A stretch of 64,000 nt of DNA from Streptomyces sp. NBC_00376. Lineage in GTDB: Bacteria > Actinomycetota > Actinomycetes > Streptomycetales > Streptomycetaceae. The stretch is from the NCBI RefSeq assembly GCF_036077095.1, contig NZ_CP107960.1, positions 1,984,001 to 2,048,000 on the forward strand, in the 5' to 3' direction. The position numbers and the translations under genes were made by a program. Positions 1 through 64,000 of this stretch are shown here, one piece after another. Positions within the stretch are counted from its first letter, which is position 1. Each line of letters opens with the position of its first letter. The notes below the pieces were generated by a model. The model was not told the DNA's origin and searched no databases. It saw only the letters and a program-made list of their open reading frames with translations.

Positions 1-165
1 CTGCCCGCAGGGCGCCGCACCGGCGTCCTGCAGCACCCATCCCCAGCCCCCGTCCTCGCCGACGGCCCGGATCCGCTGCCCGGCATCCGCCAGGATCCGG
101 TGCAGCAGACCGGCCTCCATGCCCCGGCAGAACGTGGCGTACGTGCCGGGCGGCAGCAGGCTCAT
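1..165 (-). CDS. Hypothetical protein, partial (C-terminus beyond left edge)
   Basis: This is an open frame starting at ATG 165 and running off the left end, so only the first 55 codons are visible (begins MSLLPPGTYATFCRGMEAGL). The start overlaps the stop of the upstream gene by 4 nt (ATGA), so the two are almost certainly co-translated. A Gly/Trp-rich stretch (GEDGGWGWVLQDAG) recalls the beginning of the small DUF6461-type proteins like its neighbour, but too little is present to name a family. No signal peptide or membrane segment is visible. Confidence 0.6.
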   Translation of the reverse strand, partial: MSLLPPGTYATFCRGMEAGLLHRILADAGQRIRAVGEDGGWGWVLQDAGAAPCGQ

Positions 166-716
166 GCCGCCACCCCCGCGGCCAGCGGCGGTGACGGCAG
201 ACCGAAGACGGCCGCTATCGCCCGCACCAGGCGGTCGTGGTCGTCGTAGTGGTGGTCGAAGCAGTCGTGCTCGTCGCCCTCCGCCGACCGGCAGTCCGCG
301 TCCGGGCCTATCAGCCCGGCGGCCAGCAGCTCGGCCGAGAGGTAATCGGGGTTGTCCCCGACACGCTGGCCCAGGTCCTCGAAGCTGAAGTGCAGCACGC
401 ACCGGCCGTCCCTGTAGTACGTGAAGTCGGGCGCGTGGGCCTTGGCGCTGCACGGCTCCACCATGAACACCACCGCCTCGGCCCCGTCCCGGCACAGCGG
501 CCGGTAGTCCACGGGGTCGAAGTCGTCGATCTCCGGGGCGAAGCTGTCGTGCACCGCCCAGGTCCATCCGCCGGCCACCCCCGTCTCCAGCACTTCGCGT
601 CGCAGCGCGGCGAGCCCGGCGGTGGCGGAGCCGGTGGGCAGCCCGCGGACGAAGACGAGATTCACCTCGTGGCCGGGGTACGTCTCCCCGAGCCGACTGT
701 CGATCCAACTCTTCAT
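162..716 (-). CDS. DUF6461-like hypothetical protein
   Basis: A 184-residue soluble acidic protein. The layout resembles the actinobacterial DUF6461 family: an early LVFVRGL segment, a central VVFMVEPC strand, and a C-terminal LHFSFEDLGQRVGDNPDYL segment followed by helices. The assignment comes from remembered family patterns, not a search. The role of the family is unknown; members are common as small accessory genes in Streptomyces. There is no Shine-Dalgarno sequence. Instead TAGGGT lies 6 nt upstream of the ATG (positions 728-723), which fits a leaderless transcript. The C-terminus overlaps the next gene by 4 nt. A His/Asp cluster (DHHYDDHD) near residue 160 could bind metal but may be chance. 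Confidence 0.6.
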   Translation of the reverse strand: MKSWIDSRLGETYPGHEVNLVFVRGLPTGSATAGLAALRREVLETGVAGGWTWAVHDSFAPEIDDFDPVDYRPLCRDGAEAVVFMVEPCSAKAHAPDFTYYRDGRCVLHFSFEDLGQRVGDNPDYLSAELLAAGLIGPDADCRSAEGDEHDCFDHHYDDHDRLVRAIAAVFGLPSPPLAAGVAA

Positions 717-792
717 GCCGGCACCCTAGATGCCGCCACTGACAGCCCGGCGGCCGCGACGTTCCCCTTCTCCGCCCGCGCGTGCGCGTCCG

Positions 793-2082
793 TCAGCGTT
801 CCGTCTCCAGGACGACCAGCGCGTCGGCCACGGCGCGTTCCTGTACCGGCGCTCCCTGAGCATCCCTGGGCCGGTTGTGGAGCCGCCCGTTCACCACCAT
901 CGTGCTGGAGCCGCCGCCGTCGAGGTTGAGTGCGTCCACCGCCCCCAGCTCGCGCATCAGCTCCGCCGCCTCCCGCAGTGTGACGCCCGCGCTGTCCGGG
1001 CCACGGCCGTCGAAGACTGCCAGGAGCAACGTGCCGTCCGCCTCGATGCCGACGACCGTACGGGGCTGGCGCTCGGCCGATGTGTCGCCGGTGAACCCGT
1101 TGGCCGCGCCGTTGATCCAGGTCTCTCCCCCGCGCAGCAGCGCGGGGCCCGCGCCCAGCACGGACGCTCCCGGGGCGAGGACGTCGTGCCCGCTGCTGTC
1201 CGTCACGCTGGTCCGCCGGCCCAACGGCAGCCCCTGACGTGCGTGCGTCCGCAGCCAGTCGGCGCCCTCCCCGACCCCGGTGAGGGTGGAGCCGGTCCGG
1301 GGGATCTCCCCGCCCGCAGGGCTGCGGAGCGCCGTCACCCGCCCGTCCACGTCGAGCACGGCCTCCGCGCTGCCGGGTGCGCCGGGTGGCGTACGCGCGC
1401 CCCAGTCGGGGGTGAAGGCGACGATCTCGCTGTCGTCCAGGCAGAGTTGGTTGTGCCGGGGCCGCTGCTCCGGCAGCCCCGTACTGGCCAGTCGGTCCCC
1501 GCCCGTGCCTCCGCAGCCGACGATTCTTCCCGGCGCCCGGTTCACCCCGTCCAGTTCGCGCACCGCTCCGTCAGGCGCGGTCAGCCACATCTCGGAACGC
1601 ACTTCGTCGATGCGGGGCCGCTCTCCGGGGCCGGGCAGGATCAGCGCGGTGCGTCCGTTCGCCGCCTCGCTGAGCAGTCGGCCGTCGATGGCCAGAACGC
1701 CCAGCGGATCTCCCGGATAGCCGCTGGAGACGGCGGACCCGACGGTGTCGAAGAAGGAGCCGTTCACCGCAGCCACGGCTCCTTCGCGCCGCGCCGTCCG
1801 GCCGACGGTCTCGGTGGTCGCGAGATGGTCGCCGGCGTCCGGCCTCACCGTGACCCGGGCGGACGGCCGGACGGTCACCGTGCTGATGAGGACCCGCGCC
1901 CCGTCCGCCAGCCGGCGGGTGATCCGCTCCGCCGCCACCCCGCAGCACCCGTCGGCCGACGGGGACGAGCGCGGCGGATCGTCGCGCCTGGCGGGACCTC
2001 GGCCGGTGCACCCGGCGGCCGTCACCCCCAGGACCAGCAGGACCGCGCACCAGCGCACGAGGCGGTCCCGATGCGGTCTCAC
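793..2082 (-). CDS. Lipoprotein with phosphodiester glycosidase (NAGPA-like) domain
   Basis: About 429 residues from GTG 2082, which overlaps the preceding stop by 4 nt. The N-terminus has basic residues, a hydrophobic run (WCAVLLVLGVTAAGC) and a lipobox cysteine, so the protein should be an exported lipoprotein. The rest matches the NAGPA/phosphodiester glycosidase fold: AAVNGSFFDT early, GDPLGVLAIDGRLLS in the middle, and the family hallmark ALNLDGGGSSTMVVNG near residue 390. Family members cleave sugar-1-phosphodiester bonds; bacterial ones are linked to surface glycans. It is the last gene of the run that begins with the CDP-alcohol phosphotransferase, which suggests trimming or remodelling of a phosphodiester-linked surface polymer. 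The substrate is not known. Confidence 0.85.
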   Translation of the reverse strand: MRPHRDRLVRWCAVLLVLGVTAAGCTGRGPARRDDPPRSSPSADGCCGVAAERITRRLADGARVLISTVTVRPSARVTVRPDAGDHLATTETVGRTARREGAVAAVNGSFFDTVGSAVSSGYPGDPLGVLAIDGRLLSEAANGRTALILPGPGERPRIDEVRSEMWLTAPDGAVRELDGVNRAPGRIVGCGGTGGDRLASTGLPEQRPRHNQLCLDDSEIVAFTPDWGARTPPGAPGSAEAVLDVDGRVTALRSPAGGEIPRTGSTLTGVGEGADWLRTHARQGLPLGRRTSVTDSSGHDVLAPGASVLGAGPALLRGGETWINGAANGFTGDTSAERQPRTVVGIEADGTLLLAVFDGRGPDSAGVTLREAAELMRELGAVDALNLDGGGSSTMVVNGRLHNRPRDAQGAPVQERAVADALVVLETER

Positions 2083-2822
2083 GGTGCCGGTGCCCAGCCT
2101 CCGAGCACGCCGGGCGTCACGCCGAGGTCCCCGACATGAACGGTCACCCGGCCGGAGACCAGGCGGCCGCCACCGGCGTCCAGCACGTAGTCGAACCAGT
2201 CGTAGCCCAGATGACCGTTGAACGGGTGGTACGTCACCGCTCCGTCCACCTCGACACTCGTCACCCCGTGCCGGGCGGGGCCGACCCCGACCAGCCTGAC
2301 GTCCTCGCCCATCCCGGCGGTGAAGTCGGTCAGCACTCCGCGGTGTCCGGGGACCACCGTCATGCTCCGTCCCTGCGGGGGCAGCGAGGCGATCCGGAAG
2401 CCGTGGTTCTTCAGGGAGAACGTGGTGGAGGTGAGACCCTTCCCGCCGTCGGCGATGATGCCCGCCCGCAGGACGGGGACGAGGAAGGCGTCGGGCGCGA
2501 CGTGCCGGTTCACCCGGAGCGAGAACCTGGCGACGCGCTCGACACCAGGGTCCGTCGATGTCGCGTACCGGTCGCCCGAGGTCAACAGGCTCATTCCGGC
2601 CATGTTCTCGATGGTGGCGACCTTGTCGAACGAATCGGCCATGAGATACCCGTAGTAGCGGGTGCCGTCGCCCTGCGGGGTGAGGATCCATTCGAAGTCG
2701 ATCCGCCGGCCGGGCTCGACGGGCAGCCGGGGATCCGCGGAGGACCGCAGCTCCATGTGCGCCACGACCGAGGGGTTGTCCTGCTGGACGCTGCGCATTC
2801 CGGTGAGGGTGAAGGTGCTCAT
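2079..2822 (-). CDS. Ig-like/beta-sandwich hypothetical protein
   Basis: A 247-residue protein without an evident signal peptide. It is rich in beta-strand-like alternation. The last 45 residues (TYHPFNGHLGYDWFDYVLDA, then a Val-rich strand ending HVGDLG) follow the pattern of a bacterial Ig/cadherin-like repeat (TYTPxxGFxGxDSFxYxVxD, then TVTVTV). The preceding 200 residues match no family I recognise. The gene lies 13 nt downstream of the SGNH hydrolase gene and overlaps the NAGPA-like lipoprotein gene by 4 nt (GTGA). It is therefore probably translated with both and may act in the same surface-glycan process. The absence of an export signal in a protein with this fold is odd. Confidence 0.65.
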   Translation of the reverse strand: MSTFTLTGMRSVQQDNPSVVAHMELRSSADPRLPVEPGRRIDFEWILTPQGDGTRYYGYLMADSFDKVATIENMAGMSLLTSGDRYATSTDPGVERVARFSLRVNRHVAPDAFLVPVLRAGIIADGGKGLTSTTFSLKNHGFRIASLPPQGRSMTVVPGHRGVLTDFTAGMGEDVRLVGVGPARHGVTSVEVDGAVTYHPFNGHLGYDWFDYVLDAGGGRLVSGRVTVHVGDLGVTPGVLGGWAPAP

Positions 2823-2835
2823 GATCGTCCGACTC

Positions 2836-3639
2836 TCAGTTCGAGCCCAGCGTGCGTGACCTGGTCAGTTCGGCGTGTGTCTCCTCGTCGAGCCAGCTCA
2901 CCCACTCCGGAGGAAAGTCCGCGCGGTCGAGGTTGACGGCCCAGTGCGGTGGGACGATCCGCTGCTCCACCAGCGCGTAGGCGACATAGCGCGCGCACGC
3001 GATGGCCCCCTCCGGCGTCATGTGGCCGGGGTCGTGGAACCCCTCCGCGTAGTTCGGGTGTTCCCCCGGCTCCAGGTGGATGAAGAAGGGGCGCACGCCC
3101 TCCGGGCCCAGCCCCTCCCACCAGCCGTGGGTCTGGTCGTAGAGGTTGACGTAGGGAACGCTGCACTCGGCCGCGAGGTCGCGCATCGCCATCACGTACT
3201 CCGTGATGCTCCTCGGCAGGTTGCCGTGCACATCGTGGGTGTCCCGTTCCGGCGGGCTGATCAGCACCGGATGGGCGTTGCGTTCGCGCGCGCCGTCGAC
3301 GAACTTCCGCAGGTGGTGCGGGAAGTCGCCGTACGCCTCCGTACGGAGCCACTCCTCCGGCTTGGCGTCGTTGATGCCGAACGAGGTGAACAGGTAGTCC
3401 CCGGGGCGGATGTTCTGGAGGATCCAGTCGAGCCTGCCCCGCTCGCTGAACGTGCGGGCGCTCGCTCCGGCCCGCGCGCAGTTGACGATCTCCACCTCCT
3501 GCGAGCTGAGGAAGAAGTGGAGCACCTGGCCCCAGCCCGTCATGGGCGCCTTGCTCGCTTCCCGCGTCACCGCGGCGGAGTCGCCCGCGAGGAAGATCCG
3601 GCGGGGCCTGCCCTGCTCGGGACTCCAGTCAGACAGCAC
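2836..3639 (-). CDS. SGNH/GDSL hydrolase (acetylesterase-like)
   Basis: 267 residues from GTG 3639, overlapping the 3' end of the large glycosyltransferase gene by 11 nt. An upstream in-frame extension exists but lies inside that gene. The SGNH blocks are visible: block I FLAGDSAA with the catalytic Ser, a block II-like Gly in RAGASART, block III FGINDAKP with Asn, and block V DPGHMTPEG carrying the Asp and His. The spacing and the F-x-DPGH context resemble rhamnogalacturonan acetylesterase-type SGNH enzymes, which remove O-acetyl groups from polysaccharides. No signal peptide is seen, so it may act on cytoplasmic precursors. Its place right after a TagF-type polymerase suggests acyl editing of the same glycan. 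Confidence 0.85.
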   Translation of the reverse strand: MLSDWSPEQGRPRRIFLAGDSAAVTREASKAPMTGWGQVLHFFLSSQEVEIVNCARAGASARTFSERGRLDWILQNIRPGDYLFTSFGINDAKPEEWLRTEAYGDFPHHLRKFVDGARERNAHPVLISPPERDTHDVHGNLPRSITEYVMAMRDLAAECSVPYVNLYDQTHGWWEGLGPEGVRPFFIHLEPGEHPNYAEGFHDPGHMTPEGAIACARYVAYALVEQRIVPPHWAVNLDRADFPPEWVSWLDEETHAELTRSRTLGSN

Positions 3640-6600
3640 GGTCCCACCCGTTCTCGTACGTTCCCCGGCCGGCCGTGTCCAAAGCCGCCGCGCCGTCGTC
3701 CGGTACGCCGCGCATGTCGTCGTCCCGGTGCGCACGGGTGGCGGGCAGGGCGGCGACGGGGCCGGAGGGGCCGAGGTCGGCGGCGCTCGCCGTTCCCAGG
3801 GCATCGATCGCCTCGTAGACGCGCTCGGAGTTGCCCGCGCCGCGGTGCGCGAAGAAGTATTCCGCGCGCTCGCGGTACGGGCTCTCGACGGTGAATTTCC
3901 TGGCCATCGAGGCGATGATCTCGTCGACGGCCTGGTCGACCGTACGGCAGACCGGGCCGAAGCCGTGCTCCGTCAGGTTGAAGTAGCCCCGCTTGTAGTG
4001 CCGCCCGTAGAAGTCCTCCTCGTCGAAGGGCACATGGACGAGGGGGATCCCCATGTAGGCCACGTCGAAGAAGACGGAGGAGTAGTCCGTGACCATGAGG
4101 GAGCACTCCTTCATGGCTTCCTGGACGTTGCGCGTCCCGGGGTCGGCGACCTCGATCGCGGGGGAATCGAGGTGGAAGTGGTGCAGGTAGGGCCGGATCT
4201 CGTAGTGCGGGAAGAACTCCAGGTCGACGCCGAAGTGCTCCAGGGCCGCGGCGAGACGCCGGTCGGAGAGCAGCGACCGGTAGAACCGGAAGTACTCGGA
4301 CTGGGTGAAGGAAGTCTTGGCCGGACCCACGGACTTCTTGTAGGAGGCCGTGACGATCCACTGCCGCCAGGTCGGCATGAGCAGGATGCGCGGACGCTCC
4401 CCCGGCTCCCGTCGCAGCGCGTCGAACCTGGGCATGCCCGCCAGCACCGCGCGGTCGCCGAAGCCGGCCTCGCGCGCCAGGTAGGCGCGCTCCTGACGGC
4501 CGGTGGTCACGATCATGTCGTAACTGGTGATCCGCTGGTCCGCACCCGAGGTCACGTCGTTGTAGGTGACTCCGTGCTGCAGGAAGACCCGCTGGTACTT
4601 CAGCAGCTCACCGAACCGGTGCAGGAAGAGCACCTTCCGGTAGCCCTCGGGCAGCAGGTACGACTCGGAGTCGTACGAGCCGATCAGCTTGGTCGCGTGC
4701 AGCAGATACATCCGGTGCTTGAAGGAACCGCGCTTGATCACCCGGCCGTAGGGGGCGACCTTCTTGTAGTCGGGGGAGTTCCCGTCGATGACGTAATACG
4801 CCTTGCGGCGCTTGCGGTGGGTCCTCATCCACTTGAAGAAGTGGTACGAGTTGTCCTGGGCCGTGTCCGACCGCTCGCCGATGAGCCAGATCTCACGGGA
4901 GTTGAGGAACGGGTACATGAGCCAGTAGGCGAGGCGCATGCGCCAGCCCGGGTTGCGGGTCTTGAGGATGCGTATCTCGCGGGCCGTCCGCCACAGGGCG
5001 TGCCTGGCCCGCGCGACGGGCTTCCGGTCGATCAGCCGCAGGTGCAGCGCGTCCTGGCCGCCGATGGTCAGCATGTAGGGGTGGCCGGCGATCCGGCCGG
5101 GGCCCTTGAGCCGGTGCAGCGGAAGGCGTGCCTTCATGACGACGTTGCGCTGCCGCGAGCGGTCCACGCGGTGCACCCGGAGCCGGAAGTCACCGACCCC
5201 GAATCCGCTGCGCGTCAGGTCCTTGACCGGGACCTCCGCGTACCAGCCGGCGTACAGGTCGCGGCCGTTGCGGGTGTTCCACAGGTCGCGGCGGGCGACC
5301 TGGCGCAGCGGTACGGCGATCTTGGCGTGCGCGGTCTGGTAGACGAACTCGAGTTCGTTCTCCATGGGGCCGCTGATGTCCATGCCTGGGAAGGCCAGAC
5401 AACCCTCCACGACCAGCACGTCGCCCCGGGTACGGACCGACTCGACGACGACGTTGGGGTCGTTGACGCGGGCGGTCCGGGTGTTCTGAGTGCCGCCCGG
5501 GAAGGTCCGGTGGAAGCCTTCGTCGTCGATCTCCAGCGCCAGCGGGGCGTTCTCCAGCGCCGGTTCCGGGTTGCAGAAGAGCTCGAAGTTCCCGCTCTTC
5601 GCCGCGTAGTGGTCGAGCTGCTGGGCGGAGGTGGTGGCGTATTCGAGGATGACCTCGTCGGCTATCTGCGCGTAGTGGCGGCAGATGCCCGGGAAAATCT
5701 CCTCCAGCTGCGTCCGGCCCATGACGTTACGGGCGTTGCACAGGAAGCCCTTGTAGGTGCGGGTCGCATAGCGCTGGAACATGTGCCGGATGTCGGCCCG
5801 CTCGGTGGCGGTGTAGTCCAGCAGGAAGTGATTGAGCCGCAGGTGGTCCCGGTAGTTCGCCGGCTTGCTCCACAGCGAGTCCATGATGGAGGACCCGTCG
5901 GGGCGCCCGCGGTAGTAGTACACCGGGCGGTCGACCAGGCTGATGGCGTTGGCCCGCAGCATGCTCGGCAGGGTCACCCAGGCGTCCTCGAAGTGGACCC
6001 CTTCGCCGAAGCGCACCCCGAGCCGGCGCAGCAGCTGGGTGCTGAACAGCTTGTTGCACGCGGATCCGCTGAAGATCAGGTCGGGTACGGAGGCGAAGTC
6101 GTCGAAGACGCGGTCGCCCTGGCCGAAGTACTGCTTCCACGGGCCGTAGGGCCGGTCGGGGAAGTTCACCAGGTCGCCCACGACCAGCTCGGAGCCGTCC
6201 CGCCAGGCCGCCTGGAGCATGTGCGACAGGGCCCGCTCGCCGAGGATGTCGTCGGAGTCGAGGAAGGTGACGTACGGCGCGGTGACCCGGTCCAGGCCGT
6301 TGTTCCGGGCGTTTCCGAGTCCGCCGTTGGTCTGGTGGACGACCGTGACGTTGGCGTAGTACTGCGCGAAGTTGTCGAGGATCCGGGGTGTCTCGTCGGT
6401 GGCGCCGTCGTCCACCAGAATGACCTGGGTGGCGGCGAAGCCTTCCTGGGCAGCGATCGAGCCGAGGCAGTCGTCCAGGTACTTGGCCACGTTGTAGCAG
6501 GGCACGACGACGGCCATCTCGAAGGGATGGTCCAGGCGGGAGATCGGCGGGTGGATCCGGTCGCGCCACCACATCCACGGCGCGTCGGGGTCGTTCTGCG

Positions 6601-8182
6601 CGGACTCGAAGGACTTGCGGCCCGCCGTGGCGGCCCGCAGGGCGAGGTTGCCGCTGATCGTGCGGTAGCCCTCCTGCTCCTCCCCGTTCGCCAGGAAGGT
6701 CAGCCCGGAGAGGTCCACGTCGCGCACGTTGAGCGGGGAGCGGGACCTGGCCCGGTTCCACTCGACGACGACCGACACGTTCCAGACCGTGCTCTCGGAG
6801 AAATCGTCGCCGAGGACGGCGGGCAGGTCGACGGTGCCGCCGAAGCCGACGAACCGTTCGTCGATGTCGACGCCGTCGATCGGGACGGTGACGTCCTTCT
6901 TCGTGTGGCGGTTACGTACTGCCAGCGTCAGCTTGAGGTCGTGTCCGGGCTCGATCCGCCCGAAGCGGTTGACCAGCCTGCCCTCGAACCGGAGCTTCCC
7001 CTCGTCCACGGACCACTCGTCGAGCTGGGCGAAGAGCGGTTCCTGGGCGAGCTTGGCCGCCGAGAGGCCGAGCTCCGTCACATCGAGCATGCGCCGGGCG
7101 TCCGGCAGGTGCAGATGGTCGCCCGACCAGTACACCCGGCCGTCCTCCTCCACGAGGAAGGACGACAGCACGCTCTTGCGCTGCATGTAGTCGAGCGTGG
7201 TGAGCGCGGCCTCGATCTCCTGGTACATGACGAGGTAGGCCCTGACCCGGTCGACCGGGTCGCACAGCTCGAACGCCTCGTCGCTGATGGAGAAGAGGTA
7301 GTTGCTCGCGATCTCGGCGAACCCCTGCTGGAACTCCGGGTCGCCCTCCGCGAGCGCCCGCATGTACAGGCGCAGGTCGTGGGCGAGGAACTTGGAGTCC
7401 TTGCGGACCTTGAGCTGCCACAGGCCGCGGTCTAGGAGGAACGCGTCGGTGGCGCGGTGCACCGCGACCCGGTCGCTGATGGAGCGCAGCTCGCCCGTGC
7501 GGCCGGTGATCGATCCGCCCTCGGGTTCCCACATCCACCGGTAGACGGGGTCGGTGATGACGGTGATCCCGTCGGCGAGGCAGCCCGCCACGGTGGAGAA
7601 GTACGTGTCCTCGTAGAAGACGCCCTCGGGGAACCAGACCCCGCCCGAGCGCAGGAAGTCCACCCGGTACAGCTTGGCCGCCGCGATCGGGTCGGCCAGC
7701 ATCAGCGGGAACTCCACCAGGCCGGGCACGGTGCGCGCCAGCGCGTACACCTCGGGGGCCCAGCCCTCGCTCTCGCCGGTGGCCCGGTTGACCCGGACGG
7801 CCTTGCCCGCAGTGATGTCGCTGCCGCTCTCCAGCGCACCGGCCAGCAGCAGCTCGCAGGCGCGGGGCGGCAGCTCGTCGTCGGCGTCGAGGAACATCAC
7901 GTACCGGCCGGCGGCCTGCGCGATGCCCAGGTTGCGGGGCGCGCCGACGCCGCCGCTGTTGGTGGGCCGGCGCAGCACGCGGACGCGGCCGTTGGTCCCG
8001 GCGAAGTTCTTCACGACGTCTAGGGTGTTGTCCGTGGAGGCGTCGTCGACGACGACGACCTCGACCAGCTCGTACGTCTGGTTGACGGCGGACTGGAGCG
8101 CCTTGCCGATCGTCGTGGCCGCGTTGTACGCGGGGATCACCACCGTGACCCAGACGTCGGGTGTGTCCTGTTCGTGGTTCAT
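3629..8182 (-). CDS. Tripartite GT2-GT2-CDP-glycerol glycerophosphotransferase (TagF-like) fusion
   Basis: 1517 residues. Residues about 10-240 form a GT2 domain (VVIPAYN, LDADDE near 97). A beta-rich linker follows. A second GT2 domain starts near 552 (VVVPCYN, LDSDD near 640) and is followed by another beta-rich region. Residues about 1090-1450 form a TagF/TarL-type glycerophosphotransferase (HGVTYNDV; TDYSSVFFDVAYMGIPLV). The C-terminal 65 residues are low-complexity. Family knowledge: GT2 enzymes add sugars from nucleotide donors, and TagF enzymes polymerise glycerol- or ribitol-phosphate from CDP-alcohols. The whole could build a glycosylated polyol-phosphate or sugar-phosphate polymer on the cytoplasmic membrane face. 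It overlaps the upstream CDP-alcohol phosphotransferase by ATGA and the downstream esterase by 11 nt. Confidence 0.9.
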   Translation of the reverse strand: MNHEQDTPDVWVTVVIPAYNAATTIGKALQSAVNQTYELVEVVVVDDASTDNTLDVVKNFAGTNGRVRVLRRPTNSGGVGAPRNLGIAQAAGRYVMFLDADDELPPRACELLLAGALESGSDITAGKAVRVNRATGESEGWAPEVYALARTVPGLVEFPLMLADPIAAAKLYRVDFLRSGGVWFPEGVFYEDTYFSTVAGCLADGITVITDPVYRWMWEPEGGSITGRTGELRSISDRVAVHRATDAFLLDRGLWQLKVRKDSKFLAHDLRLYMRALAEGDPEFQQGFAEIASNYLFSISDEAFELCDPVDRVRAYLVMYQEIEAALTTLDYMQRKSVLSSFLVEEDGRVYWSGDHLHLPDARRMLDVTELGLSAAKLAQEPLFAQLDEWSVDEGKLRFEGRLVNRFGRIEPGHDLKLTLAVRNRHTKKDVTVPIDGVDIDERFVGFGGTVDLPAVLGDDFSESTVWNVSVVVEWNRARSRSPLNVRDVDLSGLTFLANGEEQEGYRTISGNLALRAATAGRKSFESAQNDPDAPWMWWRDRIHPPISRLDHPFEMAVVVPCYNVAKYLDDCLGSIAAQEGFAATQVILVDDGATDETPRILDNFAQYYANVTVVHQTNGGLGNARNNGLDRVTAPYVTFLDSDDILGERALSHMLQAAWRDGSELVVGDLVNFPDRPYGPWKQYFGQGDRVFDDFASVPDLIFSGSACNKLFSTQLLRRLGVRFGEGVHFEDAWVTLPSMLRANAISLVDRPVYYYRGRPDGSSIMDSLWSKPANYRDHLRLNHFLLDYTATERADIRHMFQRYATRTYKGFLCNARNVMGRTQLEEIFPGICRHYAQIADEVILEYATTSAQQLDHYAAKSGNFELFCNPEPALENAPLALEIDDEGFHRTFPGGTQNTRTARVNDPNVVVESVRTRGDVLVVEGCLAFPGMDISGPMENELEFVYQTAHAKIAVPLRQVARRDLWNTRNGRDLYAGWYAEVPVKDLTRSGFGVGDFRLRVHRVDRSRQRNVVMKARLPLHRLKGPGRIAGHPYMLTIGGQDALHLRLIDRKPVARARHALWRTAREIRILKTRNPGWRMRLAYWLMYPFLNSREIWLIGERSDTAQDNSYHFFKWMRTHRKRRKAYYVIDGNSPDYKKVAPYGRVIKRGSFKHRMYLLHATKLIGSYDSESYLLPEGYRKVLFLHRFGELLKYQRVFLQHGVTYNDVTSGADQRITSYDMIVTTGRQERAYLAREAGFGDRAVLAGMPRFDALRREPGERPRILLMPTWRQWIVTASYKKSVGPAKTSFTQSEYFRFYRSLLSDRRLAAALEHFGVDLEFFPHYEIRPYLHHFHLDSPAIEVADPGTRNVQEAMKECSLMVTDYSSVFFDVAYMGIPLVHVPFDEEDFYGRHYKRGYFNLTEHGFGPVCRTVDQAVDEIIASMARKFTVESPYRERAEYFFAHRGAGNSERVYEAIDALGTASAADLGPSGPVAALPATRAHRDDDMRGVPDDGAAALDTAGRGTYENGWDRAV

Positions 8183-9474
8183 CCGACGCCCTCTCGATCA
8201 CCCGGGTACCCGTGGTTCGGTGGCATGGCACCGGGGGCGCCGTACACCGGCCGGCCCTGCGCCTGCTGGTCGTACCCCTGCGTCCGGACCTGCTGGTACG
8301 CCTGTGTCATCTGCTGGTACGCCGGCGTCGGAAGCTGCTGGAACGCCTGCGTCGGCTGCTGGTCCGGGGACGGCTGGTCCGGTGCCCCGTACGAGGCGTA
8401 GGGCTCGGGGTACGGCTGGAATCCGGGGTCCTCGTAGGCGGGCGGCGCCTGGAACTCCGGGGCGGAGAGCGGGTCGCCCTGCACACCGCGGCGGTGCCGG
8501 CCCCGGTGGAGGTGGGGGGCGATGGAGCCCGCGCCGGACGGCGGCTCGGCCAGCTCGGCCATCACATGGGTGAAGTCGCGGGTGGAGAGCCAGAACTTGT
8601 ACATGATGATCAGCTCGAAGATCCCCAGCAGGACCGCGGAGATCACCGTGGTCAGGAGGATCTGGCCGATCAGCGGTCCCACGATGAAGACGAACATCTG
8701 GAACTCGATGCCGCTGATGAGGTGCGGCCTGATCCGGCTGCGCAGCAGCGCCTGCCGCACCCGCAGGTACCAGGGGAAGCGGTGCCGGAACTGGGCGTGC
8801 AGGTCGACGACGTGTCCGGCGCCGCCCGCCTGTTCCTTGAGCAGCTCCGCCTCGGACTCGGGGTTCTCCCGCAGCAGGTCCTCCATGAACCGGATCTGCT
8901 GCGCCTCGGGCTCCACCGGGCCATCGGCGGCGGCGGCCGCGCGTTCGGCCTCCTGGCGTTCCCGGGTGACCTTCTCGATCTTTGTCCGCATCGACATGCG
9001 CATCTTGTAGATCTGGAGCGCGTCGACATACCGGAGCATGTCGAGGAAGACGACCATCAGCGCGGCGAGCAGAAACCTTTCATCACCGTTGCGCAGGTAC
9101 TGCCCGCCCATCAGGGCGAGGGCACAGAAGAGCACCCTGATGCGGTCGAAGACGTAGTCGAGCCAGCCGCCGAAGACGGTTCCGTTGCCCTTGAGCCTCG
9201 CGAGCTTTCCGTCGATGCAGTCGAGGATGAAGCTCAGGTGATAGAGCGCCGCACCGATGATCAGGGACTGCATGTCGCCCTTGAGGAAGAACCCGGCGGA
9301 ACCGAGTCCGACGAACAGCGCCGCCCACGTCACACGGTTCGGCGTGATGAAGTTGAACCGCGCCATCACGATGAGCATCCGCGTGGCCACGGGATCGACC
9401 AGGATCACCGTCCACCAGGCGTCACGCTTCTTGCAGGTGAGCTTCTGGACGGCACGCAAGGACAGCTTGGCCAT
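8179..9474 (-). CDS. CDP-alcohol phosphatidyltransferase family membrane protein
   Basis: 431 residues with several membrane spans and the complete signature D-x2-D-G-x2-A-R-x8-G-x3-D-x3-D (DCIDGKLAR, then GGWLDYVFD) near residues 85-110. This is the catalytic motif of enzymes that move a phospho-alcohol or phospho-sugar from a CDP donor to an acceptor. A charged cytoplasmic insert (about 165-215) separates the catalytic part from a later pair of spans. The last 110 residues are a Gln/Pro/Tyr-rich disordered tail (units like QAFQQLP, AYQQMTQ, AYQQVRT). It is the first gene of the synthesis run and overlaps the TagF-type fusion by 4 nt. The likely product is a phosphodiester-linked lipid or polymer primer; the substrate is unknown. 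Confidence 0.85.
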   Translation of the reverse strand: MAKLSLRAVQKLTCKKRDAWWTVILVDPVATRMLIVMARFNFITPNRVTWAALFVGLGSAGFFLKGDMQSLIIGAALYHLSFILDCIDGKLARLKGNGTVFGGWLDYVFDRIRVLFCALALMGGQYLRNGDERFLLAALMVVFLDMLRYVDALQIYKMRMSMRTKIEKVTRERQEAERAAAAADGPVEPEAQQIRFMEDLLRENPESEAELLKEQAGGAGHVVDLHAQFRHRFPWYLRVRQALLRSRIRPHLISGIEFQMFVFIVGPLIGQILLTTVISAVLLGIFELIIMYKFWLSTRDFTHVMAELAEPPSGAGSIAPHLHRGRHRRGVQGDPLSAPEFQAPPAYEDPGFQPYPEPYASYGAPDQPSPDQQPTQAFQQLPTPAYQQMTQAYQQVRTQGYDQQAQGRPVYGAPGAMPPNHGYPGDREGVG

Positions 9475-9590
9475 AACCCCTCAGTCACGAGAACGAAAGC
9501 GGCAGGCCCCCGTCGATCCATACACGGTCAGGGGACATCCGGATGTTCACGAGACTCCCCCGAATCCTTCACATGAAAGATTCACAGACT

Positions 9591-9619
9591 TTATCAAGAA
9601 CTTAACAGGTTTCAGCCAA
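9591..9619 (-). promoter_or_regulatory. Candidate promoter of the surface-glycan gene run
   Basis: On the minus strand TTGGCT (9619-9614) is followed by a 17-nt spacer and TGATAA (9596-9591), a reasonable sigma-70-type arrangement about 115 nt before the CDP-alcohol transferase start. The 182-nt intergenic stretch is clearly richer in A/T than its surroundings. A weak hairpin (GATGGC / GCCATC, about 9623-9650) with a T-run lies just upstream and might terminate the propeller genes. Confidence 0.4.
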
Positions 9620-9656
9620 CCAGATGGCAAAAAAGATCATCAGAGCCATCAAACCG

Positions 9657-11186
9657 TCACACTGTGTGCCAGATATCGAAGTCGAACCCGTCGGACGGTG
9701 ACTCTCGGTGAGAGAGCCTCAGTTGCGATCCAGCCACGAGGGTCGCCAAGGTAACAACCCCAGCGCGATCCCGGACAACTGCGGGCATCACAGCGGAATC
9801 CGCAGGAAGTGCGTTCCACCACACGCCCGCATCCGCCCGGCCCTCGGCGTGCACCCCCACCGCGCAGCTGCCTCCGGGGCCGGACCGGACCAGCAGGGAG
9901 TACGACCAGCCGTCCGCCTCGACGCCCCGGACACCGGTGACCGGTCCCGCACCTTCGTCGGCGCCGCCGAGCGGCACCGGTCCCGTCGCGCCCGGCCACC
10001 AGACACAGGGCTCGTTGGTCCTCGCGTCACGGAAGAGCACCGTCCCCGGCTCGGGCCCGGCCGCCAGGGATCCCGGACGGGGCGAGAACGGCACCGACCG
10101 GTCCTCGGTCCACGCGCCGTCGGGCCCCGAGCGGTACCAGCGCAGCACGGCGGCGGAGTCCCTGGCCCGCGCGAAGAGTTCGACCCCTCCCCCGGCCGTG
10201 GTCACGGTGACGAGCTCGTCGGCGACGCGGACGCCGCTCAGATGCTGCCAGGGGGTCCAGACGCCGTCGGCCCCCTGGTGCCGGTAGCTCACGCTGTGCC
10301 CGAAGTTGCGTACGAAGACGAAGAGGCCGCCCGCGCCGTCGAACGCGGCCGCCGGGAAGCCGACCTCCCGGCTGCGGTGCCGGTGGCCGGGGTTCGGGCT
10401 GCCCAGGGAGTGCCACGGGGTGAGCGGGTGCCCGGTACGGTACTGGGTGGCCCGCACCACCGCGACGTCCTCGCCGCCGCCCTTGAGCGGGGTCCGGCGC
10501 AGCGCGAAGAGGTGCGGGAAGCCGTGCGCGTCCCGGACCACCCGAAGGCCGGGCATCAGCCGCGGGCCGGGAAGGAGTTCCGGCCCCTGCCAGGCCGCCC
10601 CCCCGGGCTCGCGCTGCGTCCATCGCACGACGCCCGCCGCGGAGGGCAGGAAGGCGGAGAGCCTGCCGTCGAATCCCTCGGTCAGCCAGTGCGCCGGGTG
10701 CGGATAGCGCGGCTGCGGAGCGGTACCGGGCTGCCCGTCCGCACCGGCGCGGTGACAGTCGACGAAGACCGGGACGCCCGATTCCAGCTGGTGTTCGCGG
10801 GCCGCGGCCAGCGCGGCGAGCGCCGAGTCGGCGTTCTCGGCCGGCTCGTCGTGCAAGGGGACGTCGCGTTCCTGGTCGTACGACACGTGCACCGGATCGG
10901 GGTCCGCCAGGCGCACCCGCTGCGGGCGCAGTGCGCGCAACTCCCGCAGCAGCGCGTCGCCGCCGTCCTGCGTACCGACGGTGCGCGGGGAGCCCGCGAC
11001 CTTGCACCCGCGCCGTTCGGCGTCCGCGAGCGCCCGGTCCAGTGCCGCCCGCCCGTCCTTGCCGTCCTCCTCGACGCAGAGCACGCTGAGCTCCGCGCCG
11101 GCGCCCTCCGCCGCGACGAGCGCCACCGCCTCGCGATGGCGTGCGGCGATGATCGTCACCCGCCGGGCCGGGCCCGTGGCGCTCAT
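9657..11186 (-). CDS. PIG-L-like (degenerate) N-terminal domain plus beta-propeller-like protein
   Basis: 509 residues from ATG 11186, which overlaps the preceding stop by 4 nt. Residues 1-150 align by eye with PIG-L-family deacetylases, including the late DPDPVHVSYD strand that leads to the second metal site and a VFVDCH segment. The family's essential HPDD(E) metal motif after the first strand is replaced by AARHREA, so deacetylase activity is doubtful. Residues 170-509 are repeated Trp/Gly-rich strands (WTPWQHLSG, VRWTQREPGG) typical of sialidase-like or lectin-like beta-propellers, and they are paralogous to the neighbouring gene. No signal peptide is seen. A surface-glycan-binding role is an inference from context. 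Confidence 0.65.
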   Translation of the reverse strand: MSATGPARRVTIIAARHREAVALVAAEGAGAELSVLCVEEDGKDGRAALDRALADAERRGCKVAGSPRTVGTQDGGDALLRELRALRPQRVRLADPDPVHVSYDQERDVPLHDEPAENADSALAALAAAREHQLESGVPVFVDCHRAGADGQPGTAPQPRYPHPAHWLTEGFDGRLSAFLPSAAGVVRWTQREPGGAAWQGPELLPGPRLMPGLRVVRDAHGFPHLFALRRTPLKGGGEDVAVVRATQYRTGHPLTPWHSLGSPNPGHRHRSREVGFPAAAFDGAGGLFVFVRNFGHSVSYRHQGADGVWTPWQHLSGVRVADELVTVTTAGGGVELFARARDSAAVLRWYRSGPDGAWTEDRSVPFSPRPGSLAAGPEPGTVLFRDARTNEPCVWWPGATGPVPLGGADEGAGPVTGVRGVEADGWSYSLLVRSGPGGSCAVGVHAEGRADAGVWWNALPADSAVMPAVVRDRAGVVTLATLVAGSQLRLSHRESPSDGFDFDIWHTV

Positions 11187-12289
11187 ACCCGGCTCCAGTC
11201 TCCGAGGGTCAGCCCCTGGCCGTCCTCCTGGCGTGCGACGGCCAGTGAACCGTCGGTGCCGAGAGCCGCGACGACCGCCCTTCCGTAGCCGTCGGCCGCC
11301 AGTGCCGGGTCTCCGGTGCAGCTCATTCCGGTGCCGGTCCACCAGAAGCCGGACTGCTCGCCCTCGGTCGCGCAGACCCCGAGGTTGACCGTCCCGTCGG
11401 CCCCGCGGACCGCGAGTACCGTGCAGTCGAAGCCGTCCACCGTCGTCCGGACCGCGGCGATGCGGCCGTCCCCGGGGTTGCCCCCCAGCGGTACGGGCCA
11501 GCTGCCCGCCCGGACCGCGACCACACCCCCGCCCCGCGCGTCGGTCAGGTAGTACGTCAGCCGGCCCGGGGCGGTCTCCAGCGCGGTCACCGATCCGGGC
11601 AGCGGAGGCACGGCCGCGTCGTAGCCGCGCACGAAGGCGCCGCCCGGCTCCGGCTGCCGGAGCTGGAGGGCCGCGGTACGGGTGGGGACGAGGACCTCCA
11701 CCAGGCCGGACGAGGTCGCCGCGGGCGCCGGGCCGTCGGTGGCGCCGGACACCTGGAGCTGGGTCCAGGCCTCCCAGCGGCCGCGCTTGTCCTCGCGGCG
11801 CAGGGCGACTCCGCCCGGTCCGGTCGGGACACAGACGTGCAGCGCGCCGTCGCCGGTGACCGCGGCGGCCGGGACGCCCGTCTCGACCGCCTTGTCGATC
11901 TCCTTGAACGGATTGCCCAGCGAGCGCCACTGCGTCATAGGGCGGGCCGTCTGGTACTGCGTGGCGTACATGATGTCCACGTTCGTCCAGCCGTCGGCCC
12001 GGGGCCGGACCCGGCGCCCCAGCAGATGGGCGTAACGATTCTGCCCCTGCACCACGGTGAGCCGTTCGATGTCCTTCGCGGGCAGGACGTCCGGTCCCGT
12101 CCACCGCCGGCCGCCGGGGGCGGACTCGGTCCAGCGCAGCACGGCGCCCTCGACGTGGACGTACGCGGTCAGTCTGCCGTCATGTCCGGTCAGCAGCCAG
12201 GGGCCGCCGAGGGCTCGGTCGAGCTGTGCGGAAGCCTCCGCCACCGACTCGTTCCGCTGCTTCGCTTCACGTGGGGAGGCGCTGCGCAT
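11183..12289 (-). CDS. Beta-propeller-like hypothetical protein
   Basis: 368 residues with no recognised catalytic motif. It is composed of repeated strands such as VLRWTESAPGGRRWTGPDVL and MYATQYQTARPMTQWRSLG. These match, segment by segment, the C-terminal half of the gene it overlaps by 4 nt (VVRWTQREPGGAAWQGPELL; RATQYRTGHPLTPWHSLG), so the pair arose by tandem duplication. The start at ATG 12289 has only a distant GGGAGGG upstream. TATGAT at 12355-12350 on the minus strand is a plausible -10. The gene sits between galE and the glycan synthesis genes. A carbohydrate-recognition role is likely but unproven. Confidence 0.65.
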   Translation of the reverse strand: MRSASPREAKQRNESVAEASAQLDRALGGPWLLTGHDGRLTAYVHVEGAVLRWTESAPGGRRWTGPDVLPAKDIERLTVVQGQNRYAHLLGRRVRPRADGWTNVDIMYATQYQTARPMTQWRSLGNPFKEIDKAVETGVPAAAVTGDGALHVCVPTGPGGVALRREDKRGRWEAWTQLQVSGATDGPAPAATSSGLVEVLVPTRTAALQLRQPEPGGAFVRGYDAAVPPLPGSVTALETAPGRLTYYLTDARGGGVVAVRAGSWPVPLGGNPGDGRIAAVRTTVDGFDCTVLAVRGADGTVNLGVCATEGEQSGFWWTGTGMSCTGDPALAADGYGRAVVAALGTDGSLAVARQEDGQGLTLGDWSRV

Positions 12290-12372
12290 CGCTGTTCGTC
12301 ACCCTCCCTGTGAGCAGGCCCGTGCAGGTCACGGGTGCTGGATCGAGACATCATAAACAAGCCATGGCATGC

Positions 12373-13383
12373 TCAGGTCGAGCTGGTGGCGGTGGCGGTC
12401 CGACGCGCACCGGGGTGCCTCAGGCACCAGCCCTCCCACGCGGAGGCGACCATCTCGCGGGCGTCGTGCCGGGCGGACCAGCCCAGTTCGGTACGAATCC
12501 GGTCTGCCGAGGCGACCACCCTGGCCGGGTCGCCCGCCCTGCGCGGCGCCGAGACCGGGGCCGCCTCGGCCCCGTACCCCGTCACGTCACCGATCAGTTC
12601 GATCATCTCGCGCACCGAGACGCCCTCGCCGCGGCCGATGTTGACGGTCAGGTCGGTGCCCGGCTCCCTGTCGAGGAGGGCCCGCGCGGCGGCGAGGTGG
12701 GCCGAGGCGATGTCGTCGACGTGGATGAAGTCGCGTACGCAGGTGCCGTCCGCGGTGTCGTAGTCGTCGCCGAAGACCACCGGGGCCTCGCCGCGCGTCA
12801 GCTTCTCGAAGACCATGGGCACCAGGTTGTAGACGCCCGTGTCGGCGAGGGCGGGGGTGGCCGCGCCCGCCACGTTGAAGTACCGCATCGAGGCGGTGGC
12901 GATGCCGTGCGCCTTTCCGGCCGCGCGCACCATCCACTCGCCCGCCAGCTTGGTCTCGCCGTAGGGGTTGATCGGGGCGCACGGGGTCGTCTCCGTGACG
13001 AGTCGCACATCGGGCATGCCGTAGACGGCCGCCGACGACGAGAAGAGGAACGCCCGCACCTCGCTGTCGGCCGCGGCCTCCAGCAGGGTCTGCAGTCCCT
13101 GCACGTTCTCCCGGTAGTAGAACAGCGGGCGCTCGACGGACTCCGCCACCTGCTTCTTCGCGGCGAGGTGCACCACCCCGCGCACCCGCAGCTCCGCCAG
13201 GGTGCTCCGCAGCAAGTCCGCGTCGAGCGTCGAGCCCTTGATGAACGGTACGTCGGCGGGCAGACGCGAGCGGTCGCCCGTCGAGAGGTCGTCGTACACG
13301 GCGACCCGCTCACCGGCCTCGCTCATGGCACGGACGACATGCGCCCCGATGAAACCGGCCCCACCCGTGATCAACCAAGTCAT
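12373..13383 (-). CDS. galE: UDP-glucose 4-epimerase
   Basis: 336 residues. An extended SDR with the Rossmann motif GGAGFIGAHVV at residue 7, the FSSSAAVYG segment carrying the catalytic Ser, and the catalytic NPYGETK (Y-x3-K). RYFNVAGA and VRDFIHVDDIA are GalE landmarks. It interconverts UDP-glucose and UDP-galactose (or the GlcNAc/GalNAc pair), supplying sugar donors in the cytoplasm. The start at ATG 13383 is preferred to the longer frame because TACTAT lies exactly 6 nt upstream on the minus strand and there is no Shine-Dalgarno, which suggests a leaderless mRNA. It lies directly upstream of the propeller and glycan genes, so a dedicated role in precursor supply is likely. Confidence 0.9.
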   Translation of the reverse strand: MTWLITGGAGFIGAHVVRAMSEAGERVAVYDDLSTGDRSRLPADVPFIKGSTLDADLLRSTLAELRVRGVVHLAAKKQVAESVERPLFYYRENVQGLQTLLEAAADSEVRAFLFSSSAAVYGMPDVRLVTETTPCAPINPYGETKLAGEWMVRAAGKAHGIATASMRYFNVAGAATPALADTGVYNLVPMVFEKLTRGEAPVVFGDDYDTADGTCVRDFIHVDDIASAHLAAARALLDREPGTDLTVNIGRGEGVSVREMIELIGDVTGYGAEAAPVSAPRRAGDPARVVASADRIRTELGWSARHDAREMVASAWEGWCLRHPGARRTATATSST

Positions 13384-13389
13384 GAACGA

Positions 13390-13395
13390 ATAGTA
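13390..13395 (-). promoter_or_regulatory. -10 element of leaderless galE promoter (candidate)
   Basis: TACTAT on the minus strand is separated by 6 nt from the galE ATG. This is the TAnnnT plus 6-7 nt spacing typical of actinobacterial leaderless transcripts. The divergent LCP gene has its own candidate -10, TATAGT, at 13458-13463 on the plus strand. Confidence 0.5.
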
Positions 13396-13564
13396 ATTCG
13401 GGCTGCTCAGATCATGATTCCGGGGCCCAAAACACCCATTCGCACGATCCTCTGTTCTATAGTGCACGCTCAGTCATGCACGCACGGACCGGCCACACCC
13501 CCCACCCGAGTCCCACGCACTCCACAGCCCACCCCGGGCCACGAGATTTGAGGACTCGACCACG

Positions 13565-14671
13565 ATGAGCCACGACGCCATGTCCCAGGGCACGCGCGAA
13601 GGCCGTTCGGCGTCACATGGCGGCGGGCGGAAGCGCGGGGAAAGCCCTCGCAAGCGCCGCCGCGGCCTCAAGATCACCCTCGGTGTCCTGCTCGTCCTGC
13701 TGCTCGCGGGCGGCGGCACCGCCTACTGGCTCTACAGCCGCCTCGACGGAAACATCCAGGGCGTGGACATCGACGAGGCGCTCGGTGAGGACCGCCCCGA
13801 GAAGCTGCCGACCAGCGGCCAGAACCTGCTGGTGCTGGGCTCCGACTCACGGGCCGGTGCCGAGAACAAGGAACTGGGCGGCGGCGGTGACGTCAGCGGC
13901 GCCCGGTCCGACACCGCGATGGTGGTCCACATCCCCGAGGGCCGCTCCAAGGCGGTCGCGGTGTCCATACCCCGCGACACCCTGGTGACCCGGCCCGAGT
14001 GCACCAAGGCGGACGGCTCGACGGTGCCGTCGGCGAACCGTGTGATGTTCAACTCCGTCTACTCGCAGGTCGGTCCGGCCTGCGTGGTCAAGACCGTCGA
14101 GAAGATGTCCGAGGTCCGGATCGACCACTACCTGGAGATCAACTTCGCCGGGTTCAAGGATCTGGTGGACGCCATCGGGGGCGTCACGGTCGATGTCCCG
14201 CAGGACATCCACGACAAGTCGTCCGGCCTCGACCTCACCAAGGGCTCGCACAAGCTCGACGGCACCGAGTCCCTCGCCTACGTCCGTACCCGCCACGGCA
14301 TCGGGGACGGCAGCGACCTCGGACGGATCGGGCTCCAGCAGCAGTTCCTGCTCGCCCTGCTGAGCGAGGTCAAGTCGCAGGACCTGCTGGGCAGTCCGAC
14401 CAAGTCCTACAAGATCGCCAGCTCGGCCACCAAGTCGCTGACCACCGACGAGGAGCTCGCCTCGCTCAAGTCCCTCGCGGAGTTCGGCCGGTCGATGAAC
14501 GGCGTGGACCCGGGCACCATGGAAACGATCATGCTTCCGGTGGCGTACGACAAGCAGGACCGCAACCGCGTGGTGGCGGCCCAGCCGCAGGCCGACGACC
14601 TCTGGAAGGCCATCCGCAAGGACGCCACGATCCCGGAGTCCGCGAAGAAGTCCCCCGCCACCGGCGGCTGA
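13565..14671 (+). CDS. LytR-CpsA-Psr (LCP) family wall-polymer ligase
   Basis: 368 residues. A short Arg/Lys-rich cytoplasmic N-terminus is followed by one membrane span near residues 36-57 and an extracellular LCP domain. LCP landmarks are LLVLGSDSRAG, RSDTAMVVHI, SIPRDTLV and the arginine-containing loop RTRHGIGDGSDLGRIGLQQQ, which bind the polyprenyl pyrophosphate. LCP enzymes transfer undecaprenyl-linked glycopolymers onto peptidoglycan, or onto arabinogalactan in relatives. Here it is divergent from galE and next to genes for a phosphate-containing glycan, so it is a natural candidate for the attachment step. The start at ATG 13565 has GAGGA about 10 nt upstream. Confidence 0.9.
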   Translation: MSHDAMSQGTREGRSASHGGGRKRGESPRKRRRGLKITLGVLLVLLLAGGGTAYWLYSRLDGNIQGVDIDEALGEDRPEKLPTSGQNLLVLGSDSRAGAENKELGGGGDVSGARSDTAMVVHIPEGRSKAVAVSIPRDTLVTRPECTKADGSTVPSANRVMFNSVYSQVGPACVVKTVEKMSEVRIDHYLEINFAGFKDLVDAIGGVTVDVPQDIHDKSSGLDLTKGSHKLDGTESLAYVRTRHGIGDGSDLGRIGLQQQFLLALLSEVKSQDLLGSPTKSYKIASSATKSLTTDEELASLKSLAEFGRSMNGVDPGTMETIMLPVAYDKQDRNRVVAAQPQADDLWKAIRKDATIPESAKKSPATGG

Positions 14672-14681
14672 CGGCGAGTAC

Positions 14682-14714
14682 GGCCGGTGCCTGACACTCC
14701 GTCGCGCACCGGCC
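14682..14714. terminator. Hairpin between convergent LCP and permease genes
   Basis: GGCCGGTGC (14682-14690) pairs with GCACCGGCC (14706-14714) across a 15-nt loop and is followed by TTCT on the plus strand. It lies 10 nt after the LCP stop codon and can serve both converging genes. Confidence 0.6.
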
Positions 14715-14732
14715 TTCTGCCACGGCCTCGCG

Positions 14733-16244
<1,512 letters not shown>

Positions 16245-16396
16245 CGGCGTACCTCCACGCACTCGTCGTGTACGCCATGATTGGGACCGCACCCGCGGCC
16301 CAGCGCGCCGGAACGGGCGATTTCACGCGAATGGGCCGGACGGACCACCCGTACAGGGTGACCCGACCGGCCCATCGGTCGTATCGGTGTCCGCCA

Positions 16397-16414
16397 GGTC
16401 CTGACGACAGGACC
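16397..16414 (-). terminator. Short hairpin after dxs
   Basis: GGTCCTG and CAGGACC (7 bp) flank an ACGA tetraloop 6 nt past the dxs stop on the minus strand. It is short for a Streptomyces terminator. The remaining 150 nt up to the permease start hold no other clear element. Confidence 0.4.
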
Positions 16415-16419
16415 AGGCG

Positions 16420-18348
16420 TCAGTCGCGGGCGGGTTCGATCACGGAACGGCTGTCGGCAGCGCTCTCGAAGCGGCCGTCCAGCTTGGCCACGAGGCCGGT
16501 GACCTGGCGGGCGATGTCCGGCGCGGTCAGCCCGATCTCGGCCATGACCTCCTTGCGGGAGGCGTGGTCGAGGAAGCGCGGCGGGATGCCGAAGTCACGC
16601 AGCGGTACGTCGACCCCGGCGTCGCGCAGCGCCTGGGCGACGGCGGAGCCGACGCCGCCGGCCCGGCTGTTGTCCTCGACGGTGACGACGACCCGGTGCT
16701 GTTCGGCGAGCGGTGCCATGGCCTCGTCGACCGGCTTGACCCAGCGCGGGTCGACGACGGTCGTCGAGATGCCCTGGGCCTCCAGCAGATCGGCGATCTC
16801 CAGGCACATCGGGGCGAGCGCGCCGACGGAGACCAGCAGGACGTCCGGACGGGTGGTGCCGGGCTCGCGCAGCACATCCATGCCGCCGACCCTGCCGACG
16901 GCCTTGACCGCCGGGCCGACCGCGCCCTTGGAGAAGCGGACCACCGTCGGTGCGTCGTCGACCTCCACGGCCTCGCGCAGCTGGGCGCGGACCTGGTCGG
17001 CGTCGCGCGGGGCGGCGATCCGGAGCGTGGGCACGCACTGGAGGATCGACATGTCCCACATGCCGTTGTGCGAGGCGCCGTCGGTGCCGGTGACACCGGC
17101 CCGGTCCAGGACGAAGGTCACACCGCACTTGTGCAGCGCGACGTCCATCAGGACCTGGTCGAAGGCGCGGTTGAGGAAGGTGGCGTACACCGCGAAGACG
17201 GGGTGCAGTCCGCCGGTGGCGAGGCCGGCCGCGGAGACCGCGCCGTGCTGCTCGGCGATGCCGACGTCGTAGATCCGGTCCGGGAACGCCTTCTCGAACT
17301 TGGTCAGGCCGACCGGCTGGAGCATGGCCGCGGTGATCGCGACGATGTCCTCGCGCTCCTTGCCGAGCTTGACCATCTCCTCGCCGAACACGGAGGTCCA
17401 GTCGAGTCCGGAGGTGGCGACCGGGAGGCCGGTGTCGGGGTGGATCTTGCCGACGGCGTGGAAACGATCCGCCTCGTCGAGCAGGGCGGGGGTGTAGCCG
17501 CGGCCCTTCTCGGTGAGGCAGTGCACGATGACGGGTCCGCCGAAGCGCTTGGCGCGCTGGAGCGCGGACTCCAGGGCCTCGATGTCGTGGCCGTCGATCG
17601 GGCCGACGTACTTCAGACCGAGGTCCTCGAACATGCCCTGCGGGGCGATGAAGTCCTTCAGCCCCTTCTTGGCGCCGTGCAGCGTCTCGTACAGCGGCTT
17701 CCCGACGACGGGGGTCCGCTCCAGGAGGTCCTTGCCGCGGGCCAGGAACCGCTCGTAGCCGTCGGTGGTCCGCAGCGTCGCGAGGTGGTTGGCGAGGCCG
17801 CCGATGGTCGGCGCGTAGGAGCGCTCGTTGTCGTTGACGACGATGACGAGCGGGCGGTCCTTGGCGGCCGCGATGTTGTTCAGCGCCTCCCAGGCCATGC
17901 CGCCGGTGAGCGCGCCGTCACCGATGACCGCGACGACGTGGTCGTCCTTCTTGAGGACCTCGTTGGCCTTGGCGAGGCCGTCGGCCCAGCCGAGGACCGT
18001 GGAGGCGTGCGAGTTCTCGATGACGTCGTGCTCGGACTCGGCCTGCGAGGGGTAGCCGGACAGGCCGCCCTTCATCTTGAGCCTGGAGAAGTCCTGGCGG
18101 CCGGTGAGCAGCTTGTGCACGTAGCTCTGATGGCCGGTGTCCCAGAGGACCTTGTCCTTCGGTGAATCGAAGACCCGGTGCAGGGCGATGGTCAGCTCGA
18201 CCACACCCAGGTTGGGGCCGAGGTGGCCACCGGTCTTCGATACGGCGTCGACCAGGAAGGTCCGGATCTCTTCGGCGAGCTGGTCCAGCTGCTCGGGAGT
18301 GAGCCGGTCCAGGTCACGCGGTCCACCGATGCGGGTCAGCAGAGCCAC
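16420..18348 (-). CDS. dxs: 1-deoxy-D-xylulose-5-phosphate synthase
   Basis: 642 residues from GTG 18348, with AAGGAGG 5 nt upstream; the longer open frame is upstream noise. It condenses pyruvate and glyceraldehyde-3-phosphate with thiamine diphosphate, the first step of the MEP isoprenoid pathway in the cytoplasm. The TPP motif [16 protein letters not shown] is near residue 150. Further landmarks are [14 protein letters not shown] with the conserved His at the N-terminus, YVGPIDGHD, the pyrimidine-domain GIAEQHG, and [13 protein letters not shown] in the C-terminal domain. Length and motif order are standard. Isoprenoid supply also covers the polyprenyl carrier used by wall-glycan assembly. 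Confidence 0.97.
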
Positions 18349-18468
18349 CCGTGCCTCCTTGCGTATTGAGCTGGTCGAGCATGCCGATCCGATGAGTCTA
18401 ATGTTCCGTCCGCCCGCGTGGGCATCGGGCATGGAGAGTGCTGTCACACCCCGCGTACCCGCACCCGG

Positions 18469-18503
18469 CAGTGCCCGGCTCCCTGTCGGGGTGCCGGGCA
18501 CTG
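18469..18503 (-). terminator. Terminator hairpin of the xylFGH operon
   Basis: CAGTGCCCGG and CCGGGCACTG form a perfect 10-bp stem with a 15-nt loop, about 85 nt beyond the xylH stop in the direction of transcription and before dxs begins. The 239-nt interval also contains repeated short AAGGCC/CGCGCG runs of no clear function. Confidence 0.6.
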
Positions 18504-18587
18504 AACGGTGCGGATGTGATATTTCAGGGCTGCTCGTAAGGCCTTTACGCGCGCCGCAAGGCCTGCTGCGCGCGGCCCACGGTCTTC

Positions 18588-19916
18588 TTACGCGCGACCT
18601 GCGGTCTTCTGCGTGCGGCGGGAGACCGAGTCGATGACCACGGCGGCCAGCAGCACCGCGCCGGTGATCATGTACTGGATGGCATTGGCCATCCCGATCA
18701 TGTTCAGGCCCTGCTGGATCGACTGGATCACGATCATGCCGAGCAGCGCGGACCAGACCTTGCCCCGGCCGCCGAAGAGACTGGTGCCGCCGATGACGGC
18801 GGCCGCGATGACCAGCATCAGTGTGTTGCCGCCGCCGACGCTCTTGGTGGCGCCGCCGGAGAGGCTGGCGATGAAGAGGCCGCCGAAGGCGCCCAGCATT
18901 CCGGAGAGCGCGAAGACGGTGATCCGGATCCGGTCGACGTTGATACCGGCGCGGCGTGCGGCCTCCGGGTTGCCGCCCACCGCGAAGACCTGGCGGCCGA
19001 AGGTGGTCCGGCGGGCCACGAAGTCCGCGACGACCAGCACGGCGAGGAAGATCACCAGGGCCAGCGGCAGGCCGCGGGCGCCGGAGGGCTCGTTCAGGAC
19101 GTACGCGACGGCGAAGCAGAGGATCGCGACGATGCCCGTGCGGAGCAGGACCTCGGTGGTGGGACGGGCGGGCAGGCCCGCGGCCCTGCGGCGCCGGCTG
19201 TCCATCAGGAGCGAGGCGGCGTAGGCGAGGACGGCGACCAGGGCGACACCGTACGCGACGGCCTTGTCCTCGAAGAAGTAGTTGGTGAGGTTCTCGACGA
19301 TGCTGCCGGACGGCGTGTTGATCGAGCCCTCACCGCCCATCATCCACTCCTGCAGACCGCTCCAGCCGAGGAAACCGGCCAGGGTGACGACGAAGGCCGG
19401 CACCCCGATCTTGGCGAAGAAGAAGCCGTGCAGCGCGCCGAGCACCATGCCGGTGAGCACCGCGACGAGCACCGCCGACCAGTCGTTCCAGCCGTGGTTG
19501 ACGTTGAGCACGGCCCAGACGGCCGCACCGACACCGGCGACCGAACCGACGGACAGGTCGATCTCGCCGAGCAGCAGCACGAAGACGATGCCGACCGCCA
19601 TGATGCCGAGGCCGGAGCTGTAGACGGCGACGTTGGCGATGGAACTGGCGGAGAGGAAGTTGCTGTTCTGGAACTGGAAGACGACCGCGATGACGATCAG
19701 GCCGACCAGGACCGGCAGAGAGCCGAGCTCGCCGCCGCGCACCTTGCGGGTGAACTCGGACCAGTAGCCCTTGAATCCCTCCTCGCGGACGAGCAGGCGC
19801 GGGTCGACCGCGGGCAGCGGGGCCGCCGACGGCTCGGCCTCCGGTACCGCCGCGGCGGACTTCTCGGTGGCGGGCTTCCCGGTGGAGGTTTTGGGGGTCT
19901 TGGCGAGGTCGCTCAC
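18588..19916 (-). CDS. xylH: Xylose-type sugar ABC transporter permease
   Basis: 442 residues. After a Thr/Lys/Ala-rich cytoplasmic N-terminus it has about ten membrane spans with the BPD_transp_2 pattern: [19 protein letters not shown] near residue 115 and [21 protein letters not shown] with the EAA-like loop, then [18 protein letters not shown]. These are hallmarks of ribose/xylose/galactose (CUT2) permeases. It overlaps the ATPase gene by 4 nt. The name rests on the binding-protein/ATPase/permease set next to a ROK regulator, which matches the S. coelicolor xylose operon as I remember it. The precise sugar is inferred. Confidence 0.85.
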
Positions 19917-20698
19917 TTCGCGTCCTCCTTCGTGGCTGTGCGTGCCTGGCGGCGCGTGACGGCATTGTCGGTGGCACCGGTGATCGCGGAGATGATCTCC
20001 TCGTGGGACGTGGTCGCCACGTCGAAGACTCCGTTGTTGCGGCCCAGCCGCAGCACCGCCACCTTGTCGGCGACGGCGCGCACGTCGGCCATGTTGTGGC
20101 TGATGAGGATGACGCCGTGGCCGCGCTCGCGCAGCCGCTCGACGAGGTCGAGGACCTGGGCGGTCTGCTCCACGCCGAGGGCGGCGGTCGGCTCGTCGAG
20201 GATGACGACCTTGGGGTCACCGATCAGGGCGCGGGCGATGGCCACGACCTGGCGCTGACCGCCGGAGAGCGAGGCGACCGGGATACGGACGCTGGGGATC
20301 CGGATGGACAGGGTGTCCAGCAGTTCCTTGGCGCGCTTCTCCATCGCGATCTCGTCGAGCACGGAGGCCTTGCGCAGTTCGCTGCCGAGAAAGAGGTTGG
20401 CGACCACATCGAGGTTGTCGCAGAGGGCCAGGTCCTGGTAGACGGTGGCGACTCCGAGGTCCTGGGCGTCGTTGGGCCGGTTGATCCGGACCGGTGTGCC
20501 CTCCCACTCGATGGAGCCTTCGTCGATCGGGTGGACACCCGAAATGGTCTTGACGAGCGTCGACTTGCCGGCACCGTTGTCGCCGACCAGGGCGACCACT
20601 TCGCCGGAACGAATCTCCAGGTCCACATCGGTGAGCGCCTGGACGGCGCCGAACCGCTTGGAGATTCCGCGCAACGCCAGCACGGGCGTAGCGGACAC
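19913..20698 (-). CDS. xylG: Sugar ABC transporter ATP-binding protein
   Basis: 261 residues from GTG 20698. This start has AAGGAG at a 9-nt distance, whereas the nearby ATG 20707 abuts the same AAGGAG and is too close. Walker A is GDNGAGKST, the signature is LSGGQRQ, and Walker B is VVILDEPTAAL followed by the switch His in LISHN. It has a single nucleotide-binding domain, unlike the duplicated ~500-residue RbsA/XylG of enterics, so the transporter should use it as a homodimer. It energises sugar uptake with XylF and XylH. A 4-nt overlap with xylH implies coupled translation. Confidence 0.88.
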   Translation of the reverse strand: MSATPVLALRGISKRFGAVQALTDVDLEIRSGEVVALVGDNGAGKSTLVKTISGVHPIDEGSIEWEGTPVRINRPNDAQDLGVATVYQDLALCDNLDVVANLFLGSELRKASVLDEIAMEKRAKELLDTLSIRIPSVRIPVASLSGGQRQVVAIARALIGDPKVVILDEPTAALGVEQTAQVLDLVERLRERGHGVILISHNMADVRAVADKVAVLRLGRNNGVFDVATTSHEEIISAITGATDNAVTRRQARTATKEDAK

Positions 20699-20933
20699 GT
20701 GAATCATCTCCTTCGCCGCCTGACCGGCGGGGATGGTGCTGCTGAGCACAGGGGGGCGGTGCCGGTCACCGGGCCGCCGGGAGGGCCGGAACGCCTTCGG
20801 GGCCGGCCTCGGAACGTCGTCGCCGGGGGACGACCACGCGCCGGGACCGCGCCCGGGTAGGGGTTCCGTGCCGGCCGGGGCCCGGGCCGTGTCCCGGAGG
20901 GCGGCCGTGTGCGGTGACCGGGACCGGTGAGAA

Positions 20934-20984
20934 GTCCGGCGCCCGCCCCTTGCTGCGGGGCATTTGACGGGGCGGGTGCCGGAC
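20934..20984 (-). terminator. Intercistronic stem-loop after xylF (attenuator or mRNA stabiliser)
   Basis: GTCCGGCGCCCGCCCC (20934-20949) pairs with GGGGCGGGTGCCGGAC (20969-20984), 16 positions with one non-Watson-Crick pair and a 19-nt loop. It begins 30 nt after the xylF stop, inside the 315-nt gap before xylG. No other promoter-like element is evident in that gap. The usual consequence is partial termination and stabilisation of the binding-protein message. Confidence 0.6.
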
Positions 20985-21013
20985 CGGATCGGGTGACGCC
21001 TGCCGGCGGCGGA

Positions 21014-22111
21014 TTACTTGACGCCGGCTGCGTCGCAGGCCGCCTTGTACTGGGCGGTGCAGATCTCCTCGACCTTGTAGACCTTGTCGGCGACGATCGT
21101 GGAGGCGATGTTCTCCTTGGTCACGACCGAGGCGTCGTACAGCTTGGACGGGGTGCCCTTGAACTCGCCCGAGAGGCTGTCGACCTTGACCGGGGCCAGG
21201 TCGTCGAACTTCTCGCCCTTGAGCAGACGGACGGCGATCTCGGCGGTGGTCTCGGCCTCCGGCTTGATCTGCTTGTAGATCGAGAATGACTGCTCGCCCG
21301 CGAGGATGCGCTGCAGACCGGCGAGCTCGGAGTCCTGGCCGCCGACCGGAACCTTCACGCCCTGCTTCTTCAGGGCCGTGATGATGCCGCCGGCCATGCC
21401 GTCGTTGGCGGAGTAGACGCCCTGGAAGCCGTCCTTGCCCAGGGAGTCGATGGCCGCTCCCATCTTCTTGTTGGCCTCGTCCGCCGACCAGTCCGGGATG
21501 TCCTGCTCGTAGACGACCTTCTTGACCTGCTTGTCGAGGACGCTGTGCGCGCCCTTCTTGAAGAAGGGGGCGTTCGGGTCGGTCGGCGAGCCGTTGATCA
21601 TGACAACGTTGCTGTCCTTGGCCTTGGCGCCCATCGCCTTGACCAGTGCCTCGCCCTGGAGCTGGCCGATCTTCTCGTTGTCGTACGACACATAGGCGGA
21701 GATCGGGCCCTCGGCGAGACGGTCGTACGCGACGACCTTGACGTCCTTCTTCGCGGCCTGCTGGACCCAGGACTTCGCGGCCTTGTAGTCGACGGTGTCC
21801 AGGATGATGACCTTCACACCCTGCGTGACGAGCGCGTCGAACTGCTTCTTCTGGGTCTCGCTGTCCTGCGCGGCGTTGTTGTACTTGACCTCGCAGTCGG
21901 AGCACAGCGCCTTGATCTTCGCCTCCATGATGGGGCGGTCGAACGTCTCGTAACGCGTGGTCTTGTTCTCCGGCAGGAGCAGGCCGATGGTCTTGCCGTC
22001 GCCGCCGCTGCCGGAGTCCTTGTCGTCGCCGGCCTTGCCACAGGCCGCGAGGGAGACGGCCATGGAGAGTGCGGCCGTTCCAATGACGATGCGTCGCGTC
22101 GTTGCGTTCAT
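21014..22111 (-). CDS. xylF: Xylose-type sugar-binding lipoprotein of ABC transporter
   Basis: 365 residues from ATG 22111, with GGGAGG upstream. The N-terminus is a lipoprotein signal (RRIVIGTAALSMAVSLAAC), then a Gly/Ser linker, then a type 1 periplasmic-binding fold. Landmarks are KTIGLLLPENKTTRYETFD, VKVIILDTVDYKAA, VVAYDRLAEGPISAYVSYDN, DGMAGGIITALKKQG and VPVGGQDSEL, which closely follow XylF-type D-xylose-binding proteins. It captures sugar outside the membrane and delivers it to XylH. It is the first gene of the operon; a possible operator lies about 100 nt upstream. Confidence 0.9.
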   Translation of the reverse strand: MNATTRRIVIGTAALSMAVSLAACGKAGDDKDSGSGGDGKTIGLLLPENKTTRYETFDRPIMEAKIKALCSDCEVKYNNAAQDSETQKKQFDALVTQGVKVIILDTVDYKAAKSWVQQAAKKDVKVVAYDRLAEGPISAYVSYDNEKIGQLQGEALVKAMGAKAKDSNVVMINGSPTDPNAPFFKKGAHSVLDKQVKKVVYEQDIPDWSADEANKKMGAAIDSLGKDGFQGVYSANDGMAGGIITALKKQGVKVPVGGQDSELAGLQRILAGEQSFSIYKQIKPEAETTAEIAVRLLKGEKFDDLAPVKVDSLSGEFKGTPSKLYDASVVTKENIASTIVADKVYKVEEICTAQYKAACDAAGVK

Positions 22112-22203
22112 TACGGGTTGCCTCCCTGACGAGGCCGCAACGTTGCGGCCGAGGTGGCTGGCAGTCAACTCGGCCGCACCGCCAGCGTCAAGGAGTAAAT
22201 CCT

Positions 22204-22232
22204 TAACGAGATGACAACGGTGCCATTCGTTA
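22204..22232. promoter_or_regulatory. Candidate operator upstream of xylF
   Basis: TAACGA (22204-22209) and TCGTTA (22227-22232) form an inverted repeat with a 17-nt spacer, in the relatively A/T-rich 120-nt strip between the ROK gene stop and xylF. It is a plausible site for the adjacent ROK repressor, but the symmetry could be chance. Confidence 0.35.
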
Positions 22233-22233
22233 T

Positions 22234-23433
22234 CTAAGTGAAGGCAGGAGTGGCCTTCGGCAAGGTGCTCTCCAAAAGGGTCGAATCCCCCATCTCGCTG
22301 AGCACCAGGGCCAGTGCGCCCAGGACTTCGGCCCGGCCGCCCAGCGCCCCGGGCAGCACCGAGAGCTGCCGGGCGGCGCTCGGAATGGCGTAGCGCGAGA
22401 CCGAGTCACGGATCGGTGCGAGCACCAACTCGCCCGCCTCGGCGAGCGATCCGCCGAGGACCACCCGGCTGGGGTTGAGCAGGTTGCAGAGGTTGGCCAC
22501 CCCGCTGCCGATGTGCCGCCCGACGTCCCCGATCACCCGGCGGCAGCCCGGATCGCCCTCGCGGGCCAGCTGGACCACCCGTTCCATGGTGAGGTCGGGC
22601 CCGTGGCTGGGCTGGAGCAGCGGCAGCACGTACCGGGCGGCCGTGAAGGTCTCCAGGCAGCCCCGGTTGCCGCAGCGGCAGACCGGGCCCGACTCGTCGA
22701 GCGTGATGTGCCCGATCTCGCCGGCCGTGCCGCCCGGACCCCGGTAGATGCGCCCGTCGATCACCAGGCCGGCGCCGACCCCGCTGGCGACCTTGATGTA
22801 GGCGAGGTCCTTGACGCCCCGGCCGCTCCCCCACACCAGCTCGCCGAGCGCGCCGAGGTTGGCGTCGTTGTCGACGTACACCGGCACTCCGAGCCGGCCC
22901 TCCAGTTCCCTGCTGGGGTTGATGCCCGTCCAGCCCGGCAGGATCGACGTGGAGCCCAGCGTGCCGGACTCCACGTCGATCGGGCCGGGTACACCGAGGC
23001 CCACCCCGATCACCTTGTCCGGGCCGATGCCGGTCGTCTCGATCAGCCGCCTGACCAGCTGCTCCGCCCGCCCGAACCCCTCCGCGGACGAGGCGTCGAC
23101 ATCCAGCGGCTCGGCCTCCTCGGCGAGCACCTGGTGGGCGAGGTTGCCGACCGCCACCCGCAGATGCGTATGGCCGAAGTCGACCCCGATCACGATGCCC
23201 GCGTCCCCGCTGAGCGAGACGCTGCGGGCCCGGCGGCCGCCCGCCGAGGTGGGGGTGACCTCGACCGTGCCGCCGTCCTTCAGTTCACGAACGATGTTGG
23301 AGACGGTGGCCGCTGACAGGCCGGTGCTCCGTGCGATCTCCGCCTGGGTGAGCGAACCGGCCATGCGTACCGCACGCACGACCCGCTCAAGGTTGGCGCG
23401 ATGCAGAGATGTCTGCGACCCCGGAGTCTCCAT
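22234..23433 (-). CDS. rok7B7: ROK-family transcriptional regulator
   Basis: 399 residues from ATG 23433 (AGGAG about 10 nt upstream; GTG 23445 is too close to it). The N-terminal winged helix-turn-helix has TQAEIARSTGLSAATVSNIVREL. The ROK/sugar-kinase-like part begins with IGVDFGHTHLRVAVG. The zinc motif CRCGNRGCLE is intact. The DxGxT-type phosphate loop is altered to DFGHTHL, so it is a regulator and not a kinase. By position, between ngcEFG and xylFGH, it corresponds to S. coelicolor Rok7B7 (SCO6008 from memory), which is known to affect xylose use, carbon repression and antibiotic production. The symbol is given on synteny and family. Confidence 0.8.
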   Translation of the reverse strand: METPGSQTSLHRANLERVVRAVRMAGSLTQAEIARSTGLSAATVSNIVRELKDGGTVEVTPTSAGGRRARSVSLSGDAGIVIGVDFGHTHLRVAVGNLAHQVLAEEAEPLDVDASSAEGFGRAEQLVRRLIETTGIGPDKVIGVGLGVPGPIDVESGTLGSTSILPGWTGINPSRELEGRLGVPVYVDNDANLGALGELVWGSGRGVKDLAYIKVASGVGAGLVIDGRIYRGPGGTAGEIGHITLDESGPVCRCGNRGCLETFTAARYVLPLLQPSHGPDLTMERVVQLAREGDPGCRRVIGDVGRHIGSGVANLCNLLNPSRVVLGGSLAEAGELVLAPIRDSVSRYAIPSAARQLSVLPGALGGRAEVLGALALVLSEMGDSTLLESTLPKATPAFT

Positions 23434-23572
23434 CGACTCTCTCACTCCTACCGTTTTCTCTAACATGTGAACTCTAAGCTGAGCGTTTTGCGGCACCCCC
23501 CGTCAAGACCTTGAGCAAGCGAAGCCTCGGATGAGCACCCCGGCCGCACCCCGAGCGGCCCGGAGCACGCAG

Positions 23573-23607
23573 GAACCGCCCGTCGGCGCGTGGCCGACGG
23601 GCGGTTC
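23573..23607. terminator. Strong hairpin after ngcG
   Basis: GAACCGCCCGTCGGC and its exact complement GCCGACGGGCGGTTC form a perfect 15-bp stem with a 5-nt loop, 29 nt past the ngcG stop on the minus strand and before the ROK start. There is no U-tract, as is usual in Streptomyces. Confidence 0.8.
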
Positions 23608-23635
23608 GTGTGTACGGGAGGGACGTGCCGGGCCG

Positions 23636-24556
23636 CTACTTCACCGCGCCCGCGGTGAGGCCGGCGACGACCTGGCGCTGGAAGATGATGTAGGCCGCGA
23701 GGACCGGCAGCATCGCCATCACCAGACCGGCGAAGAGCCCGGACCAGTCACCCTTGTACCCCTGGCTGGTGGCCAGTTCGACCAGGCCCTGCGAGAGCAC
23801 CCGGTATTTCGGTTCCGTGTTCAGGACCGTCGGCAGCATGTACTGGTTCCACTGACCGAGGAAGTTGAAGATACCGACGCTGATCAGGCCGGGCTTCGCC
23901 ATCGGCAGCATCACCTGGAAGAACGTCCGGGTGTGCGAGGCGCCGTCGAGCATCGCCGCTTCCGCCACCGAACTCGGCAGCGTACGGAAGAACGAGGTGA
24001 GGAAGAAGACGGTGAACGGCAGCGAGTACGCGATGTAGACCATGATCAGTCCGTGGCGCGTGTTCAGCAGGTCCATGTTGTTCATGACGAAGAACAGCGG
24101 GACCAGCGCCAGGATGATCGGGAAGCTCATCCCGCCGATGAACAGGTAGTAGATGAAGCGGTTGCCGGGGAAGTCGAACCGCGCCAGTACGTACGCCGCC
24201 ATCGAGCCGAGCAGCAGGGTGCCGACGAGCGAGCAGCCCACCACCACGACCGTGTTGAAGAAGTAGTCGCTCATGTGCGCCTGGCTCCAGGCACGCGACC
24301 AGTTCTCGAAGTGCAGCTTGTCGGGCAGCGCCCACGGCGTCGACAGGATCGAGTCGTCGGTCTTGAACGACGCCATCACCGCCCACAGCAGCGGCAGGAC
24401 GACCAGGATCGCCCAGATGATCAGCACACCGTGCGAGAAGACATTGAGGACCTGGCCCTCGCTGCTCTTCTCCTTGGCGGCGGATGCGGGCGCCTTGGCC
24501 ACCGGAGCGGGGTCGGCGGCCGGGGCGGCGGGGGGCGGGGTGTCAGTCGTCTTCAC
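23636..24556 (-). CDS. ngcG: GlcNAc/chitobiose ABC transporter permease (MalG-like)
   Basis: 306 residues. A Pro/Ala-rich cytoplasmic N-terminus is followed by about six membrane spans. The cytoplasmic EAA loop reads EAAMLDGASHTRTFFQVMLP, the contact point for the ATPase. This is the CUT1-type second permease. With NgcE and NgcF it should import N-acetylglucosamine and N,N'-diacetylchitobiose from chitin or wall turnover. No ATPase gene lies in the cluster; in Streptomyces such importers share the MsiK ATPase encoded elsewhere. The gene starts 91 nt after ngcF. Confidence 0.82.
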   Translation of the reverse strand: MKTTDTPPPAAPAADPAPVAKAPASAAKEKSSEGQVLNVFSHGVLIIWAILVVLPLLWAVMASFKTDDSILSTPWALPDKLHFENWSRAWSQAHMSDYFFNTVVVVGCSLVGTLLLGSMAAYVLARFDFPGNRFIYYLFIGGMSFPIILALVPLFFVMNNMDLLNTRHGLIMVYIAYSLPFTVFFLTSFFRTLPSSVAEAAMLDGASHTRTFFQVMLPMAKPGLISVGIFNFLGQWNQYMLPTVLNTEPKYRVLSQGLVELATSQGYKGDWSGLFAGLVMAMLPVLAAYIIFQRQVVAGLTAGAVK

Positions 24557-24647
24557 GTGTACTCACCTCGTACTGTCGAGCCGGACACGGAGGCCGACCT
24601 GTGGTGCCTGCTGGGGGTCCGGGGACCGTCTCCCGTCAATCGCAGCA

Positions 24648-25571
24648 TCAGAACTCCAGCCGATCGCGCCGGCCCAGTCGCATCACGATGGCGGCGAAGG
24701 CCATGGTGACGATGAGCAGTCCGACACCGATCGTCGTCGCGTAGCCGGCCTGCCCGTCACGGAAGGCCGTCTGGTACACGTACAGCGGCAGGACGGTGGT
24801 CGAGTAGTCGGGGCCACCGGGGCCCACGGTCATGACCTGCACGGCGGTGAACGCCTCGACGCCGAGGGCCAGGATCCCCATGTAGACCCAGCCCGACTGC
24901 ACCGTGTCCCAGAGCAGCGGAAGTGTGATCTTGAAGAACGTGGTGAAGCGGTTGGCGCCGTCGAGCAGCGCCGCCTCGTAGAAGTCCTTCGGGATGGACG
25001 CCATTCCGGCCGAGAACAGGACGACGAAGAATCCGACCGTCGACCAGACCAGCACCGACATGACGCAGACCAGCGCGAGACTCGGATCGCCCAGCCAGTC
25101 CGGCTGGATGGAGCCCAGACCGATCGTCTTCAGTGTCGAATTCAGCATCCCGCTGGTGGGGTTGAACGCGAACTGGAAGAGCAGGGCCACGATGACGATC
25201 GAGAGCACCTGCGGGAAGAAATAGGCGATCTTGTAGAAACTTGAGCCGCGCACGCCGGAGACCGCGGCGTTCTTGCGCCGCCGGCCCCCGACATTGAGCA
25301 TGAAGGCGAAGAAGAGCGCCAGGCCCAGCGTCACCAGCGGCAGCAGCACCACAAGCAACACGCTGTGCTGCAACGACTTCCAGAAGATGTCGTCCTTCAG
25401 CATCCTCGTGTAGTTGTCGAACCCGACCATCTTGAAGTCCGGGCTCAGACCGGTCCAGTCCGTGAACGAGTAGTAGATGGACTGGATGAACGGCCAAATG
25501 ACGAAGACCGCGTACAACGCGAGTGGGAGTACCAAGAATCCCACGATGAAACGGTACTTGCCATGCTGCAT
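24648..25571 (-). CDS. ngcF: GlcNAc/chitobiose ABC transporter permease (MalF-like)
   Basis: 307 residues starting MQHGKYRFIVGFLVLPLALY, with about six membrane spans. The EAA loop EAALLDGANRFTTFFKITLP is clear. It is the first CUT1 permease subunit, pairing with NgcG. The start follows ngcE by 50 nt, consistent with one transcript. The start region and the IYYSFTDWTGLSPDFKMVG segment match my memory of streptomycete NgcF. The substrate assignment rests on this and on the diagnostic binding protein. Confidence 0.85.
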   Translation of the reverse strand: MQHGKYRFIVGFLVLPLALYAVFVIWPFIQSIYYSFTDWTGLSPDFKMVGFDNYTRMLKDDIFWKSLQHSVLLVVLLPLVTLGLALFFAFMLNVGGRRRKNAAVSGVRGSSFYKIAYFFPQVLSIVIVALLFQFAFNPTSGMLNSTLKTIGLGSIQPDWLGDPSLALVCVMSVLVWSTVGFFVVLFSAGMASIPKDFYEAALLDGANRFTTFFKITLPLLWDTVQSGWVYMGILALGVEAFTAVQVMTVGPGGPDYSTTVLPLYVYQTAFRDGQAGYATTIGVGLLIVTMAFAAIVMRLGRRDRLEF

Positions 25572-25621
25572 CGTTTACCGACCCCGATCTTTCCGCGGGT
25601 GCCGCCGCTGGTGACGGTTGC

Positions 25622-27070
25622 TCACTGGTGCTTGTAGTGCTTGATGGACTGGTCCTTGGCCGCCGCGTCGGCGAAGGCCTGGATCTTCTTGATGGCTTCC
25701 GCCGGGGTCGCGCGGCCGGCCATCATCTCGCCGATACCGGCGACACCGATCTGCTCCTTCTGGAGCTTCACGTACCAGTCCTGCAGACGCGGGTTCACCA
25801 CGTTGTCGCCGGCCTTCTTCAGCGAGTCGACGCCGGACTGCATGGCGGTCGACAGGGTCAGACCGTCGGTGCCGCCGTTGAACGCGCTGAGGGACTTGAC
25901 CTGCTTGGTGAAGTTCTTCGAGGACTCCTCGGAGAGCATGATGCGCAGCTGCTCCATGCCGCCCTCGGGGTTCTTCGCGTTGGCCGGGACGATGAAGGGC
26001 TCGCCGCCGGACGCCCAGATGGTGCCGAACGGCAGCTTGTCCGACGCGTCCAGGCCGGACGGCGGCGCGACCATCATCTTGAAGTCCTTGGGCGTGGTCG
26101 GCGCGGCCTCGTTCTCCACCCACGAACCGTTCGGGATGAAGAGCGCCTTGCCCTTGGTCCACTCGGTCTGCGACTGGATGTGGGTCAGACCGGGGGTGCC
26201 CTTGAGGATGTAGCCCTTCTGGTACAGCTCGTAGTACGCCTCGAAGGCCGCCTTGACCGCGGGGTCCTTCCAGGCGTTCGGCTCCAGGTTGTCGATCTTG
26301 TCGAGAACCTCCCGGCCACCGATCTTGGCGATGAACGGGTAGAGCGAGAACGGCAGGTAGTACGGGTACTTACCGGCGTACGTCCAGCCCGCGATGCCCT
26401 GCTTCTTCGCCTTCGCGCAGAGGGCGAGCATGGCGTCCCAGTCCTCCGGGTACTCCGCGTCGAGCTTCTCCAGCGCGGTCTGCGAGTACCAGACGCCGTA
26501 GACGGTGTACGCGTAGTACATGATCCAGACCGGGTCGCCGTCGAACTGACCCATCTCCAGGACACCGGGGCGCAGGGTGTCGCGGACCTTCTTGCTCGGG
26601 TCGTCGATGGACGGGGCGTCCATCAGCGGCGTCAGGTCGAGCAGCTGCTTCTTGCCGACCAGGACACCCATGTCCATCTGCTCGGCGCCGGAGTTGTCGA
26701 TCAGGTCCGGCGGGGTGCCGCCGTTGAAGCGGGGCTGCAGCTGCGACTGGATCTTCTGGGTCGCGACGTGCTTGACCTTCGGGGCCTTCGGGAACGCGGC
26801 GTTGTACTTCTTCTCCGCGTCGATCGCGTACTGCTGGCCGAAGCCGCCGTCGAAGATGACCACCTCGAGCGGGGCCGTCTCGTTCACGCCGAGCGGGTTG
26901 GCCTTGGTGACCTTGCCCTTCTCGACCTTCTTGTCGCTGCCGCTGTCGCCGCTGGCGCACGCCGACAGGAAGCCCATCGCCGGAACGCTGATCAGGCCGA
27001 GTGCGGCCGATCGCTTGATCACATCGCGACGGCCAAGGCCCTCATTCTTGTGGGCGGAGGTGGATCCCAT
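25622..27070 (-). CDS. ngcE: GlcNAc/diacetylchitobiose-binding lipoprotein
   Basis: 482 residues from ATG 27070, with GAGGA 7-8 nt upstream; an in-frame TTG two codons earlier is less likely. The N-terminus combines a twin-arginine motif (GRRDVIKRS), a hydrophobic run and a lipobox (GFLSAC), so it should be a Tat-exported lipoprotein. The body is a cluster 1 extracellular solute-binding fold (PRFNGGTPPDLIDNSG; WTYAGKYPYYLPFSLYPF; FIPNGSWVENEAAPTTPKDF). Sequence and context match NgcE, the high-affinity N-acetylglucosamine/chitobiose-binding protein. It is the first gene of the operon; a candidate DasR site overlaps its promoter about 240 nt upstream. Confidence 0.9.
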   Translation of the reverse strand: MGSTSAHKNEGLGRRDVIKRSAALGLISVPAMGFLSACASGDSGSDKKVEKGKVTKANPLGVNETAPLEVVIFDGGFGQQYAIDAEKKYNAAFPKAPKVKHVATQKIQSQLQPRFNGGTPPDLIDNSGAEQMDMGVLVGKKQLLDLTPLMDAPSIDDPSKKVRDTLRPGVLEMGQFDGDPVWIMYYAYTVYGVWYSQTALEKLDAEYPEDWDAMLALCAKAKKQGIAGWTYAGKYPYYLPFSLYPFIAKIGGREVLDKIDNLEPNAWKDPAVKAAFEAYYELYQKGYILKGTPGLTHIQSQTEWTKGKALFIPNGSWVENEAAPTTPKDFKMMVAPPSGLDASDKLPFGTIWASGGEPFIVPANAKNPEGGMEQLRIMLSEESSKNFTKQVKSLSAFNGGTDGLTLSTAMQSGVDSLKKAGDNVVNPRLQDWYVKLQKEQIGVAGIGEMMAGRATPAEAIKKIQAFADAAAKDQSIKHYKHQ

Positions 27071-27309
27071 GCTCAAGTCCTCGCCTTCTCCAGGACTCAG
27101 GCGGTGTGTACCGGTCGCCCGTAGATATTCGCCTCAGGCGAAGGGCCCCGCCACCGCGGTCAGTTGCGCTTGGGTAATGCTGATTTCAGGCTAGCCAGGT
27201 GCAGTGGGGGGTCGGGAAGATCCGGCATCGGACGCACCCGTCGTGCTGTCCGCGGCCCTTCCCCGTGTCCCCCTCGTCCGCGTCGCCGGAAAAAGCTGTG
27301 CGGACGCCG

Positions 27310-27343
27310 ACAGGTATAGTCCACTTCCCGCCGACTGAGCAAG
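27310..27343 (-). promoter_or_regulatory. ngcE promoter with DasR-like (dre) site
   Basis: On the minus strand TTGCTC (-35) is followed by an 18-nt spacer and TATACC (-10). AGTGGACTATACCTGT (27325-27310) covers the -10 and matches the DasR consensus ACTGGTCTAGACCAGT at 12 of 16 positions by my count. DasR is the GlcNAc-responsive repressor of amino-sugar uptake in Streptomyces, so binding here would block ngcEFG until GlcN-6-phosphate accumulates. Confidence 0.45.
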
Positions 27344-27477
27344 ATCGAATGCGACTTTGAGCAGCAGTCTTTCCCGAGTTGAGACCTCGCGGATACATGG
27401 CCCCCGCATGCTCCCGGCCCGGGTGTAACGATTTCCGCAATACGGTCGATTCACCTTGCGCTTCCCGTCCAACACCC

Positions 27478-27538
27478 TTGACACATCCCGGCACTTGGCT
27501 CCCTACTGGACCTTGCGCATCTCTCTGACAACGTTGTC
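27478..27538 (+). promoter_or_regulatory. Promoter and LacI-type operator of the GH92 gene
   Basis: TTGACA (27478-27483) and a weak -10 CCTACT (27502-27507) are spaced by 18 nt. GACAACGTTGTC at 27527-27538 is a perfect 12-bp palindrome with the central CG typical of LacI-family operators, located just after the predicted transcription start. The rest of the 500-nt divergent region (27071-27569) has no further element I can support. Confidence 0.5.
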
Positions 27539-27569
27539 CAGGTGCACTCCTCGGGAGGAATGGCTCGGC

Positions 27570-30500
27570 ATGCAGCCCCGACATGGTTCTCGCAAGAGAC
27601 AAAGCCGTACGGCCGCACTGATCGCGGCTTCACTCGTTCTGGTCGTGACCGCCCCCTCCGTGGCCGCCGCACAGTCGGCCGCCGCACACGAAGAAAGCCG
27701 GTCGCCTTCGGGGGACCGGACATTCAACTCGTCGTTCGAAGCGGATGAAAAGCAGCCGGACTGGCGCAACACCGTAGAAGAGGGTCCGGACGGAGAGAAG
27801 CGGTCATCGGGTGTCGATGGCGGATTCTCCGCAGGAATACCGGGCAATATCACCGACAAGGTGACAGACGTCCGCGCCAGCGGTGAGAACACCGGCGGCG
27901 GGGAGGTCAAGGAAAACCTGATCGACGTGGAGTCCGGCACCAAGTGGCTGACCTTCGAGCCCACCGGCTGGGTCGAATTCGATCTGGATGAACCGGCCAA
28001 GGTCGTGACATACGCACTGACTTCGGCCAATGACCACGACGAGCGCGACCCGAAGGACTGGACCCTCCAGGGCTCCGCCGACGGCAAGGACTGGCAGGAC
28101 CTCGACTCCCGGACCGGCCAGACGTTCACCGAGCGGTTCCAGACGAAGTCGTACGATTTCACATCTGACACCGCATACCAGCACTTCCGCCTGCAGATCA
28201 CGAAGAACAACGGCGCCGACGACGCCACCCAGCTCGCCGACGTCCAGTTCTCCGACGGCGACACCTCCGCCCCGGCCCCCGAGGAGATGCGCAGCCATGT
28301 CGACCGCGGCCCCTCCGGCTCCCCCACCGCCAAGGCGGGCGCGGGCTTCACCGGAAAGCGGGCCCTGCGGTATGCCGGTACGCACAAGGCGGACGGCCGG
28401 GCGTACTCGTACAACAAGGTCTTCGACGTGAACACGGCTGTCACCCGTGACACCTCACTGTCCTACCTGGTCTATCCCCAGATGGGCGAGACCGACCTCG
28501 ACTACCCGGCGACGCACGTCTCGGTGGACCTGGCGTTCACGGACGGCACCTATCTGAGCGAGCTGCGGGCCACGGACAGCAACGGCGGCCTGCTGACCCC
28601 GCAGGGCCAGGCCGACGCCAAGCGGCTGTACGTCAACCAGTGGAACAAGGTCGAGTCGGCGATCGGCACGGTCGCGGCGGGCAGGACCGTGGACCGGATC
28701 CTGGTGGCGTACGACTCCCCCAAGGGCACGGCGAAGTTCCAGGGCTGGATCGACGACATCGAGATCGCCCCGAAGGCGCCCGAGAAGCGCCGCGCGCACC
28801 TGTCCGACTACGCGTCGACGGTCCGCGGCACCAACTCCAGCGGTGCCTTCTCCCGCGGCAACAACTTCCCCGCCACCGCGGTCCCGAACGGCTTCAACTT
28901 CTGGACCCCGGTCACCAACGCCGGCTCGACGAGCTGGCTGTACGACTACGCGCGGGGCAACAACGACGACAACCTGCCCACCCTCCAGGCCTTCAGCGCC
29001 AGCCATGAGCCGAGCCCCTGGATGGGCGACCGGCAGACCTTCCAGCTGATGCCCTCGGCCGTCGCCGGCACTCCGGACGCCTCGCGCAAGGCGCGTGCGC
29101 TGCCGTTCCACCACGAGAACGAGACGGCGAAGCCGCACTACTACGGTGTGACATTCGACAACGGCCTCAAGGCCGAGATGACACCGTCCGACCACGCGGC
29201 CCGGATGCGGTTCACCTACCCCGGTGACGACGCGAGCATCGTCTTCGACAACGTCTCCAACGACGGCGGCCTCACCCTCGACCCGGCCAACAGCTCCTTC
29301 ACCGGCTTCTCCGACGTGAAGAGCGGCGGCTCGACCGGCGCCACCCGTCTCTTCGTGTACGGCGTCTTCGACGCGCCGGTCACCGCGAGCGGCAAGCTGT
29401 CCGGCGGCGGTGGCGACGACGTCACGGGTTACCTCCGCTTCGACGCCGGCGAGGACCGGACGGTCGGCCTGCGCCTGGCGACCTCCCTCATCAGCATCGA
29501 CCAGGCGAAGCGGAACCTGGCCGCCGAGATCCCCGCCGCCCGCTCCTTCGGCCGGGTCGAGGACCGGGCGCAGCGGGCCTGGGACGACATCCTGGGCAAG
29601 GTCGAGGTCGAGGGTGCCACGGCCGATCAGCTGACCACCCTCTACTCCAGTCTGTACCGGCTGTACCTGTACCCGAACTCGGGCTTCGAGAAGGTCGACG
29701 GCAAGGACAAGTACGCCAGTCCGTTCTCCCCGCAGGTCGGCTCCGACACCCCGACGCACACCGGGGCGAAGATCGTCGACGGCAAGGTCTACGTCAACAA
29801 CGGCTTCTGGGACACCTACCGCACGACGTGGCCCGCCTACTCCCTCCTCACCCCTGACAAGGCCGGCGAGATGGTGGACGGCTTCGTCCAGCAGTACAAG
29901 GACGGCGGCTGGATCTCCCGCTGGTCCTCCCCCGGCTACTCCGACCTGATGACCGGCACCTCCTCGGACGTCGCGTTCGCGGACGCCTACGTCAAGGGCG
30001 TGAAGTTCGACGCGGAGGCGGCGTACGAGGCGGCGCTGAAGAATGCCACGGTGGTCCCGCCGGCCTCGGGCGTCGGCCGCAAGGGCATGGTGACGTCCCC
30101 GTTCACCGGCTACGCGAACACCGACACTCACGAGGGCCTGTCCTGGTCCCTGGAGGGCTACCTCAACGACTACGGCATCGCGCGGATGGGCCAGGCCCTC
30201 TACAAGAAGACGAAGAAGGCGCGCTACAAGGAGGAGTCCGAGTACTTCCTGGGCCGCGCCCAGAACTACGTCCAGCTCTTCGACGACAAGGCCGGCTTCT
30301 TCCAGGGCAGGGACGCCGAGGGCGACTGGCGGCTCCCGTCGGACAAGTACGACCCCCGGGTCTGGGGCTACGACTACACGGAGACCAACGGCTGGGGCTA
30401 CGCCTTCACGGCCCCGCAGGACAGCCGGGGCCTGGCGAACCTGTACGGCGGCCGGGACGGCCTGGCCAAGAAGCTCGACACGTACTTCTCCACTCCCGAG

Positions 30501-31415
30501 ACGGCGGGCCCCGAGTTCGTCGGCTCGTACGGCGGTGTCATCCACGAGATGACCGAGGCGCGTGACGTGCGGATGGGTCAGTACGGCCACAGCAACCAGG
30601 TCGCGCACCACGTCACCTACATGTACGACGCGGCCTCGCAGCCCTGGAAGACGCAGGAGAAGGTCCGCGAGGTCCTGGGCCGGCTCTACACGGGCAGCGA
30701 CATCGGGCAGGGCTACCACGGCGACGAGGACAACGGCGAGCAGTCGGCCTGGTACCTCTTCTCCTCGCTCGGCTTCTACCCGCTGGTCATGGGCAGTGGC
30801 GAGTACGCGATCGGCTCCCCGCTCTTCAAGAAGACGACCGTCCACCTGGAGAACGGCCACGACCTGGTCGTCAGGGCGCCGAAGAACAGCGCGAAGAACA
30901 TCTATGTGCAGGGCCTGCGGGTCAACGGCAAGAAGTGGACCTCCACTTCACTGCCGCACGACCTGCTGGCCGAGGGCGGTGTGCTGGACTTCGACATGGG
31001 CCCGAGGCCGTCGTCGTGGGGCACCGGCAAGAACGCGGCACCGACATCCATCACCACGGACGACGAGGTGGCGACGGTGCACGCGGACGTGGTGAAGGGC
31101 GACGGCGCCCTGTTCGACAACACCTCGGCCACCTCCGCGAAGGTCGCCACGGTGGACCTGCCGGTCCCCTCGGCCACCGACGCGGTCCGCTACACCCTGA
31201 CATCGGACAAGGCGGCCGGGGCCCCGAGCGGCTGGGTCCTCCAGGGCTCCTCGGACGGCACGACGTGGAAGGACCTGGACAAGCGCTCGGCCGAGTCCTT
31301 CGCCTGGGACCGGCAGACGAGGGTGTTCTCGGTGACCGAGCCGGGCTCGTACGCGCACTACCGCCTGGTGTTCGCCGGCGAAGGCACGCTCGCGGAACTG
31401 GAGTTGCTCGCCTGA
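27570..31415 (+). CDS. Secreted GH92 alpha-1,2-mannosidase with discoidin-like domains
   Basis: 1281 residues from ATG 27570 (GGAGGA 10 nt upstream). An Arg-rich signal peptide ends near AAAQSA. Residues about 120-230 resemble an F5/8 type C carbohydrate-binding module (LTSANDHDERDPKDWTLQGS, then HFRLQITKN). The GH92 catalytic region spans roughly 420-1130. Its landmarks are NGFWDTYRTTWPAYSLLTP, the GHSNQVAHHVTYMYD region, and GDEDNGEQSAWYLFSSLGFY carrying the acidic residues of the calcium-assisted inverting mechanism. The C-terminal 85 residues look like a second partial discoidin module. It should trim mannose from mannoproteins or mannans outside the cell. It is divergent from ngcE. Confidence 0.9.
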   Translation: MQPRHGSRKRQSRTAALIAASLVLVVTAPSVAAAQSAAAHEESRSPSGDRTFNSSFEADEKQPDWRNTVEEGPDGEKRSSGVDGGFSAGIPGNITDKVTDVRASGENTGGGEVKENLIDVESGTKWLTFEPTGWVEFDLDEPAKVVTYALTSANDHDERDPKDWTLQGSADGKDWQDLDSRTGQTFTERFQTKSYDFTSDTAYQHFRLQITKNNGADDATQLADVQFSDGDTSAPAPEEMRSHVDRGPSGSPTAKAGAGFTGKRALRYAGTHKADGRAYSYNKVFDVNTAVTRDTSLSYLVYPQMGETDLDYPATHVSVDLAFTDGTYLSELRATDSNGGLLTPQGQADAKRLYVNQWNKVESAIGTVAAGRTVDRILVAYDSPKGTAKFQGWIDDIEIAPKAPEKRRAHLSDYASTVRGTNSSGAFSRGNNFPATAVPNGFNFWTPVTNAGSTSWLYDYARGNNDDNLPTLQAFSASHEPSPWMGDRQTFQLMPSAVAGTPDASRKARALPFHHENETAKPHYYGVTFDNGLKAEMTPSDHAARMRFTYPGDDASIVFDNVSNDGGLTLDPANSSFTGFSDVKSGGSTGATRLFVYGVFDAPVTASGKLSGGGGDDVTGYLRFDAGEDRTVGLRLATSLISIDQAKRNLAAEIPAARSFGRVEDRAQRAWDDILGKVEVEGATADQLTTLYSSLYRLYLYPNSGFEKVDGKDKYASPFSPQVGSDTPTHTGAKIVDGKVYVNNGFWDTYRTTWPAYSLLTPDKAGEMVDGFVQQYKDGGWISRWSSPGYSDLMTGTSSDVAFADAYVKGVKFDAEAAYEAALKNATVVPPASGVGRKGMVTSPFTGYANTDTHEGLSWSLEGYLNDYGIARMGQALYKKTKKARYKEESEYFLGRAQNYVQLFDDKAGFFQGRDAEGDWRLPSDKYDPRVWGYDYTETNGWGYAFTAPQDSRGLANLYGGRDGLAKKLDTYFSTPETAGPEFVGSYGGVIHEMTEARDVRMGQYGHSNQVAHHVTYMYDAASQPWKTQEKVREVLGRLYTGSDIGQGYHGDEDNGEQSAWYLFSSLGFYPLVMGSGEYAIGSPLFKKTTVHLENGHDLVVRAPKNSAKNIYVQGLRVNGKKWTSTSLPHDLLAEGGVLDFDMGPRPSSWGTGKNAAPTSITTDDEVATVHADVVKGDGALFDNTSATSAKVATVDLPVPSATDAVRYTLTSDKAAGAPSGWVLQGSSDGTTWKDLDKRSAESFAWDRQTRVFSVTEPGSYAHYRLVFAGEGTLAELELLA

Positions 31416-31445
31416 CCCTGCTGTTTCCACCCGCGTCGAGGCCGA

Positions 31446-31476
31446 CGGCCGGTACCCCTGGGCGGGGTACCGGCCG
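31446..31476. terminator. Bidirectional hairpin between GH92 and phosphatase genes
   Basis: CGGCCGGTACCCC and GGGGTACCGGCCG make a 13-bp perfect stem around a 5-nt loop, between the converging stop codons at 31415 and 31509. Confidence 0.75.
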
Positions 31477-31508
31477 CCGGTGCGTTCAGGAGCCGGCGCG
31501 GCTCCCGT

Positions 31509-32153
31509 TCAGTCCCGTTCCGGGGTCTCCGGAACGGCCCGGGGGAAAAGGCTCTCGGGCAATGTCACATTCCACGCCGTGATGACCGGCTTCCCGTGCT
31601 CGGTGCCGAGCCGGGAGACGGCCCCCGTGGCGAGCTGGAACAGCGTGCCCTCGGCCGGCGTCAGGCCGAGGTAGCGGGCGGTGAGCACGCGCAGGAAATG
31701 CGAGTGCGCGACCAGCGCGATGTCCTCGTCCTCGTCCCGCCCGGCCGCCTCCGCGACTTGGGCCAGCACCCGGTCGGCGCGCGCCCCGACCTCGGCCGGG
31801 GTTTCACCGGGATGCGCCTCGGGTCCGGGGGCGACCCCGTCCGTCCAGAGATTCCACTCGGGGCGGGTCCGGCGGATCTCGACGGTGGTCACCCCTTCGT
31901 AGCCGCCGTAGTCCCACTCGCGCAGCTCGGGTGTGATGCGGGGCGCGGCGAGCCCGGCGAGCTCGGCGGTGCGCCGGGCGCGTACGGCGGGAGAGACCAG
32001 GGTAAGCGCGATCCGCCGGTCGGTGAGCAGCGGCGCTAGCGCACGGGCCTGCCGTTCCCCGAAGGCGGTCAGCGGCAGATCGGTGTAGCTCGTGTGCTGC
32101 CCGGACCGCGACCACTCCGTCTCGCCGTGCCGGATCAGGATCAGCTCGCCCAT
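31509..32153 (-). CDS. Histidine phosphatase family protein
   Basis: 214 residues from ATG 32153; the longer frame lacks conserved sequence. The catalytic motif is LIRHGETEWS at the N-terminus, with the second arginine in SPAVRARRTAE, the acidic residue in REWDYGGYEG, and the second histidine in LVAHSHFLRVL. This is the phosphoglycerate mutase-like/alkaline histidine phosphatase fold. Substrate cannot be read from sequence; relatives act on phosphosugars, alpha-ribazole phosphate or phosphoproteins. The start has only a purine-rich AGAAAGAG upstream. It is a single gene in the cytoplasm. Confidence 0.88.
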   Translation of the reverse strand: MGELILIRHGETEWSRSGQHTSYTDLPLTAFGERQARALAPLLTDRRIALTLVSPAVRARRTAELAGLAAPRITPELREWDYGGYEGVTTVEIRRTRPEWNLWTDGVAPGPEAHPGETPAEVGARADRVLAQVAEAAGRDEDEDIALVAHSHFLRVLTARYLGLTPAEGTLFQLATGAVSRLGTEHGKPVITAWNVTLPESLFPRAVPETPERD

Positions 32154-32269
32154 GATGATTCCGCTCTTTCTGTGCCGATGTCGCTCTGTGAACCCGCGGG
32201 CCCACGATCGCATTCCACCGGGTCGGCGGCGAGGTGCGGCTCGCCCCGGGTGTCGGGGCGGCGGTGGAC

Positions 32270-32322
32270 ACCTACGGGTGGCACATTCCCCGATTCCCGG
32301 TCCGGTGCGTGCGCGCGCCGTT
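32270..32322 (+). repeat. Duplicated regulator promoter region, copy A
   Basis: 53 nt identical at 47 positions to 33883-33935. It includes ACCTACGGGTGGC and TTCCCCGATTCCCGG. In copy B the same stretch leads straight into an intact XRE gene; here it runs into a truncated gene and lacks the downstream -10. Confidence 0.8.
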
Positions 32323-32635
32323 GCTGAGCAGCTCAATCATCGCGCCGAGCAGATCGCTTCCCGCCCTCGCATCGTCACCTGGGTGCTCCCGTTCTCCGCC
32401 GGTGCACACCCCACTCCTTCATTCAGCCGTGACGCTGCTGCAGTTCACGGACGCCCCGGCCGTTGCCTGCACGGAGAATGCGTACGGCGGCCAACTCGTA
32501 GAAGACCCAACGCTGGTGGGGCAGTACCGATCCGCATACGATCTGGCCAGGGCTGCCGCGCTGTCGTCGGAGGTACCCCTGGATCGGATCGTGTCGGCGG
32601 CAAAGGAGTTCGCGACCGATGAACACCGTCCCTGA
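32323..32635 (+). pseudogene. Remnant of XRE/DUF5753 regulator (5' deletion and frameshift)
   Basis: The segment is a decayed paralogue of the regulator at 33948. About 545 nt present in copy B, from its -10 through the HTH and most of DUF5753, are missing, so homology resumes at GAGCAGCTC (32326). The reading WVLPFSAGAHP in one frame corresponds to QVLPFSAGFHP of the intact gene. One extra base between about 32400 and 32443 then moves the rest (LLQFTDAPAVACTENAYGGQ; VGQYRSAYDLARAAALS) to another frame. There is no start codon in a suitable place and no DNA-binding domain. A further small length difference precedes the overlap with the next gene. Confidence 0.8.
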
Positions 32636-32816
32636 CCTGAGCGCCGCTTCCTGGCGCACGTCGTCATACACCAACGGAGACGGCGGCAGCTGCGTCGAGG
32701 TCGCCGACAACGTCCCCGGCTTCGTACCCGTACGCGACACCAAACTCACCAACAGCCCGGTCCTGCCCTTCCGTGCACCGGTCCGGGCGGCCTTCGTGCA
32801 GAGCGTCAAGCGGTAG
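32619..32816 (+). CDS. DUF397 protein (copy A)
   Basis: 65 residues, beginning MNTVPDLSAASWRTSSYTNG and containing the DUF397 core GGSCVEVADN and VPVRDTK. DUF397 proteins are partners, often antagonists, of the adjacent XRE/DUF5753 regulators in Streptomyces (BldB/WhiJ-like systems). Here the regulator upstream is a pseudogene, while this frame remains intact and about 83% identical by eye to copy B at 34775. It may now be orphaned or may serve the second regulator. Whether it still has a promoter is unclear. Confidence 0.85.
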   Translation: MNTVPDLSAASWRTSSYTNGDGGSCVEVADNVPGFVPVRDTKLTNSPVLPFRAPVRAAFVQSVKR

Positions 32817-32861
32817 AACGACAGCCACGGCCGACGCGCCCGACTCGAAGGGCTGCACTCA

Positions 32862-33758
32862 TCAAGCGTATCCACCGTCGTTGAGGACTTCGCGGATGAC
32901 GTGCCGGGCGATCGCCGCCATGGCCGGATTCGACTCCCGGTAGTAGTACAGTTCGCCGAGCGCGGTCGACAGCGCCCAGCCACGCCCCCGCGCCCAGGCC
33001 GCGTCGTCGGCGTTCAGGGCGGTACGGAAGGTTCCGCGCGCCTGCGCCGGCAGCAGGTACCACGCCGCGATCAGGTCGACGGCGGCGTCGCCCAGTCCCA
33101 TGCAGCCGAAGTCGATGACGGCGCTGAGCCGTCCGTTCGCGAGCAGCAGGTTGCCGGGTTGCAGATCCGCGTGGATCCAGACAGCGGGACCGGTCGGGGC
33201 GGAGGCACCCAGCGCCGCCTCCCACACGGTGAGCGCCGCGGCGGTGTCCACGACCTCGTACAGTTCCGCGAGCGCGGCGCGCGTCGTGGCGTCGCGGGCG
33301 GTCAGAGGCTCGCTGCGGAAGGAGGGCGGCCCGTCGGCGGGGTCGATACGGTGCAGCGCCGTGACGAAGTCCGCCAAGTCCGTGGCGAGCGGGCCGGGTT
33401 CGGCGATCTCCCCCACCACCGGGTTCGCGCCGTCGAGCCACCGGAAGACCGACCAGTGCCAGGGGTAGCCATCGGCGGGCACGCCTGCGCCCAGGGGCAC
33501 GGGGATCGCGGCGGGAAGCGACGGGGCGAGCCACGGCAGCCAACGCTGCTCCTTCGCCACGTCGCCGACGGCCCCCGCCGTACGGGGCAGCCGCATCACC
33601 AGGTCCTCACCGAGCCGGTACATGGCGTTGGAGGTGCCCACGGGGGTGACCGGTTCGACGCGCAGCTCGGCCCACTGCGGGAACTGCGCGGCGATCAGCC
33701 GGTGCACGAGGGACTCATCGATGTCCGGTTCGTCGGCATGCATCTTACCGGTGTGCAT
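32862..33758 (-). CDS. Aminoglycoside phosphotransferase (APH)-family protein
   Basis: 298 residues. The kinase-like fold shows the catalytic loop WIHADLQPGNLL (H-x-D-x4-N) near residue 195 and the metal-binding DFG equivalent VIDFGCMGLGDAAVDL. The N-terminal lobe includes TPVGTSNAMYRLGEDLVMRLPR. Family members phosphorylate aminoglycosides, macrolides, homoserine or other small molecules; the APH group found widely in Streptomyces is mostly uncharacterised, so resistance should not be assumed. Two Met codons (33758 and 33743) could start it. It is transcribed against, and lies between, the two regulator/DUF397 modules. Confidence 0.82.
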   Translation of the reverse strand: MHTGKMHADEPDIDESLVHRLIAAQFPQWAELRVEPVTPVGTSNAMYRLGEDLVMRLPRTAGAVGDVAKEQRWLPWLAPSLPAAIPVPLGAGVPADGYPWHWSVFRWLDGANPVVGEIAEPGPLATDLADFVTALHRIDPADGPPSFRSEPLTARDATTRAALAELYEVVDTAAALTVWEAALGASAPTGPAVWIHADLQPGNLLLANGRLSAVIDFGCMGLGDAAVDLIAAWYLLPAQARGTFRTALNADDAAWARGRGWALSTALGELYYYRESNPAMAAIARHVIREVLNDGGYA

Positions 33759-33882
33759 GAGGACCCTTCAGGAGTGTGGCACCGACCGGCGGTTGGCGGC
33801 CGACGGCCATACGAACGCTCGCGCGCGCCACCCGTCAACTCGTTTACCACGCAAGGCCCTCGACGACCGGGCGGCGGCAGCC

Positions 33883-33940
33883 ACCTACGGGTGGCGCGTT
33901 CCCCGATTCCCGGACCGGCGCGTCCGTGCGCCGTTACATT
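33883..33940 (+). promoter_or_regulatory. Duplicated promoter region, copy B, with leaderless -10
   Basis: This contains the 53-nt match to 32270-32322 (33883-33935) and continues into TACATT (33935-33940), which is 7 nt from the ATG at 33948. No Shine-Dalgarno is present, so the regulator mRNA is probably leaderless. Confidence 0.55.
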
Positions 33941-33947
33941 TCGGCGT

Positions 33948-34778
33948 ATGCCGCAGCCCAAGGACCTCGATCCGTACACCGATGCCCGCTCCTTCTACGG
34001 CTCCGAGTTGCGCCGCCTGCGCGAGGCCGCCGGGATGTCCCAGAGCGAGCTGGGCGACCGGGTCTTCTGCTCGGGGACATACATCGGGCTGTTCGAGATG
34101 GCGGAACGGCGCCCGCAGGAGGACATGTCCCGTGCCTTCGACGAACTGCTGGGGAGCGGCGAGCACCTTCAGCGGCTGTGCCGGCTGGCGCGGAAGTCGA
34201 AGGTGGCGAGCTACTTCGCGGATGCGGCGGAACTGGAAAAACGGGCCAGGTCCATCGAGGAGTACGCACCGATGCTGATGCCGGGTGTGCTCCAGACCCG
34301 TGCCTACGCAACGGCGTTGACCAGAGGCACGATGCGGCGAACGTCCGACGAAGTGGTGGAACAGACGGTCAGCGCCCGCATGGAGCGCGCTCAACTCTTC
34401 AGCGACGAGGACGGGCCGGACTTCTGGGCGATCATTCACGAGGCCGCACTGCGCGTGCCGATCGGCGGCCTCCCCACCATGAGGGATCAGCTCGCCCATC
34501 TCGTCGAGACAGCCCGGGCCCATCCTCATGCGATCTTGCAGGTTCTGCCCTTCTCCGCCGGCTTCCATCCTTTTCTGAACACCATGTCGTCGCTGATGCA
34601 GTTCGCCGATGCCCCGCCCGTCGTGTACACGGAGGGCGCCTACACGGGTCAACTCGTCGAGGAGGCGGCTCTGGTGGCGCAGTATCGATCGGCATACGAT
34701 CTTGCCAGGGCCGTCGCGCTGTCGCCGGAGGCGTCCCTGGCACTGATCGCCTCGGCGGCGAAGGACTGCGACCGATGA
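33948..34778 (+). CDS. XRE-family regulator with DUF5753 (Scr1-like)
   Basis: 276 residues. The N-terminal HTH (about 17-75) reads LRRLREAAGMSQSELGDRVFCSGTYI. The C-terminal DUF5753 domain (about 95-265) contains SIEEYAPMLMPGVLQTRAYA, QVLPFSAGFHP and YRSAYDLARAVALSP. Such proteins control development or antibiotic genes in Streptomyces together with a small DUF397 partner, and the two genes overlap by ATGA here. The ATG 33948 start is set by the HTH position and by the leaderless -10. The target is unknown. It is the intact member of a duplicated pair. Confidence 0.88.
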   Translation: MPQPKDLDPYTDARSFYGSELRRLREAAGMSQSELGDRVFCSGTYIGLFEMAERRPQEDMSRAFDELLGSGEHLQRLCRLARKSKVASYFADAAELEKRARSIEEYAPMLMPGVLQTRAYATALTRGTMRRTSDEVVEQTVSARMERAQLFSDEDGPDFWAIIHEAALRVPIGGLPTMRDQLAHLVETARAHPHAILQVLPFSAGFHPFLNTMSSLMQFADAPPVVYTEGAYTGQLVEEAALVAQYRSAYDLARAVALSPEASLALIASAAKDCDR

Positions 34779-34972
34779 ACAGCACGCCCGACCTCAGCAG
34801 TGCCGCCTGGCGGACCTCGTCCTACAGCAACGGAGACGGTGGAAGCTGCGTCGAGGTCGCCGACAACGTCCCCGGCTTCGTACCCGTACGCGACACCAAG
34901 CTGACCGACAGCCCGGTCCTGGCCTTCCGGGCCGCAGGCTGGGCAGCGTTCGTGCAGACCATCAAGCGGTAG
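34775..34972 (+). CDS. DUF397 protein (copy B)
   Basis: 65 residues, starting MNSTPDLSSAAWRTSSYSNG, with the same GGSCVEVADNVPGF core as copy A. It overlaps the stop of the XRE/DUF5753 gene by 4 nt, so the two are made together. By family precedent it binds the regulator and modulates it. The C-terminus AAFVQTIKR is typical. Confidence 0.88.
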   Translation: MNSTPDLSSAAWRTSSYSNGDGGSCVEVADNVPGFVPVRDTKLTDSPVLAFRAAGWAAFVQTIKR

Positions 34973-34997
34973 GGACGACCGCAGGCGTCATACAACG

Positions 34998-35038
34998 CGA
35001 AGGGCCGCACCCCGGGAGACCCGGGATGCGGCCCTTCG
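34998..35038. terminator. Long hairpin between DUF397 and acnA
   Basis: CGAAGGGCCGCACCCCGGG and CCCGGGATGCGGCCCTTCG form a 19-position stem with a 3-nt loop. The single non-matching position is a G-U wobble when read on the minus strand. It lies between the converging stops at 34972 and 35060. Confidence 0.85.
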
Positions 35039-35059
35039 GCTCTGCTGCCCGCCTCGCGA

Positions 35060-37819
<2,760 letters not shown>

Positions 37820-37867
37820 TTACGGCGGGCGCCGCGTGGTGCCGCCTACGGCCCCTCGACCATCCGC

Positions 37868-37901
37868 TAAGGTAAGGCTTAGTTAGGTAACCCTTACCAA
37901 C
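37868..37901 (-). promoter_or_regulatory. Candidate iron box (DtxR/DmdR type) upstream of acnA
   Basis: TTAGGTAACCCTTACCAAC (37883-37901) matches the DtxR-type consensus TTAGGTTAGGCTAACCTAA at 13 of 19 positions by eye. TAAGGTAAGGCTTAGTTAG (37868-37886) overlaps it and also scores 13 of 19. GGTAAGG and CCTTACC arms enclose the whole. The site lies about 95-125 nt before the GTG start and would link aconitase to iron supply. Confidence 0.45.
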
Positions 37902-37929
37902 TGGCGGACTGCGGTGCGCCTTCGGCATA

Positions 37930-37947
37930 TATCTCGATGTCGAGATA
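37930..37947. promoter_or_regulatory. Perfect MarR/TamR-type palindrome upstream of acnA
   Basis: TATCTCGA-TG-TCGAGATA is an inverted repeat with 8-bp arms. MarR-family operators have this shape. The S. coelicolor regulator TamR (trans-aconitate responsive) is known to act on the aconitase gene, so it is the first candidate. The interval from here to the protease start at 38283 shows no other supported feature. Confidence 0.6.
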
Positions 37948-38282
37948 ACTCTAGTACATCACCGCCGCACGGTCATGCGGGGGCAGGGCAAGGCGTGGTC
38001 GTCCGATCCGTGCTGGAAGGGTCGGGGCATGGGTCTGAACATGATCGCCGGTGTCCGAGGAGCCGGCCACCGAGGGACGGCAACGTTACGGCGCCGAGTC
38101 CTGTGGCTGCCTGCAACCCGGCGATCCGGGCCGGCGGGCGTGGCGGCCGGGCAGCCCGCGCTTCCCCCGGTATTCAAGGGGGCTGACCACAGCATCGGGC
38201 GGCCGGTTGCCCGGATGGTCCGGCAGGCCTCGGATGACGAGGCTGAGTGCATACGGATCCACCGAGCAAAAGGGAACCACCT

Positions 38283-39248
38283 GTGTTCAGCTTCAAGCCG
38301 CTGCGCCGCCGTACCGCCCGCACCGCCGCCGTCGGCGCTCTCGCCGCCGCGGCCTGCGCCACCGTCCTGGCCGGCAGCGCCGCAGCCATCGTCAACGGGT
38401 CGGACTCCACCGAGAGCTACCCGTTCATGGCGACCATTCCGGAATCGGCCCCTGAGCACGGTCTGCACGACGGGACCTGCGGGGCATCGCTGATCGACAA
38501 GCAGTGGGTGCTGACGGCGGCCCACTGCGTGACGGGCGACGGCCTGAAGCTGGACGGCATCGTGCGCGTCGGCAGCGAACACCGAAAGTCCGGCGGCACT
38601 GTCCGGAAGATCGACCGGACCTTCGTCCACGCCGGCTATGTGAACGGCGAGACCAAGGCCGCCAACAAGAACGACATGGCGCTGATACGCCTGGACCGCC
38701 CGGTCGCCGGAAAGCCCATCAAGATCGCCGAGCGGCCCGGGCAGCCCGGCACGCCGACCCGGCTCGTGGGCTTCGGCACCACCTCCGACACCGGGTTGAA
38801 GTTCCCGGACCGGCTGCAGGAACTGAACACCCGCAGGGGCGCCGAGTCCGAGTGCGCGCCCGGCTACGCGGACCGGACCCGGCTGTGCACGATCACCACC
38901 GTGCCCAAGGCCATGGCGTGCTTCGGGGACTCCGGCGGACCGCAGCTCCAGAAGGGCCGGGACGGCCGCTGGGAACTGATCGGCGTCACCTCGGGGCCCG
39001 GCACCCCGGGTGTGCCGTGCTCGCACGGCCCCGGCCTCTACACCAGCGCGCCCGCCTACGCGGACTGGATCGACAAGACCATGAAGAACAACAGCGCTCC
39101 GTCGACTGCGGCCAAGGGCTCCGACCTCGCCGAGACCGGCACGAACGACAACACCACGGCAATCGCCGGTATGGCCGCCGCGCTGATCGTCGCCGGTGGC
39201 GGCACCACCGTCGCAGTGCGCCGCCGCAGGGCCCGCCACGCCGCCTGA
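38283..39248 (+). CDS. Trypsin-like serine protease with LAETG sorting signal
   Basis: 321 residues from GTG 38283 (AAGGGA upstream). An Arg-rich Sec signal peptide ends near GSAAA, and mature [17 protein letters not shown] follows. The S1 triad is present: His in LTAAHC, Asp in NKNDMALI, Ser in CFGDSGGP. After the catalytic domain a short linker leads to LAETG, a hydrophobic segment ([13 protein letters not shown]) and an RRRRARHAA tail. LAxTG is the form used by class E sortases in Streptomyces, so the protease should be covalently wall-anchored. Substrate specificity is unknown. The gene stands alone, convergent with a membrane protein gene. Confidence 0.9.
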
Positions 39249-39267
39249 GCAGAACCGGCGCCGCGCA

Positions 39268-39320
39268 GGGGCGGCACTGGTGAGACGGGGCGGCTGTCCC
39301 TCGGCAGGGAGTGCCGCCCC
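39268..39320. terminator. Long-loop hairpin after the protease gene
   Basis: GGGGCGGCACT (39268-39278) pairs with AGTGCCGCCCC (39310-39320), an 11-bp stem with a 31-nt loop, 19 nt past the protease stop in the convergent interval. Confidence 0.5.
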
Positions 39321-39417
39321 CGTCGCACTCGAACTCACTCGCACCGTGACACGGCCCGTGCGATTCCCGGCGGAGGCCGAGCGCGGGACCGCTGCCGGAA
39401 TCCGGAGCGGACTGGGC

Positions 39418-40344
39418 TCAGAGTCTGTGGTCGATCTTCTTCTCCCGCATCAGCTCCCCCAGCTCCTTGTCCGACAGCGGGTGCAGAGTGTCCAGGAGAC
39501 GGCGCAGCCCGGTTTCGTCAAGGGTCTGGCTGGCGACCTCGGCCTCCGCCTTCCCGTGGCGGCGGACAAGGGTGACGTCGCGGGTGCCGTCGGGAAATTC
39601 GCGGACCATGACCATCTCCCGGTTCGCGTCCACCGTGCAGGTGACGCCCTTCTCCGCGGGTTCGGGGCATCGAGCTTCCGGCGCGTACGACGAGCGCACG
39701 ACGAGGCTCACGTACCCCGGCTCGTACCCCTCCCGGACGGGACGGTAGTCGACGACGAAGGTGGCCGGGCCGAGCTCCGCGCGGGAGACCTGCATGCCCG
39801 GCGGTGCGGCGCCCAGGTACAGCAGCTCCGGCTTCTCCCGGTACCGCGCGATCTCCGCGTCGTGCTGACGCTGCTGCGACTGCGCCGGACCGACGAAGCC
39901 CCCGTAGACCACCCCGGCCGCCAGCACCACCAGCGCCCCCGACCGCACCCACCGGCCCGGCACGAAGAGCGCCGCGGCCACGGCGTACGGCACCCCCGTC
40001 AGCGCGATCCGGGTACCGGCGCTCCCCAGGTCGACGTCCCCGCTGTAGGCGACCAGACCCGACAGGACACCGAGCGTGCCGAGGACGAAGACCAGTACCG
40101 CCCAGCCCAACCGCCGCGGCACGGAACCGCACAGCGGCACCACGTCCTTCACCAGCAGGCCCGCCACGGCCAGCAGGACCACCATCATCGGCGCGCCCAG
40201 TGCCAGGACCGGCACCATCGCACCGGCCCCGCCGCCCCAGGCCACCGCCACCAGCCCGAAGCCGAGCGCCGGCACCGCGGTCGCCGTGATCGCCCAGACC
40301 ACAAAGAGGTGCAGGGCCGTGAGCGCCCCTCTGCCACTCGTCAT
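39418..40344 (-). CDS. Hypothetical membrane protein
   Basis: 308 residues from ATG 40344. The first ~175 residues hold about six hydrophobic spans (e.g. LHLFVVWAITATAVPALGFG, GAPMMVVLLAVAGLLV). The C-terminal ~130 residues are soluble and charged (TFVVDYRPVREGYEPGYVSLVV; KGVTCTVDANREMVMVREF) and end in a helix-rich LSDKELGELMREKKIDHRL. I recognise no family. The topology suggests a sensor-like or transport-accessory protein. A 16-bp palindrome with 7-bp arms lies 36 nt upstream of the start and is probably its operator. Confidence 0.7.
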   Translation of the reverse strand: MTSGRGALTALHLFVVWAITATAVPALGFGLVAVAWGGGAGAMVPVLALGAPMMVVLLAVAGLLVKDVVPLCGSVPRRLGWAVLVFVLGTLGVLSGLVAYSGDVDLGSAGTRIALTGVPYAVAAALFVPGRWVRSGALVVLAAGVVYGGFVGPAQSQQRQHDAEIARYREKPELLYLGAAPPGMQVSRAELGPATFVVDYRPVREGYEPGYVSLVVRSSYAPEARCPEPAEKGVTCTVDANREMVMVREFPDGTRDVTLVRRHGKAEAEVASQTLDETGLRRLLDTLHPLSDKELGELMREKKIDHRL

Positions 40345-40379
40345 ACCGCGGAGCCTGTCAACCGGTGCCCGGACGCACA

Positions 40380-40395
40380 TGAGTACCCGTACTCA
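40380..40395. promoter_or_regulatory. Palindromic operator candidate (TGAGTAC-CC-GTACTCA)
   Basis: A perfect inverted repeat with 7-bp arms and a 2-bp centre, 36 nt upstream of the membrane-protein ATG. No regulator gene is adjacent, so the binding protein would act in trans. Confidence 0.45.
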
Positions 40396-40397
40396 GT

Positions 40398-40435
40398 GGG
40401 CTGATCCGCTGCCCGGCCGGGCAGCGGATCAGCCC
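40398..40435 (-). terminator. Loopless 19-bp palindromic terminator overlapping a stop codon
   Basis: GGGCTGATCCGCTGCCCGG is followed at once by its exact complement (40417-40435). The stem contains the stop codon (40431-40429) of the gene transcribed toward it. Confidence 0.8.
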
Positions 40436-41727
40436 GTCCGGCGCGGCAGTTGGTCCTCCAGGTGGTCCGGGCTGAATCCGAGCCGTTCACCGAGGGCCCG
40501 GTAGCGGTCGCGCCGGGCGTCGGGGACGGGAACGTCGTGCGTGAAGAGGATCTGGAGGAGGAGGCGGAAGCCCAGGTCCGGGTCCACCGTGGCGACCACG
40601 TCCTCCAGCACGCGCGCCACGTCCCGCACCTCGGCCACGTCGGTGTGCGCCGCCTCGCGGACCTCGCGCAGCACGGCCCCGGCCAGATCTGTCCGGGCGG
40701 GCGACAGGTACGGCACGTAGACGGGGTCGACCTCCATCAGCCGTTCCCGGCATGCCCGAGCCACCCGCTCCAGCCAGGCCCGCGTGTCGGCATCGAACCC
40801 CTCGTCGGCGTCGAACGCCGCATCGACGTACAACCGGCGCGAGGCGGTCCGCCACAGTGCCGTGACCGCCTCGTCGGACAGCGCGGAGTCCAGCAGCCGC
40901 CGTACATCCTCCAGAAGCACCGCCGCGTACGAGCCCGGAGCGGAGACCGCGTCGCTGCCGACCAGGCTCCGGATGTTCTCCGCAACGTTGCCCTGGTACT
41001 TCCAGTCCGTGCCGTGGAACACGCTCGCGAGCACCGGCAGCCCGAAGCGCCCGAGGTCGAAGTCGCGCCGGCCGGGGTCGACGGGGGGCCAGCGCACGTT
41101 CAGCCCGTCGTGGACGGCGACCAGGGGGTGGGCCAGCAGTTCGCCGATCCCGAGCAGCCTGTCGTACGCCTCCTTGCCGATCGGTACGGAGTACGCCTTC
41201 GCGGCCCGAAGGAACAGCCTGAACCCGAGGTCGGCGTCCGCCTCATGCACGACCCGCAGGAGCGCCGGGACGATGTCCGGGACCGCGACGGCGCGTCGGA
41301 GCGCGGCCGCGGCCGACTCGATCTCCGCCGCCACGGTCCCGCGCAGCTCCTCCTCCGGCGCCGTCGGCCGCGCCTCGTCGAGGACCTCCGCCTCGGCCTT
41401 TTCCCGCTCCTGCGTGAACGGCGGGCAGACCTCCGCGACCCGGCGCAACCAGCAGCGGATGTCGGTGCCCTCGTCGGCCGGGTCGAAGCACCGGCGCACG
41501 GCGGCCAGCCATACGGCGTGGAGCACCTCGTCCGGCAGCGGGGACTCCAGCAGGAGCCGGACGTCCCTGCCGAGCTGGTGGTCCTCGTCGTCCGCCTGCG
41601 CCCCGGCGAGGGCGAGCACAACCGGTACGTCGGTGCGGAGCGCCGTACGCGAGCACAGCGTGCCGGCGAAGCCGCTGAGCCCGAAGTCCTGCGCGTAGTC
41701 GACGTAGTACAGCTCGCGCATCCGCAC
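40429..41727 (-). CDS. Hypothetical protein with internal tandem duplication
   Basis: About 432 residues from GTG 41727, which has GGAG 9 nt upstream; ATG 41721 and in-frame GTGs further upstream are alternatives. The protein is acidic, helical and soluble. Two halves repeat each other. RDVRLLLESPLPDEVLHAVW pairs with EDVRRLLDSALSDEAVTALW. DIRCWLRRVAEVC pairs with DTRAWLERVARAC. ADLGFRLFLRAAKAYSVPIG pairs with PDLGFRLLLQILFTHDVPVP. I know no family for it. Its neighbours do not suggest a role. Confidence 0.7.
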   Translation of the reverse strand: MRMRELYYVDYAQDFGLSGFAGTLCSRTALRTDVPVVLALAGAQADDEDHQLGRDVRLLLESPLPDEVLHAVWLAAVRRCFDPADEGTDIRCWLRRVAEVCPPFTQEREKAEAEVLDEARPTAPEEELRGTVAAEIESAAAALRRAVAVPDIVPALLRVVHEADADLGFRLFLRAAKAYSVPIGKEAYDRLLGIGELLAHPLVAVHDGLNVRWPPVDPGRRDFDLGRFGLPVLASVFHGTDWKYQGNVAENIRSLVGSDAVSAPGSYAAVLLEDVRRLLDSALSDEAVTALWRTASRRLYVDAAFDADEGFDADTRAWLERVARACRERLMEVDPVYVPYLSPARTDLAGAVLREVREAAHTDVAEVRDVARVLEDVVATVDPDLGFRLLLQILFTHDVPVPDARRDRYRALGERLGFSPDHLEDQLPRRTG

Positions 41728-41951
41728 CGTCGGCAACTCCGGCCGCCCTCCCCCCGTGTCGGCGGCACCGATCCCCCGGGCGCCGAAATGACCTGCGCGC
41801 ACTGCGGATCGGACAGGATCCACCGCGCGCGGCACCCACCTTAGACACGGTGCTCACGAACGGGACAAGGCATCAGGAATGCCGAGTGACGCAGGTCATG
41901 GGCGGAGCGGGCCCGGCGGCCGATGTCAGATGCCGCGGCTACGGTTTCGCC

Positions 41952-42461
41952 ATGGCAGTCCCCGCGATCATCCCCATAGCCCACGAGCCGGACTACCGGA
42001 CCGACACCATCGGGCGGTACGCAGAAGGGCAGTTCCTGGCCTCGGTCACCTATGCCTTCCCCGACGGGTACACGGTCGACGACGACTGGGAGGAACACAA
42101 GCGGCTCTATGTCGTTCTGCACCGGTTCGACTACGAGGGCCGGCATGTCGATTCGGACATCTGGTGCGCGGGAACGCAGGCCGAGCAGCGACAACTCCCC
42201 ACCGGCGACGACTCCGTCATGGCGCGGGCGGAGGCGCGGATGGCGGCGCTCCTCGACGGCCTTCCCGAGCGCGAGTACGGAGACATCGCGATCCGGCCCT
42301 TCCGGCTGACGGTCGACGGCGTGCTCTTCGGGCTGGTCATCGAGCGCCACGACGACGGGGAAGACGGCGAGGGCGAGGGCGAGGGCGAGGACGACTGGGC
42401 CGAACTCCACCCCGACCAGCTCGGCTTCTACGCTCCATGGGACGGCCAGTACGACACCTGA
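41952..42461 (+). CDS. HycA-like conserved hypothetical protein
   Basis: 169 residues from ATG 41952. Short conserved-looking segments include IGRYAEGQFLASVTYAFPDG, VVLHRFDYEGRHVDSDIWCA and LGFYAPWDGQYDT. I recall similar streptomycete proteins being labelled formate hydrogenlyase regulatory protein HycA, but that name is unlikely to reflect function here because no hydrogenase genes are near. A simple GAG-GGC repeat near 42365-42390 encodes an acidic run (DGEDGEGEGEGEDD). TACGGT lies 6 nt upstream of the ATG with no ribosome-binding site, which fits a leaderless mRNA. The next gene starts 26 nt later. Confidence 0.65.
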   Translation: MAVPAIIPIAHEPDYRTDTIGRYAEGQFLASVTYAFPDGYTVDDDWEEHKRLYVVLHRFDYEGRHVDSDIWCAGTQAEQRQLPTGDDSVMARAEARMAALLDGLPEREYGDIAIRPFRLTVDGVLFGLVIERHDDGEDGEGEGEGEDDWAELHPDQLGFYAPWDGQYDT

Positions 42462-42487
42462 CGTGTGGACCCGGACGACGGAGGAAC

Positions 42488-43147
42488 ATGAACGACATCA
42501 GTGAATTCCAGAAGTTCGAGGAGCCCAGGGAGTCCAGGGAGTTCGAGGACGTCTCCCCGACCACCCTCGCCGACCTCCTGGGGCGCGGGCAGGTCATGGA
42601 CATCGGCATCCGCCCGCTGTGGCCCTCGGTTCCACGGGTCGCCGGCCCGGCGTTCACCGTGCGGTGCCCTCCGGGCGACAACCTCATGCTCCACGCGGCC
42701 ATTCACCGCGCGGAGCCCGGCAGCGTCATCGTCGTCGAGTCCGGCGACGTGGACTACGCGCTGGCCGGCGGGAACGTCTGTGCCGTCGCCCGACGCCGGG
42801 GCATCGCGGCGTTCGTGGCCGACGGTGTGATCCGTGATCTCGCCGAGGTGCGCGAGATGGGGTTTCCCGTCTTCGCCAGGGGCGTGATCCCCATTCCCGG
42901 TACCAAGAAGGCGGTCGGGCCGCTCAACGGCCCCGTGCGGTGCGGCGGTGTGGACGTGGATGCCGGTGACATCGTGGTGGCGGACGAGGAAGGCATCGTG
43001 GTCGTTCCCCGCGCCCGGCGCGAGCAGGTGCTCCGCGACGCCCGCGCGAAGGTGGCCGAGGAGGCCGGCGAGTCCCTGGACGCGTGGGAAGCCGCGCACC
43101 GCGCCCGTATCGACGACATCCTGCGCGACAACGGCTTCGAGGACTGA
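42488..43147 (+). CDS. RraA-like/HMG aldolase-family protein
   Basis: 219 residues from ATG 42488, with GGAGGA directly upstream. The RraA fold is visible: GPAFTVRCPPGDNLMLHAAIH, PGSVIVVESGDVDYALAGGNV, and the metal/substrate-binding GIAAFVADGVIRDLAEV carrying the conserved Arg-Asp pair. DVDAGDIVVADEEGIVVVP is the usual C-terminal strand. Members of the family include 4-hydroxy-4-methyl-2-oxoglutarate aldolases, oxaloacetate decarboxylases and the RNase E regulator RraA. The enzyme form is more likely here because the active-site residues are present. It follows the HycA-like gene closely, possibly as one transcript. Confidence 0.82.
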   Translation: MNDISEFQKFEEPRESREFEDVSPTTLADLLGRGQVMDIGIRPLWPSVPRVAGPAFTVRCPPGDNLMLHAAIHRAEPGSVIVVESGDVDYALAGGNVCAVARRRGIAAFVADGVIRDLAEVREMGFPVFARGVIPIPGTKKAVGPLNGPVRCGGVDVDAGDIVVADEEGIVVVPRARREQVLRDARAKVAEEAGESLDAWEAAHRARIDDILRDNGFED

Positions 43148-43377
43148 CCGCCGGAAGCCGACGGCCGGTCTCCGGGCGCTCCCGGAGACAGGTGCCGGGC
43201 AGCCCGGCCGCCCCCGTCCCCCGTACGGACGCGCACCGCACGCGGACGCGGCGGTCCGGACGCAACATGGAACGCACGGCGCGCACCGGATGCGGGCGGT
43301 TCATACCGGCCCGACCTGCAACTGCCGTGCCGACACGCCCGAGAATCACCCGAACACCACACCCCGGCACAGGTCTC

Positions 43378-43398
43378 ATCTCATATCTGAGATAGCCT
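43378..43398 (+). promoter_or_regulatory. Operator and leaderless -10 of the XRE-MurA gene
   Basis: ATCTCA-TATC-TGAGAT (43378-43393) is a perfect inverted repeat with 6-bp arms. It abuts TAGCCT (43393-43398), which is 6 nt upstream of the ATG. The arrangement suggests that the encoded HTH protein represses its own promoter. Confidence 0.5.
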
Positions 43399-43404
43399 TT
43401 CGCC

Positions 43405-44934
43405 ATGTCAGACGATTACCTCGTACGCATCGGCAAGCTCATCCGTGACGCCCGTCAGCATCGGGGCTGGACACAGAGTCAGCTCGCCGAGGCGCTCGCC
43501 ACCAGCCAGAGCGCCGTGAACCGCATCGAGCGCGGCAATCAAAACATCAGCCTTGAGATGATCGCGCGCATCGGTGAGGCACTCGACAGCGAGATCGTGT
43601 CGCTCGGCTACGCCGGGCCCATGCACCTGCGGGTGGTCGGCGGCCGTCGGCTCTCGGGCTCCATCGACGTCAAGACGAGCAAGAACGCGTGCGTGGCACT
43701 CCTCTGCGCCTCGCTGCTCAACAAGGGCCGTACGGTGCTGCGCAGGGTGGCCCGGATCGAGGAGGTCTACCGCCTCCTGGAGGTGCTGAACTCCATAGGC
43801 GTGCGGACCCGCTGGATCAACGAGGGAACCGATCTGGAGATCGTCCCGCCCGCCCGGCTCGACATGGACGCCATCGACGCGGACGCCGCCCGCCGGACCC
43901 GTTCCATCATCATGTTCCTCGGCCCGCTGCTGCACCGCATGGACCGGTTCAAGCTCCCGTACGCGGGCGGCTGCGACCTCGGAACGCGGACCATCGAGCC
44001 GCACATGATCGCACTGCGCCGTTTCGGTCTGGAGATCGCCGCGACCGAGGGCATCTACCACGCCCAGGTCGACCACTCGGTCACCCCCGGCCGCCCCATC
44101 GTGCTGACCGAGCGCGGCGACACCGTGACCGAGAACGCGCTGCTGGCCGCCGCCCGGCACGACGGCAGGACCGTCATCCGCAACGCCTCCTCCAACTACA
44201 TGGTCCAGGACCTCTGCTTCTTCCTGGAGGCCCTCGGTATACGCGTGGACGGCATCGGTACGACCACACTGACCGTCCACGGGGTTCCGCACATAGACGT
44301 GGACGTCGACTACTCCCCCTCCGAGGACCCGGTCGAGGCGATGAGCCTCCTCGCCGCCGCCGTGGTGACGGAGTCCGAACTGACGATCCGCCGGGTGCCG
44401 ATCGAGTTCCTGGAGATCGAACTCGCGGTGCTGGAGGAGATGGGCGTCGACTGCGACCGCACGACGGAATACGCCGCCGACAACGGCCGCACCCGCCTGG
44501 TCGACCTCACGGTCCGGCCCTCCAAGCTGGAGGCCCCGATCGACAAGATCCACCCCATGCCGTTCCCCGGGCTCAACATCGACAACGTGCCCTTCTTCGC
44601 GGCGATCGCCGCCTCGGCCCAGGGCCAGACCCTCATCCACGACTGGGTCTACGACAACCGGGCCATCTACCTCACCGACCTGAACCGCCTCGGCGGCCGG
44701 CTCCAACTCCTGGACCCGCACCGGGTACTGGTCGAGGGCCCGACCCGATGGCGCGCCGCCGAGATGATGTGCCCGCCGGCCCTGCGGCCCGCCGTGGTGG
44801 TACTGCTCGCCATGATGGCGGCGGAAGGCACGTCCGTACTGCGCAACGTGTATGTCATCAACCGCGGTTACGAGGAGCTGGCGGAGCGGCTCAACTCCGT
44901 GGGCGCGCAGATCGAGATCTTCCGGGACATCTGA
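43405..44934 (+). CDS. murA2: XRE HTH fused to UDP-GlcNAc 1-carboxyvinyltransferase (MurA-like)
   Basis: 509 residues. Residues about 8-65 are a Cro/cI-type HTH (RDARQHRGWTQSQLAEALAT; SAVNRIERGNQNIS). Residues about 75-505 are an EPSP/MurA-type fold of normal length. The MurA lysine-asparagine motif is seen in DVKTSKNACVAL. The loop cysteine, equivalent to E. coli Cys115, is in YAGGCDLGTRTIEPH. MurA adds enolpyruvate to UDP-GlcNAc, the first committed step of peptidoglycan synthesis; the Cys makes fosfomycin sensitivity likely. S. coelicolor has a second murA beside acnA (SCO5998, from memory), hence the symbol. The fusion suggests a regulated or moonlighting enzyme. Confidence 0.85.
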   Translation: MSDDYLVRIGKLIRDARQHRGWTQSQLAEALATSQSAVNRIERGNQNISLEMIARIGEALDSEIVSLGYAGPMHLRVVGGRRLSGSIDVKTSKNACVALLCASLLNKGRTVLRRVARIEEVYRLLEVLNSIGVRTRWINEGTDLEIVPPARLDMDAIDADAARRTRSIIMFLGPLLHRMDRFKLPYAGGCDLGTRTIEPHMIALRRFGLEIAATEGIYHAQVDHSVTPGRPIVLTERGDTVTENALLAAARHDGRTVIRNASSNYMVQDLCFFLEALGIRVDGIGTTTLTVHGVPHIDVDVDYSPSEDPVEAMSLLAAAVVTESELTIRRVPIEFLEIELAVLEEMGVDCDRTTEYAADNGRTRLVDLTVRPSKLEAPIDKIHPMPFPGLNIDNVPFFAAIAASAQGQTLIHDWVYDNRAIYLTDLNRLGGRLQLLDPHRVLVEGPTRWRAAEMMCPPALRPAVVVLLAMMAAEGTSVLRNVYVINRGYEELAERLNSVGAQIEIFRDI

Positions 44935-44949
44935 CAGGCATTCACCGCT

Positions 44950-44991
44950 GCACGCCGCCCGGCCCGTACGCGTGAGGGCCGGGAGGCGTGC
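44950..44991. terminator. Hairpin between murA2-like gene and TSUP permease
   Basis: GCACGCCGCCCGGCCC and GGGCCGGGAGGCGTGC pair over 16 positions with one mismatch around a 10-nt loop, 15 nt after the murA2-like stop in a convergent interval. Confidence 0.75.
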
Positions 44992-45017
44992 GGCGGTGTG
45001 CGTGGGTGGCGGCTGCG

Positions 45018-45830
45018 TCAGAGGCCCAGGGCCAGCATCACGATCAGTACGACCACGAGCAGCGCGACGTAGGCGACGGAGTGGACGCGGTCCGGGACGC
45101 GGCCGACGAGGCGTCTGGCCACCGCGATGGTGGGGAGCGAGCCGATGAGCAGGGCGGCGCCCGCGGTGAGGTCGACGTAGCCGAGCTGTCCCGGGCCGGC
45201 GGGGGTGGTGGGGGCGAGGGCGTAGACCAGGGTTCCGGCCACGGCGACGGGGACGCTGAGAGGGTTGGCCATGGCGGTCGCCTCGGCCATGGCCAGGCCC
45301 CTGCGCCGCAGGAGCGGGACCGTCATGACGCTGCCCCCCACACCCAGTCCGGCCGCCACGAGGCCGATGCCGAGGCCGCCGAAGGTGACGGTTCCCCGCT
45401 CCAGGGGCTGCGGACGGGTCCGGTCCGCCACCGAGAGGAAGCCCTTCCTCAGCAGGCTGTCGGCGATCGTGACCAGCAGGTAGGCGGCGAACAGCAGGCG
45501 CAGCGCCGTGCCGCCGATCAAGGTCGTCGCGAAGGATCCGGCGACGGCGCCCGCCGCGATGAAGGCCGCCAGCGGCCAGACGTACTCGCGGCGCAGCCGG
45601 CCCTGACGCCACTGGGCCAGGGCCGCCGCCGCGGCGTTGACGACCATGACGGCCGCCGAGGTCGCCACGGCGATGTGCATGGCGTCCGCGTCGGTTCCGG
45701 GACGCGCCGTCATGGTCAGGACGCCGTATATGACGGGGACCGTGATGAAACCGCCGCCGAAGCCGAAGAGCACGGTCGTGACGCCGGTCAGGCAGCCGAG
45801 GAACAGAAGGGTGAGGAAGGAGGTCAGCAC
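45018..45830 (-). CDS. Sulfite exporter TauE/SafE (TSUP) family permease
   Basis: 270 residues from GTG 45830, with seven to eight membrane spans and the two related halves of the TSUP family. The first half has FLGCLTGVTTVLFGFGGGFITVPVIY; the second has GLVAAGLGVGGSVMTVPLLRRRGLAM. The Gly-rich turn followed by P-x-L is the family mark. Members move sulfite, sulfoacetate, taurine-derived or other small anions. It is divergent from an AraC-type gene, which probably controls it. TAGTGT lies 7 nt upstream of the GTG with no Shine-Dalgarno. Confidence 0.85.
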   Translation of the reverse strand: MLTSFLTLLFLGCLTGVTTVLFGFGGGFITVPVIYGVLTMTARPGTDADAMHIAVATSAAVMVVNAAAAALAQWRQGRLRREYVWPLAAFIAAGAVAGSFATTLIGGTALRLLFAAYLLVTIADSLLRKGFLSVADRTRPQPLERGTVTFGGLGIGLVAAGLGVGGSVMTVPLLRRRGLAMAEATAMANPLSVPVAVAGTLVYALAPTTPAGPGQLGYVDLTAGAALLIGSLPTIAVARRLVGRVPDRVHSVAYVALLVVVLIVMLALGL

Positions 45831-45837
45831 TGGTCCG

Positions 45838-45925
45838 ACACTAGGGATGGCGCGACTTGGCGGGCAATCGATGAATCGCCTACTTCCTACGCACAGCAGA
45901 CACGGCACTCGGCCGCGCGTAGCCT
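45838..45925. promoter_or_regulatory. Divergent leaderless promoters of TSUP and AraC genes
   Basis: The minus-strand -10 TAGTGT (45843-45838) is 7 nt from GTG 45830. The plus-strand -10 TAGCCT (45920-45925) is 6 nt from ATG 45932. Neither gene has a ribosome-binding site. The 100-nt divergent region would hold any AraC-type operator; GCAATCGATGAATCGC is a weak inverted repeat within it. Confidence 0.5.
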
Positions 45926-45931
45926 CACGGC

Positions 45932-46702
45932 ATGCGGAACATTCCGGTCGCAGAGGTGGACGGGCTCGACCGTGCCGTGCTGGCCATCGGCACCGACTAC
46001 CCCCCTGACCACCTGCTCCCCCGGCACGAGCACCGCCGCGCCCAGGTCCTGTACGCGGCCACCGGCGTCATGCGGGTCGAGACGTCGGACGGCAGCTGGA
46101 CGGTGCCCACCGCCCGCGCCGTACTGATCCCGCCCGGGACCACACATCAGGTCACGATGACGGGCGTCTCCACCCGCAGCCTCTACATCGAGCCCGCCGC
46201 CGTGCCGTGGTTCCCGTCCCGCTGCCAGGCCGTCGACGTCTCCGCCCTGCTCCGGGCGCTGATCCTGGAAGCCGTCGAGATGGAGCCGCGCTACCCGGAG
46301 CACAGCCGCGACGCGGCGGTCGCGGCCCTCATCCTCCACGAGCTCAGAAACCTCACCCCGCTGCCCCTCGATGTACCGCTGCCGTCCGATCCGCGGCTGC
46401 GCGGACTGTGCGAGGCATTCCTGCAGCAGCCGGACGTCCATGACCCGCCCGCGCGCTGGTGCGCGGCCCTCAACGTCAGCGAACGCACCCTGGCCCGCAT
46501 GTTCCGGCGCGGCACCGGCCTGACCTTCTCTCAGTGGCGGCAGCGCGCCTGCGTCCTGCACTCCCTCCAGCACCTCACCGCGGGGACGCCCGTCACACGT
46601 ATCGCGGGCCTGCTCGGCTACGACAACCCCGCCGCCTACACAGCCGCGTTCAAGAAGCTCCTGGGCCGGCCGCCGACGGAGTACCGGAGCCGGGAGGGCT
46701 GA
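45932..46702 (+). CDS. AraC-family transcriptional regulator
   Basis: 256 residues. The N-terminal cupin-like sensor includes LPRHEHRRAQVLYAATGVMR and VLIPPGTTHQV. The C-terminal AraC domain has two HTH units: WCAALNVSERTLARMFRRGTG and VTRIAGLLGYDNPAAYTAAFKKLLGRPPTEYR. Its short cupin type resembles AraC regulators that control a divergent exporter. The divergent TSUP permease is the natural target. The ligand is unknown. Confidence 0.88.
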   Translation: MRNIPVAEVDGLDRAVLAIGTDYPPDHLLPRHEHRRAQVLYAATGVMRVETSDGSWTVPTARAVLIPPGTTHQVTMTGVSTRSLYIEPAAVPWFPSRCQAVDVSALLRALILEAVEMEPRYPEHSRDAAVAALILHELRNLTPLPLDVPLPSDPRLRGLCEAFLQQPDVHDPPARWCAALNVSERTLARMFRRGTGLTFSQWRQRACVLHSLQHLTAGTPVTRIAGLLGYDNPAAYTAAFKKLLGRPPTEYRSREG

Positions 46703-46742
46703 TTCAGGGTCGCCGGGTCGCCGGGTCTTCGTGCCCCGCCCG

Positions 46743-47561
46743 TCACGAGGAGCGCTGGTGGCCCACGTCGCGGGCCAGGTCCAGGCCGAGTACGCGGTCG
46801 AGGTGGGCGAAGGTCTCGAACTTGGCGCCCGGCGGCACATCGGACCGTCCTGCCAGCTCGGCCAGCAGGGCCAGGACGGCGGCGACGTCGAGGTCCTCGG
46901 CGAGCGCCGCGTACGACTGCCGCAGCAGGTCGGCGGGGATCGGCCGGGACGGCTCCTGCGCCCAGTCGGCGACCGACCGGCGCCAGTCGCGCAGTGTCCG
47001 CCTGGCCTCGGCGAGCGCGGCGCCGGTGACCGTGACCGGTGTTCTGTAGGGGCTGGTGAGCAGCAGGAGGCGCACGGCCAGCGGGTCGGCGGTGTCCGTC
47101 GGATCGGGTGTGCCCGGGGCGGGGAGGTCCTGGGTCGGTGGGGCCGTGGTGACTCGGCCCACCTCGATCAGGGCGCCGCCCTCGGCGTCGGCCGGGTCGG
47201 TGCCCTCGGAGACCACGTGGACGTCGGCGGGGCCGCCCAGTGCCGGTTCCGGGCGGTGGGCTCCGACGACTGCGGGGGGATGGATGCCGAGTACCGCCAT
47301 GACCCGGTCCAGGGCGCGGGCCCGGTCGGGCGTCAGCTCCGGGGTGGTGAGGACCGTGATGACCTGGAGGCCGTTCAGCTCGGCGGTACGGGCCAGTACG
47401 TCGCCGATCAGCGGGACGCGCAGGTGCACGGGGCCGAGCCCGGTGCCGGTGTCCGGCCCGGTGCCGATGTCCGGCAGCTGGACGCGGCTGCGCAGCAGGT
47501 GGCGTGGGGCGACGGGGACTTCCATGAGGTGGCCGGTGCGGGTGTCGGCGATACGCAGCAT
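46743..47561 (-). CDS. Cysteinyl-tRNA synthetase-like protein lacking catalytic motifs
   Basis: 272 residues. The C-terminal half reads like the helical part of CysRS/MshC (SPYRTPVTVTGAALAEARRTL; LRQSYAALAEDLDVAAVLALL). The N-terminal half keeps the Rossmann-like succession (GPVHLRVPLIGDVLARTAEL; LQVITVLTTPELTP) but has neither HIGH nor KMSKS nor the zinc cysteines. The protein cannot be a working synthetase as read. TAGCCT is 7 nt upstream of the ATG and no Shine-Dalgarno is seen, so the mRNA is probably leaderless. A regulatory or unrelated nucleotide-binding role is possible; nothing adjacent clarifies it. Confidence 0.65.
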   Translation of the reverse strand: MLRIADTRTGHLMEVPVAPRHLLRSRVQLPDIGTGPDTGTGLGPVHLRVPLIGDVLARTAELNGLQVITVLTTPELTPDRARALDRVMAVLGIHPPAVVGAHRPEPALGGPADVHVVSEGTDPADAEGGALIEVGRVTTAPPTQDLPAPGTPDPTDTADPLAVRLLLLTSPYRTPVTVTGAALAEARRTLRDWRRSVADWAQEPSRPIPADLLRQSYAALAEDLDVAAVLALLAELAGRSDVPPGAKFETFAHLDRVLGLDLARDVGHQRSS

Positions 47562-47617
47562 GATGCGGAGGCTAGGCCGTGCCCGGGTGCCGGTCCTGTT
47601 GCCACGCCTCGCGCGCT

Positions 47618-48241
47618 TCAGGAGCGGTCGTCGGGGAGCTCCGTGGCCGAGCGCATGTAGTCGTCGATGATCCGGTGGACCGCGCCGCGGTGGTCGGCCG
47701 GGTCGCCGTCGATGCCGGCGGCGCGGAGGGCGAAGGCGCCGAACAGTTCCCAGCCCAGCAGCTGCGCGATGGCGATGGCGAAGGCCTCACGTACCTCCGC
47801 GCTGTCCTGCGCCCCCAGTGACACCGCGGCGTCCAGCGCCGACGAGCGTTCCTGGAAGGAGGAGGGGGCCCGGTTGCTCAGCGCCAGCCAGGACACCAGG
47901 CGCACGTAGTCCATGCTGCGCTGTTCCTCGCTGCGGAGCCGGGCGAGGGCGTCGAGCGGGTCGGAGGCCGTGCGCACCGCCTCCAGGGTCTCGCGCTCCG
48001 ACACGTCGAGCACGGCACGGATGAGGTCCTCACGGCCGCCGATGTAGTGATGGATGAGGCCGTGATTGACGCCTGCGTGCTGGGCGACATCGCGGAGCGA
48101 CACCGAGTCGGGGCCGCGTTCGGCGAAGAGGGCCCGTGCGGAGGAGACCAGTGCGGCCACCGTCTGCTCCCGGCCAAGGCGCGGCCGACGGCCGGGACGG
48201 TTCGCGGGCTCGTCGTGCTTGTCGTGCTTGTCGGTGTCCAT
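47618..48241 (-). CDS. TetR-family transcriptional regulator
   Basis: 207 residues from ATG 48241. The N-terminal HTH (about 25-70) reads [32 protein letters not shown], typical of TetR proteins. The C-terminal ligand domain is not diagnostic. It is divergent from an aldo/keto reductase and an SDR gene, with a TetR-like operator between them, so it probably represses those two enzymes and itself. Confidence 0.9.
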
Positions 48242-48249
48242 GTCCTCGA

Positions 48250-48269
48250 CTTTAGTCACTCGTCTAAAG
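48250..48269. promoter_or_regulatory. TetR operator candidate
   Basis: CTTTAG (48250-48255) and CTAAAG (48264-48269) form an inverted repeat around 8 nt, 9 nt upstream of the tetR start and 71 nt upstream of the reductase. The A/T-rich arms stand out in this GC-rich region. Confidence 0.5.
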
Positions 48270-48340
48270 TGAAGCGGTCCGGGTCCGGGCGGTGCTCGCC
48301 CCACTCGTGACGGAGAGAAGACAAGTGGAGGCCTTGAGCA

Positions 48341-49273
48341 ATGGAAACGCGTGAGTACGGCGACGGTGGTCCGCAGCTGTCGGTGGTGGGTCTGGGGTGC
48401 AACAACTTCGGGATGAAGCTGGACGCCGAAGGGAGCCGGGCGGTGGTCGCCGCCGCCCTGGACGCGGGCATCACCCACTTCGACACCGCTGAGATGTACG
48501 GAGACGGCAAGTCCGAGGAGTTCCTCGGCGCCGCCCTCGCGGGGCGCCGCGACGAGACCGTCATCGCCACCAAGTACCTTCCGCGGCCGCAGGACGAGCC
48601 CTACACCCCGGGCGCTCTCGCGTCGCGGATCCGCGAGGCGTGCGAGTCGAGCCTGCACCGTCTGGGCACCGACCGGATCGACGTCTACTACCAGCACTAC
48701 CCGGACCCCGAGGCGCCGGTCGAAGAGGTCGTGGAGACGCTCGACGAGCTGGTGCGGGCCGGCAAGGTGCTGCACGTGGCCACCTCGAACGTCGACGCGG
48801 GGCAGATCAGCGGCTCCCGTCAGGTCGCCGAGAAGCTCGGGCTCACCCCCTTCACCGGGGTGCAGGCCGAGTGGAACCTGCTTTCGCGCGATGTGGAGGC
48901 CGGTGTCGTTCCGGCGGCGCGGGCGGCCGGCATGGGTGTCGTGCCCTACTTCCCGCTCGCCTCCGGCCTGCTCACGGGCAAGTACGCCGCCGGGCAGCCG
49001 TACCCCGAAGGGTCGCGCTTCGCGCTCATCCCGTACTTCGCCCAGGTGGCGACCGAGGAGAACTTCCGCAAGGTCGAGCAGCTGACCCGGTTCGCGGCCG
49101 ACCGCGGGCGGAGCATCATCGAGCTCGCCTTCGGCTGGCTCCTCGCCCAGGACGGCGTCGCCTCCGTCATCGCCGGCGCCACCACCCCCGAGCAGGTCGC
49201 CGCCAACGCCGCGGCGATCGGCTGGGAGCTGGACGCCGAGGAGCTCGCGGCCGTGCAGAACATCCTGCGCTGA
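48341..49273 (+). CDS. Aldo/keto reductase
   Basis: 310 residues, GGAGG 9 nt upstream of the ATG. The catalytic tetrad is visible: Asp and Tyr in [15 protein letters not shown], Lys in VIATKYLP, His in YYQHYPD. The C-terminal NADPH-binding stretch reads [20 protein letters not shown]. It should reduce aldehydes or ketones in the cytoplasm. It is followed after 38 nt by an SDR gene and divergent from the TetR gene. The substrate is unknown. Confidence 0.92.
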
Positions 49274-49311
49274 ATCCGCCGCACACCCACGATCGAGGAA
49301 CAGGACCTTTC

Positions 49312-50151
49312 ATGACCACCTCACAGGACACCTTCCAGGGCAAGGTCGCCGTCATCACCGGGGCCTCCGCGGGCATCGGCGCCGGCTTCGCCGAGCACGC
49401 CGCCTCCCTCGGGATGAAGCTGGTCCTCTCCGACATCGCCGAGGACCGGCTGGCCGCCGTGGTGCGGGCGCTCGCCGACAAGGGCGCCGGGGTCGAGGGC
49501 GTCGTCACCGACGTCTCCGACCCGGCGTCCGTGGAGGCGCTCGCCGAGCGGGCGTACGAGCGCTTCGGCACGGTCGATCTGCTGCTCAACAACGCGGGCA
49601 TCATGGCGATGGGCTACTCCTGGGAGATCCCCGCCGAGCGCTGGGACGCCATGCTGCGGATCAACATCGGCGGGTACGTCAACGGCATCCGGGCCTTCGT
49701 GCCGCGGCTGCTCGCCCAGGGCGGGAAGGCGTGGGTGGTGAACGTGTCGTCCGTCGGCGGGTTCCTGCCGAGCCCGCTGATGGCGCCGTACAGCGTGACG
49801 AAGTTCGGCACGCTGGCGCTGACCGAGTCGCTCGCCTACGAGTTGCAGATGAAGCAGTCGGACATCCAGGTGTCGGTCGTCTTCCCGGACTCCGTCCAGA
49901 GCGAGATCTTCAAGGTCGATGCTCCAGGCCAGGGGGCTCAGCCGGAGGTCGCCGCGTTCAACGCGCAGCTCCAGGCGCGGGCCGACTCCGCCGGGATCAC
50001 GCCGCTGGAGCACGCGCGGCGGTGCTTCGAGCAGATCGCGGAGGGGCGTTACTGGGTGTTCCCGCAGCCGGAGATGGTGGACGCGGCGCTGCCGGCGCGC
50101 ACGGACATGATCCTGGGGCGGCACAACCCGGTGCTGAACCCGAACGTCTGA
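49312..50151 (+). CDS. Short-chain dehydrogenase/reductase (SDR)
   Basis: 279 residues from ATG 49312. The cofactor motif is TGASAGIGAG (TGxxxGxG), followed by NNAG near residue 95, the catalytic Ser in NVSSVGG and the YSVTK tetrad near residue 162. It is a classical SDR of NADP type by the basic and small residues after the first strand, though this is not decisive. It is co-transcribed with the aldo/keto reductase, so the two may act on one substrate or its derivatives. Confidence 0.92.
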   Translation: MTTSQDTFQGKVAVITGASAGIGAGFAEHAASLGMKLVLSDIAEDRLAAVVRALADKGAGVEGVVTDVSDPASVEALAERAYERFGTVDLLLNNAGIMAMGYSWEIPAERWDAMLRINIGGYVNGIRAFVPRLLAQGGKAWVVNVSSVGGFLPSPLMAPYSVTKFGTLALTESLAYELQMKQSDIQVSVVFPDSVQSEIFKVDAPGQGAQPEVAAFNAQLQARADSAGITPLEHARRCFEQIAEGRYWVFPQPEMVDAALPARTDMILGRHNPVLNPNV

Positions 50152-50175
50152 CGCGATACGCCCGAGCGATGAGGA

Positions 50176-50228
50176 GGCGGGGCCCCCGTCCCCCGGCATT
50201 CGTGCACGGATGCCGGAGGTGCCCCGCC
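50176..50228. terminator. Compound hairpin between SDR and mnhG
   Basis: GGCGGGGC (50176-50183) pairs with GCCCCGCC (50221-50228). An inner stem GGCAT/ATGCC sits in the loop. It lies in the 108-nt convergent interval. Confidence 0.55.
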
Positions 50229-50259
50229 CCGTCACTTCCCACCACTCGCTTCTCGCTTC

Positions 50260-50613
50260 TCACTTCTCCTCGGTCAGCTGCTCGTCCAGTTCGTCGAAGA
50301 GCAGCTCGCCGTGGTCGATCTGGCCGGTCCGGTAGGCGGACCGCGCCACCAGGTGGGCGGCGACGGGGCCGGTCATCAGCTGGAAGAAGCCGATCAGCCC
50401 GAGAGTCGCCAGGTCCATGCCGCTGCGCAGTCGCAGGGCGACCCCGGCGAGGACCAGGAGCATCCCGAGGGTCTGCGGCTTGGTCGCGGCGTGGCTGCGG
50501 GAGAGCACGTCCGGCAGCCGCAGCATCCCGATCACACCGAGCAGGCAGATGGCCGCGCCGACGAAGACCAGGACCGCGCCCGCCAGGTCGAGGATCTGGA
50601 ACCAGACGCTCAC
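50260..50613 (-). CDS. mnhG: Mrp-type Na+/H+ antiporter subunit G
   Basis: 117 residues from GTG 50613, overlapping mnhF by 4 nt. Three membrane spans are visible, with the family segment FVGAAICLLGVIGMLRLPDV and LSRSHAATKPQTLGMLLVLAG. MnhG/MrpG is a small membrane subunit needed for assembly of the multi-subunit antiporter that exchanges Na+ (or K+) for H+ and supports pH and salt tolerance. It is the last gene of the operon. Confidence 0.92.
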   Translation of the reverse strand: MSVWFQILDLAGAVLVFVGAAICLLGVIGMLRLPDVLSRSHAATKPQTLGMLLVLAGVALRLRSGMDLATLGLIGFFQLMTGPVAAHLVARSAYRTGQIDHGELLFDELDEQLTEEK

Positions 50614-50948
50614 CGCTTCTTCCCCCCGGGGGTGTCGGGGCCGTCCCCGTTCGTGCCGCGTCGCGGCGGTCTGTCGCGTACGGCGATGAAGCGGGCGATG
50701 CCGACCGACCCCGTGAACCCGAGGAACGCCAGCACCAGCATGATCGGGAAGTAGAACGAGTCGCGCGCGAAGGCGGACTTGGCGCCGAGGCCCGCGATGA
50801 TGAGGGCCGCGCACACATCGAGCGAGATGGCCCGGTCCAGCATGGAGGGGCCCCGCCAGATGCGGGCGAGGAGGCCCGCCCCGGCGATGACGATCACCAC
50901 GACGGCCGCGGTGAGCAGTGCCCGGTCTACGGTCTCCGGTGCGTTCAT
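50610..50948 (-). CDS. mnhF: Mrp-type Na+/H+ antiporter subunit F
   Basis: 112 residues with three membrane spans (TAAVVVIVIAGAGLLARIW; DVCAALIIAGLGAKSAF; FYFPIMLVLAFLGFTGSVGI). GPSMLDRAISLDV is the conserved MrpF loop. The C-terminus is a charged Arg/Gly/Pro tail. It overlaps mnhE and mnhG by ATGA/GTGA. Confidence 0.92.
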   Translation of the reverse strand: MNAPETVDRALLTAAVVVIVIAGAGLLARIWRGPSMLDRAISLDVCAALIIAGLGAKSAFARDSFYFPIMLVLAFLGFTGSVGIARFIAVRDRPPRRGTNGDGPDTPGGKKR

Positions 50949-51571
50949 GCGTCGCCCTCCCGGTCGGTTGCGGTCGGTGGAGGCGGTGCGGCGACGCGGG
51001 CGATCTCGTCCGCGGTGCCGAAGGCCCGTACGGTCAGCCGTTCCAGGCGCCAGACGGAGCGGCGCGCCGCGTCGAGCACCGCGGGCCGGTCCGCGTCGAG
51101 GACGTGCAGGAAGACGGTGGCCGTGGCTCGGCGTACCTCGACGACCGATCCGCCGGGCACGTTGGACACGGCGACGGCGGTGGCCGCGAGCATCAGGTCG
51201 GAGCGGCAGCGCAGCGGTACCGCGATGACGGCGGCCCGGTGCGGGTGGTCGACGAAGATCTGCCGGGTGACGCGTACGCCCGAGGTGTACATGTCGTAGA
51301 GCAGGTACCCGGCGAGCATCAGGATGCCCCAGGGGTGCAGGCGCAGGCCCAGGTCGACCCGGGGCAGCGGGAAGGCCAGGCAGACGGCGACGGCGACGAC
51401 CACGCCGGTGAGCAGGTTGGCCGGGTTCGGGCTGGACCAGAGCAGCACCCAGATCAGGGTGAGCCAGGCGATCAGCGGGAGGTCGAGCACGCGTCGTCGG
51501 CGCCCGACGAACTCGCAGCTGAAGGGGGGCATGTCCTTGTCCCGGAAGGACAGCCTGAGCAGGCGTTTCAC
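50945..51571 (-). CDS. mnhE: Mrp-type Na+/H+ antiporter subunit E
   Basis: 208 residues from GTG 51571, overlapping mnhD by 4 nt. Two N-terminal spans include LIAWLTLIWVLLWSSPNPAN and GILMLAGYLLYDMYTSGVRV. A cytoplasmic domain with SNVPGGSVVEVRRATATVFLHVLDA follows, as in MrpE. It is somewhat longer than the ~160-residue MrpE of bacilli because of N- and C-terminal extensions. Confidence 0.9.
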   Translation of the reverse strand: MKRLLRLSFRDKDMPPFSCEFVGRRRRVLDLPLIAWLTLIWVLLWSSPNPANLLTGVVVAVAVCLAFPLPRVDLGLRLHPWGILMLAGYLLYDMYTSGVRVTRQIFVDHPHRAAVIAVPLRCRSDLMLAATAVAVSNVPGGSVVEVRRATATVFLHVLDADRPAVLDAARRSVWRLERLTVRAFGTADEIARVAAPPPPTATDREGDA

Positions 51572-53223
51572 CGGCCGAGCACCGCCTGTACGTAAGGGGT
51601 CCGCGCGAGGAGTTCGGCGGCCGCGCGGTCGGTGTACGAGGTCAGGGGCCCGGCGAACACGGTGAAGGCGAGGCCGAGCGCGACGGTCGCGGCGGTGGCC
51701 CAGGTCATCGGCAGGGGCAGTTTCGTCGTGGTGGTGACGGCGTGCCCGTGCAGGGTGGCCGCGACGGCCCGTCCGGCGGGCTGGTGGCGGGGGCTGACCG
51801 GTTCGTCGCCGGTGCCGGGGATCCGGTCGGGGCCCTCGTCCGCATCGTCGTCGTCCTCGTCGGAGTCGGACTCCAGGACGGTGCCGGTGGCGGCCTGTCC
51901 GGGCGGTGCGGCCCGCCAGAACGCCAGGTTCCAGACCTTGGCCATCACGTACAGGGTCAGGAGGCTGGTCACCGCCGACCCGGTGACGAGGATCCACGCC
52001 CAGACGCCGCCGTCGACGACACCGGCCCTCATCAGCCCGAGTTTGCCGATGAAGCCGGAGAGCGGCGGGATGCCGGCCAGATTCATGGCGGGTACGAAGA
52101 AGAGGGCGGCGAGCAGCGGGGCGGCCTTGGCGAGGCCGCCGATCCGGGTGAGTTCGGTGGTGCCGCCCCGGCGTTCGATCAGCCCGGCCACCAGGAACAG
52201 CGTGGTCTGGACGGTGATGTGGTGGGCGACGTAGACGATCGCGCCGCCGTACGCGTCCCGGGTGGCGAGGCCGATCCCGAAGACCATGAAGCCGATGTGG
52301 CTGATGAGGGTGAAGGAGAGCAGCCGTTTCAGGTCGGTCTGGGCGACGGCTCCGAGAATCCCGACGACCATCGAGGCGAGCGCGGCGGCCATCAGCAGAT
52401 CGCCGAGCCGGTTGCCGGGGAAGAGCAGGGTCTCGGTGCGCAGCATGCTGTAGACGCCGACCTTGGTGAGCAGTCCGGCGAAGACGGCGGTGACCGGGGC
52501 GGGTGCGGTCGGGTAGGAGTCGGGGAGCCAGGCGGCGAGCGGGAAGACGGCGGCCTTGATGGCGAAGACAGTGAGCAGCATCGCCTGGATCAGGGTCTGG
52601 ACGCCGAGCGGGAGTCCGGCGAGGCGGCCGGCGAGCTGGGCGAAGTTCGCGGTGCCGGTCGCCGCGTACGTCATGGCGATGGCGGTGAGGAACAGCATCG
52701 ACGAGAAGAGGGAGATGATCACGTACGTGGAGCCCGCGCGGATGCGGGGGCCGGTGCCGCCGAGGGTGAGCAGGACGAAGCTGGCGACGAGCATGATCTC
52801 GAAGCCGACGTAGAGGTTGACGAGGTCACCGGCGAGGAAGGTGCAGGAGACCCCGGCGACCAGGATCAGATACGCCGGGTGGAAGACCGCGACGGGTGTC
52901 TCCTCCTCCCGGTCGGCCATGCCCTGCCCGAGGGAGTAGACCAGCACGCAGAGGGTGACGGCCGAGGAGACGGTCAGCATCAGTCCGGACAGCCGGTCGG
53001 CGACCAGGGTGATGCCCAGCGGCGGGGCGAAGTCGCCGAGGTGGACGGTGAGCGGGCCGCGCATGTCGGCGACGGTCATCAGGGTGACGGAGAGCCCCAG
53101 TACGGCGGTGAGCACAGCGACACTGATGAGGCGCTGGAGCTGTTTGAGGCGGGTGCCGAAGGCGAGGCTCAGGCCGGTGGCGCAGAGCGGCAGCAGCACC
53201 GGCAGGGGGACGAGTGCGTTCAT
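51568..53223 (-). CDS. mnhD: Mrp-type Na+/H+ antiporter subunit D
   Basis: 551 residues with about fourteen spans, homologous to NADH dehydrogenase NuoM/N. Key charged residues for proton transfer lie in LVNLYVGFEIMLVASFVLLT (Glu), AIKAAVFPLAAWLPDSYPTAPAPV (Lys) and TLISHIGFMVFGIG. A 60-residue cytoplasmic insert near 455-515 carries a strongly acidic run (ESDSDEDDDDADEGPD) that is unusual for MrpD. It overlaps mnhC and mnhE by 4 nt. Together with MnhA it forms the ion-pumping core. Confidence 0.92.
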   Translation of the reverse strand: MNALVPLPVLLPLCATGLSLAFGTRLKQLQRLISVAVLTAVLGLSVTLMTVADMRGPLTVHLGDFAPPLGITLVADRLSGLMLTVSSAVTLCVLVYSLGQGMADREEETPVAVFHPAYLILVAGVSCTFLAGDLVNLYVGFEIMLVASFVLLTLGGTGPRIRAGSTYVIISLFSSMLFLTAIAMTYAATGTANFAQLAGRLAGLPLGVQTLIQAMLLTVFAIKAAVFPLAAWLPDSYPTAPAPVTAVFAGLLTKVGVYSMLRTETLLFPGNRLGDLLMAAALASMVVGILGAVAQTDLKRLLSFTLISHIGFMVFGIGLATRDAYGGAIVYVAHHITVQTTLFLVAGLIERRGGTTELTRIGGLAKAAPLLAALFFVPAMNLAGIPPLSGFIGKLGLMRAGVVDGGVWAWILVTGSAVTSLLTLYVMAKVWNLAFWRAAPPGQAATGTVLESDSDEDDDDADEGPDRIPGTGDEPVSPRHQPAGRAVAATLHGHAVTTTTKLPLPMTWATAATVALGLAFTVFAGPLTSYTDRAAAELLARTPYVQAVLGR

Positions 53224-53822
53224 CCGGTGGCTCCCGGGTCGGCGTCGGGGCGGTCCTGCTGGGCCGCGTAGTCCTCGGGGTCGGCGCCCAGCACGTCGTG
53301 CCAGAGGTCCCCGGTGGCGTACCGGCCGCGGGCCTGGAGGGCGCGGTCGGCGCGCAGCCGGGCCCGCAGGCGGCGGCGTTCCTCGCGGTACCGGGTGCGT
53401 TGCTCGGCCGTGACGTCGTCGGTGGCCCGGTAGCGCTCGCGCAGTTCGTCCCGCTCCCCCAGTACCTCGGCGCGCAGCGCGATCCGGCGGTCCTCCAGGT
53501 CGTCGTGGACCTCGTCGGTGCCGGTCAACTGGTGGCTGCGGTAGGCCATGGCGAGGAGGAACGCGGTGGTGGCGAGGGTGATGACGATCGCGGTGAGCGC
53601 GATGGCCTGGGGCAGCGGGTCGGTGACCCGGCCCAGCGGGACGCCGTAGAGGAGCGGTTCCGCCCCGGCGCGTCCGCCCGCGGCGAGGACGAGCAGGTTG
53701 ATGCCGTTGCCTGCGATGACCGCGCCGAGCAGGATGCGGGTGAGCGGGCGGGTGAGCATGAGGATGCCGCCGACCGCGCACAGCACCGCGGCGGTGGCCA
53801 GGAGGGAGGCGCTGACGGTCAT
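53220..53822 (-). CDS. mnhC: Mrp-type Na+/H+ antiporter subunit C
   Basis: 200 residues. The first ~105 are three spans homologous to NuoK, with GGILMLTRPLTRILLGAVIAGNGINLLVLAAG and the conserved PLPQAIALTAIVITLATTAFLL. The remaining ~95 residues are a charged, Arg/Glu-rich helical cytoplasmic extension (RTRYREERRRLRARLRADRA) that standard MrpC (~110-115 residues) lacks. Confidence 0.92.
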   Translation of the reverse strand: MTVSASLLATAAVLCAVGGILMLTRPLTRILLGAVIAGNGINLLVLAAGGRAGAEPLLYGVPLGRVTDPLPQAIALTAIVITLATTAFLLAMAYRSHQLTGTDEVHDDLEDRRIALRAEVLGERDELRERYRATDDVTAEQRTRYREERRRLRARLRADRALQARGRYATGDLWHDVLGADPEDYAAQQDRPDADPGATG

Positions 53823-56746
53823 CCGGGGGTGCCTCCCGTTCCGGGTGCCGGTCGCGGTGGTGCGGCGGCGGTGGCCTCGGCCGCCTGCTCGGCCGCCGCG
53901 CGCTCGATCTGGCGGTCGATCTTGGCGCCGAGGGCGCGCACGATGTCCAGCACCACGCCCAGGACGAGCAGATAGACCCCGAAGTCGAAGAGGATGGGCG
54001 TGCCGATGTGGTACTCGCCGATCAGCGGCAGCCGGCCGTGGTGGGTCCAGGCGTGCAGGACCGTTCCGTCGGCGAGGCCGAGCAGGGCGACGCCGGTGGA
54101 GAGGAACAGTCCGAGGCCGGTGAAGAGTCCGGGCTGGAGCGGGGCGGCCTCGGCCAGTTCGAACCGGCCGCCCGCCAGGTAACGGGTGATCAGGGCGAGT
54201 CCGGCGACGAGCCCGGCGACGAAGCCTCCGCCCGGCATGTTCTCGGCGCAGAACAGCAGGTACAGCGAGAGCACCAGGACCGGGTGGAACAGCAGCCGGG
54301 CCACGACCTCGAAGACGACGGAGCGGTGCTCGGGCGCAAGCGTCGAGCCGGCCGCGAGCCAGCCGCGCTCCGGTGCCCCTTCGTCGCCGTGCGGAAGGCC
54401 CGTCATCCCGTTTGCCGTCAATGACCAGGCGGTACGTCCCCGTACCTCGTCGCGCGGTGACGACTCCTCGGTCCGGCGGTGCAGGTAGATCAGGCTCGTG
54501 ACGCCGACCGCCGCCGCCGCGAGCACCGCCGACTCCCCCATCGTGTCCCAGGACCGCAGGTCGACGAGGATGGTGGCCACGACGTCCTTGAGCCCGTGGT
54601 GGGAGACCTCCTCGACCATGGCCGCGCCCGCCGAATCGGCCTTGCGGGCGGCCGCCGCCACCCACACCACCACTCCGAGCGTCGCCGCCGCGGCCAGCGC
54701 CACCGGGATGCGCACCGCGCGCCGCCAGGTGCTGACCGGCTCCTGGAAGTGCACCGGCATCCGCCGCAGCACCAGCACGAACACGATCATCGACACGGTC
54801 TCGACGCAGAACTGGGTGAGCGCCAGGTCCGGGCCGCCCTGGACGACGAAGAGGAGCGCCGCGCCGTATCCGGTGAGCCCGGCCAGGACCACGGCCTTCA
54901 TCCGGCGGCGGACGGTGAGGCACAGGAGTGCGGCCGCGCAGGTCAGTACGGCGACGGCGCCCTGGAGGGGGAGGTCCCAGATCCTCGGGGCGGCGGCCGT
55001 GTGCCAGGGCCGGTCCATGACGAGGACGGTGAGCTGGCCTGCCAGCATCACGAGCAGGGTGGTGGCGAGGTAGCCGGAGAGCGAGCCTCGCTGGACGAAG
55101 CCGGTGAGCTGGAGGGAGAGCCGTTCCAGGCCGAGCAGCAGGTGCCCGAAGACGCTGTCGGCGGATCTCCAGGCGATCCGCCGGGAGAGCCAGGTCACTC
55201 CGGCGCGTCCGAGGAAGAGCAGCACACCGCCCGTGGCGGCGACGGCCGAGAGGAGCAGAGCGGTCCCGAAGCCGTGCCACAGCGCGAGGTGGTACGGATG
55301 CGCGGACGGCTCGAAGGCGTCCGCGTACGCGCTGAACAGCCGGTCCATCCAGCCGACGCCCGGCCCCAGCACCAGCCCGCACAGCGCGAGCAGGGCGGGC
55401 GGCGCGAGGAACGCCCACCCGACCCGGTGCACCGGGGTGTCCTCGGCCCCAGGCTTGCGGCAGAAGGCGCCCCAGACGAACCGCAGGGTGTACGCGACGG
55501 TCAGCGCCGAGCCGGCGACCGTGACGCCCAGCGCCCAGCGGTCGGCGGTCGATCCCTCCAGCAGCGCCTCGAAGGCCGCCTCCTTGGCGGCGAAGCCGAG
55601 CAGCGGGGGCAGGGCCGCCATGGACGCGGCGGCGAGGACCGCGACCGAGCAGACGTGCGGCAGCGCCCGGCCGACGCCGGAGAGCCTGCGCAGATCACGG
55701 GTGCCCGCGGCGTGGTCGACGATGCCGGTGACGAGGAACAGCGGGGCCTTGAACAGTGCGTGGGCCAGGATCATGACGGCGGCGGCCAGCGCGGTGTCCC
55801 GGTTGCCGGCTCCGGCGAGCAGGGTGAGGAAGCCGAGCTGGCTGACGGTGCCGTAGGCGAGGACGAGTTTGAGGTCGTTCAGGCGCAGCGCCCGCCAGCC
55901 GCCGAGCAGCATGGTCGCGGCGCCGAGGACGATCACGACGGGCCGCCAGACGGGCACGTCCGCGAAGCCGGGCGCGAGCCGCGCGACGAGGTAGACCCCG
56001 GCCTTCACCATCGCGGCGGCGTGCAGATAGGCGCTGACGGGGGTGGGCGCGGCCATGGCGTTGGGCAGCCAGAGGCTGAACGGCCAGATCGCCGACTTCG
56101 ACAGGGCCCCGCACAGGATCAGCACCACCGCGACGGAGACCGCGAGGGTGGCCCGGGGCGGGTCGGCGAGGATGGCGGAGATGCGGTACGTGCCCGCCGA
56201 CTGACCGAGGATCAGGAAGCCGACGAACATCGCGAGACCGCCGAGGGTGGTCACGGTGAGCGCCTGGAGCGCGGAGCGGCGGCTGTGCTTCTGCTCGCTG
56301 TCATATCCGATCAGCAGGAAGGAGAAGACCGTGGTCAGCTCCCAGAACACATAGAGCGAGATCAGGTCGTCGGCGAGGACGAGGGCGAGCATGGCGCCCG
56401 CGAACGCCAGGAGATTCCCGGCGAATCCGGCCAGTTGCGGGGTTTCGTCGGTGAAGTACGAGGCGCAGTAGAGCAGGACGAGTGTGCCGATCCCGGCCGC
56501 GAGCAGCACCATCAGTTCGGCGAGCGCGTCGAACCGCAGCGCGACGGTGACGTCGTACGCGGGCATCCACCGCCACGACCAGGTGACCGCGGAGCCGGAC
56601 GCCGCGGTGTTCCACTGCGTGGCCGCCCACACGGTGGCGGCGGCCGGTGGCAGTGCGAGGACGGCGAAGGCGCGTCTGCCCAGCCTCCGCACCAGCGGGC
56701 GCGCGAAGGCGGCCAGGACGAAGTGGCAGACGATGAGCGCGGTCAT
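53819..56746 (-). CDS. mnhA: Fused Mrp-type Na+/H+ antiporter subunits A and B
   Basis: 975 residues from ATG 56746. The N-terminal ~600 residues are the NuoL-like antiporter core (YVFWELTTVFSFLLIGYDSE; PNAMAAPTPVSAYLHAAAMVKAGVYL; ILAHALFKAPLFLVTGIVDH). The MrpA C-terminal region (VVQGGPDLALTQFCVETVSM) follows. The last ~150 residues are an MrpB-like domain (LYLLFCAENMPGGGFVAGLVAGLALI; LFDFGVYLLVLGVVLDIVRALG). There is no separate mnhB gene, so the fusion replaces it. The first gene of a six-gene operon with 4-nt overlaps throughout. Confidence 0.93.
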   Translation of the reverse strand: MTALIVCHFVLAAFARPLVRRLGRRAFAVLALPPAAATVWAATQWNTAASGSAVTWSWRWMPAYDVTVALRFDALAELMVLLAAGIGTLVLLYCASYFTDETPQLAGFAGNLLAFAGAMLALVLADDLISLYVFWELTTVFSFLLIGYDSEQKHSRRSALQALTVTTLGGLAMFVGFLILGQSAGTYRISAILADPPRATLAVSVAVVLILCGALSKSAIWPFSLWLPNAMAAPTPVSAYLHAAAMVKAGVYLVARLAPGFADVPVWRPVVIVLGAATMLLGGWRALRLNDLKLVLAYGTVSQLGFLTLLAGAGNRDTALAAAVMILAHALFKAPLFLVTGIVDHAAGTRDLRRLSGVGRALPHVCSVAVLAAASMAALPPLLGFAAKEAAFEALLEGSTADRWALGVTVAGSALTVAYTLRFVWGAFCRKPGAEDTPVHRVGWAFLAPPALLALCGLVLGPGVGWMDRLFSAYADAFEPSAHPYHLALWHGFGTALLLSAVAATGGVLLFLGRAGVTWLSRRIAWRSADSVFGHLLLGLERLSLQLTGFVQRGSLSGYLATTLLVMLAGQLTVLVMDRPWHTAAAPRIWDLPLQGAVAVLTCAAALLCLTVRRRMKAVVLAGLTGYGAALLFVVQGGPDLALTQFCVETVSMIVFVLVLRRMPVHFQEPVSTWRRAVRIPVALAAAATLGVVVWVAAAARKADSAGAAMVEEVSHHGLKDVVATILVDLRSWDTMGESAVLAAAAVGVTSLIYLHRRTEESSPRDEVRGRTAWSLTANGMTGLPHGDEGAPERGWLAAGSTLAPEHRSVVFEVVARLLFHPVLVLSLYLLFCAENMPGGGFVAGLVAGLALITRYLAGGRFELAEAAPLQPGLFTGLGLFLSTGVALLGLADGTVLHAWTHHGRLPLIGEYHIGTPILFDFGVYLLVLGVVLDIVRALGAKIDRQIERAAAEQAAEATAAAPPRPAPGTGGTPG

Positions 56747-56798
56747 ACGGCCCCGGGGGGCGTTCCGCGCCCTGCGCGTACGGGCGTCCCGGGTTCGG

Positions 56799-56827
56799 GT
56801 GATACGTAACGGGCGAACAGCACTCAA
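56799..56827 (-). promoter_or_regulatory. Candidate promoter of the mnh operon
   Basis: TTGAGT (56827-56822), a 17-nt spacer and TATCAC (56804-56799) on the minus strand, 53 nt before the mnhA ATG. The mnhA start itself has only a weak Shine-Dalgarno-like GGGG. Confidence 0.45.
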
Positions 56828-56892
56828 TACAGATATATCGCCGACCGTTCCTCACCCGTACGGCGCGCCGCGCCCCCCGCCGCGCGGTGGGT

Positions 56893-57324
56893 TCACCCGT
56901 GCTCGCCGCAGACCCCGCTGTGGTCGCAGTAAGGCCGGTTCGCGGTGCGTCCGCAGCCGCAGAGCATCACCCGGGTCTCCTGTCGCGGCCCCTCGGGGGT
57001 GGCCACTTCGAGGTCCCCGCGCAGGTGGAGGACGCCGTCGGAGTGGAGCGAGACATGGGTCGGCACCTCGGGCTCCTCGTCGGGGGCGCCGTCGGTGCGG
57101 TGGTACTGCAGGGCACCGCTGGGGCAGCGGTGGATGACGTCGGCGATGTCGTCGGCAGGGGCGCCGTCGGGCCGGATCCACGGCTTGCGGCCCGTGTCGA
57201 AGACAGACGGCAGGCCGCGTACGCATTCGGCGGCGTGCAGACAACGGTGCACGTCGTACTCGACGGTGATGCCTTCACCGTCGTACGACCTGGCCGCGGG
57301 GCGCAGGGGCTGTTCGGTGGCCAC
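56893..57324 (-). CDS. Ferredoxin-like (Fer4_19) plus CDGSH-like iron-sulfur protein
   Basis: 143 residues from GTG 57324 (AGGAAGG upstream). The N-terminal part fits the divergent 4Fe-4S mono-cluster domain (EYDVHRCLHAAECVRGLPSVFD; VIHRCPSGALQYH). The C-terminal part fits the CDGSH zinc-finger-like domain (MLCGCGRTANRPYC), but the signature CDGSH itself reads CDHSG, so the histidine ligand is shifted by two positions. It probably carries one cubane and possibly one 2Fe-2S cluster for electron transfer. It is divergent from the conservon. Confidence 0.82.
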   Translation of the reverse strand: MATEQPLRPAARSYDGEGITVEYDVHRCLHAAECVRGLPSVFDTGRKPWIRPDGAPADDIADVIHRCPSGALQYHRTDGAPDEEPEVPTHVSLHSDGVLHLRGDLEVATPEGPRQETRVMLCGCGRTANRPYCDHSGVCGEHG

Positions 57325-57571
57325 CGGTGACCTTCCTGGGTCGGTTCTGACTCCGCAGGAACGGTTCAAGCGTCCCCCCTGACCTCCCGGCCCGCTACTC
57401 GGAAGGGGACGGACCCGGCACTTCCGCAGCATGATGGCGAAGCTGTGTGTGATCGGTGATGCCCGTGTGAGCCCGCCTTCTTTTCGTTTTTTCACTGTGC
57501 CTAATATCTATGTGTCGAAGTTCTCAACGGATTTGACCAGTCCTGAGGCTGGCATCATCAAGGAGCACGCC

Positions 57572-60409
57572 CTGCGCACGCGCGCCTCACGGCGGACCGC
57601 ACCGACCACCATGTCGCTGCGGACAGCCCTGCTCGTCCTGGCCATCGTTCCCGGCGTCGCACTGGCCGCTCTCTGGGCCGTCACCAGTGGTCAGACCCTG
57701 CTGGACTTCCAACGCCAGGCCGCACAGGGGCAGTTGGCACAGAAGGCCGGCCAGCCGTCCAACATCGTGTACTACAACCTGCAGGCGGAGCGCCGGCTCA
57801 GCGCCGAGGCGCTCGCCCGGCACGAGGGCGCCACCGACGAACTCCAGCGGCAGCGCAAGCTGACCGACGACGCCGTCAAGAGCTTCCAGACGCTCTCCGA
57901 CGTGGCCACCGACGACGCACCCGCCGAGGTCCGTGACGCGGTCGGCAAGGCCCGGGAGGCCATCAACCAGCTCCCGGCCCAGCGCGCCCTCGTCGACGAC
58001 GGCGGCAGCGACCAGCAGAAGGCCGTGTACGGCTACTACACGGATCTGATCGCGGTCGACCTCCAGCTCTTCGCGGCGCTCAGCCACGTCGACAACGGCC
58101 GGATCACCACGCTCTCCCAGCCGCTGGTCGACCTGTTCTGGACCAAGGAGATGATCTCCCGCTCGGACGCCCTGCTGGCGCGCGGCTGGTCCAAGGGGAA
58201 GCTGAGCACCGAGGACCTCAAGCTGGTCCGGGAGGCCGTCTCCGGCCAGGAACTCCAGTACTCCACCAAGGTCGTTCCCCAACTGCCCCCGGACGAGAAG
58301 GCCATGTGGGAGGAGATCACCCGCAGCTCGGCCTGGAAGACCAAGACGCGGGTGGAGAACGACGTACTGCGCCCGGCCGATGCCGACGCGAAGGGCTTCG
58401 TCACCCTCGACGCCCAGGAGAAGACCTGGCGCGGGGCGATGGACGAACTCACCCCGCAGATCGAGAAGCTCCTTGAGCACCGCACCGCCAGTGTGGTCGA
58501 GGAGGGCAAGGGCAGCGTCATGTCGCTGCTGTTCAAGATGGTGCTGACCACGGTCGTCGGCCTGCTGGCCGTGATCGCGGTCATCTGGACCACCTGGCGC
58601 CTCACCCGCAACCTCCGCCGCCGGATCGGCAGCCTCCAGGAGCGGGCCGAGGAGCTGGAGAAGGCCCTGCCGGACGTCGTCGAGCGGCTCGCCCAGGGCG
58701 AGCGGATCGATGTCGAGGCCGAGGCGCGGGCCATCGAGCCCGACGGCAAGGACAGCCGCAGCGACGAGCTGACCCAGCTCGGCGACGCGCTCAACCTGGC
58801 GCGCACCAGTGCGCTGGCCGCGGCCGTCAAACAGGCCGACCAGCACCGCGGCTTCGAGCGGCTGCTCCAGCGCATCGCCCGCCGCACCCAGCAGTTGATC
58901 GGCCAGCAGCTGAAGAAGCTGGACGAACTGGAGCGCAGGCACGAGGACCCCGAGGTGCTCGACGGCCTCTTCGACCTGGACCACCTCACCGCCCGACTGC
59001 GGCGGTACGAGGAGAACCTGGTGATCCTCGCGGGCGGTTCCCCGCACCGGCGCTGGCGCAAGCCGGTTCCGCTGCTGGACGTGATGCGTTCCGCCCAGGG
59101 CGAGGTGCAGGACTACCGGCGCGTGGTGCTTGACCTCGACGGCAGCCCCTGGCTGTCGGAGCGGGCCGTCGGCCCGGTCTCCCATGTGCTCGCCGAGCTC
59201 ATCGAGAACGCGCTCAGCTTCTCCCGGCCGCCGAGCCCGGTCGAGGTCAGGGCCGCCAAGGTGAGCCGCGGACTGGCCATCGAGGTCGAGGACCGCGGAC
59301 TGGGGATGGAGGAGGACCAGCTGGCCGCGGCCAACGAACTGATGGTCCGGCCGCCCCGGATGGACGTGCTCGCCCACTCCGACGACATCCGTCTCGGCCT
59401 GTACGTGATCGCGCGGCTCGCGGACCAGCACGGCCTGCGGGTGGAGTTCCGCTCCTCCGCGTACGGCGGTACCCGCGTGGTCCTGCTCGTCCCCGACGAG
59501 CTGACCGTCCCCGAACCGCGTACCGGCCCGGTCGGCGTGCCGGCCCCGGCTGCCGCCGCCCCGGCTCCTTCCGCCCCTTCGGCCGACGGCGCGCTGCCCA
59601 CCCGCGTACAGGGCCAGGCGCTCGCCGGAGTCACCGCGCTGCACACGTCGGGCGCCCCGTACGCCACCACCGAGCAGCCGTACCCGGCCGCCGAACAGCC
59701 CTACCCGGCCCCGGAACCGGAGCCGTACCGGCCGGAGCAGGAACAGGAGCAGGAGCAGCCGTACGTGCCGCCGTACGCTCCGCCGGCGGCGCCGTACGCC
59801 GCTCAGGAGAGCCCGTACGGCCAGGCGGAACAGCCGTACATGACGGCCGCCGGACAGTATCCCGTGGACCAGCCGCCGTACCCGGCGCCCGAGGGCCGGT
59901 ACCCCGGTGACCAGGAGCCGTTCGCGACTCCGCAGCAGCCGTATCCGGCTCCGTACGCCTCCGCCCCCGGGACGGACCGCGCGACGCCCCTCCCGATTCC
60001 CGCGCCCCGGCTGTCCGACCCGGAAAGCGTCCCGCCCGCCCGGCTGCCGGTGTCGGAGCCCGACCACCCGGCCCCGCCGGACGTGGCGGCCATCCACGCC
60101 CGGGACGCGGGGCACGGGTCCGACCGGCCCGACCTTCCCGCGCCCGGTGCGGAGCCCCCGTTGCCGCGCCGGATACGGCAGGCCAGCCTGGCCGACGAGC
60201 TGCGGCTCGACCCGGCGGCCTCCCGGCCCGGCGCACCGCAGCCGCCGGACCGGCCCGAGAACCCGCAGCCGCGACCGGCGCCACGCCGGGCCGGAGCCGC
60301 GATCGGGGCGTTCCAGCGCCGGTCCCGTGCCGCCCGCGCGACCGACGAGGCACCGAAGCAGCCTGCACCGCCAGCGACCCCGCTCCCCACGAGAGAAGAA
60401 CGGCCATGA
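57572..60409 (+). CDS. cvnA: Conservon sensor-like ATPase (nitrate/nitrite-sensing-type domain, HATPase)
   Basis: About 945 residues if started at CTG 57572, which has AAGGAG 6 nt upstream; ATG 57611 is the next possibility, and ATG 57431 lies in the A/T-rich promoter region. A signal-like first span (TALLVLAIVPGVALAALWAV) is followed by an extracellular helical NIT-type domain, a second span near residue 335 (MVLTTVVGLLAVIAVIWTTW), a HAMP-like and coiled-coil region, and a histidine-kinase-type ATPase (ELIENALSFSRPP; EVEDRGLGM; YGGTRVVLLVP). No phosphoacceptor H-box is obvious. The last ~300 residues are Pro/Tyr-rich and disordered. CvnA nucleates a membrane G-protein-like complex with CvnB-D. 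Confidence 0.85.
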   Translation: MRTRASRRTAPTTMSLRTALLVLAIVPGVALAALWAVTSGQTLLDFQRQAAQGQLAQKAGQPSNIVYYNLQAERRLSAEALARHEGATDELQRQRKLTDDAVKSFQTLSDVATDDAPAEVRDAVGKAREAINQLPAQRALVDDGGSDQQKAVYGYYTDLIAVDLQLFAALSHVDNGRITTLSQPLVDLFWTKEMISRSDALLARGWSKGKLSTEDLKLVREAVSGQELQYSTKVVPQLPPDEKAMWEEITRSSAWKTKTRVENDVLRPADADAKGFVTLDAQEKTWRGAMDELTPQIEKLLEHRTASVVEEGKGSVMSLLFKMVLTTVVGLLAVIAVIWTTWRLTRNLRRRIGSLQERAEELEKALPDVVERLAQGERIDVEAEARAIEPDGKDSRSDELTQLGDALNLARTSALAAAVKQADQHRGFERLLQRIARRTQQLIGQQLKKLDELERRHEDPEVLDGLFDLDHLTARLRRYEENLVILAGGSPHRRWRKPVPLLDVMRSAQGEVQDYRRVVLDLDGSPWLSERAVGPVSHVLAELIENALSFSRPPSPVEVRAAKVSRGLAIEVEDRGLGMEEDQLAAANELMVRPPRMDVLAHSDDIRLGLYVIARLADQHGLRVEFRSSAYGGTRVVLLVPDELTVPEPRTGPVGVPAPAAAAPAPSAPSADGALPTRVQGQALAGVTALHTSGAPYATTEQPYPAAEQPYPAPEPEPYRPEQEQEQEQPYVPPYAPPAAPYAAQESPYGQAEQPYMTAAGQYPVDQPPYPAPEGRYPGDQEPFATPQQPYPAPYASAPGTDRATPLPIPAPRLSDPESVPPARLPVSEPDHPAPPDVAAIHARDAGHGSDRPDLPAPGAEPPLPRRIRQASLADELRLDPAASRPGAPQPPDRPENPQPRPAPRRAGAAIGAFQRRSRAARATDEAPKQPAPPATPLPTREERP

Positions 60410-60843
60410 CACGCACAACCGCCACCCACCAGGATCTCGACTGGCTGCTCGACGGCCTGGTGGACTCGGTGGCCGAGACCCAGAACGCCGTCCTGCTGTC
60501 CGACGACGGGCTCGTGGTGAGCCACTCGCGCACCATCGACCGCGCCGACGCCGAGCGGCTGGCCGCCATCTGCACCGGCCAGCAGAGCCTGGCCCGCGGC
60601 GTCGGCCAGCTCTTCAACGGCGGCGGCGTGCACCAGGTCATCGTCGAGCTGAACGACCTCTGGCTCTTCATCATCGCGGCCGCCCAGGGCACCCACCTCG
60701 CCGTGATCGCCTCCCAGGAGGTGGACGCCGAGATCATGTCGCTCGCCATGCACAACCTCGTGCAGCAGGTCGGCCAGAAGCTCACCACGCCGGCCCGCGG
60801 CGGGTTCGACGCCTTCGGTACCGGGGACGGGCAGCGCGCGTGA
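60406..60843 (+). CDS. cvnB: Conservon roadblock/LC7 protein
   Basis: 145 residues of the roadblock/LC7 fold: LLDGLVDSVAETQNAVLLSDDGL, a central helix, and LWLFIIAAAQGTHLAVIASQEVD. Related MglB-like proteins act as GTPase-activating or scaffolding partners of small GTPases, so it should pair with CvnD. It overlaps cvnA by ATGA and cvnC by GTGA. Confidence 0.92.
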   Translation: MTRTTATHQDLDWLLDGLVDSVAETQNAVLLSDDGLVVSHSRTIDRADAERLAAICTGQQSLARGVGQLFNGGGVHQVIVELNDLWLFIIAAAQGTHLAVIASQEVDAEIMSLAMHNLVQQVGQKLTTPARGGFDAFGTGDGQRA

Positions 60844-61244
60844 CCCCGTACTGGGAGGACGAGGCCGAGGAGGACGGGGCGGGCACGATGGTGCGCCCGT
60901 ACACCATCACCCGGGGCCGGACCGCTCCCGAGCGGGACGACTTCAGCCTGATCACCGTGCTCACGACCGCGCAGGACCCCCGCGACGAGCACGGTGCGCC
61001 GGTGCGGCCCGGGAGGCTCCAGCCGGAACACCGGATGATCCTGGAGCGCTGCCGCCGCCCGGCCGCGGTCGCCGAAGTCGCCTCCGACCTCGGCCTCCCG
61101 GTGTCGGTGACCAAGATCCTGCTGGCCGACCTCGTCGCCCAGGGCCTGCTGCTCGCCCGCGCCCCGCTCTCGGTGGCGCGGGTGGCGGGCGGGCGCGACA
61201 TGGGGCTGCTGGCCGCCGTACGTGACGGACTCCGGAGACTCTGA
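60840..61244 (+). CDS. cvnC: Conservon DUF742 protein
   Basis: 134 residues from GTG 60840. DUF742 landmarks are MVRPYTITRGRT near residue 18 and a winged-helix-like C-terminus (CRRPAAVAEVASDLGLPVSV; LADLVAQGLLL). CvnC is a conserved middle component of conservons, perhaps linking the sensor to DNA or to the GTPase. It is 6 nt upstream of cvnD. Confidence 0.92.
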   Translation: MTPYWEDEAEEDGAGTMVRPYTITRGRTAPERDDFSLITVLTTAQDPRDEHGAPVRPGRLQPEHRMILERCRRPAAVAEVASDLGLPVSVTKILLADLVAQGLLLARAPLSVARVAGGRDMGLLAAVRDGLRRL

Positions 61245-61250
61245 ACCAAG

Positions 61251-61820
61251 ATGACAAGCAGTCAGGCGGCCCCCGCCGCCGTCAAGATACTTATCGCCGG
61301 AGGCTTCGGCGTCGGCAAGACCACCCTGGTGGGCGCGGTCAGCGAGGTCGCTCCGCTGCGCACCGAGGAGTACCTGACCAAGGCCAGCATCGGGGTCGAC
61401 GACCTGGCCGGTGTCGGCGAGAAGGACACCACCACCGTCGCACTGGACTTCGGCCGCATCACGGTCAGTCCCGAGCTGGTGGTCTACCTCTTCGGCACCC
61501 CCGGCCAGGAACGCTTCTGGTTCATGTGGAACGACCTGGTCAACGGGGCGCTCGGCGGCGTGGTGATCGCCGACACCCGCAGGCTGGAGACGAGCTTCGC
61601 CTCGATCGACTTCTACGAGAGCCGGGACATCCCGTTCGTGGTCGCGATCAACTGCTTCCACGGCCACAACACCCGTACCCCGGACGAGATCAGGGCCGCT
61701 CTCGACCTCGACCCGCACGTACCGCTGCTGATCGGCGACGTCCGCGAGCGCCCCTTCGGCCGGGACGTGCTGCTGGCCCTGGTGGACCACCTGATGAGCC
61801 TGCCCGTCACGGCCGGCTGA
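61251..61820 (+). CDS. cvnD: Conservon small GTPase
   Basis: 189 residues. The P-loop is GGFGVGKTTL near residue 15. The switch II-like motif is LFGTPGQERFWFMWNDLV (DTPGQE-type with Gly in place of Asp). The guanine-specificity NKxD is not obvious; VAINCFHGHNTRTPDEIR occupies its place, as is usual in this family. CvnD proteins bind and hydrolyse GTP and are controlled by CvnB. It acts at the membrane with CvnA. Confidence 0.92.
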   Translation: MTSSQAAPAAVKILIAGGFGVGKTTLVGAVSEVAPLRTEEYLTKASIGVDDLAGVGEKDTTTVALDFGRITVSPELVVYLFGTPGQERFWFMWNDLVNGALGGVVIADTRRLETSFASIDFYESRDIPFVVAINCFHGHNTRTPDEIRAALDLDPHVPLLIGDVRERPFGRDVLLALVDHLMSLPVTAG

Positions 61821-61872
61821 CCGTCCGCCCCCCGTAACTCCCCGCACCTTTCTCGCTCTGGAGACACCTGAG

Positions 61873-63006
61873 ATGGCAACACCCCTGCGCGTCCTGATCC
61901 ACGGCGGCGGCATCGGCGGGCTCACGCTCGCCACCGCACTGGCCCGGCGCGGTCACACCGTCGAGGTCGCCGAGCTCCGCGACGAGCTGGACGCGCTCGG
62001 CGTCGGCATCATCCAGCCGTCCAACGCCCTGCACGTCATGCGGGAGATCGGGGTCCTCGACGACTGCCTGGAGGCGGGCTTCGAGTGGGAGATCCTGACC
62101 ATCGCCGACCCGGCCGGCAACACGCTCGCCGAGATACCCCAGCCGCGGATGGGCGACGCCCCCTCCAACAACGGCATCCCGCGCCCCGCCCTGGCCCGCG
62201 TGCTGAACTCCGCCGCCGTCGCCGCAGGTGCGAAGATCCGCTTCGGGACCACCATCACCGAGCTGACCGACGACGGCTCCGGCGTGGACGTCACCCTGTC
62301 CGACGGCTCCTCGGGCCGCTGGGACCTGGTGGCCGGCTTCGACGGCATCGGCTCGCCGCTGCGCACCCGGCTCTACGGGGACCGCTACACCCCCGAGTAC
62401 ACCGGCTTCGCCAACTGGCGGGTGACGGTCCCCCGGCAGCCGCAGGTGCGGGGCGTGGTGATGGGCACCGCGGGCAAGGACGCCAAGGCGCTGCTCACCC
62501 CGATCACCGAGGAACTGATGTACCTGGGCGCGGTGTTCGCGGAGTCCGAGGACTTCCGGCCGGACCCGGAGCGGGCCCACGAGCAGCTCACGGAGCGGCT
62601 GACGATGTTCTCCGGACCGGTCGCCGAGGCGCTCGCCACCGTCACCGACCCGGCCTCGGTGGTGTACTCGCGGATCTCCCAGGTGACGGTCGAGGAGCCG
62701 TGGCACGTCGGCCGGGTCGTCCTGGCCGGTGACGCCGCGCACGCCTCCACCCCGCACATCGCCCAGGGCGCCGCGATGGCCGTGGAGGACGCGCTGGTGC
62801 TGGCCGAGTCGCTGGACGCCGAGTCCGGCGTGGCCGAGGCGCTCGAAGCGTGGGAGGCGCGCCGCCGCCCCCGGGCGATGTGGGTACAGGCCATGTCGCG
62901 TGCGGTGCTCAAGCAGGAGACGGGCAACGAGACGACGCCCGAGGAGGACGAGCTGCTGAAGGTCGGCATTCCGGGCGCCGCCCACGTGCTGGTGAAGCCG
63001 TACTGA
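61873..63006 (+). CDS. FAD-dependent monooxygenase
   Basis: 377 residues. The N-terminal dinucleotide fold is IHGGGIGGLTLATALARRGH, the second FAD motif is VAGFDGIGSPLRTRLYG (DG), and the third is LAGDAAHASTPHIAQGAAMAVEDALVL (GD). This is the aromatic hydroxylase-like group A flavoprotein pattern. It lies 52 nt after cvnD in the same direction. In other conservons this place is often taken by a cytochrome P450, so it may be the output enzyme of the conservon. The substrate is unknown. Confidence 0.9.
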   Translation: MATPLRVLIHGGGIGGLTLATALARRGHTVEVAELRDELDALGVGIIQPSNALHVMREIGVLDDCLEAGFEWEILTIADPAGNTLAEIPQPRMGDAPSNNGIPRPALARVLNSAAVAAGAKIRFGTTITELTDDGSGVDVTLSDGSSGRWDLVAGFDGIGSPLRTRLYGDRYTPEYTGFANWRVTVPRQPQVRGVVMGTAGKDAKALLTPITEELMYLGAVFAESEDFRPDPERAHEQLTERLTMFSGPVAEALATVTDPASVVYSRISQVTVEEPWHVGRVVLAGDAAHASTPHIAQGAAMAVEDALVLAESLDAESGVAEALEAWEARRRPRAMWVQAMSRAVLKQETGNETTPEEDELLKVGIPGAAHVLVKPY

Positions 63007-63057
63007 CGGCTCCCGGTCAGCGCTTGTCAGCGCTGATGGGCGCTGATGCGCCGATTG

Positions 63058-63089
63058 CCGTACGGGCCCGGTTCGCCGGGCCCGTACGG
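63058..63089. terminator. Perfect hairpin between monooxygenase and RidA-like genes
   Basis: CCGTACGGGCCCGG, a TTCG tetraloop and CCGGGCCCGTACGG form a perfect 14-bp stem in the convergent gap. The preceding 40 nt hold three short copies of (A/G)GCGCT. Confidence 0.85.
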
Positions 63090-63094
63090 TGCGT

Positions 63095-63496
63095 TCACGG
63101 CAGTACCGCCACCCCGTCGATCTCCACCAGGGCCTGCTCGTCCCAGAGCCTGGCCACACCGATGACGGCCATGGCCGGGAAGTCGCGGCCCGCCAGCCGC
63201 CGCCATATCCGGCCCAGTTCGGCGGAGTTCTCGCGGTAGTCGGCCACATCGGTGGCGTACACGGTGACCCGGGCGAGGTCCGCCGGGGCGCCGCCCGCGG
63301 CGCGCAGCGCGGTGAGCAGATTGGTGAGCGCGGTGGCGAACTGCTCGGGCAGGCCGTCACCGACGATCTTGCCGTCCCCGTCGAGGGCGGTCTGCCCGGC
63401 CAGGAAGACCAGTTGGCTGCCGGTGGCCGTGACGGCGTGCGAGAAGCCCGTGGGCGGGGACAGCTCGACGGGGTTGATCCGGTGGACCGGACTCAT
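63095..63496 (-). CDS. RidA-family (YjgF/UK114) protein
   Basis: 133 residues. The fold is read from VFLAGQTALDGDGKIVGDG, QFATALTNLLTALRAAGG and the C-terminal PAMAVIGVARLWDEQALVEIDGVAVL. RidA proper uses a conserved Arg in the (R)VA motif to hydrolyse reactive imines/enamines; here the equivalent region is IGVARLWDE, so the subgroup is uncertain. Its ATG overlaps the stop of an acyl-CoA dehydrogenase gene by 4 nt, which suggests shared metabolism of an amino-acid-derived acyl compound. Confidence 0.85.
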   Translation of the reverse strand: MSPVHRINPVELSPPTGFSHAVTATGSQLVFLAGQTALDGDGKIVGDGLPEQFATALTNLLTALRAAGGAPADLARVTVYATDVADYRENSAELGRIWRRLAGRDFPAMAVIGVARLWDEQALVEIDGVAVLP

Positions 63497-64000
63497 GCGG
63501 AAGCCTCCCGGGTCGCGTACAGCTCCTTGGCGATGATCGTGCGCTGGACCTCACTGGCGCCCTCGTAGATCCGTGGCGCGCGGACCTCCCGGTAGAGGTG
63601 TTCCAGGAGGTGGCCGCGGCGCAGGGCGCGGGCGCCGTGCAGCTGGACGGCGGTGTCGACGACGTACTGCGCGGTCTCGGTGGCGTACAGCTTCGCCATG
63701 GCGGCCCGGCCCGGCACCCCGGACTCCCCCGCGTCGTACGCGGCGGCCGCCGCGAACACCAGGAGCCGGGCGGCCTCGGTCCGGGTGGCCATCTCGGCGA
63801 CCTGGTGGGAGACGGCCTGCAGGTCCTTCAGCGGGCCGCCGAACGCGGTGCGGTGGGCGGTGTGTTCCACGGCGGCGTCGAGGGCGGCGCGGGCCATGCC
63901 GACGGCGAACGCGCCGACGCTGGGGCGGAAGAGGTTGAGGGTGTCCATGGCGACCCGGAAGCCCCGGTCGGGTTCGCCCAGGACGTCGTCGGGGGTGACC
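63493..64000 (-). CDS. Acyl-CoA dehydrogenase family protein, partial (N-terminus beyond right edge)
   Basis: The last 168 residues are visible. The frame stays open to the edge beyond the internal ATG at 63948: DDVLGEPDRGFRVAMDTLNL is the usual segment before the C-terminal helical domain. AVEHTAHRTAFGGPLKDLQAVSHQVAEMAT and RRGHLLEHLYREVRAPRIYEGASEVQRTIIAKEL follow the ACAD pattern, including the YEG(A/T)xE(V/I) catalytic-base region. It should oxidise an acyl-CoA with FAD. The gene is the upstream partner of the RidA-like gene. Confidence 0.93.
   Translation of the reverse strand, partial: VTPDDVLGEPDRGFRVAMDTLNLFRPSVGAFAVGMARAALDAAVEHTAHRTAFGGPLKDLQAVSHQVAEMATRTEAARLLVFAAAAAYDAGESGVPGRAAMAKLYATETAQYVVDTAVQLHGARALRRGHLLEHLYREVRAPRIYEGASEVQRTIIAKELYATREASA

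Follow-up and report, generated by a model that had tools for sequence, protein, structure and literature searches.

A putative wall-glycopolymer cassette at what looks like a surface-polymer exchange site in Streptomyces

What might be built by the compact gene run near one end of this window, a 64,000-nucleotide stretch of the Streptomyces sp. NBC_00376 genome, and do its genes belong together? A sequence-only reading had proposed a surface-glycopolymer locus of eight same-strand genes adjoined by a divergent LCP ligase, and open reading frames together with Pfam bear out that run, its place and its order. All eight genes are open on the minus strand, listed as galE, propeller 1, propeller 2, CDP-alcohol transferase, GT2-GT2-TagF fusion, SGNH, Ig-like protein and NAGPA lipoprotein, and the LCP gene is divergent from them.

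793..2082, minus strand: NAGPA-type phosphodiester glycosidase (PF09992; lipoprotein-like N-terminus, NLDGGGSS motif)
2079..2822, minus strand: Ig-like protein (Big_9 barely above cut-off; no hydrophobic N-terminus)
2836..3639, minus strand: SGNH hydrolase (PF13472; no hydrophobic N-terminus)
3629..8182, minus strand: GT2-GT2-TagF-like fusion, 1517 residues (Pfam; C-terminal part GgaB-like; QHG motif)
8179..9474, minus strand: CDP-alcohol phosphotransferase, CDP-OH-P (PF01066; active-site motif complete)
9657..11186, minus strand: propeller 2, degenerate PIG-L-like N-terminus (about 1-150) and PLL-lectin propeller (about 155-509)
11183..12289, minus strand: propeller 1, PLL-like (PF26607 on homologs; no hydrophobic N-terminus)
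12373..13383, minus strand: galE, UDP-glucose 4-epimerase (TIGR01179; start probably 13383)
13565..14671, plus strand: LCP ligase (PF03816; conserved frame rather than cassette)
14733..16292, minus strand: amino-acid permease, conserved flank (in 57 of 61 genus genomes)
16420..18501, minus strand: dxs, conserved flank (adjoins permease in relatives)

Pfam matches along the run are Epimerase, CDP-OH_P_transf, two stretches of Glycos_transf_2 with Glyphos_transf, Lipase_GDSL_2, NAGPA and LytR_cpsA_psr. Calculated from coordinates and lengths, neighbours overlap by 4 nt at three junctions (propeller 1/propeller 2, CDP-OH-P/fusion and Ig-like/NAGPA) and by 11 nt at fusion/SGNH, and 13 nt separate SGNH from the Ig-like gene. 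The earlier description of 4-11 nt overlaps or small gaps fits these junctions; galE to propeller 1 (83 nt) and propeller 2 to CDP-OH-P (182 nt) are spaced more widely. Because the gene order recurs in relatives, it is not due to chance. The left end of the run abuts fadB, about 0.5 kb to the left of the window, a boundary absent from the list in the sequence-only reading.

The genes other than the glycosyltransferase are largely conserved with the fusion. Our table covers 28 fusion loci (the window, 12 further loci and 15 loci with wide flanks); the full fusion was found in 22 genomes including this one, of which 15 had wide flanks, five were treated as duplicates of loci already named and one, G246, was left out. 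With presence scored as a tblastn match at E<=1e-6 in which one piece covers more than 40% of the query, CDP-OH-P occurs in 28 loci, LCP in 26, SGNH and the Ig-like gene in 24 each, NAGPA in 20 and galE in 17. Propellers 1 and 2 cross-match each other, and propeller 2 proper (at least 44% identity) is found in 25 of the 28. NAGPA and CDP-OH-P are each absent from all 43 non-fusion intervals. A fusion 80% alike is on record for S. avermitilis. Another genus (L151) also has NAGPA, Ig-like and SGNH genes beside the fusion, CDP-OH-P lies beside it in both L151 and L152, and a CDP-OH-P/fusion/galE set stands beside obg in two genomes. The proposal of a surface-glycopolymer locus is supported by this conservation. 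The outcome that its author had named as fatal, failure of the non-glycosyltransferase genes to be conserved together, is for the most part not what gene neighbourhoods reveal, since they largely are; galE is lacking from 11 of the 28 loci and NAGPA from 8.

We regard it as highly improbable that the genes have no joint function, the glycosyltransferase-phosphotransferase and CDP-OH-P merely standing beside independent accessory genes gathered at a hotspot. SGNH and Ig-like genes do turn up in other-type cassettes (3 and 2 of 23, respectively), PLL-like matches in most intervals, and neither galE nor NAGPA is universal, but such a gathering accounts poorly for the single-strand order with its short overlaps, for the confinement of NAGPA and CDP-OH-P to one side of the 28/43 comparison, or for the same company around the fusion in L151.

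Which polymer, then, would be made? The fusion has the Pfam order GT2, GT2, Glyphos_transf, and its residues 605-1462 (about 860 residues) align end to end with P0288 (32% over 885 columns, E 8e-140), the one protein used for the GgaB comparison, whose name, 'galactosamine-containing minor teichoic acid biosynthesis protein' (GgaB type), is a source annotation. GT2, linker and Glyphos_transf homology is colinear between the two, which have in common VFLQHGVTYN, FPHYE and TD[YF]SSVFFD; two TagF-type proteins elsewhere in the genome have VVQTWHGTPL in place of the QHG-type stretch. Three stretches were inspected in the fusion (QHG, FPHYE, TDYSS), as against five active-site motifs of TagF. A tblastn search of plasmids gave 198 records, and the 40 of them listed carry general names only. 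GgaA and GgaB produce poly(GlcGalNAc-1-P) (PMC11841062, partial text). As far as the available part of PMC5974469 goes, TagF-like domains transfer hexose- or glycerol-phosphate, GT-A/TagF-like enzymes are associated with poly(oligosaccharide phosphate), a polyol subset has TagF-like/GT-B architecture, and the Stealth family is among the hexose-1-phosphate transferases. Because about 860 residues align end to end with a GgaB-named protein, the product of the fusion is likely a poly(oligosaccharide-1-phosphate), a polymer on which the phosphodiester glycosidase could act. Since TagF-like domains are also able to transfer glycerol phosphate, the hexose-1-phosphate reading rests on subgroup and architecture.

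That either unit can be transferred (PMC5974469, partial text) leaves room for a poly(glycosyl-polyol phosphate), in which the TagF-like domain uses a CDP-alcohol as donor of glycerol phosphate or of another alcohol phosphate, the GT2 domains add sugars, and CDP-OH-P represents the same CDP-alcohol chemistry. We consider this unlikely. Pfam and several source names label the domain CDP-glycerol glycerophosphotransferase, and CDP-OH-P is present in every fusion locus of the table; however, the whole-length match and the QHG signature favour the GgaB-named protein over the WHG type, the TagF-like/GT-B architecture belongs to the polyol subset in the part of PMC5974469 available, and Pfam revealed no CDP-alcohol synthase among the cassette genes.

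CDP-OH-P also bears on whether the polymer is wall-linked. Its closest solved relatives are inositol-phosphate-type enzymes, and it falls far under the cut-offs of models for such enzymes (NCBIfam PIPSynth, 43.7 bits against 170). Its relatives outside the cassette, at six of eight loci examined (L153-L158), have no other match to the query set nearby. Were CDP-OH-P to make a phosphatidyl-type anchor for the fusion to extend, with LCP serving other polymers, the product would be a lipid-anchored lipoglycan. The solved relatives, the pairing with the fusion in 28 of 28 loci and in L151 and L152, and the retention of LCP beside other cassettes and beside none are consistent with such a product; the model scores, LCP in 26 of 28 fusion loci, and 20 LCP-less intervals that hold no fusion argue against it, and we think it distinctly improbable.

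LCP persists next to differing cassettes and also where there is no cassette, and so is assigned here to the conserved frame. The suggestion that every step from precursor to attachment could be covered is therefore not upheld: LCP is conserved flank, PF00953 (TagO-type) matches at three places in the genome and PF01061 (ABC2 exporter-type) at 23, none of them in the island, and PF03808 (TagA-type) matches nowhere in the genome. Judged by these families, the locus is not self-sufficient, as it encodes no enzyme for initiation or for the linkage unit and no exporter. One PF01061 place adjoins a separate TagF cluster about 3.3 Mb away.

The remaining proteins vary in how clearly they can be read. 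NAGPA scores 136.4 bits against a PF09992 cut-off of 25, has a hydrophobic N-terminus, AAGC and NLDGGGSS, and finds 6ozd and NAGPA entries as solved relatives; family chemistry suggests a predicted sugar-1-phosphodiester hydrolase. galE passes TIGR01179 (309.8 bits, cut-off 262.3), and SGNH has its GDS, GIND and DPGH stretches. The Ig-like protein reaches 24.5 bits for Big_9 (cut-off 23.6), with a middling structure model (pLDDT 78.8) whose structural matches are generic Ig folds. At the limits used, no Pfam family matched either propeller. Propeller 2 combines a PIG-L domain without metal-binding motifs with a PLL-type lectin domain that follows it: its C-terminal domain has the PLL propeller fold, with fold-search matches mainly at residues 137-509, and its PIG-L part gave 83.9% (local) and 54.2% (global) in hhalign with four sequences only on the PIG-L side. 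Propeller 1 belongs to the same type, PF26607 being precomputed on homologs that include P0103 (89% identical). The HPDD-type and DHxDH motifs are absent from propeller 2, so 'degenerate PIG-L' was the right description; among 48 aligned sequences one, the PIG-L-PLL protein P0099, has both, and they are intact in the L106, L107 and L108 proteins. A crude test finds a hydrophobic N-terminus in 27 of 99 propeller 2 homologs, which makes a cytosolic place uncertain.

The most likely product of these genes is a cell-wall polymer of sugars linked through phosphate. We propose, with a probability of about 0.6, a wall-glycopolymer cassette at a genus-wide exchange site, whose fusion builds a sugar-1-phosphate polymer. 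Each of the two GT2 domains would add one sugar, and the TagF-like domain, which falls in the GgaB subgroup, would transfer a sugar 1-phosphate from a UDP-sugar, with UDP-Gal or UDP-GalNAc coming from galE and a poly(oligosaccharide-1-phosphate) being assembled in the cytosol on a lipid carrier. An exporter encoded elsewhere would carry the chain across, the neighbouring LCP ligase would, by family, join it to peptidoglycan, and outside the membrane the NAGPA lipoprotein would cleave its sugar-1-phosphodiester bonds. CDP-OH-P, always with the fusion, might make or modify the lipid acceptor or add an alcohol phosphate. The PLL lectins, SGNH and Ig-like protein, because they have no clear export signals, might bind or edit the chain before export. 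Against this proposal, a pure GgaB model leaves CDP-OH-P unexplained, NAGPA and galE are missing from some fusion loci as noted and NAGPA from the Stealth cassettes examined, and PLL-like matches occur in 17 of 20 intervals without an LCP orthologue, most of these without visible polymer genes.

Several known systems share parts of this arrangement. GgaA/GgaB of Bacillus subtilis 168 likewise combine GT2 and a TagF-like polymerase for the kind of polymer proposed here, but here an extra GT2 half is fused, CDP-OH-P, PLL lectins, SGNH, Ig-like protein and NAGPA are added, and no TagA-family match exists in the genome. Gram-negative TagF-like capsule polymerases (PMC5974469, partial text) have GT-A-type and TagF-like domains in one polypeptide, with a poly(oligosaccharide phosphate) expected; here there are two GT2 domains, and the setting is a Gram-positive wall with an LCP ligase. 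A classical wall teichoic acid locus keeps initiation, linkage-unit and export genes with its polymerase, unlike this island. We take the stretch to correspond to SCO5999-SCO6027 of S. coelicolor, with LCP as SCO6020. That number appears in the LCP list of PMC7831098 (partial text), the only place where literature on SCO6020-SCO6025 yielded it, other matches concerning enterobacteria. Polydiglycosylphosphate of S. coelicolor, with its LCP ligase PdtA, is also a phosphodiester-linked sugar polymer; it is alpha-linked, whereas the GT2 enzymes here are expected to form beta links (PMC7831098, PMC11481543, partial texts). By the description in part of PMC7831098, pdtA adjoins a nicotinate-nucleotide adenylyltransferase gene, whereas this LCP adjoins permease and galE, then dxs. 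The pdtA region was rejected as a match, the flanks being permease, dxs and, further off, aconitase.

Related species have different surface-polymer genes at this chromosomal site, which recalls the swappable coat-type loci known elsewhere among bacteria. In B. subtilis, wall teichoic acid genes are also exchanged as a whole cassette, with other genes, genus and flanks, while the alternatives here include a capsule of another chemical class (PMC8753576, partial text). The utr/TUA loci of Streptomyces are variable glycopolymer loci at a fixed position with propeller-lectin toxin selection proposed, but are anchored at ribosomal L21/L27 with other enzymes, the flanks here being dxs, permease and fadB (PMC13274773, partial text). 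No description of the present locus, earlier called probably undescribed, or of the exchange site was found in the open-access literature searched.

The conserved frame is dxs-permease-LCP on one side and fadB-thiolase on the other. The LCP orthologue occurs in 22 of 61 genus genomes, with the permease within about 5 kb in all 22 and fadB opposite in 21; LCP-less intervals were sampled from 20 of the 35 permease-bearing genomes without it. In other Streptomyces the interval between the flanks holds Stealth, GgaB-like, GT2-TagF, IspD-type, NeuB-type, poly-gamma-glutamate or uronic-type sets, or nothing (typed by Pfam on representatives and elsewhere by tblastn with them). On an unrooted flank tree built by a 'quick' method, from a sample enriched for fusion loci and with 10 loci dropped for lack of flank, 11 labels over 61 rows require 32 changes. 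By base composition the cassette (70.2% G+C) does not stand out as foreign against its flanks (68.9-71.1%). From gene content, the interval looks like a genus-wide surface-polymer exchange site; this hotspot, the GgaB-like nature of the fusion and the PLL-lectin fold go beyond the sequence-only reading.

It is tempting to speculate, as a possibility with the odds against it, that in Streptomyces the dxs-permease-(LCP)/fadB interval plays the part of a serotype locus, where chemically unrelated surface polymers (oligosaccharide-phosphate, Stealth-type, Kdn-type, poly-gamma-glutamate, uronic) interchange under pressure from phages and from propeller-lectin toxins that recognise surface glycans; the wall-linked kinds would have one LCP ligase in common, and the recurrent PLL lectins would serve as checkpoints, specific for each polymer, ahead of export or ligation. 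Wall polymers in Streptomyces vary in their chemistry, with genes assigned for few, and a fixed exchange site would allow polymer type to be read from the genome; the cassette would further assign a phosphodiester glycosidase a definite task in the chemistry of bacterial walls. What the analysis establishes is the gene content, the homologies, the shared frame and the replacement of cassettes among close relatives. The window and L056 are 95-97% alike in dxs, permease and fadB and 46% in the fusion, and L099, L100 and L101, 96-98% alike in the same flanks, carry three different cassettes; such strains would form a matched set for phage or umbrella-toxin specificity.

The locus is real and coherent, and the reading that suits it best is that of one allele at a site where surface-polymer gene sets are exchanged. 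We found no description of either the site or the cassette in the open-access literature, most subscription papers lying outside the search. The gene run claimed in the sequence-only reading at 793-14671 is present, and its domain content is borne out by Pfam and NCBIfam:

793-13383, minus strand: eight genes, encoding galE, two PLL-type propeller proteins (prop1, prop2), a CDP-alcohol phosphotransferase (CDP-OH-P), a GT2-GT2-TagF fusion, an SGNH protein, an Ig-like protein and NAGPA
13565-14671, plus strand: LCP

By pattern search, the GT2 parts of the fusion contain DADD and DSDD, the SGNH protein GDS, GIND and DPGH, CDP-OH-P a complete CDP-alcohol transferase motif and NAGPA NLDGGGSS, taken here as the motifs of those families. 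NAGPA and LCP have hydrophobic N-termini; none was found in the prop1, SGNH and Ig-like sequences. The single hydrophobic stretch of prop2 starts at residue 20 and lies inside the folded N-terminal domain in the structure model. A cytosolic place for prop2 is only likely, because 27 of 99 homologs pass a crude hydrophobic N-terminus test (prop1, 0 of 120). PIG-L-PLL fusions with intact metal motifs occur within Stealth cassettes of other genomes (L106:4438-6405, L107:5823-7859, L108:13543-15513), and prop2 looks like a decayed relative of these. Between NAGPA and fadB, at 162-716, lies a gene with a DUF6461 match under the cut-off; among the 28 fusion loci, it was seen in the window alone.

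The suggestion that the locus covers every step from precursor to attachment does not hold, as profile searches of the cassette for an initiating transferase, a linkage-unit enzyme and an exporter returned none. PF00953 matches three places in the genome, all elsewhere, and PF01061 matches 23, one adjoining the TagF cluster at 5.35 Mb; PF03808 has no match across the genome.

A homology search with fusion residues 545-1490 matched fusions of Streptomyces, Kitasatospora and one Streptosporangiales assembly, and also the GgaB-named P0288 of Staphylococcus muscae (E 1.4e-123; source name 'galactosamine-containing minor teichoic acid biosynthesis protein'). In pairwise alignment, fusion residues 605-1462 are 32% identical to P0288 over 885 columns. 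Both carry VFLQHGVTYN at the active-site stretch, where two TagF-type proteins from a separate cluster of the same genome have VVQTWHGTPL. Passages of published work state that GgaA and GgaB of B. subtilis 168 produce poly(GlcGalNAc-1-P) (PMC11841062), that the TagF-like domain of Gram-negative TagF-like capsule polymerases moves hexose- or glycerol-phosphate, and that a GT-A/TagF-like architecture accompanies poly(oligosaccharide phosphate) (PMC5974469). Two GT2 domains and one phosphotransferase would be consistent with a repeat of at most three sugars with one phosphodiester.

The full fusion occurs in 11 of 150 genus genomes. Across 28 fusion loci (the window, 12 named Streptomyces and 15 further genomes, scored by tblastn), CDP-OH-P accompanies it in all 28, LCP in 26, SGNH and Ig in 24 each, NAGPA in 20 and galE in 17, counts that express linkage among related, non-independent genomes and not a probability. 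The proposed joint conservation thus stands for CDP-OH-P and most partners; the full set is not obligatory. A divergent fusion (44-46% identical) is found in 12 of the 28, only two of which have galE. By tblastn, CDP-OH-P, NAGPA and galE are absent both from 23 LCP loci that lack the full fusion and from 20 intervals that lack an LCP orthologue; SGNH occurs in 3 and Ig in 2 of those 23. In L151, from another genus, the interval from dxs to fadB holds CDP-OH-P and the fusion, together with NAGPA, Ig and SGNH on the opposite strand.

A piece of fadB lies in 26 of the 28 fusion loci, that of the window being about 0.5 kb outside it (L119). The exception, L054 (4592-14328), has fusion, CDP-OH-P and galE beside obg, and in L152 (7520-15975, another genus) the fusion likewise adjoins obg, with CDP-OH-P and galE. 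These sets hint that two glycopolymer loci exchange cassettes. The genes of ribosomal proteins L21/L27 are neighbours of obg. The anchor of the published TUA/WTA locus is L21/L27, according to a passage of PMC13274773.

Of 61 evenly drawn genus genomes, 22 have an LCP orthologue (at least 64% identity; next matches at most 57%). In all 22 it is flanked on one side by the permease, no more than about 5 kb away, and in 21 on the other side by fadB, the single miss being a contig end. These loci hold the full fusion (four), Stealth sets (five), c12-Glyphos sets (three, two with IspD-SDR), GT2-TagF (two, with fragments of this kind of set in one more), NeuB with cytidylyltransferase and polyST (two), or no cassette (five). 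A Stealth gene is also found in five further loci, picked for GgaB-like genes. At the fadB-LCP-permease site, L109 (5486-13355) and L116 (5572-11587) carry genes of NeuB, cytidylyltransferase and polysialyltransferase type, which suggest a Kdn- or sialic-acid-like wall polymer. In L102 (12225-13740), the stretch from fadB to LCP holds GT2-TagF gene fragments and a gene of phosphatase type, perhaps a decaying cassette. Among 20 fetched LCP-less intervals, two, both from Streptomyces, carry genes for a poly-gamma-glutamate capsule between permease and fadB (L131:10680-16321, L138:6415-11810), PGA_cap being paired with CapC or a gene of Mur-ligase type; one has a UDP-sugar dehydrogenase with GT2, and two are shorter than 0.7 kb.

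Close relatives differ at the site. Between the window and L056, the frame is conserved (dxs 95%, permease 96%, fadB 97%, LCP 91%), whereas CDP-OH-P is 72%, prop2 51% and the fusion 46% identical. Their DNA is 96% identical as far as window position -447 and 93% from 14746 onward; LCP is 86% identical, and the stretch in between shows patches of 66-81%. Similarly, L099, L100 and L101 are 96-98% alike in dxs, permease and fadB and 93-95% in LCP, and hold Stealth, IspD-type and GT2-TagF cassettes, respectively. L009 and L057 share 98% in permease and fadB and 47% in the fusion. On a both-flank tree of 61 rows, it takes 32 changes to place the 11 cassette labels, against a mean of 39.6 for shuffled labels, and none of 200 shuffles came out as low; at least two changes are forced by starred branches in each of ten listed groups. 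Cassette type therefore partly follows ancestry, yet has changed repeatedly. Fusion presence alone needs 13 changes on this tree, in which fusion loci are over-represented and gain and loss look alike.

We favor, at a probability of roughly 0.6, a wall-glycopolymer cassette lodged at a genus-wide exchange site, with the proposed sugar-1-phosphate working; we infer what the polymer is made of and what CDP-OH-P, the lectins, SGNH and the Ig-like protein do. It is tempting to speculate, although doubtful, that the interval is a Streptomyces counterpart of a serotype locus, with PLL lectins as polymer-specific checkpoints. Both readings are slightly weakened because PLL-like genes are also common where no polymer genes were recognized: 17 of the 20 LCP-less intervals have a PLL-like match, and most of these show no such genes. 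At a different locus, variable Streptomyces glycopolymers are read by propeller-lectin toxins, and an arms race is argued for in that paper (PMC13274773). Elsewhere in the window, the 468-aa product of 40429-41835 weakly matches the CdiI_2 immunity domain (27.7 bits; cut-off 26.7).
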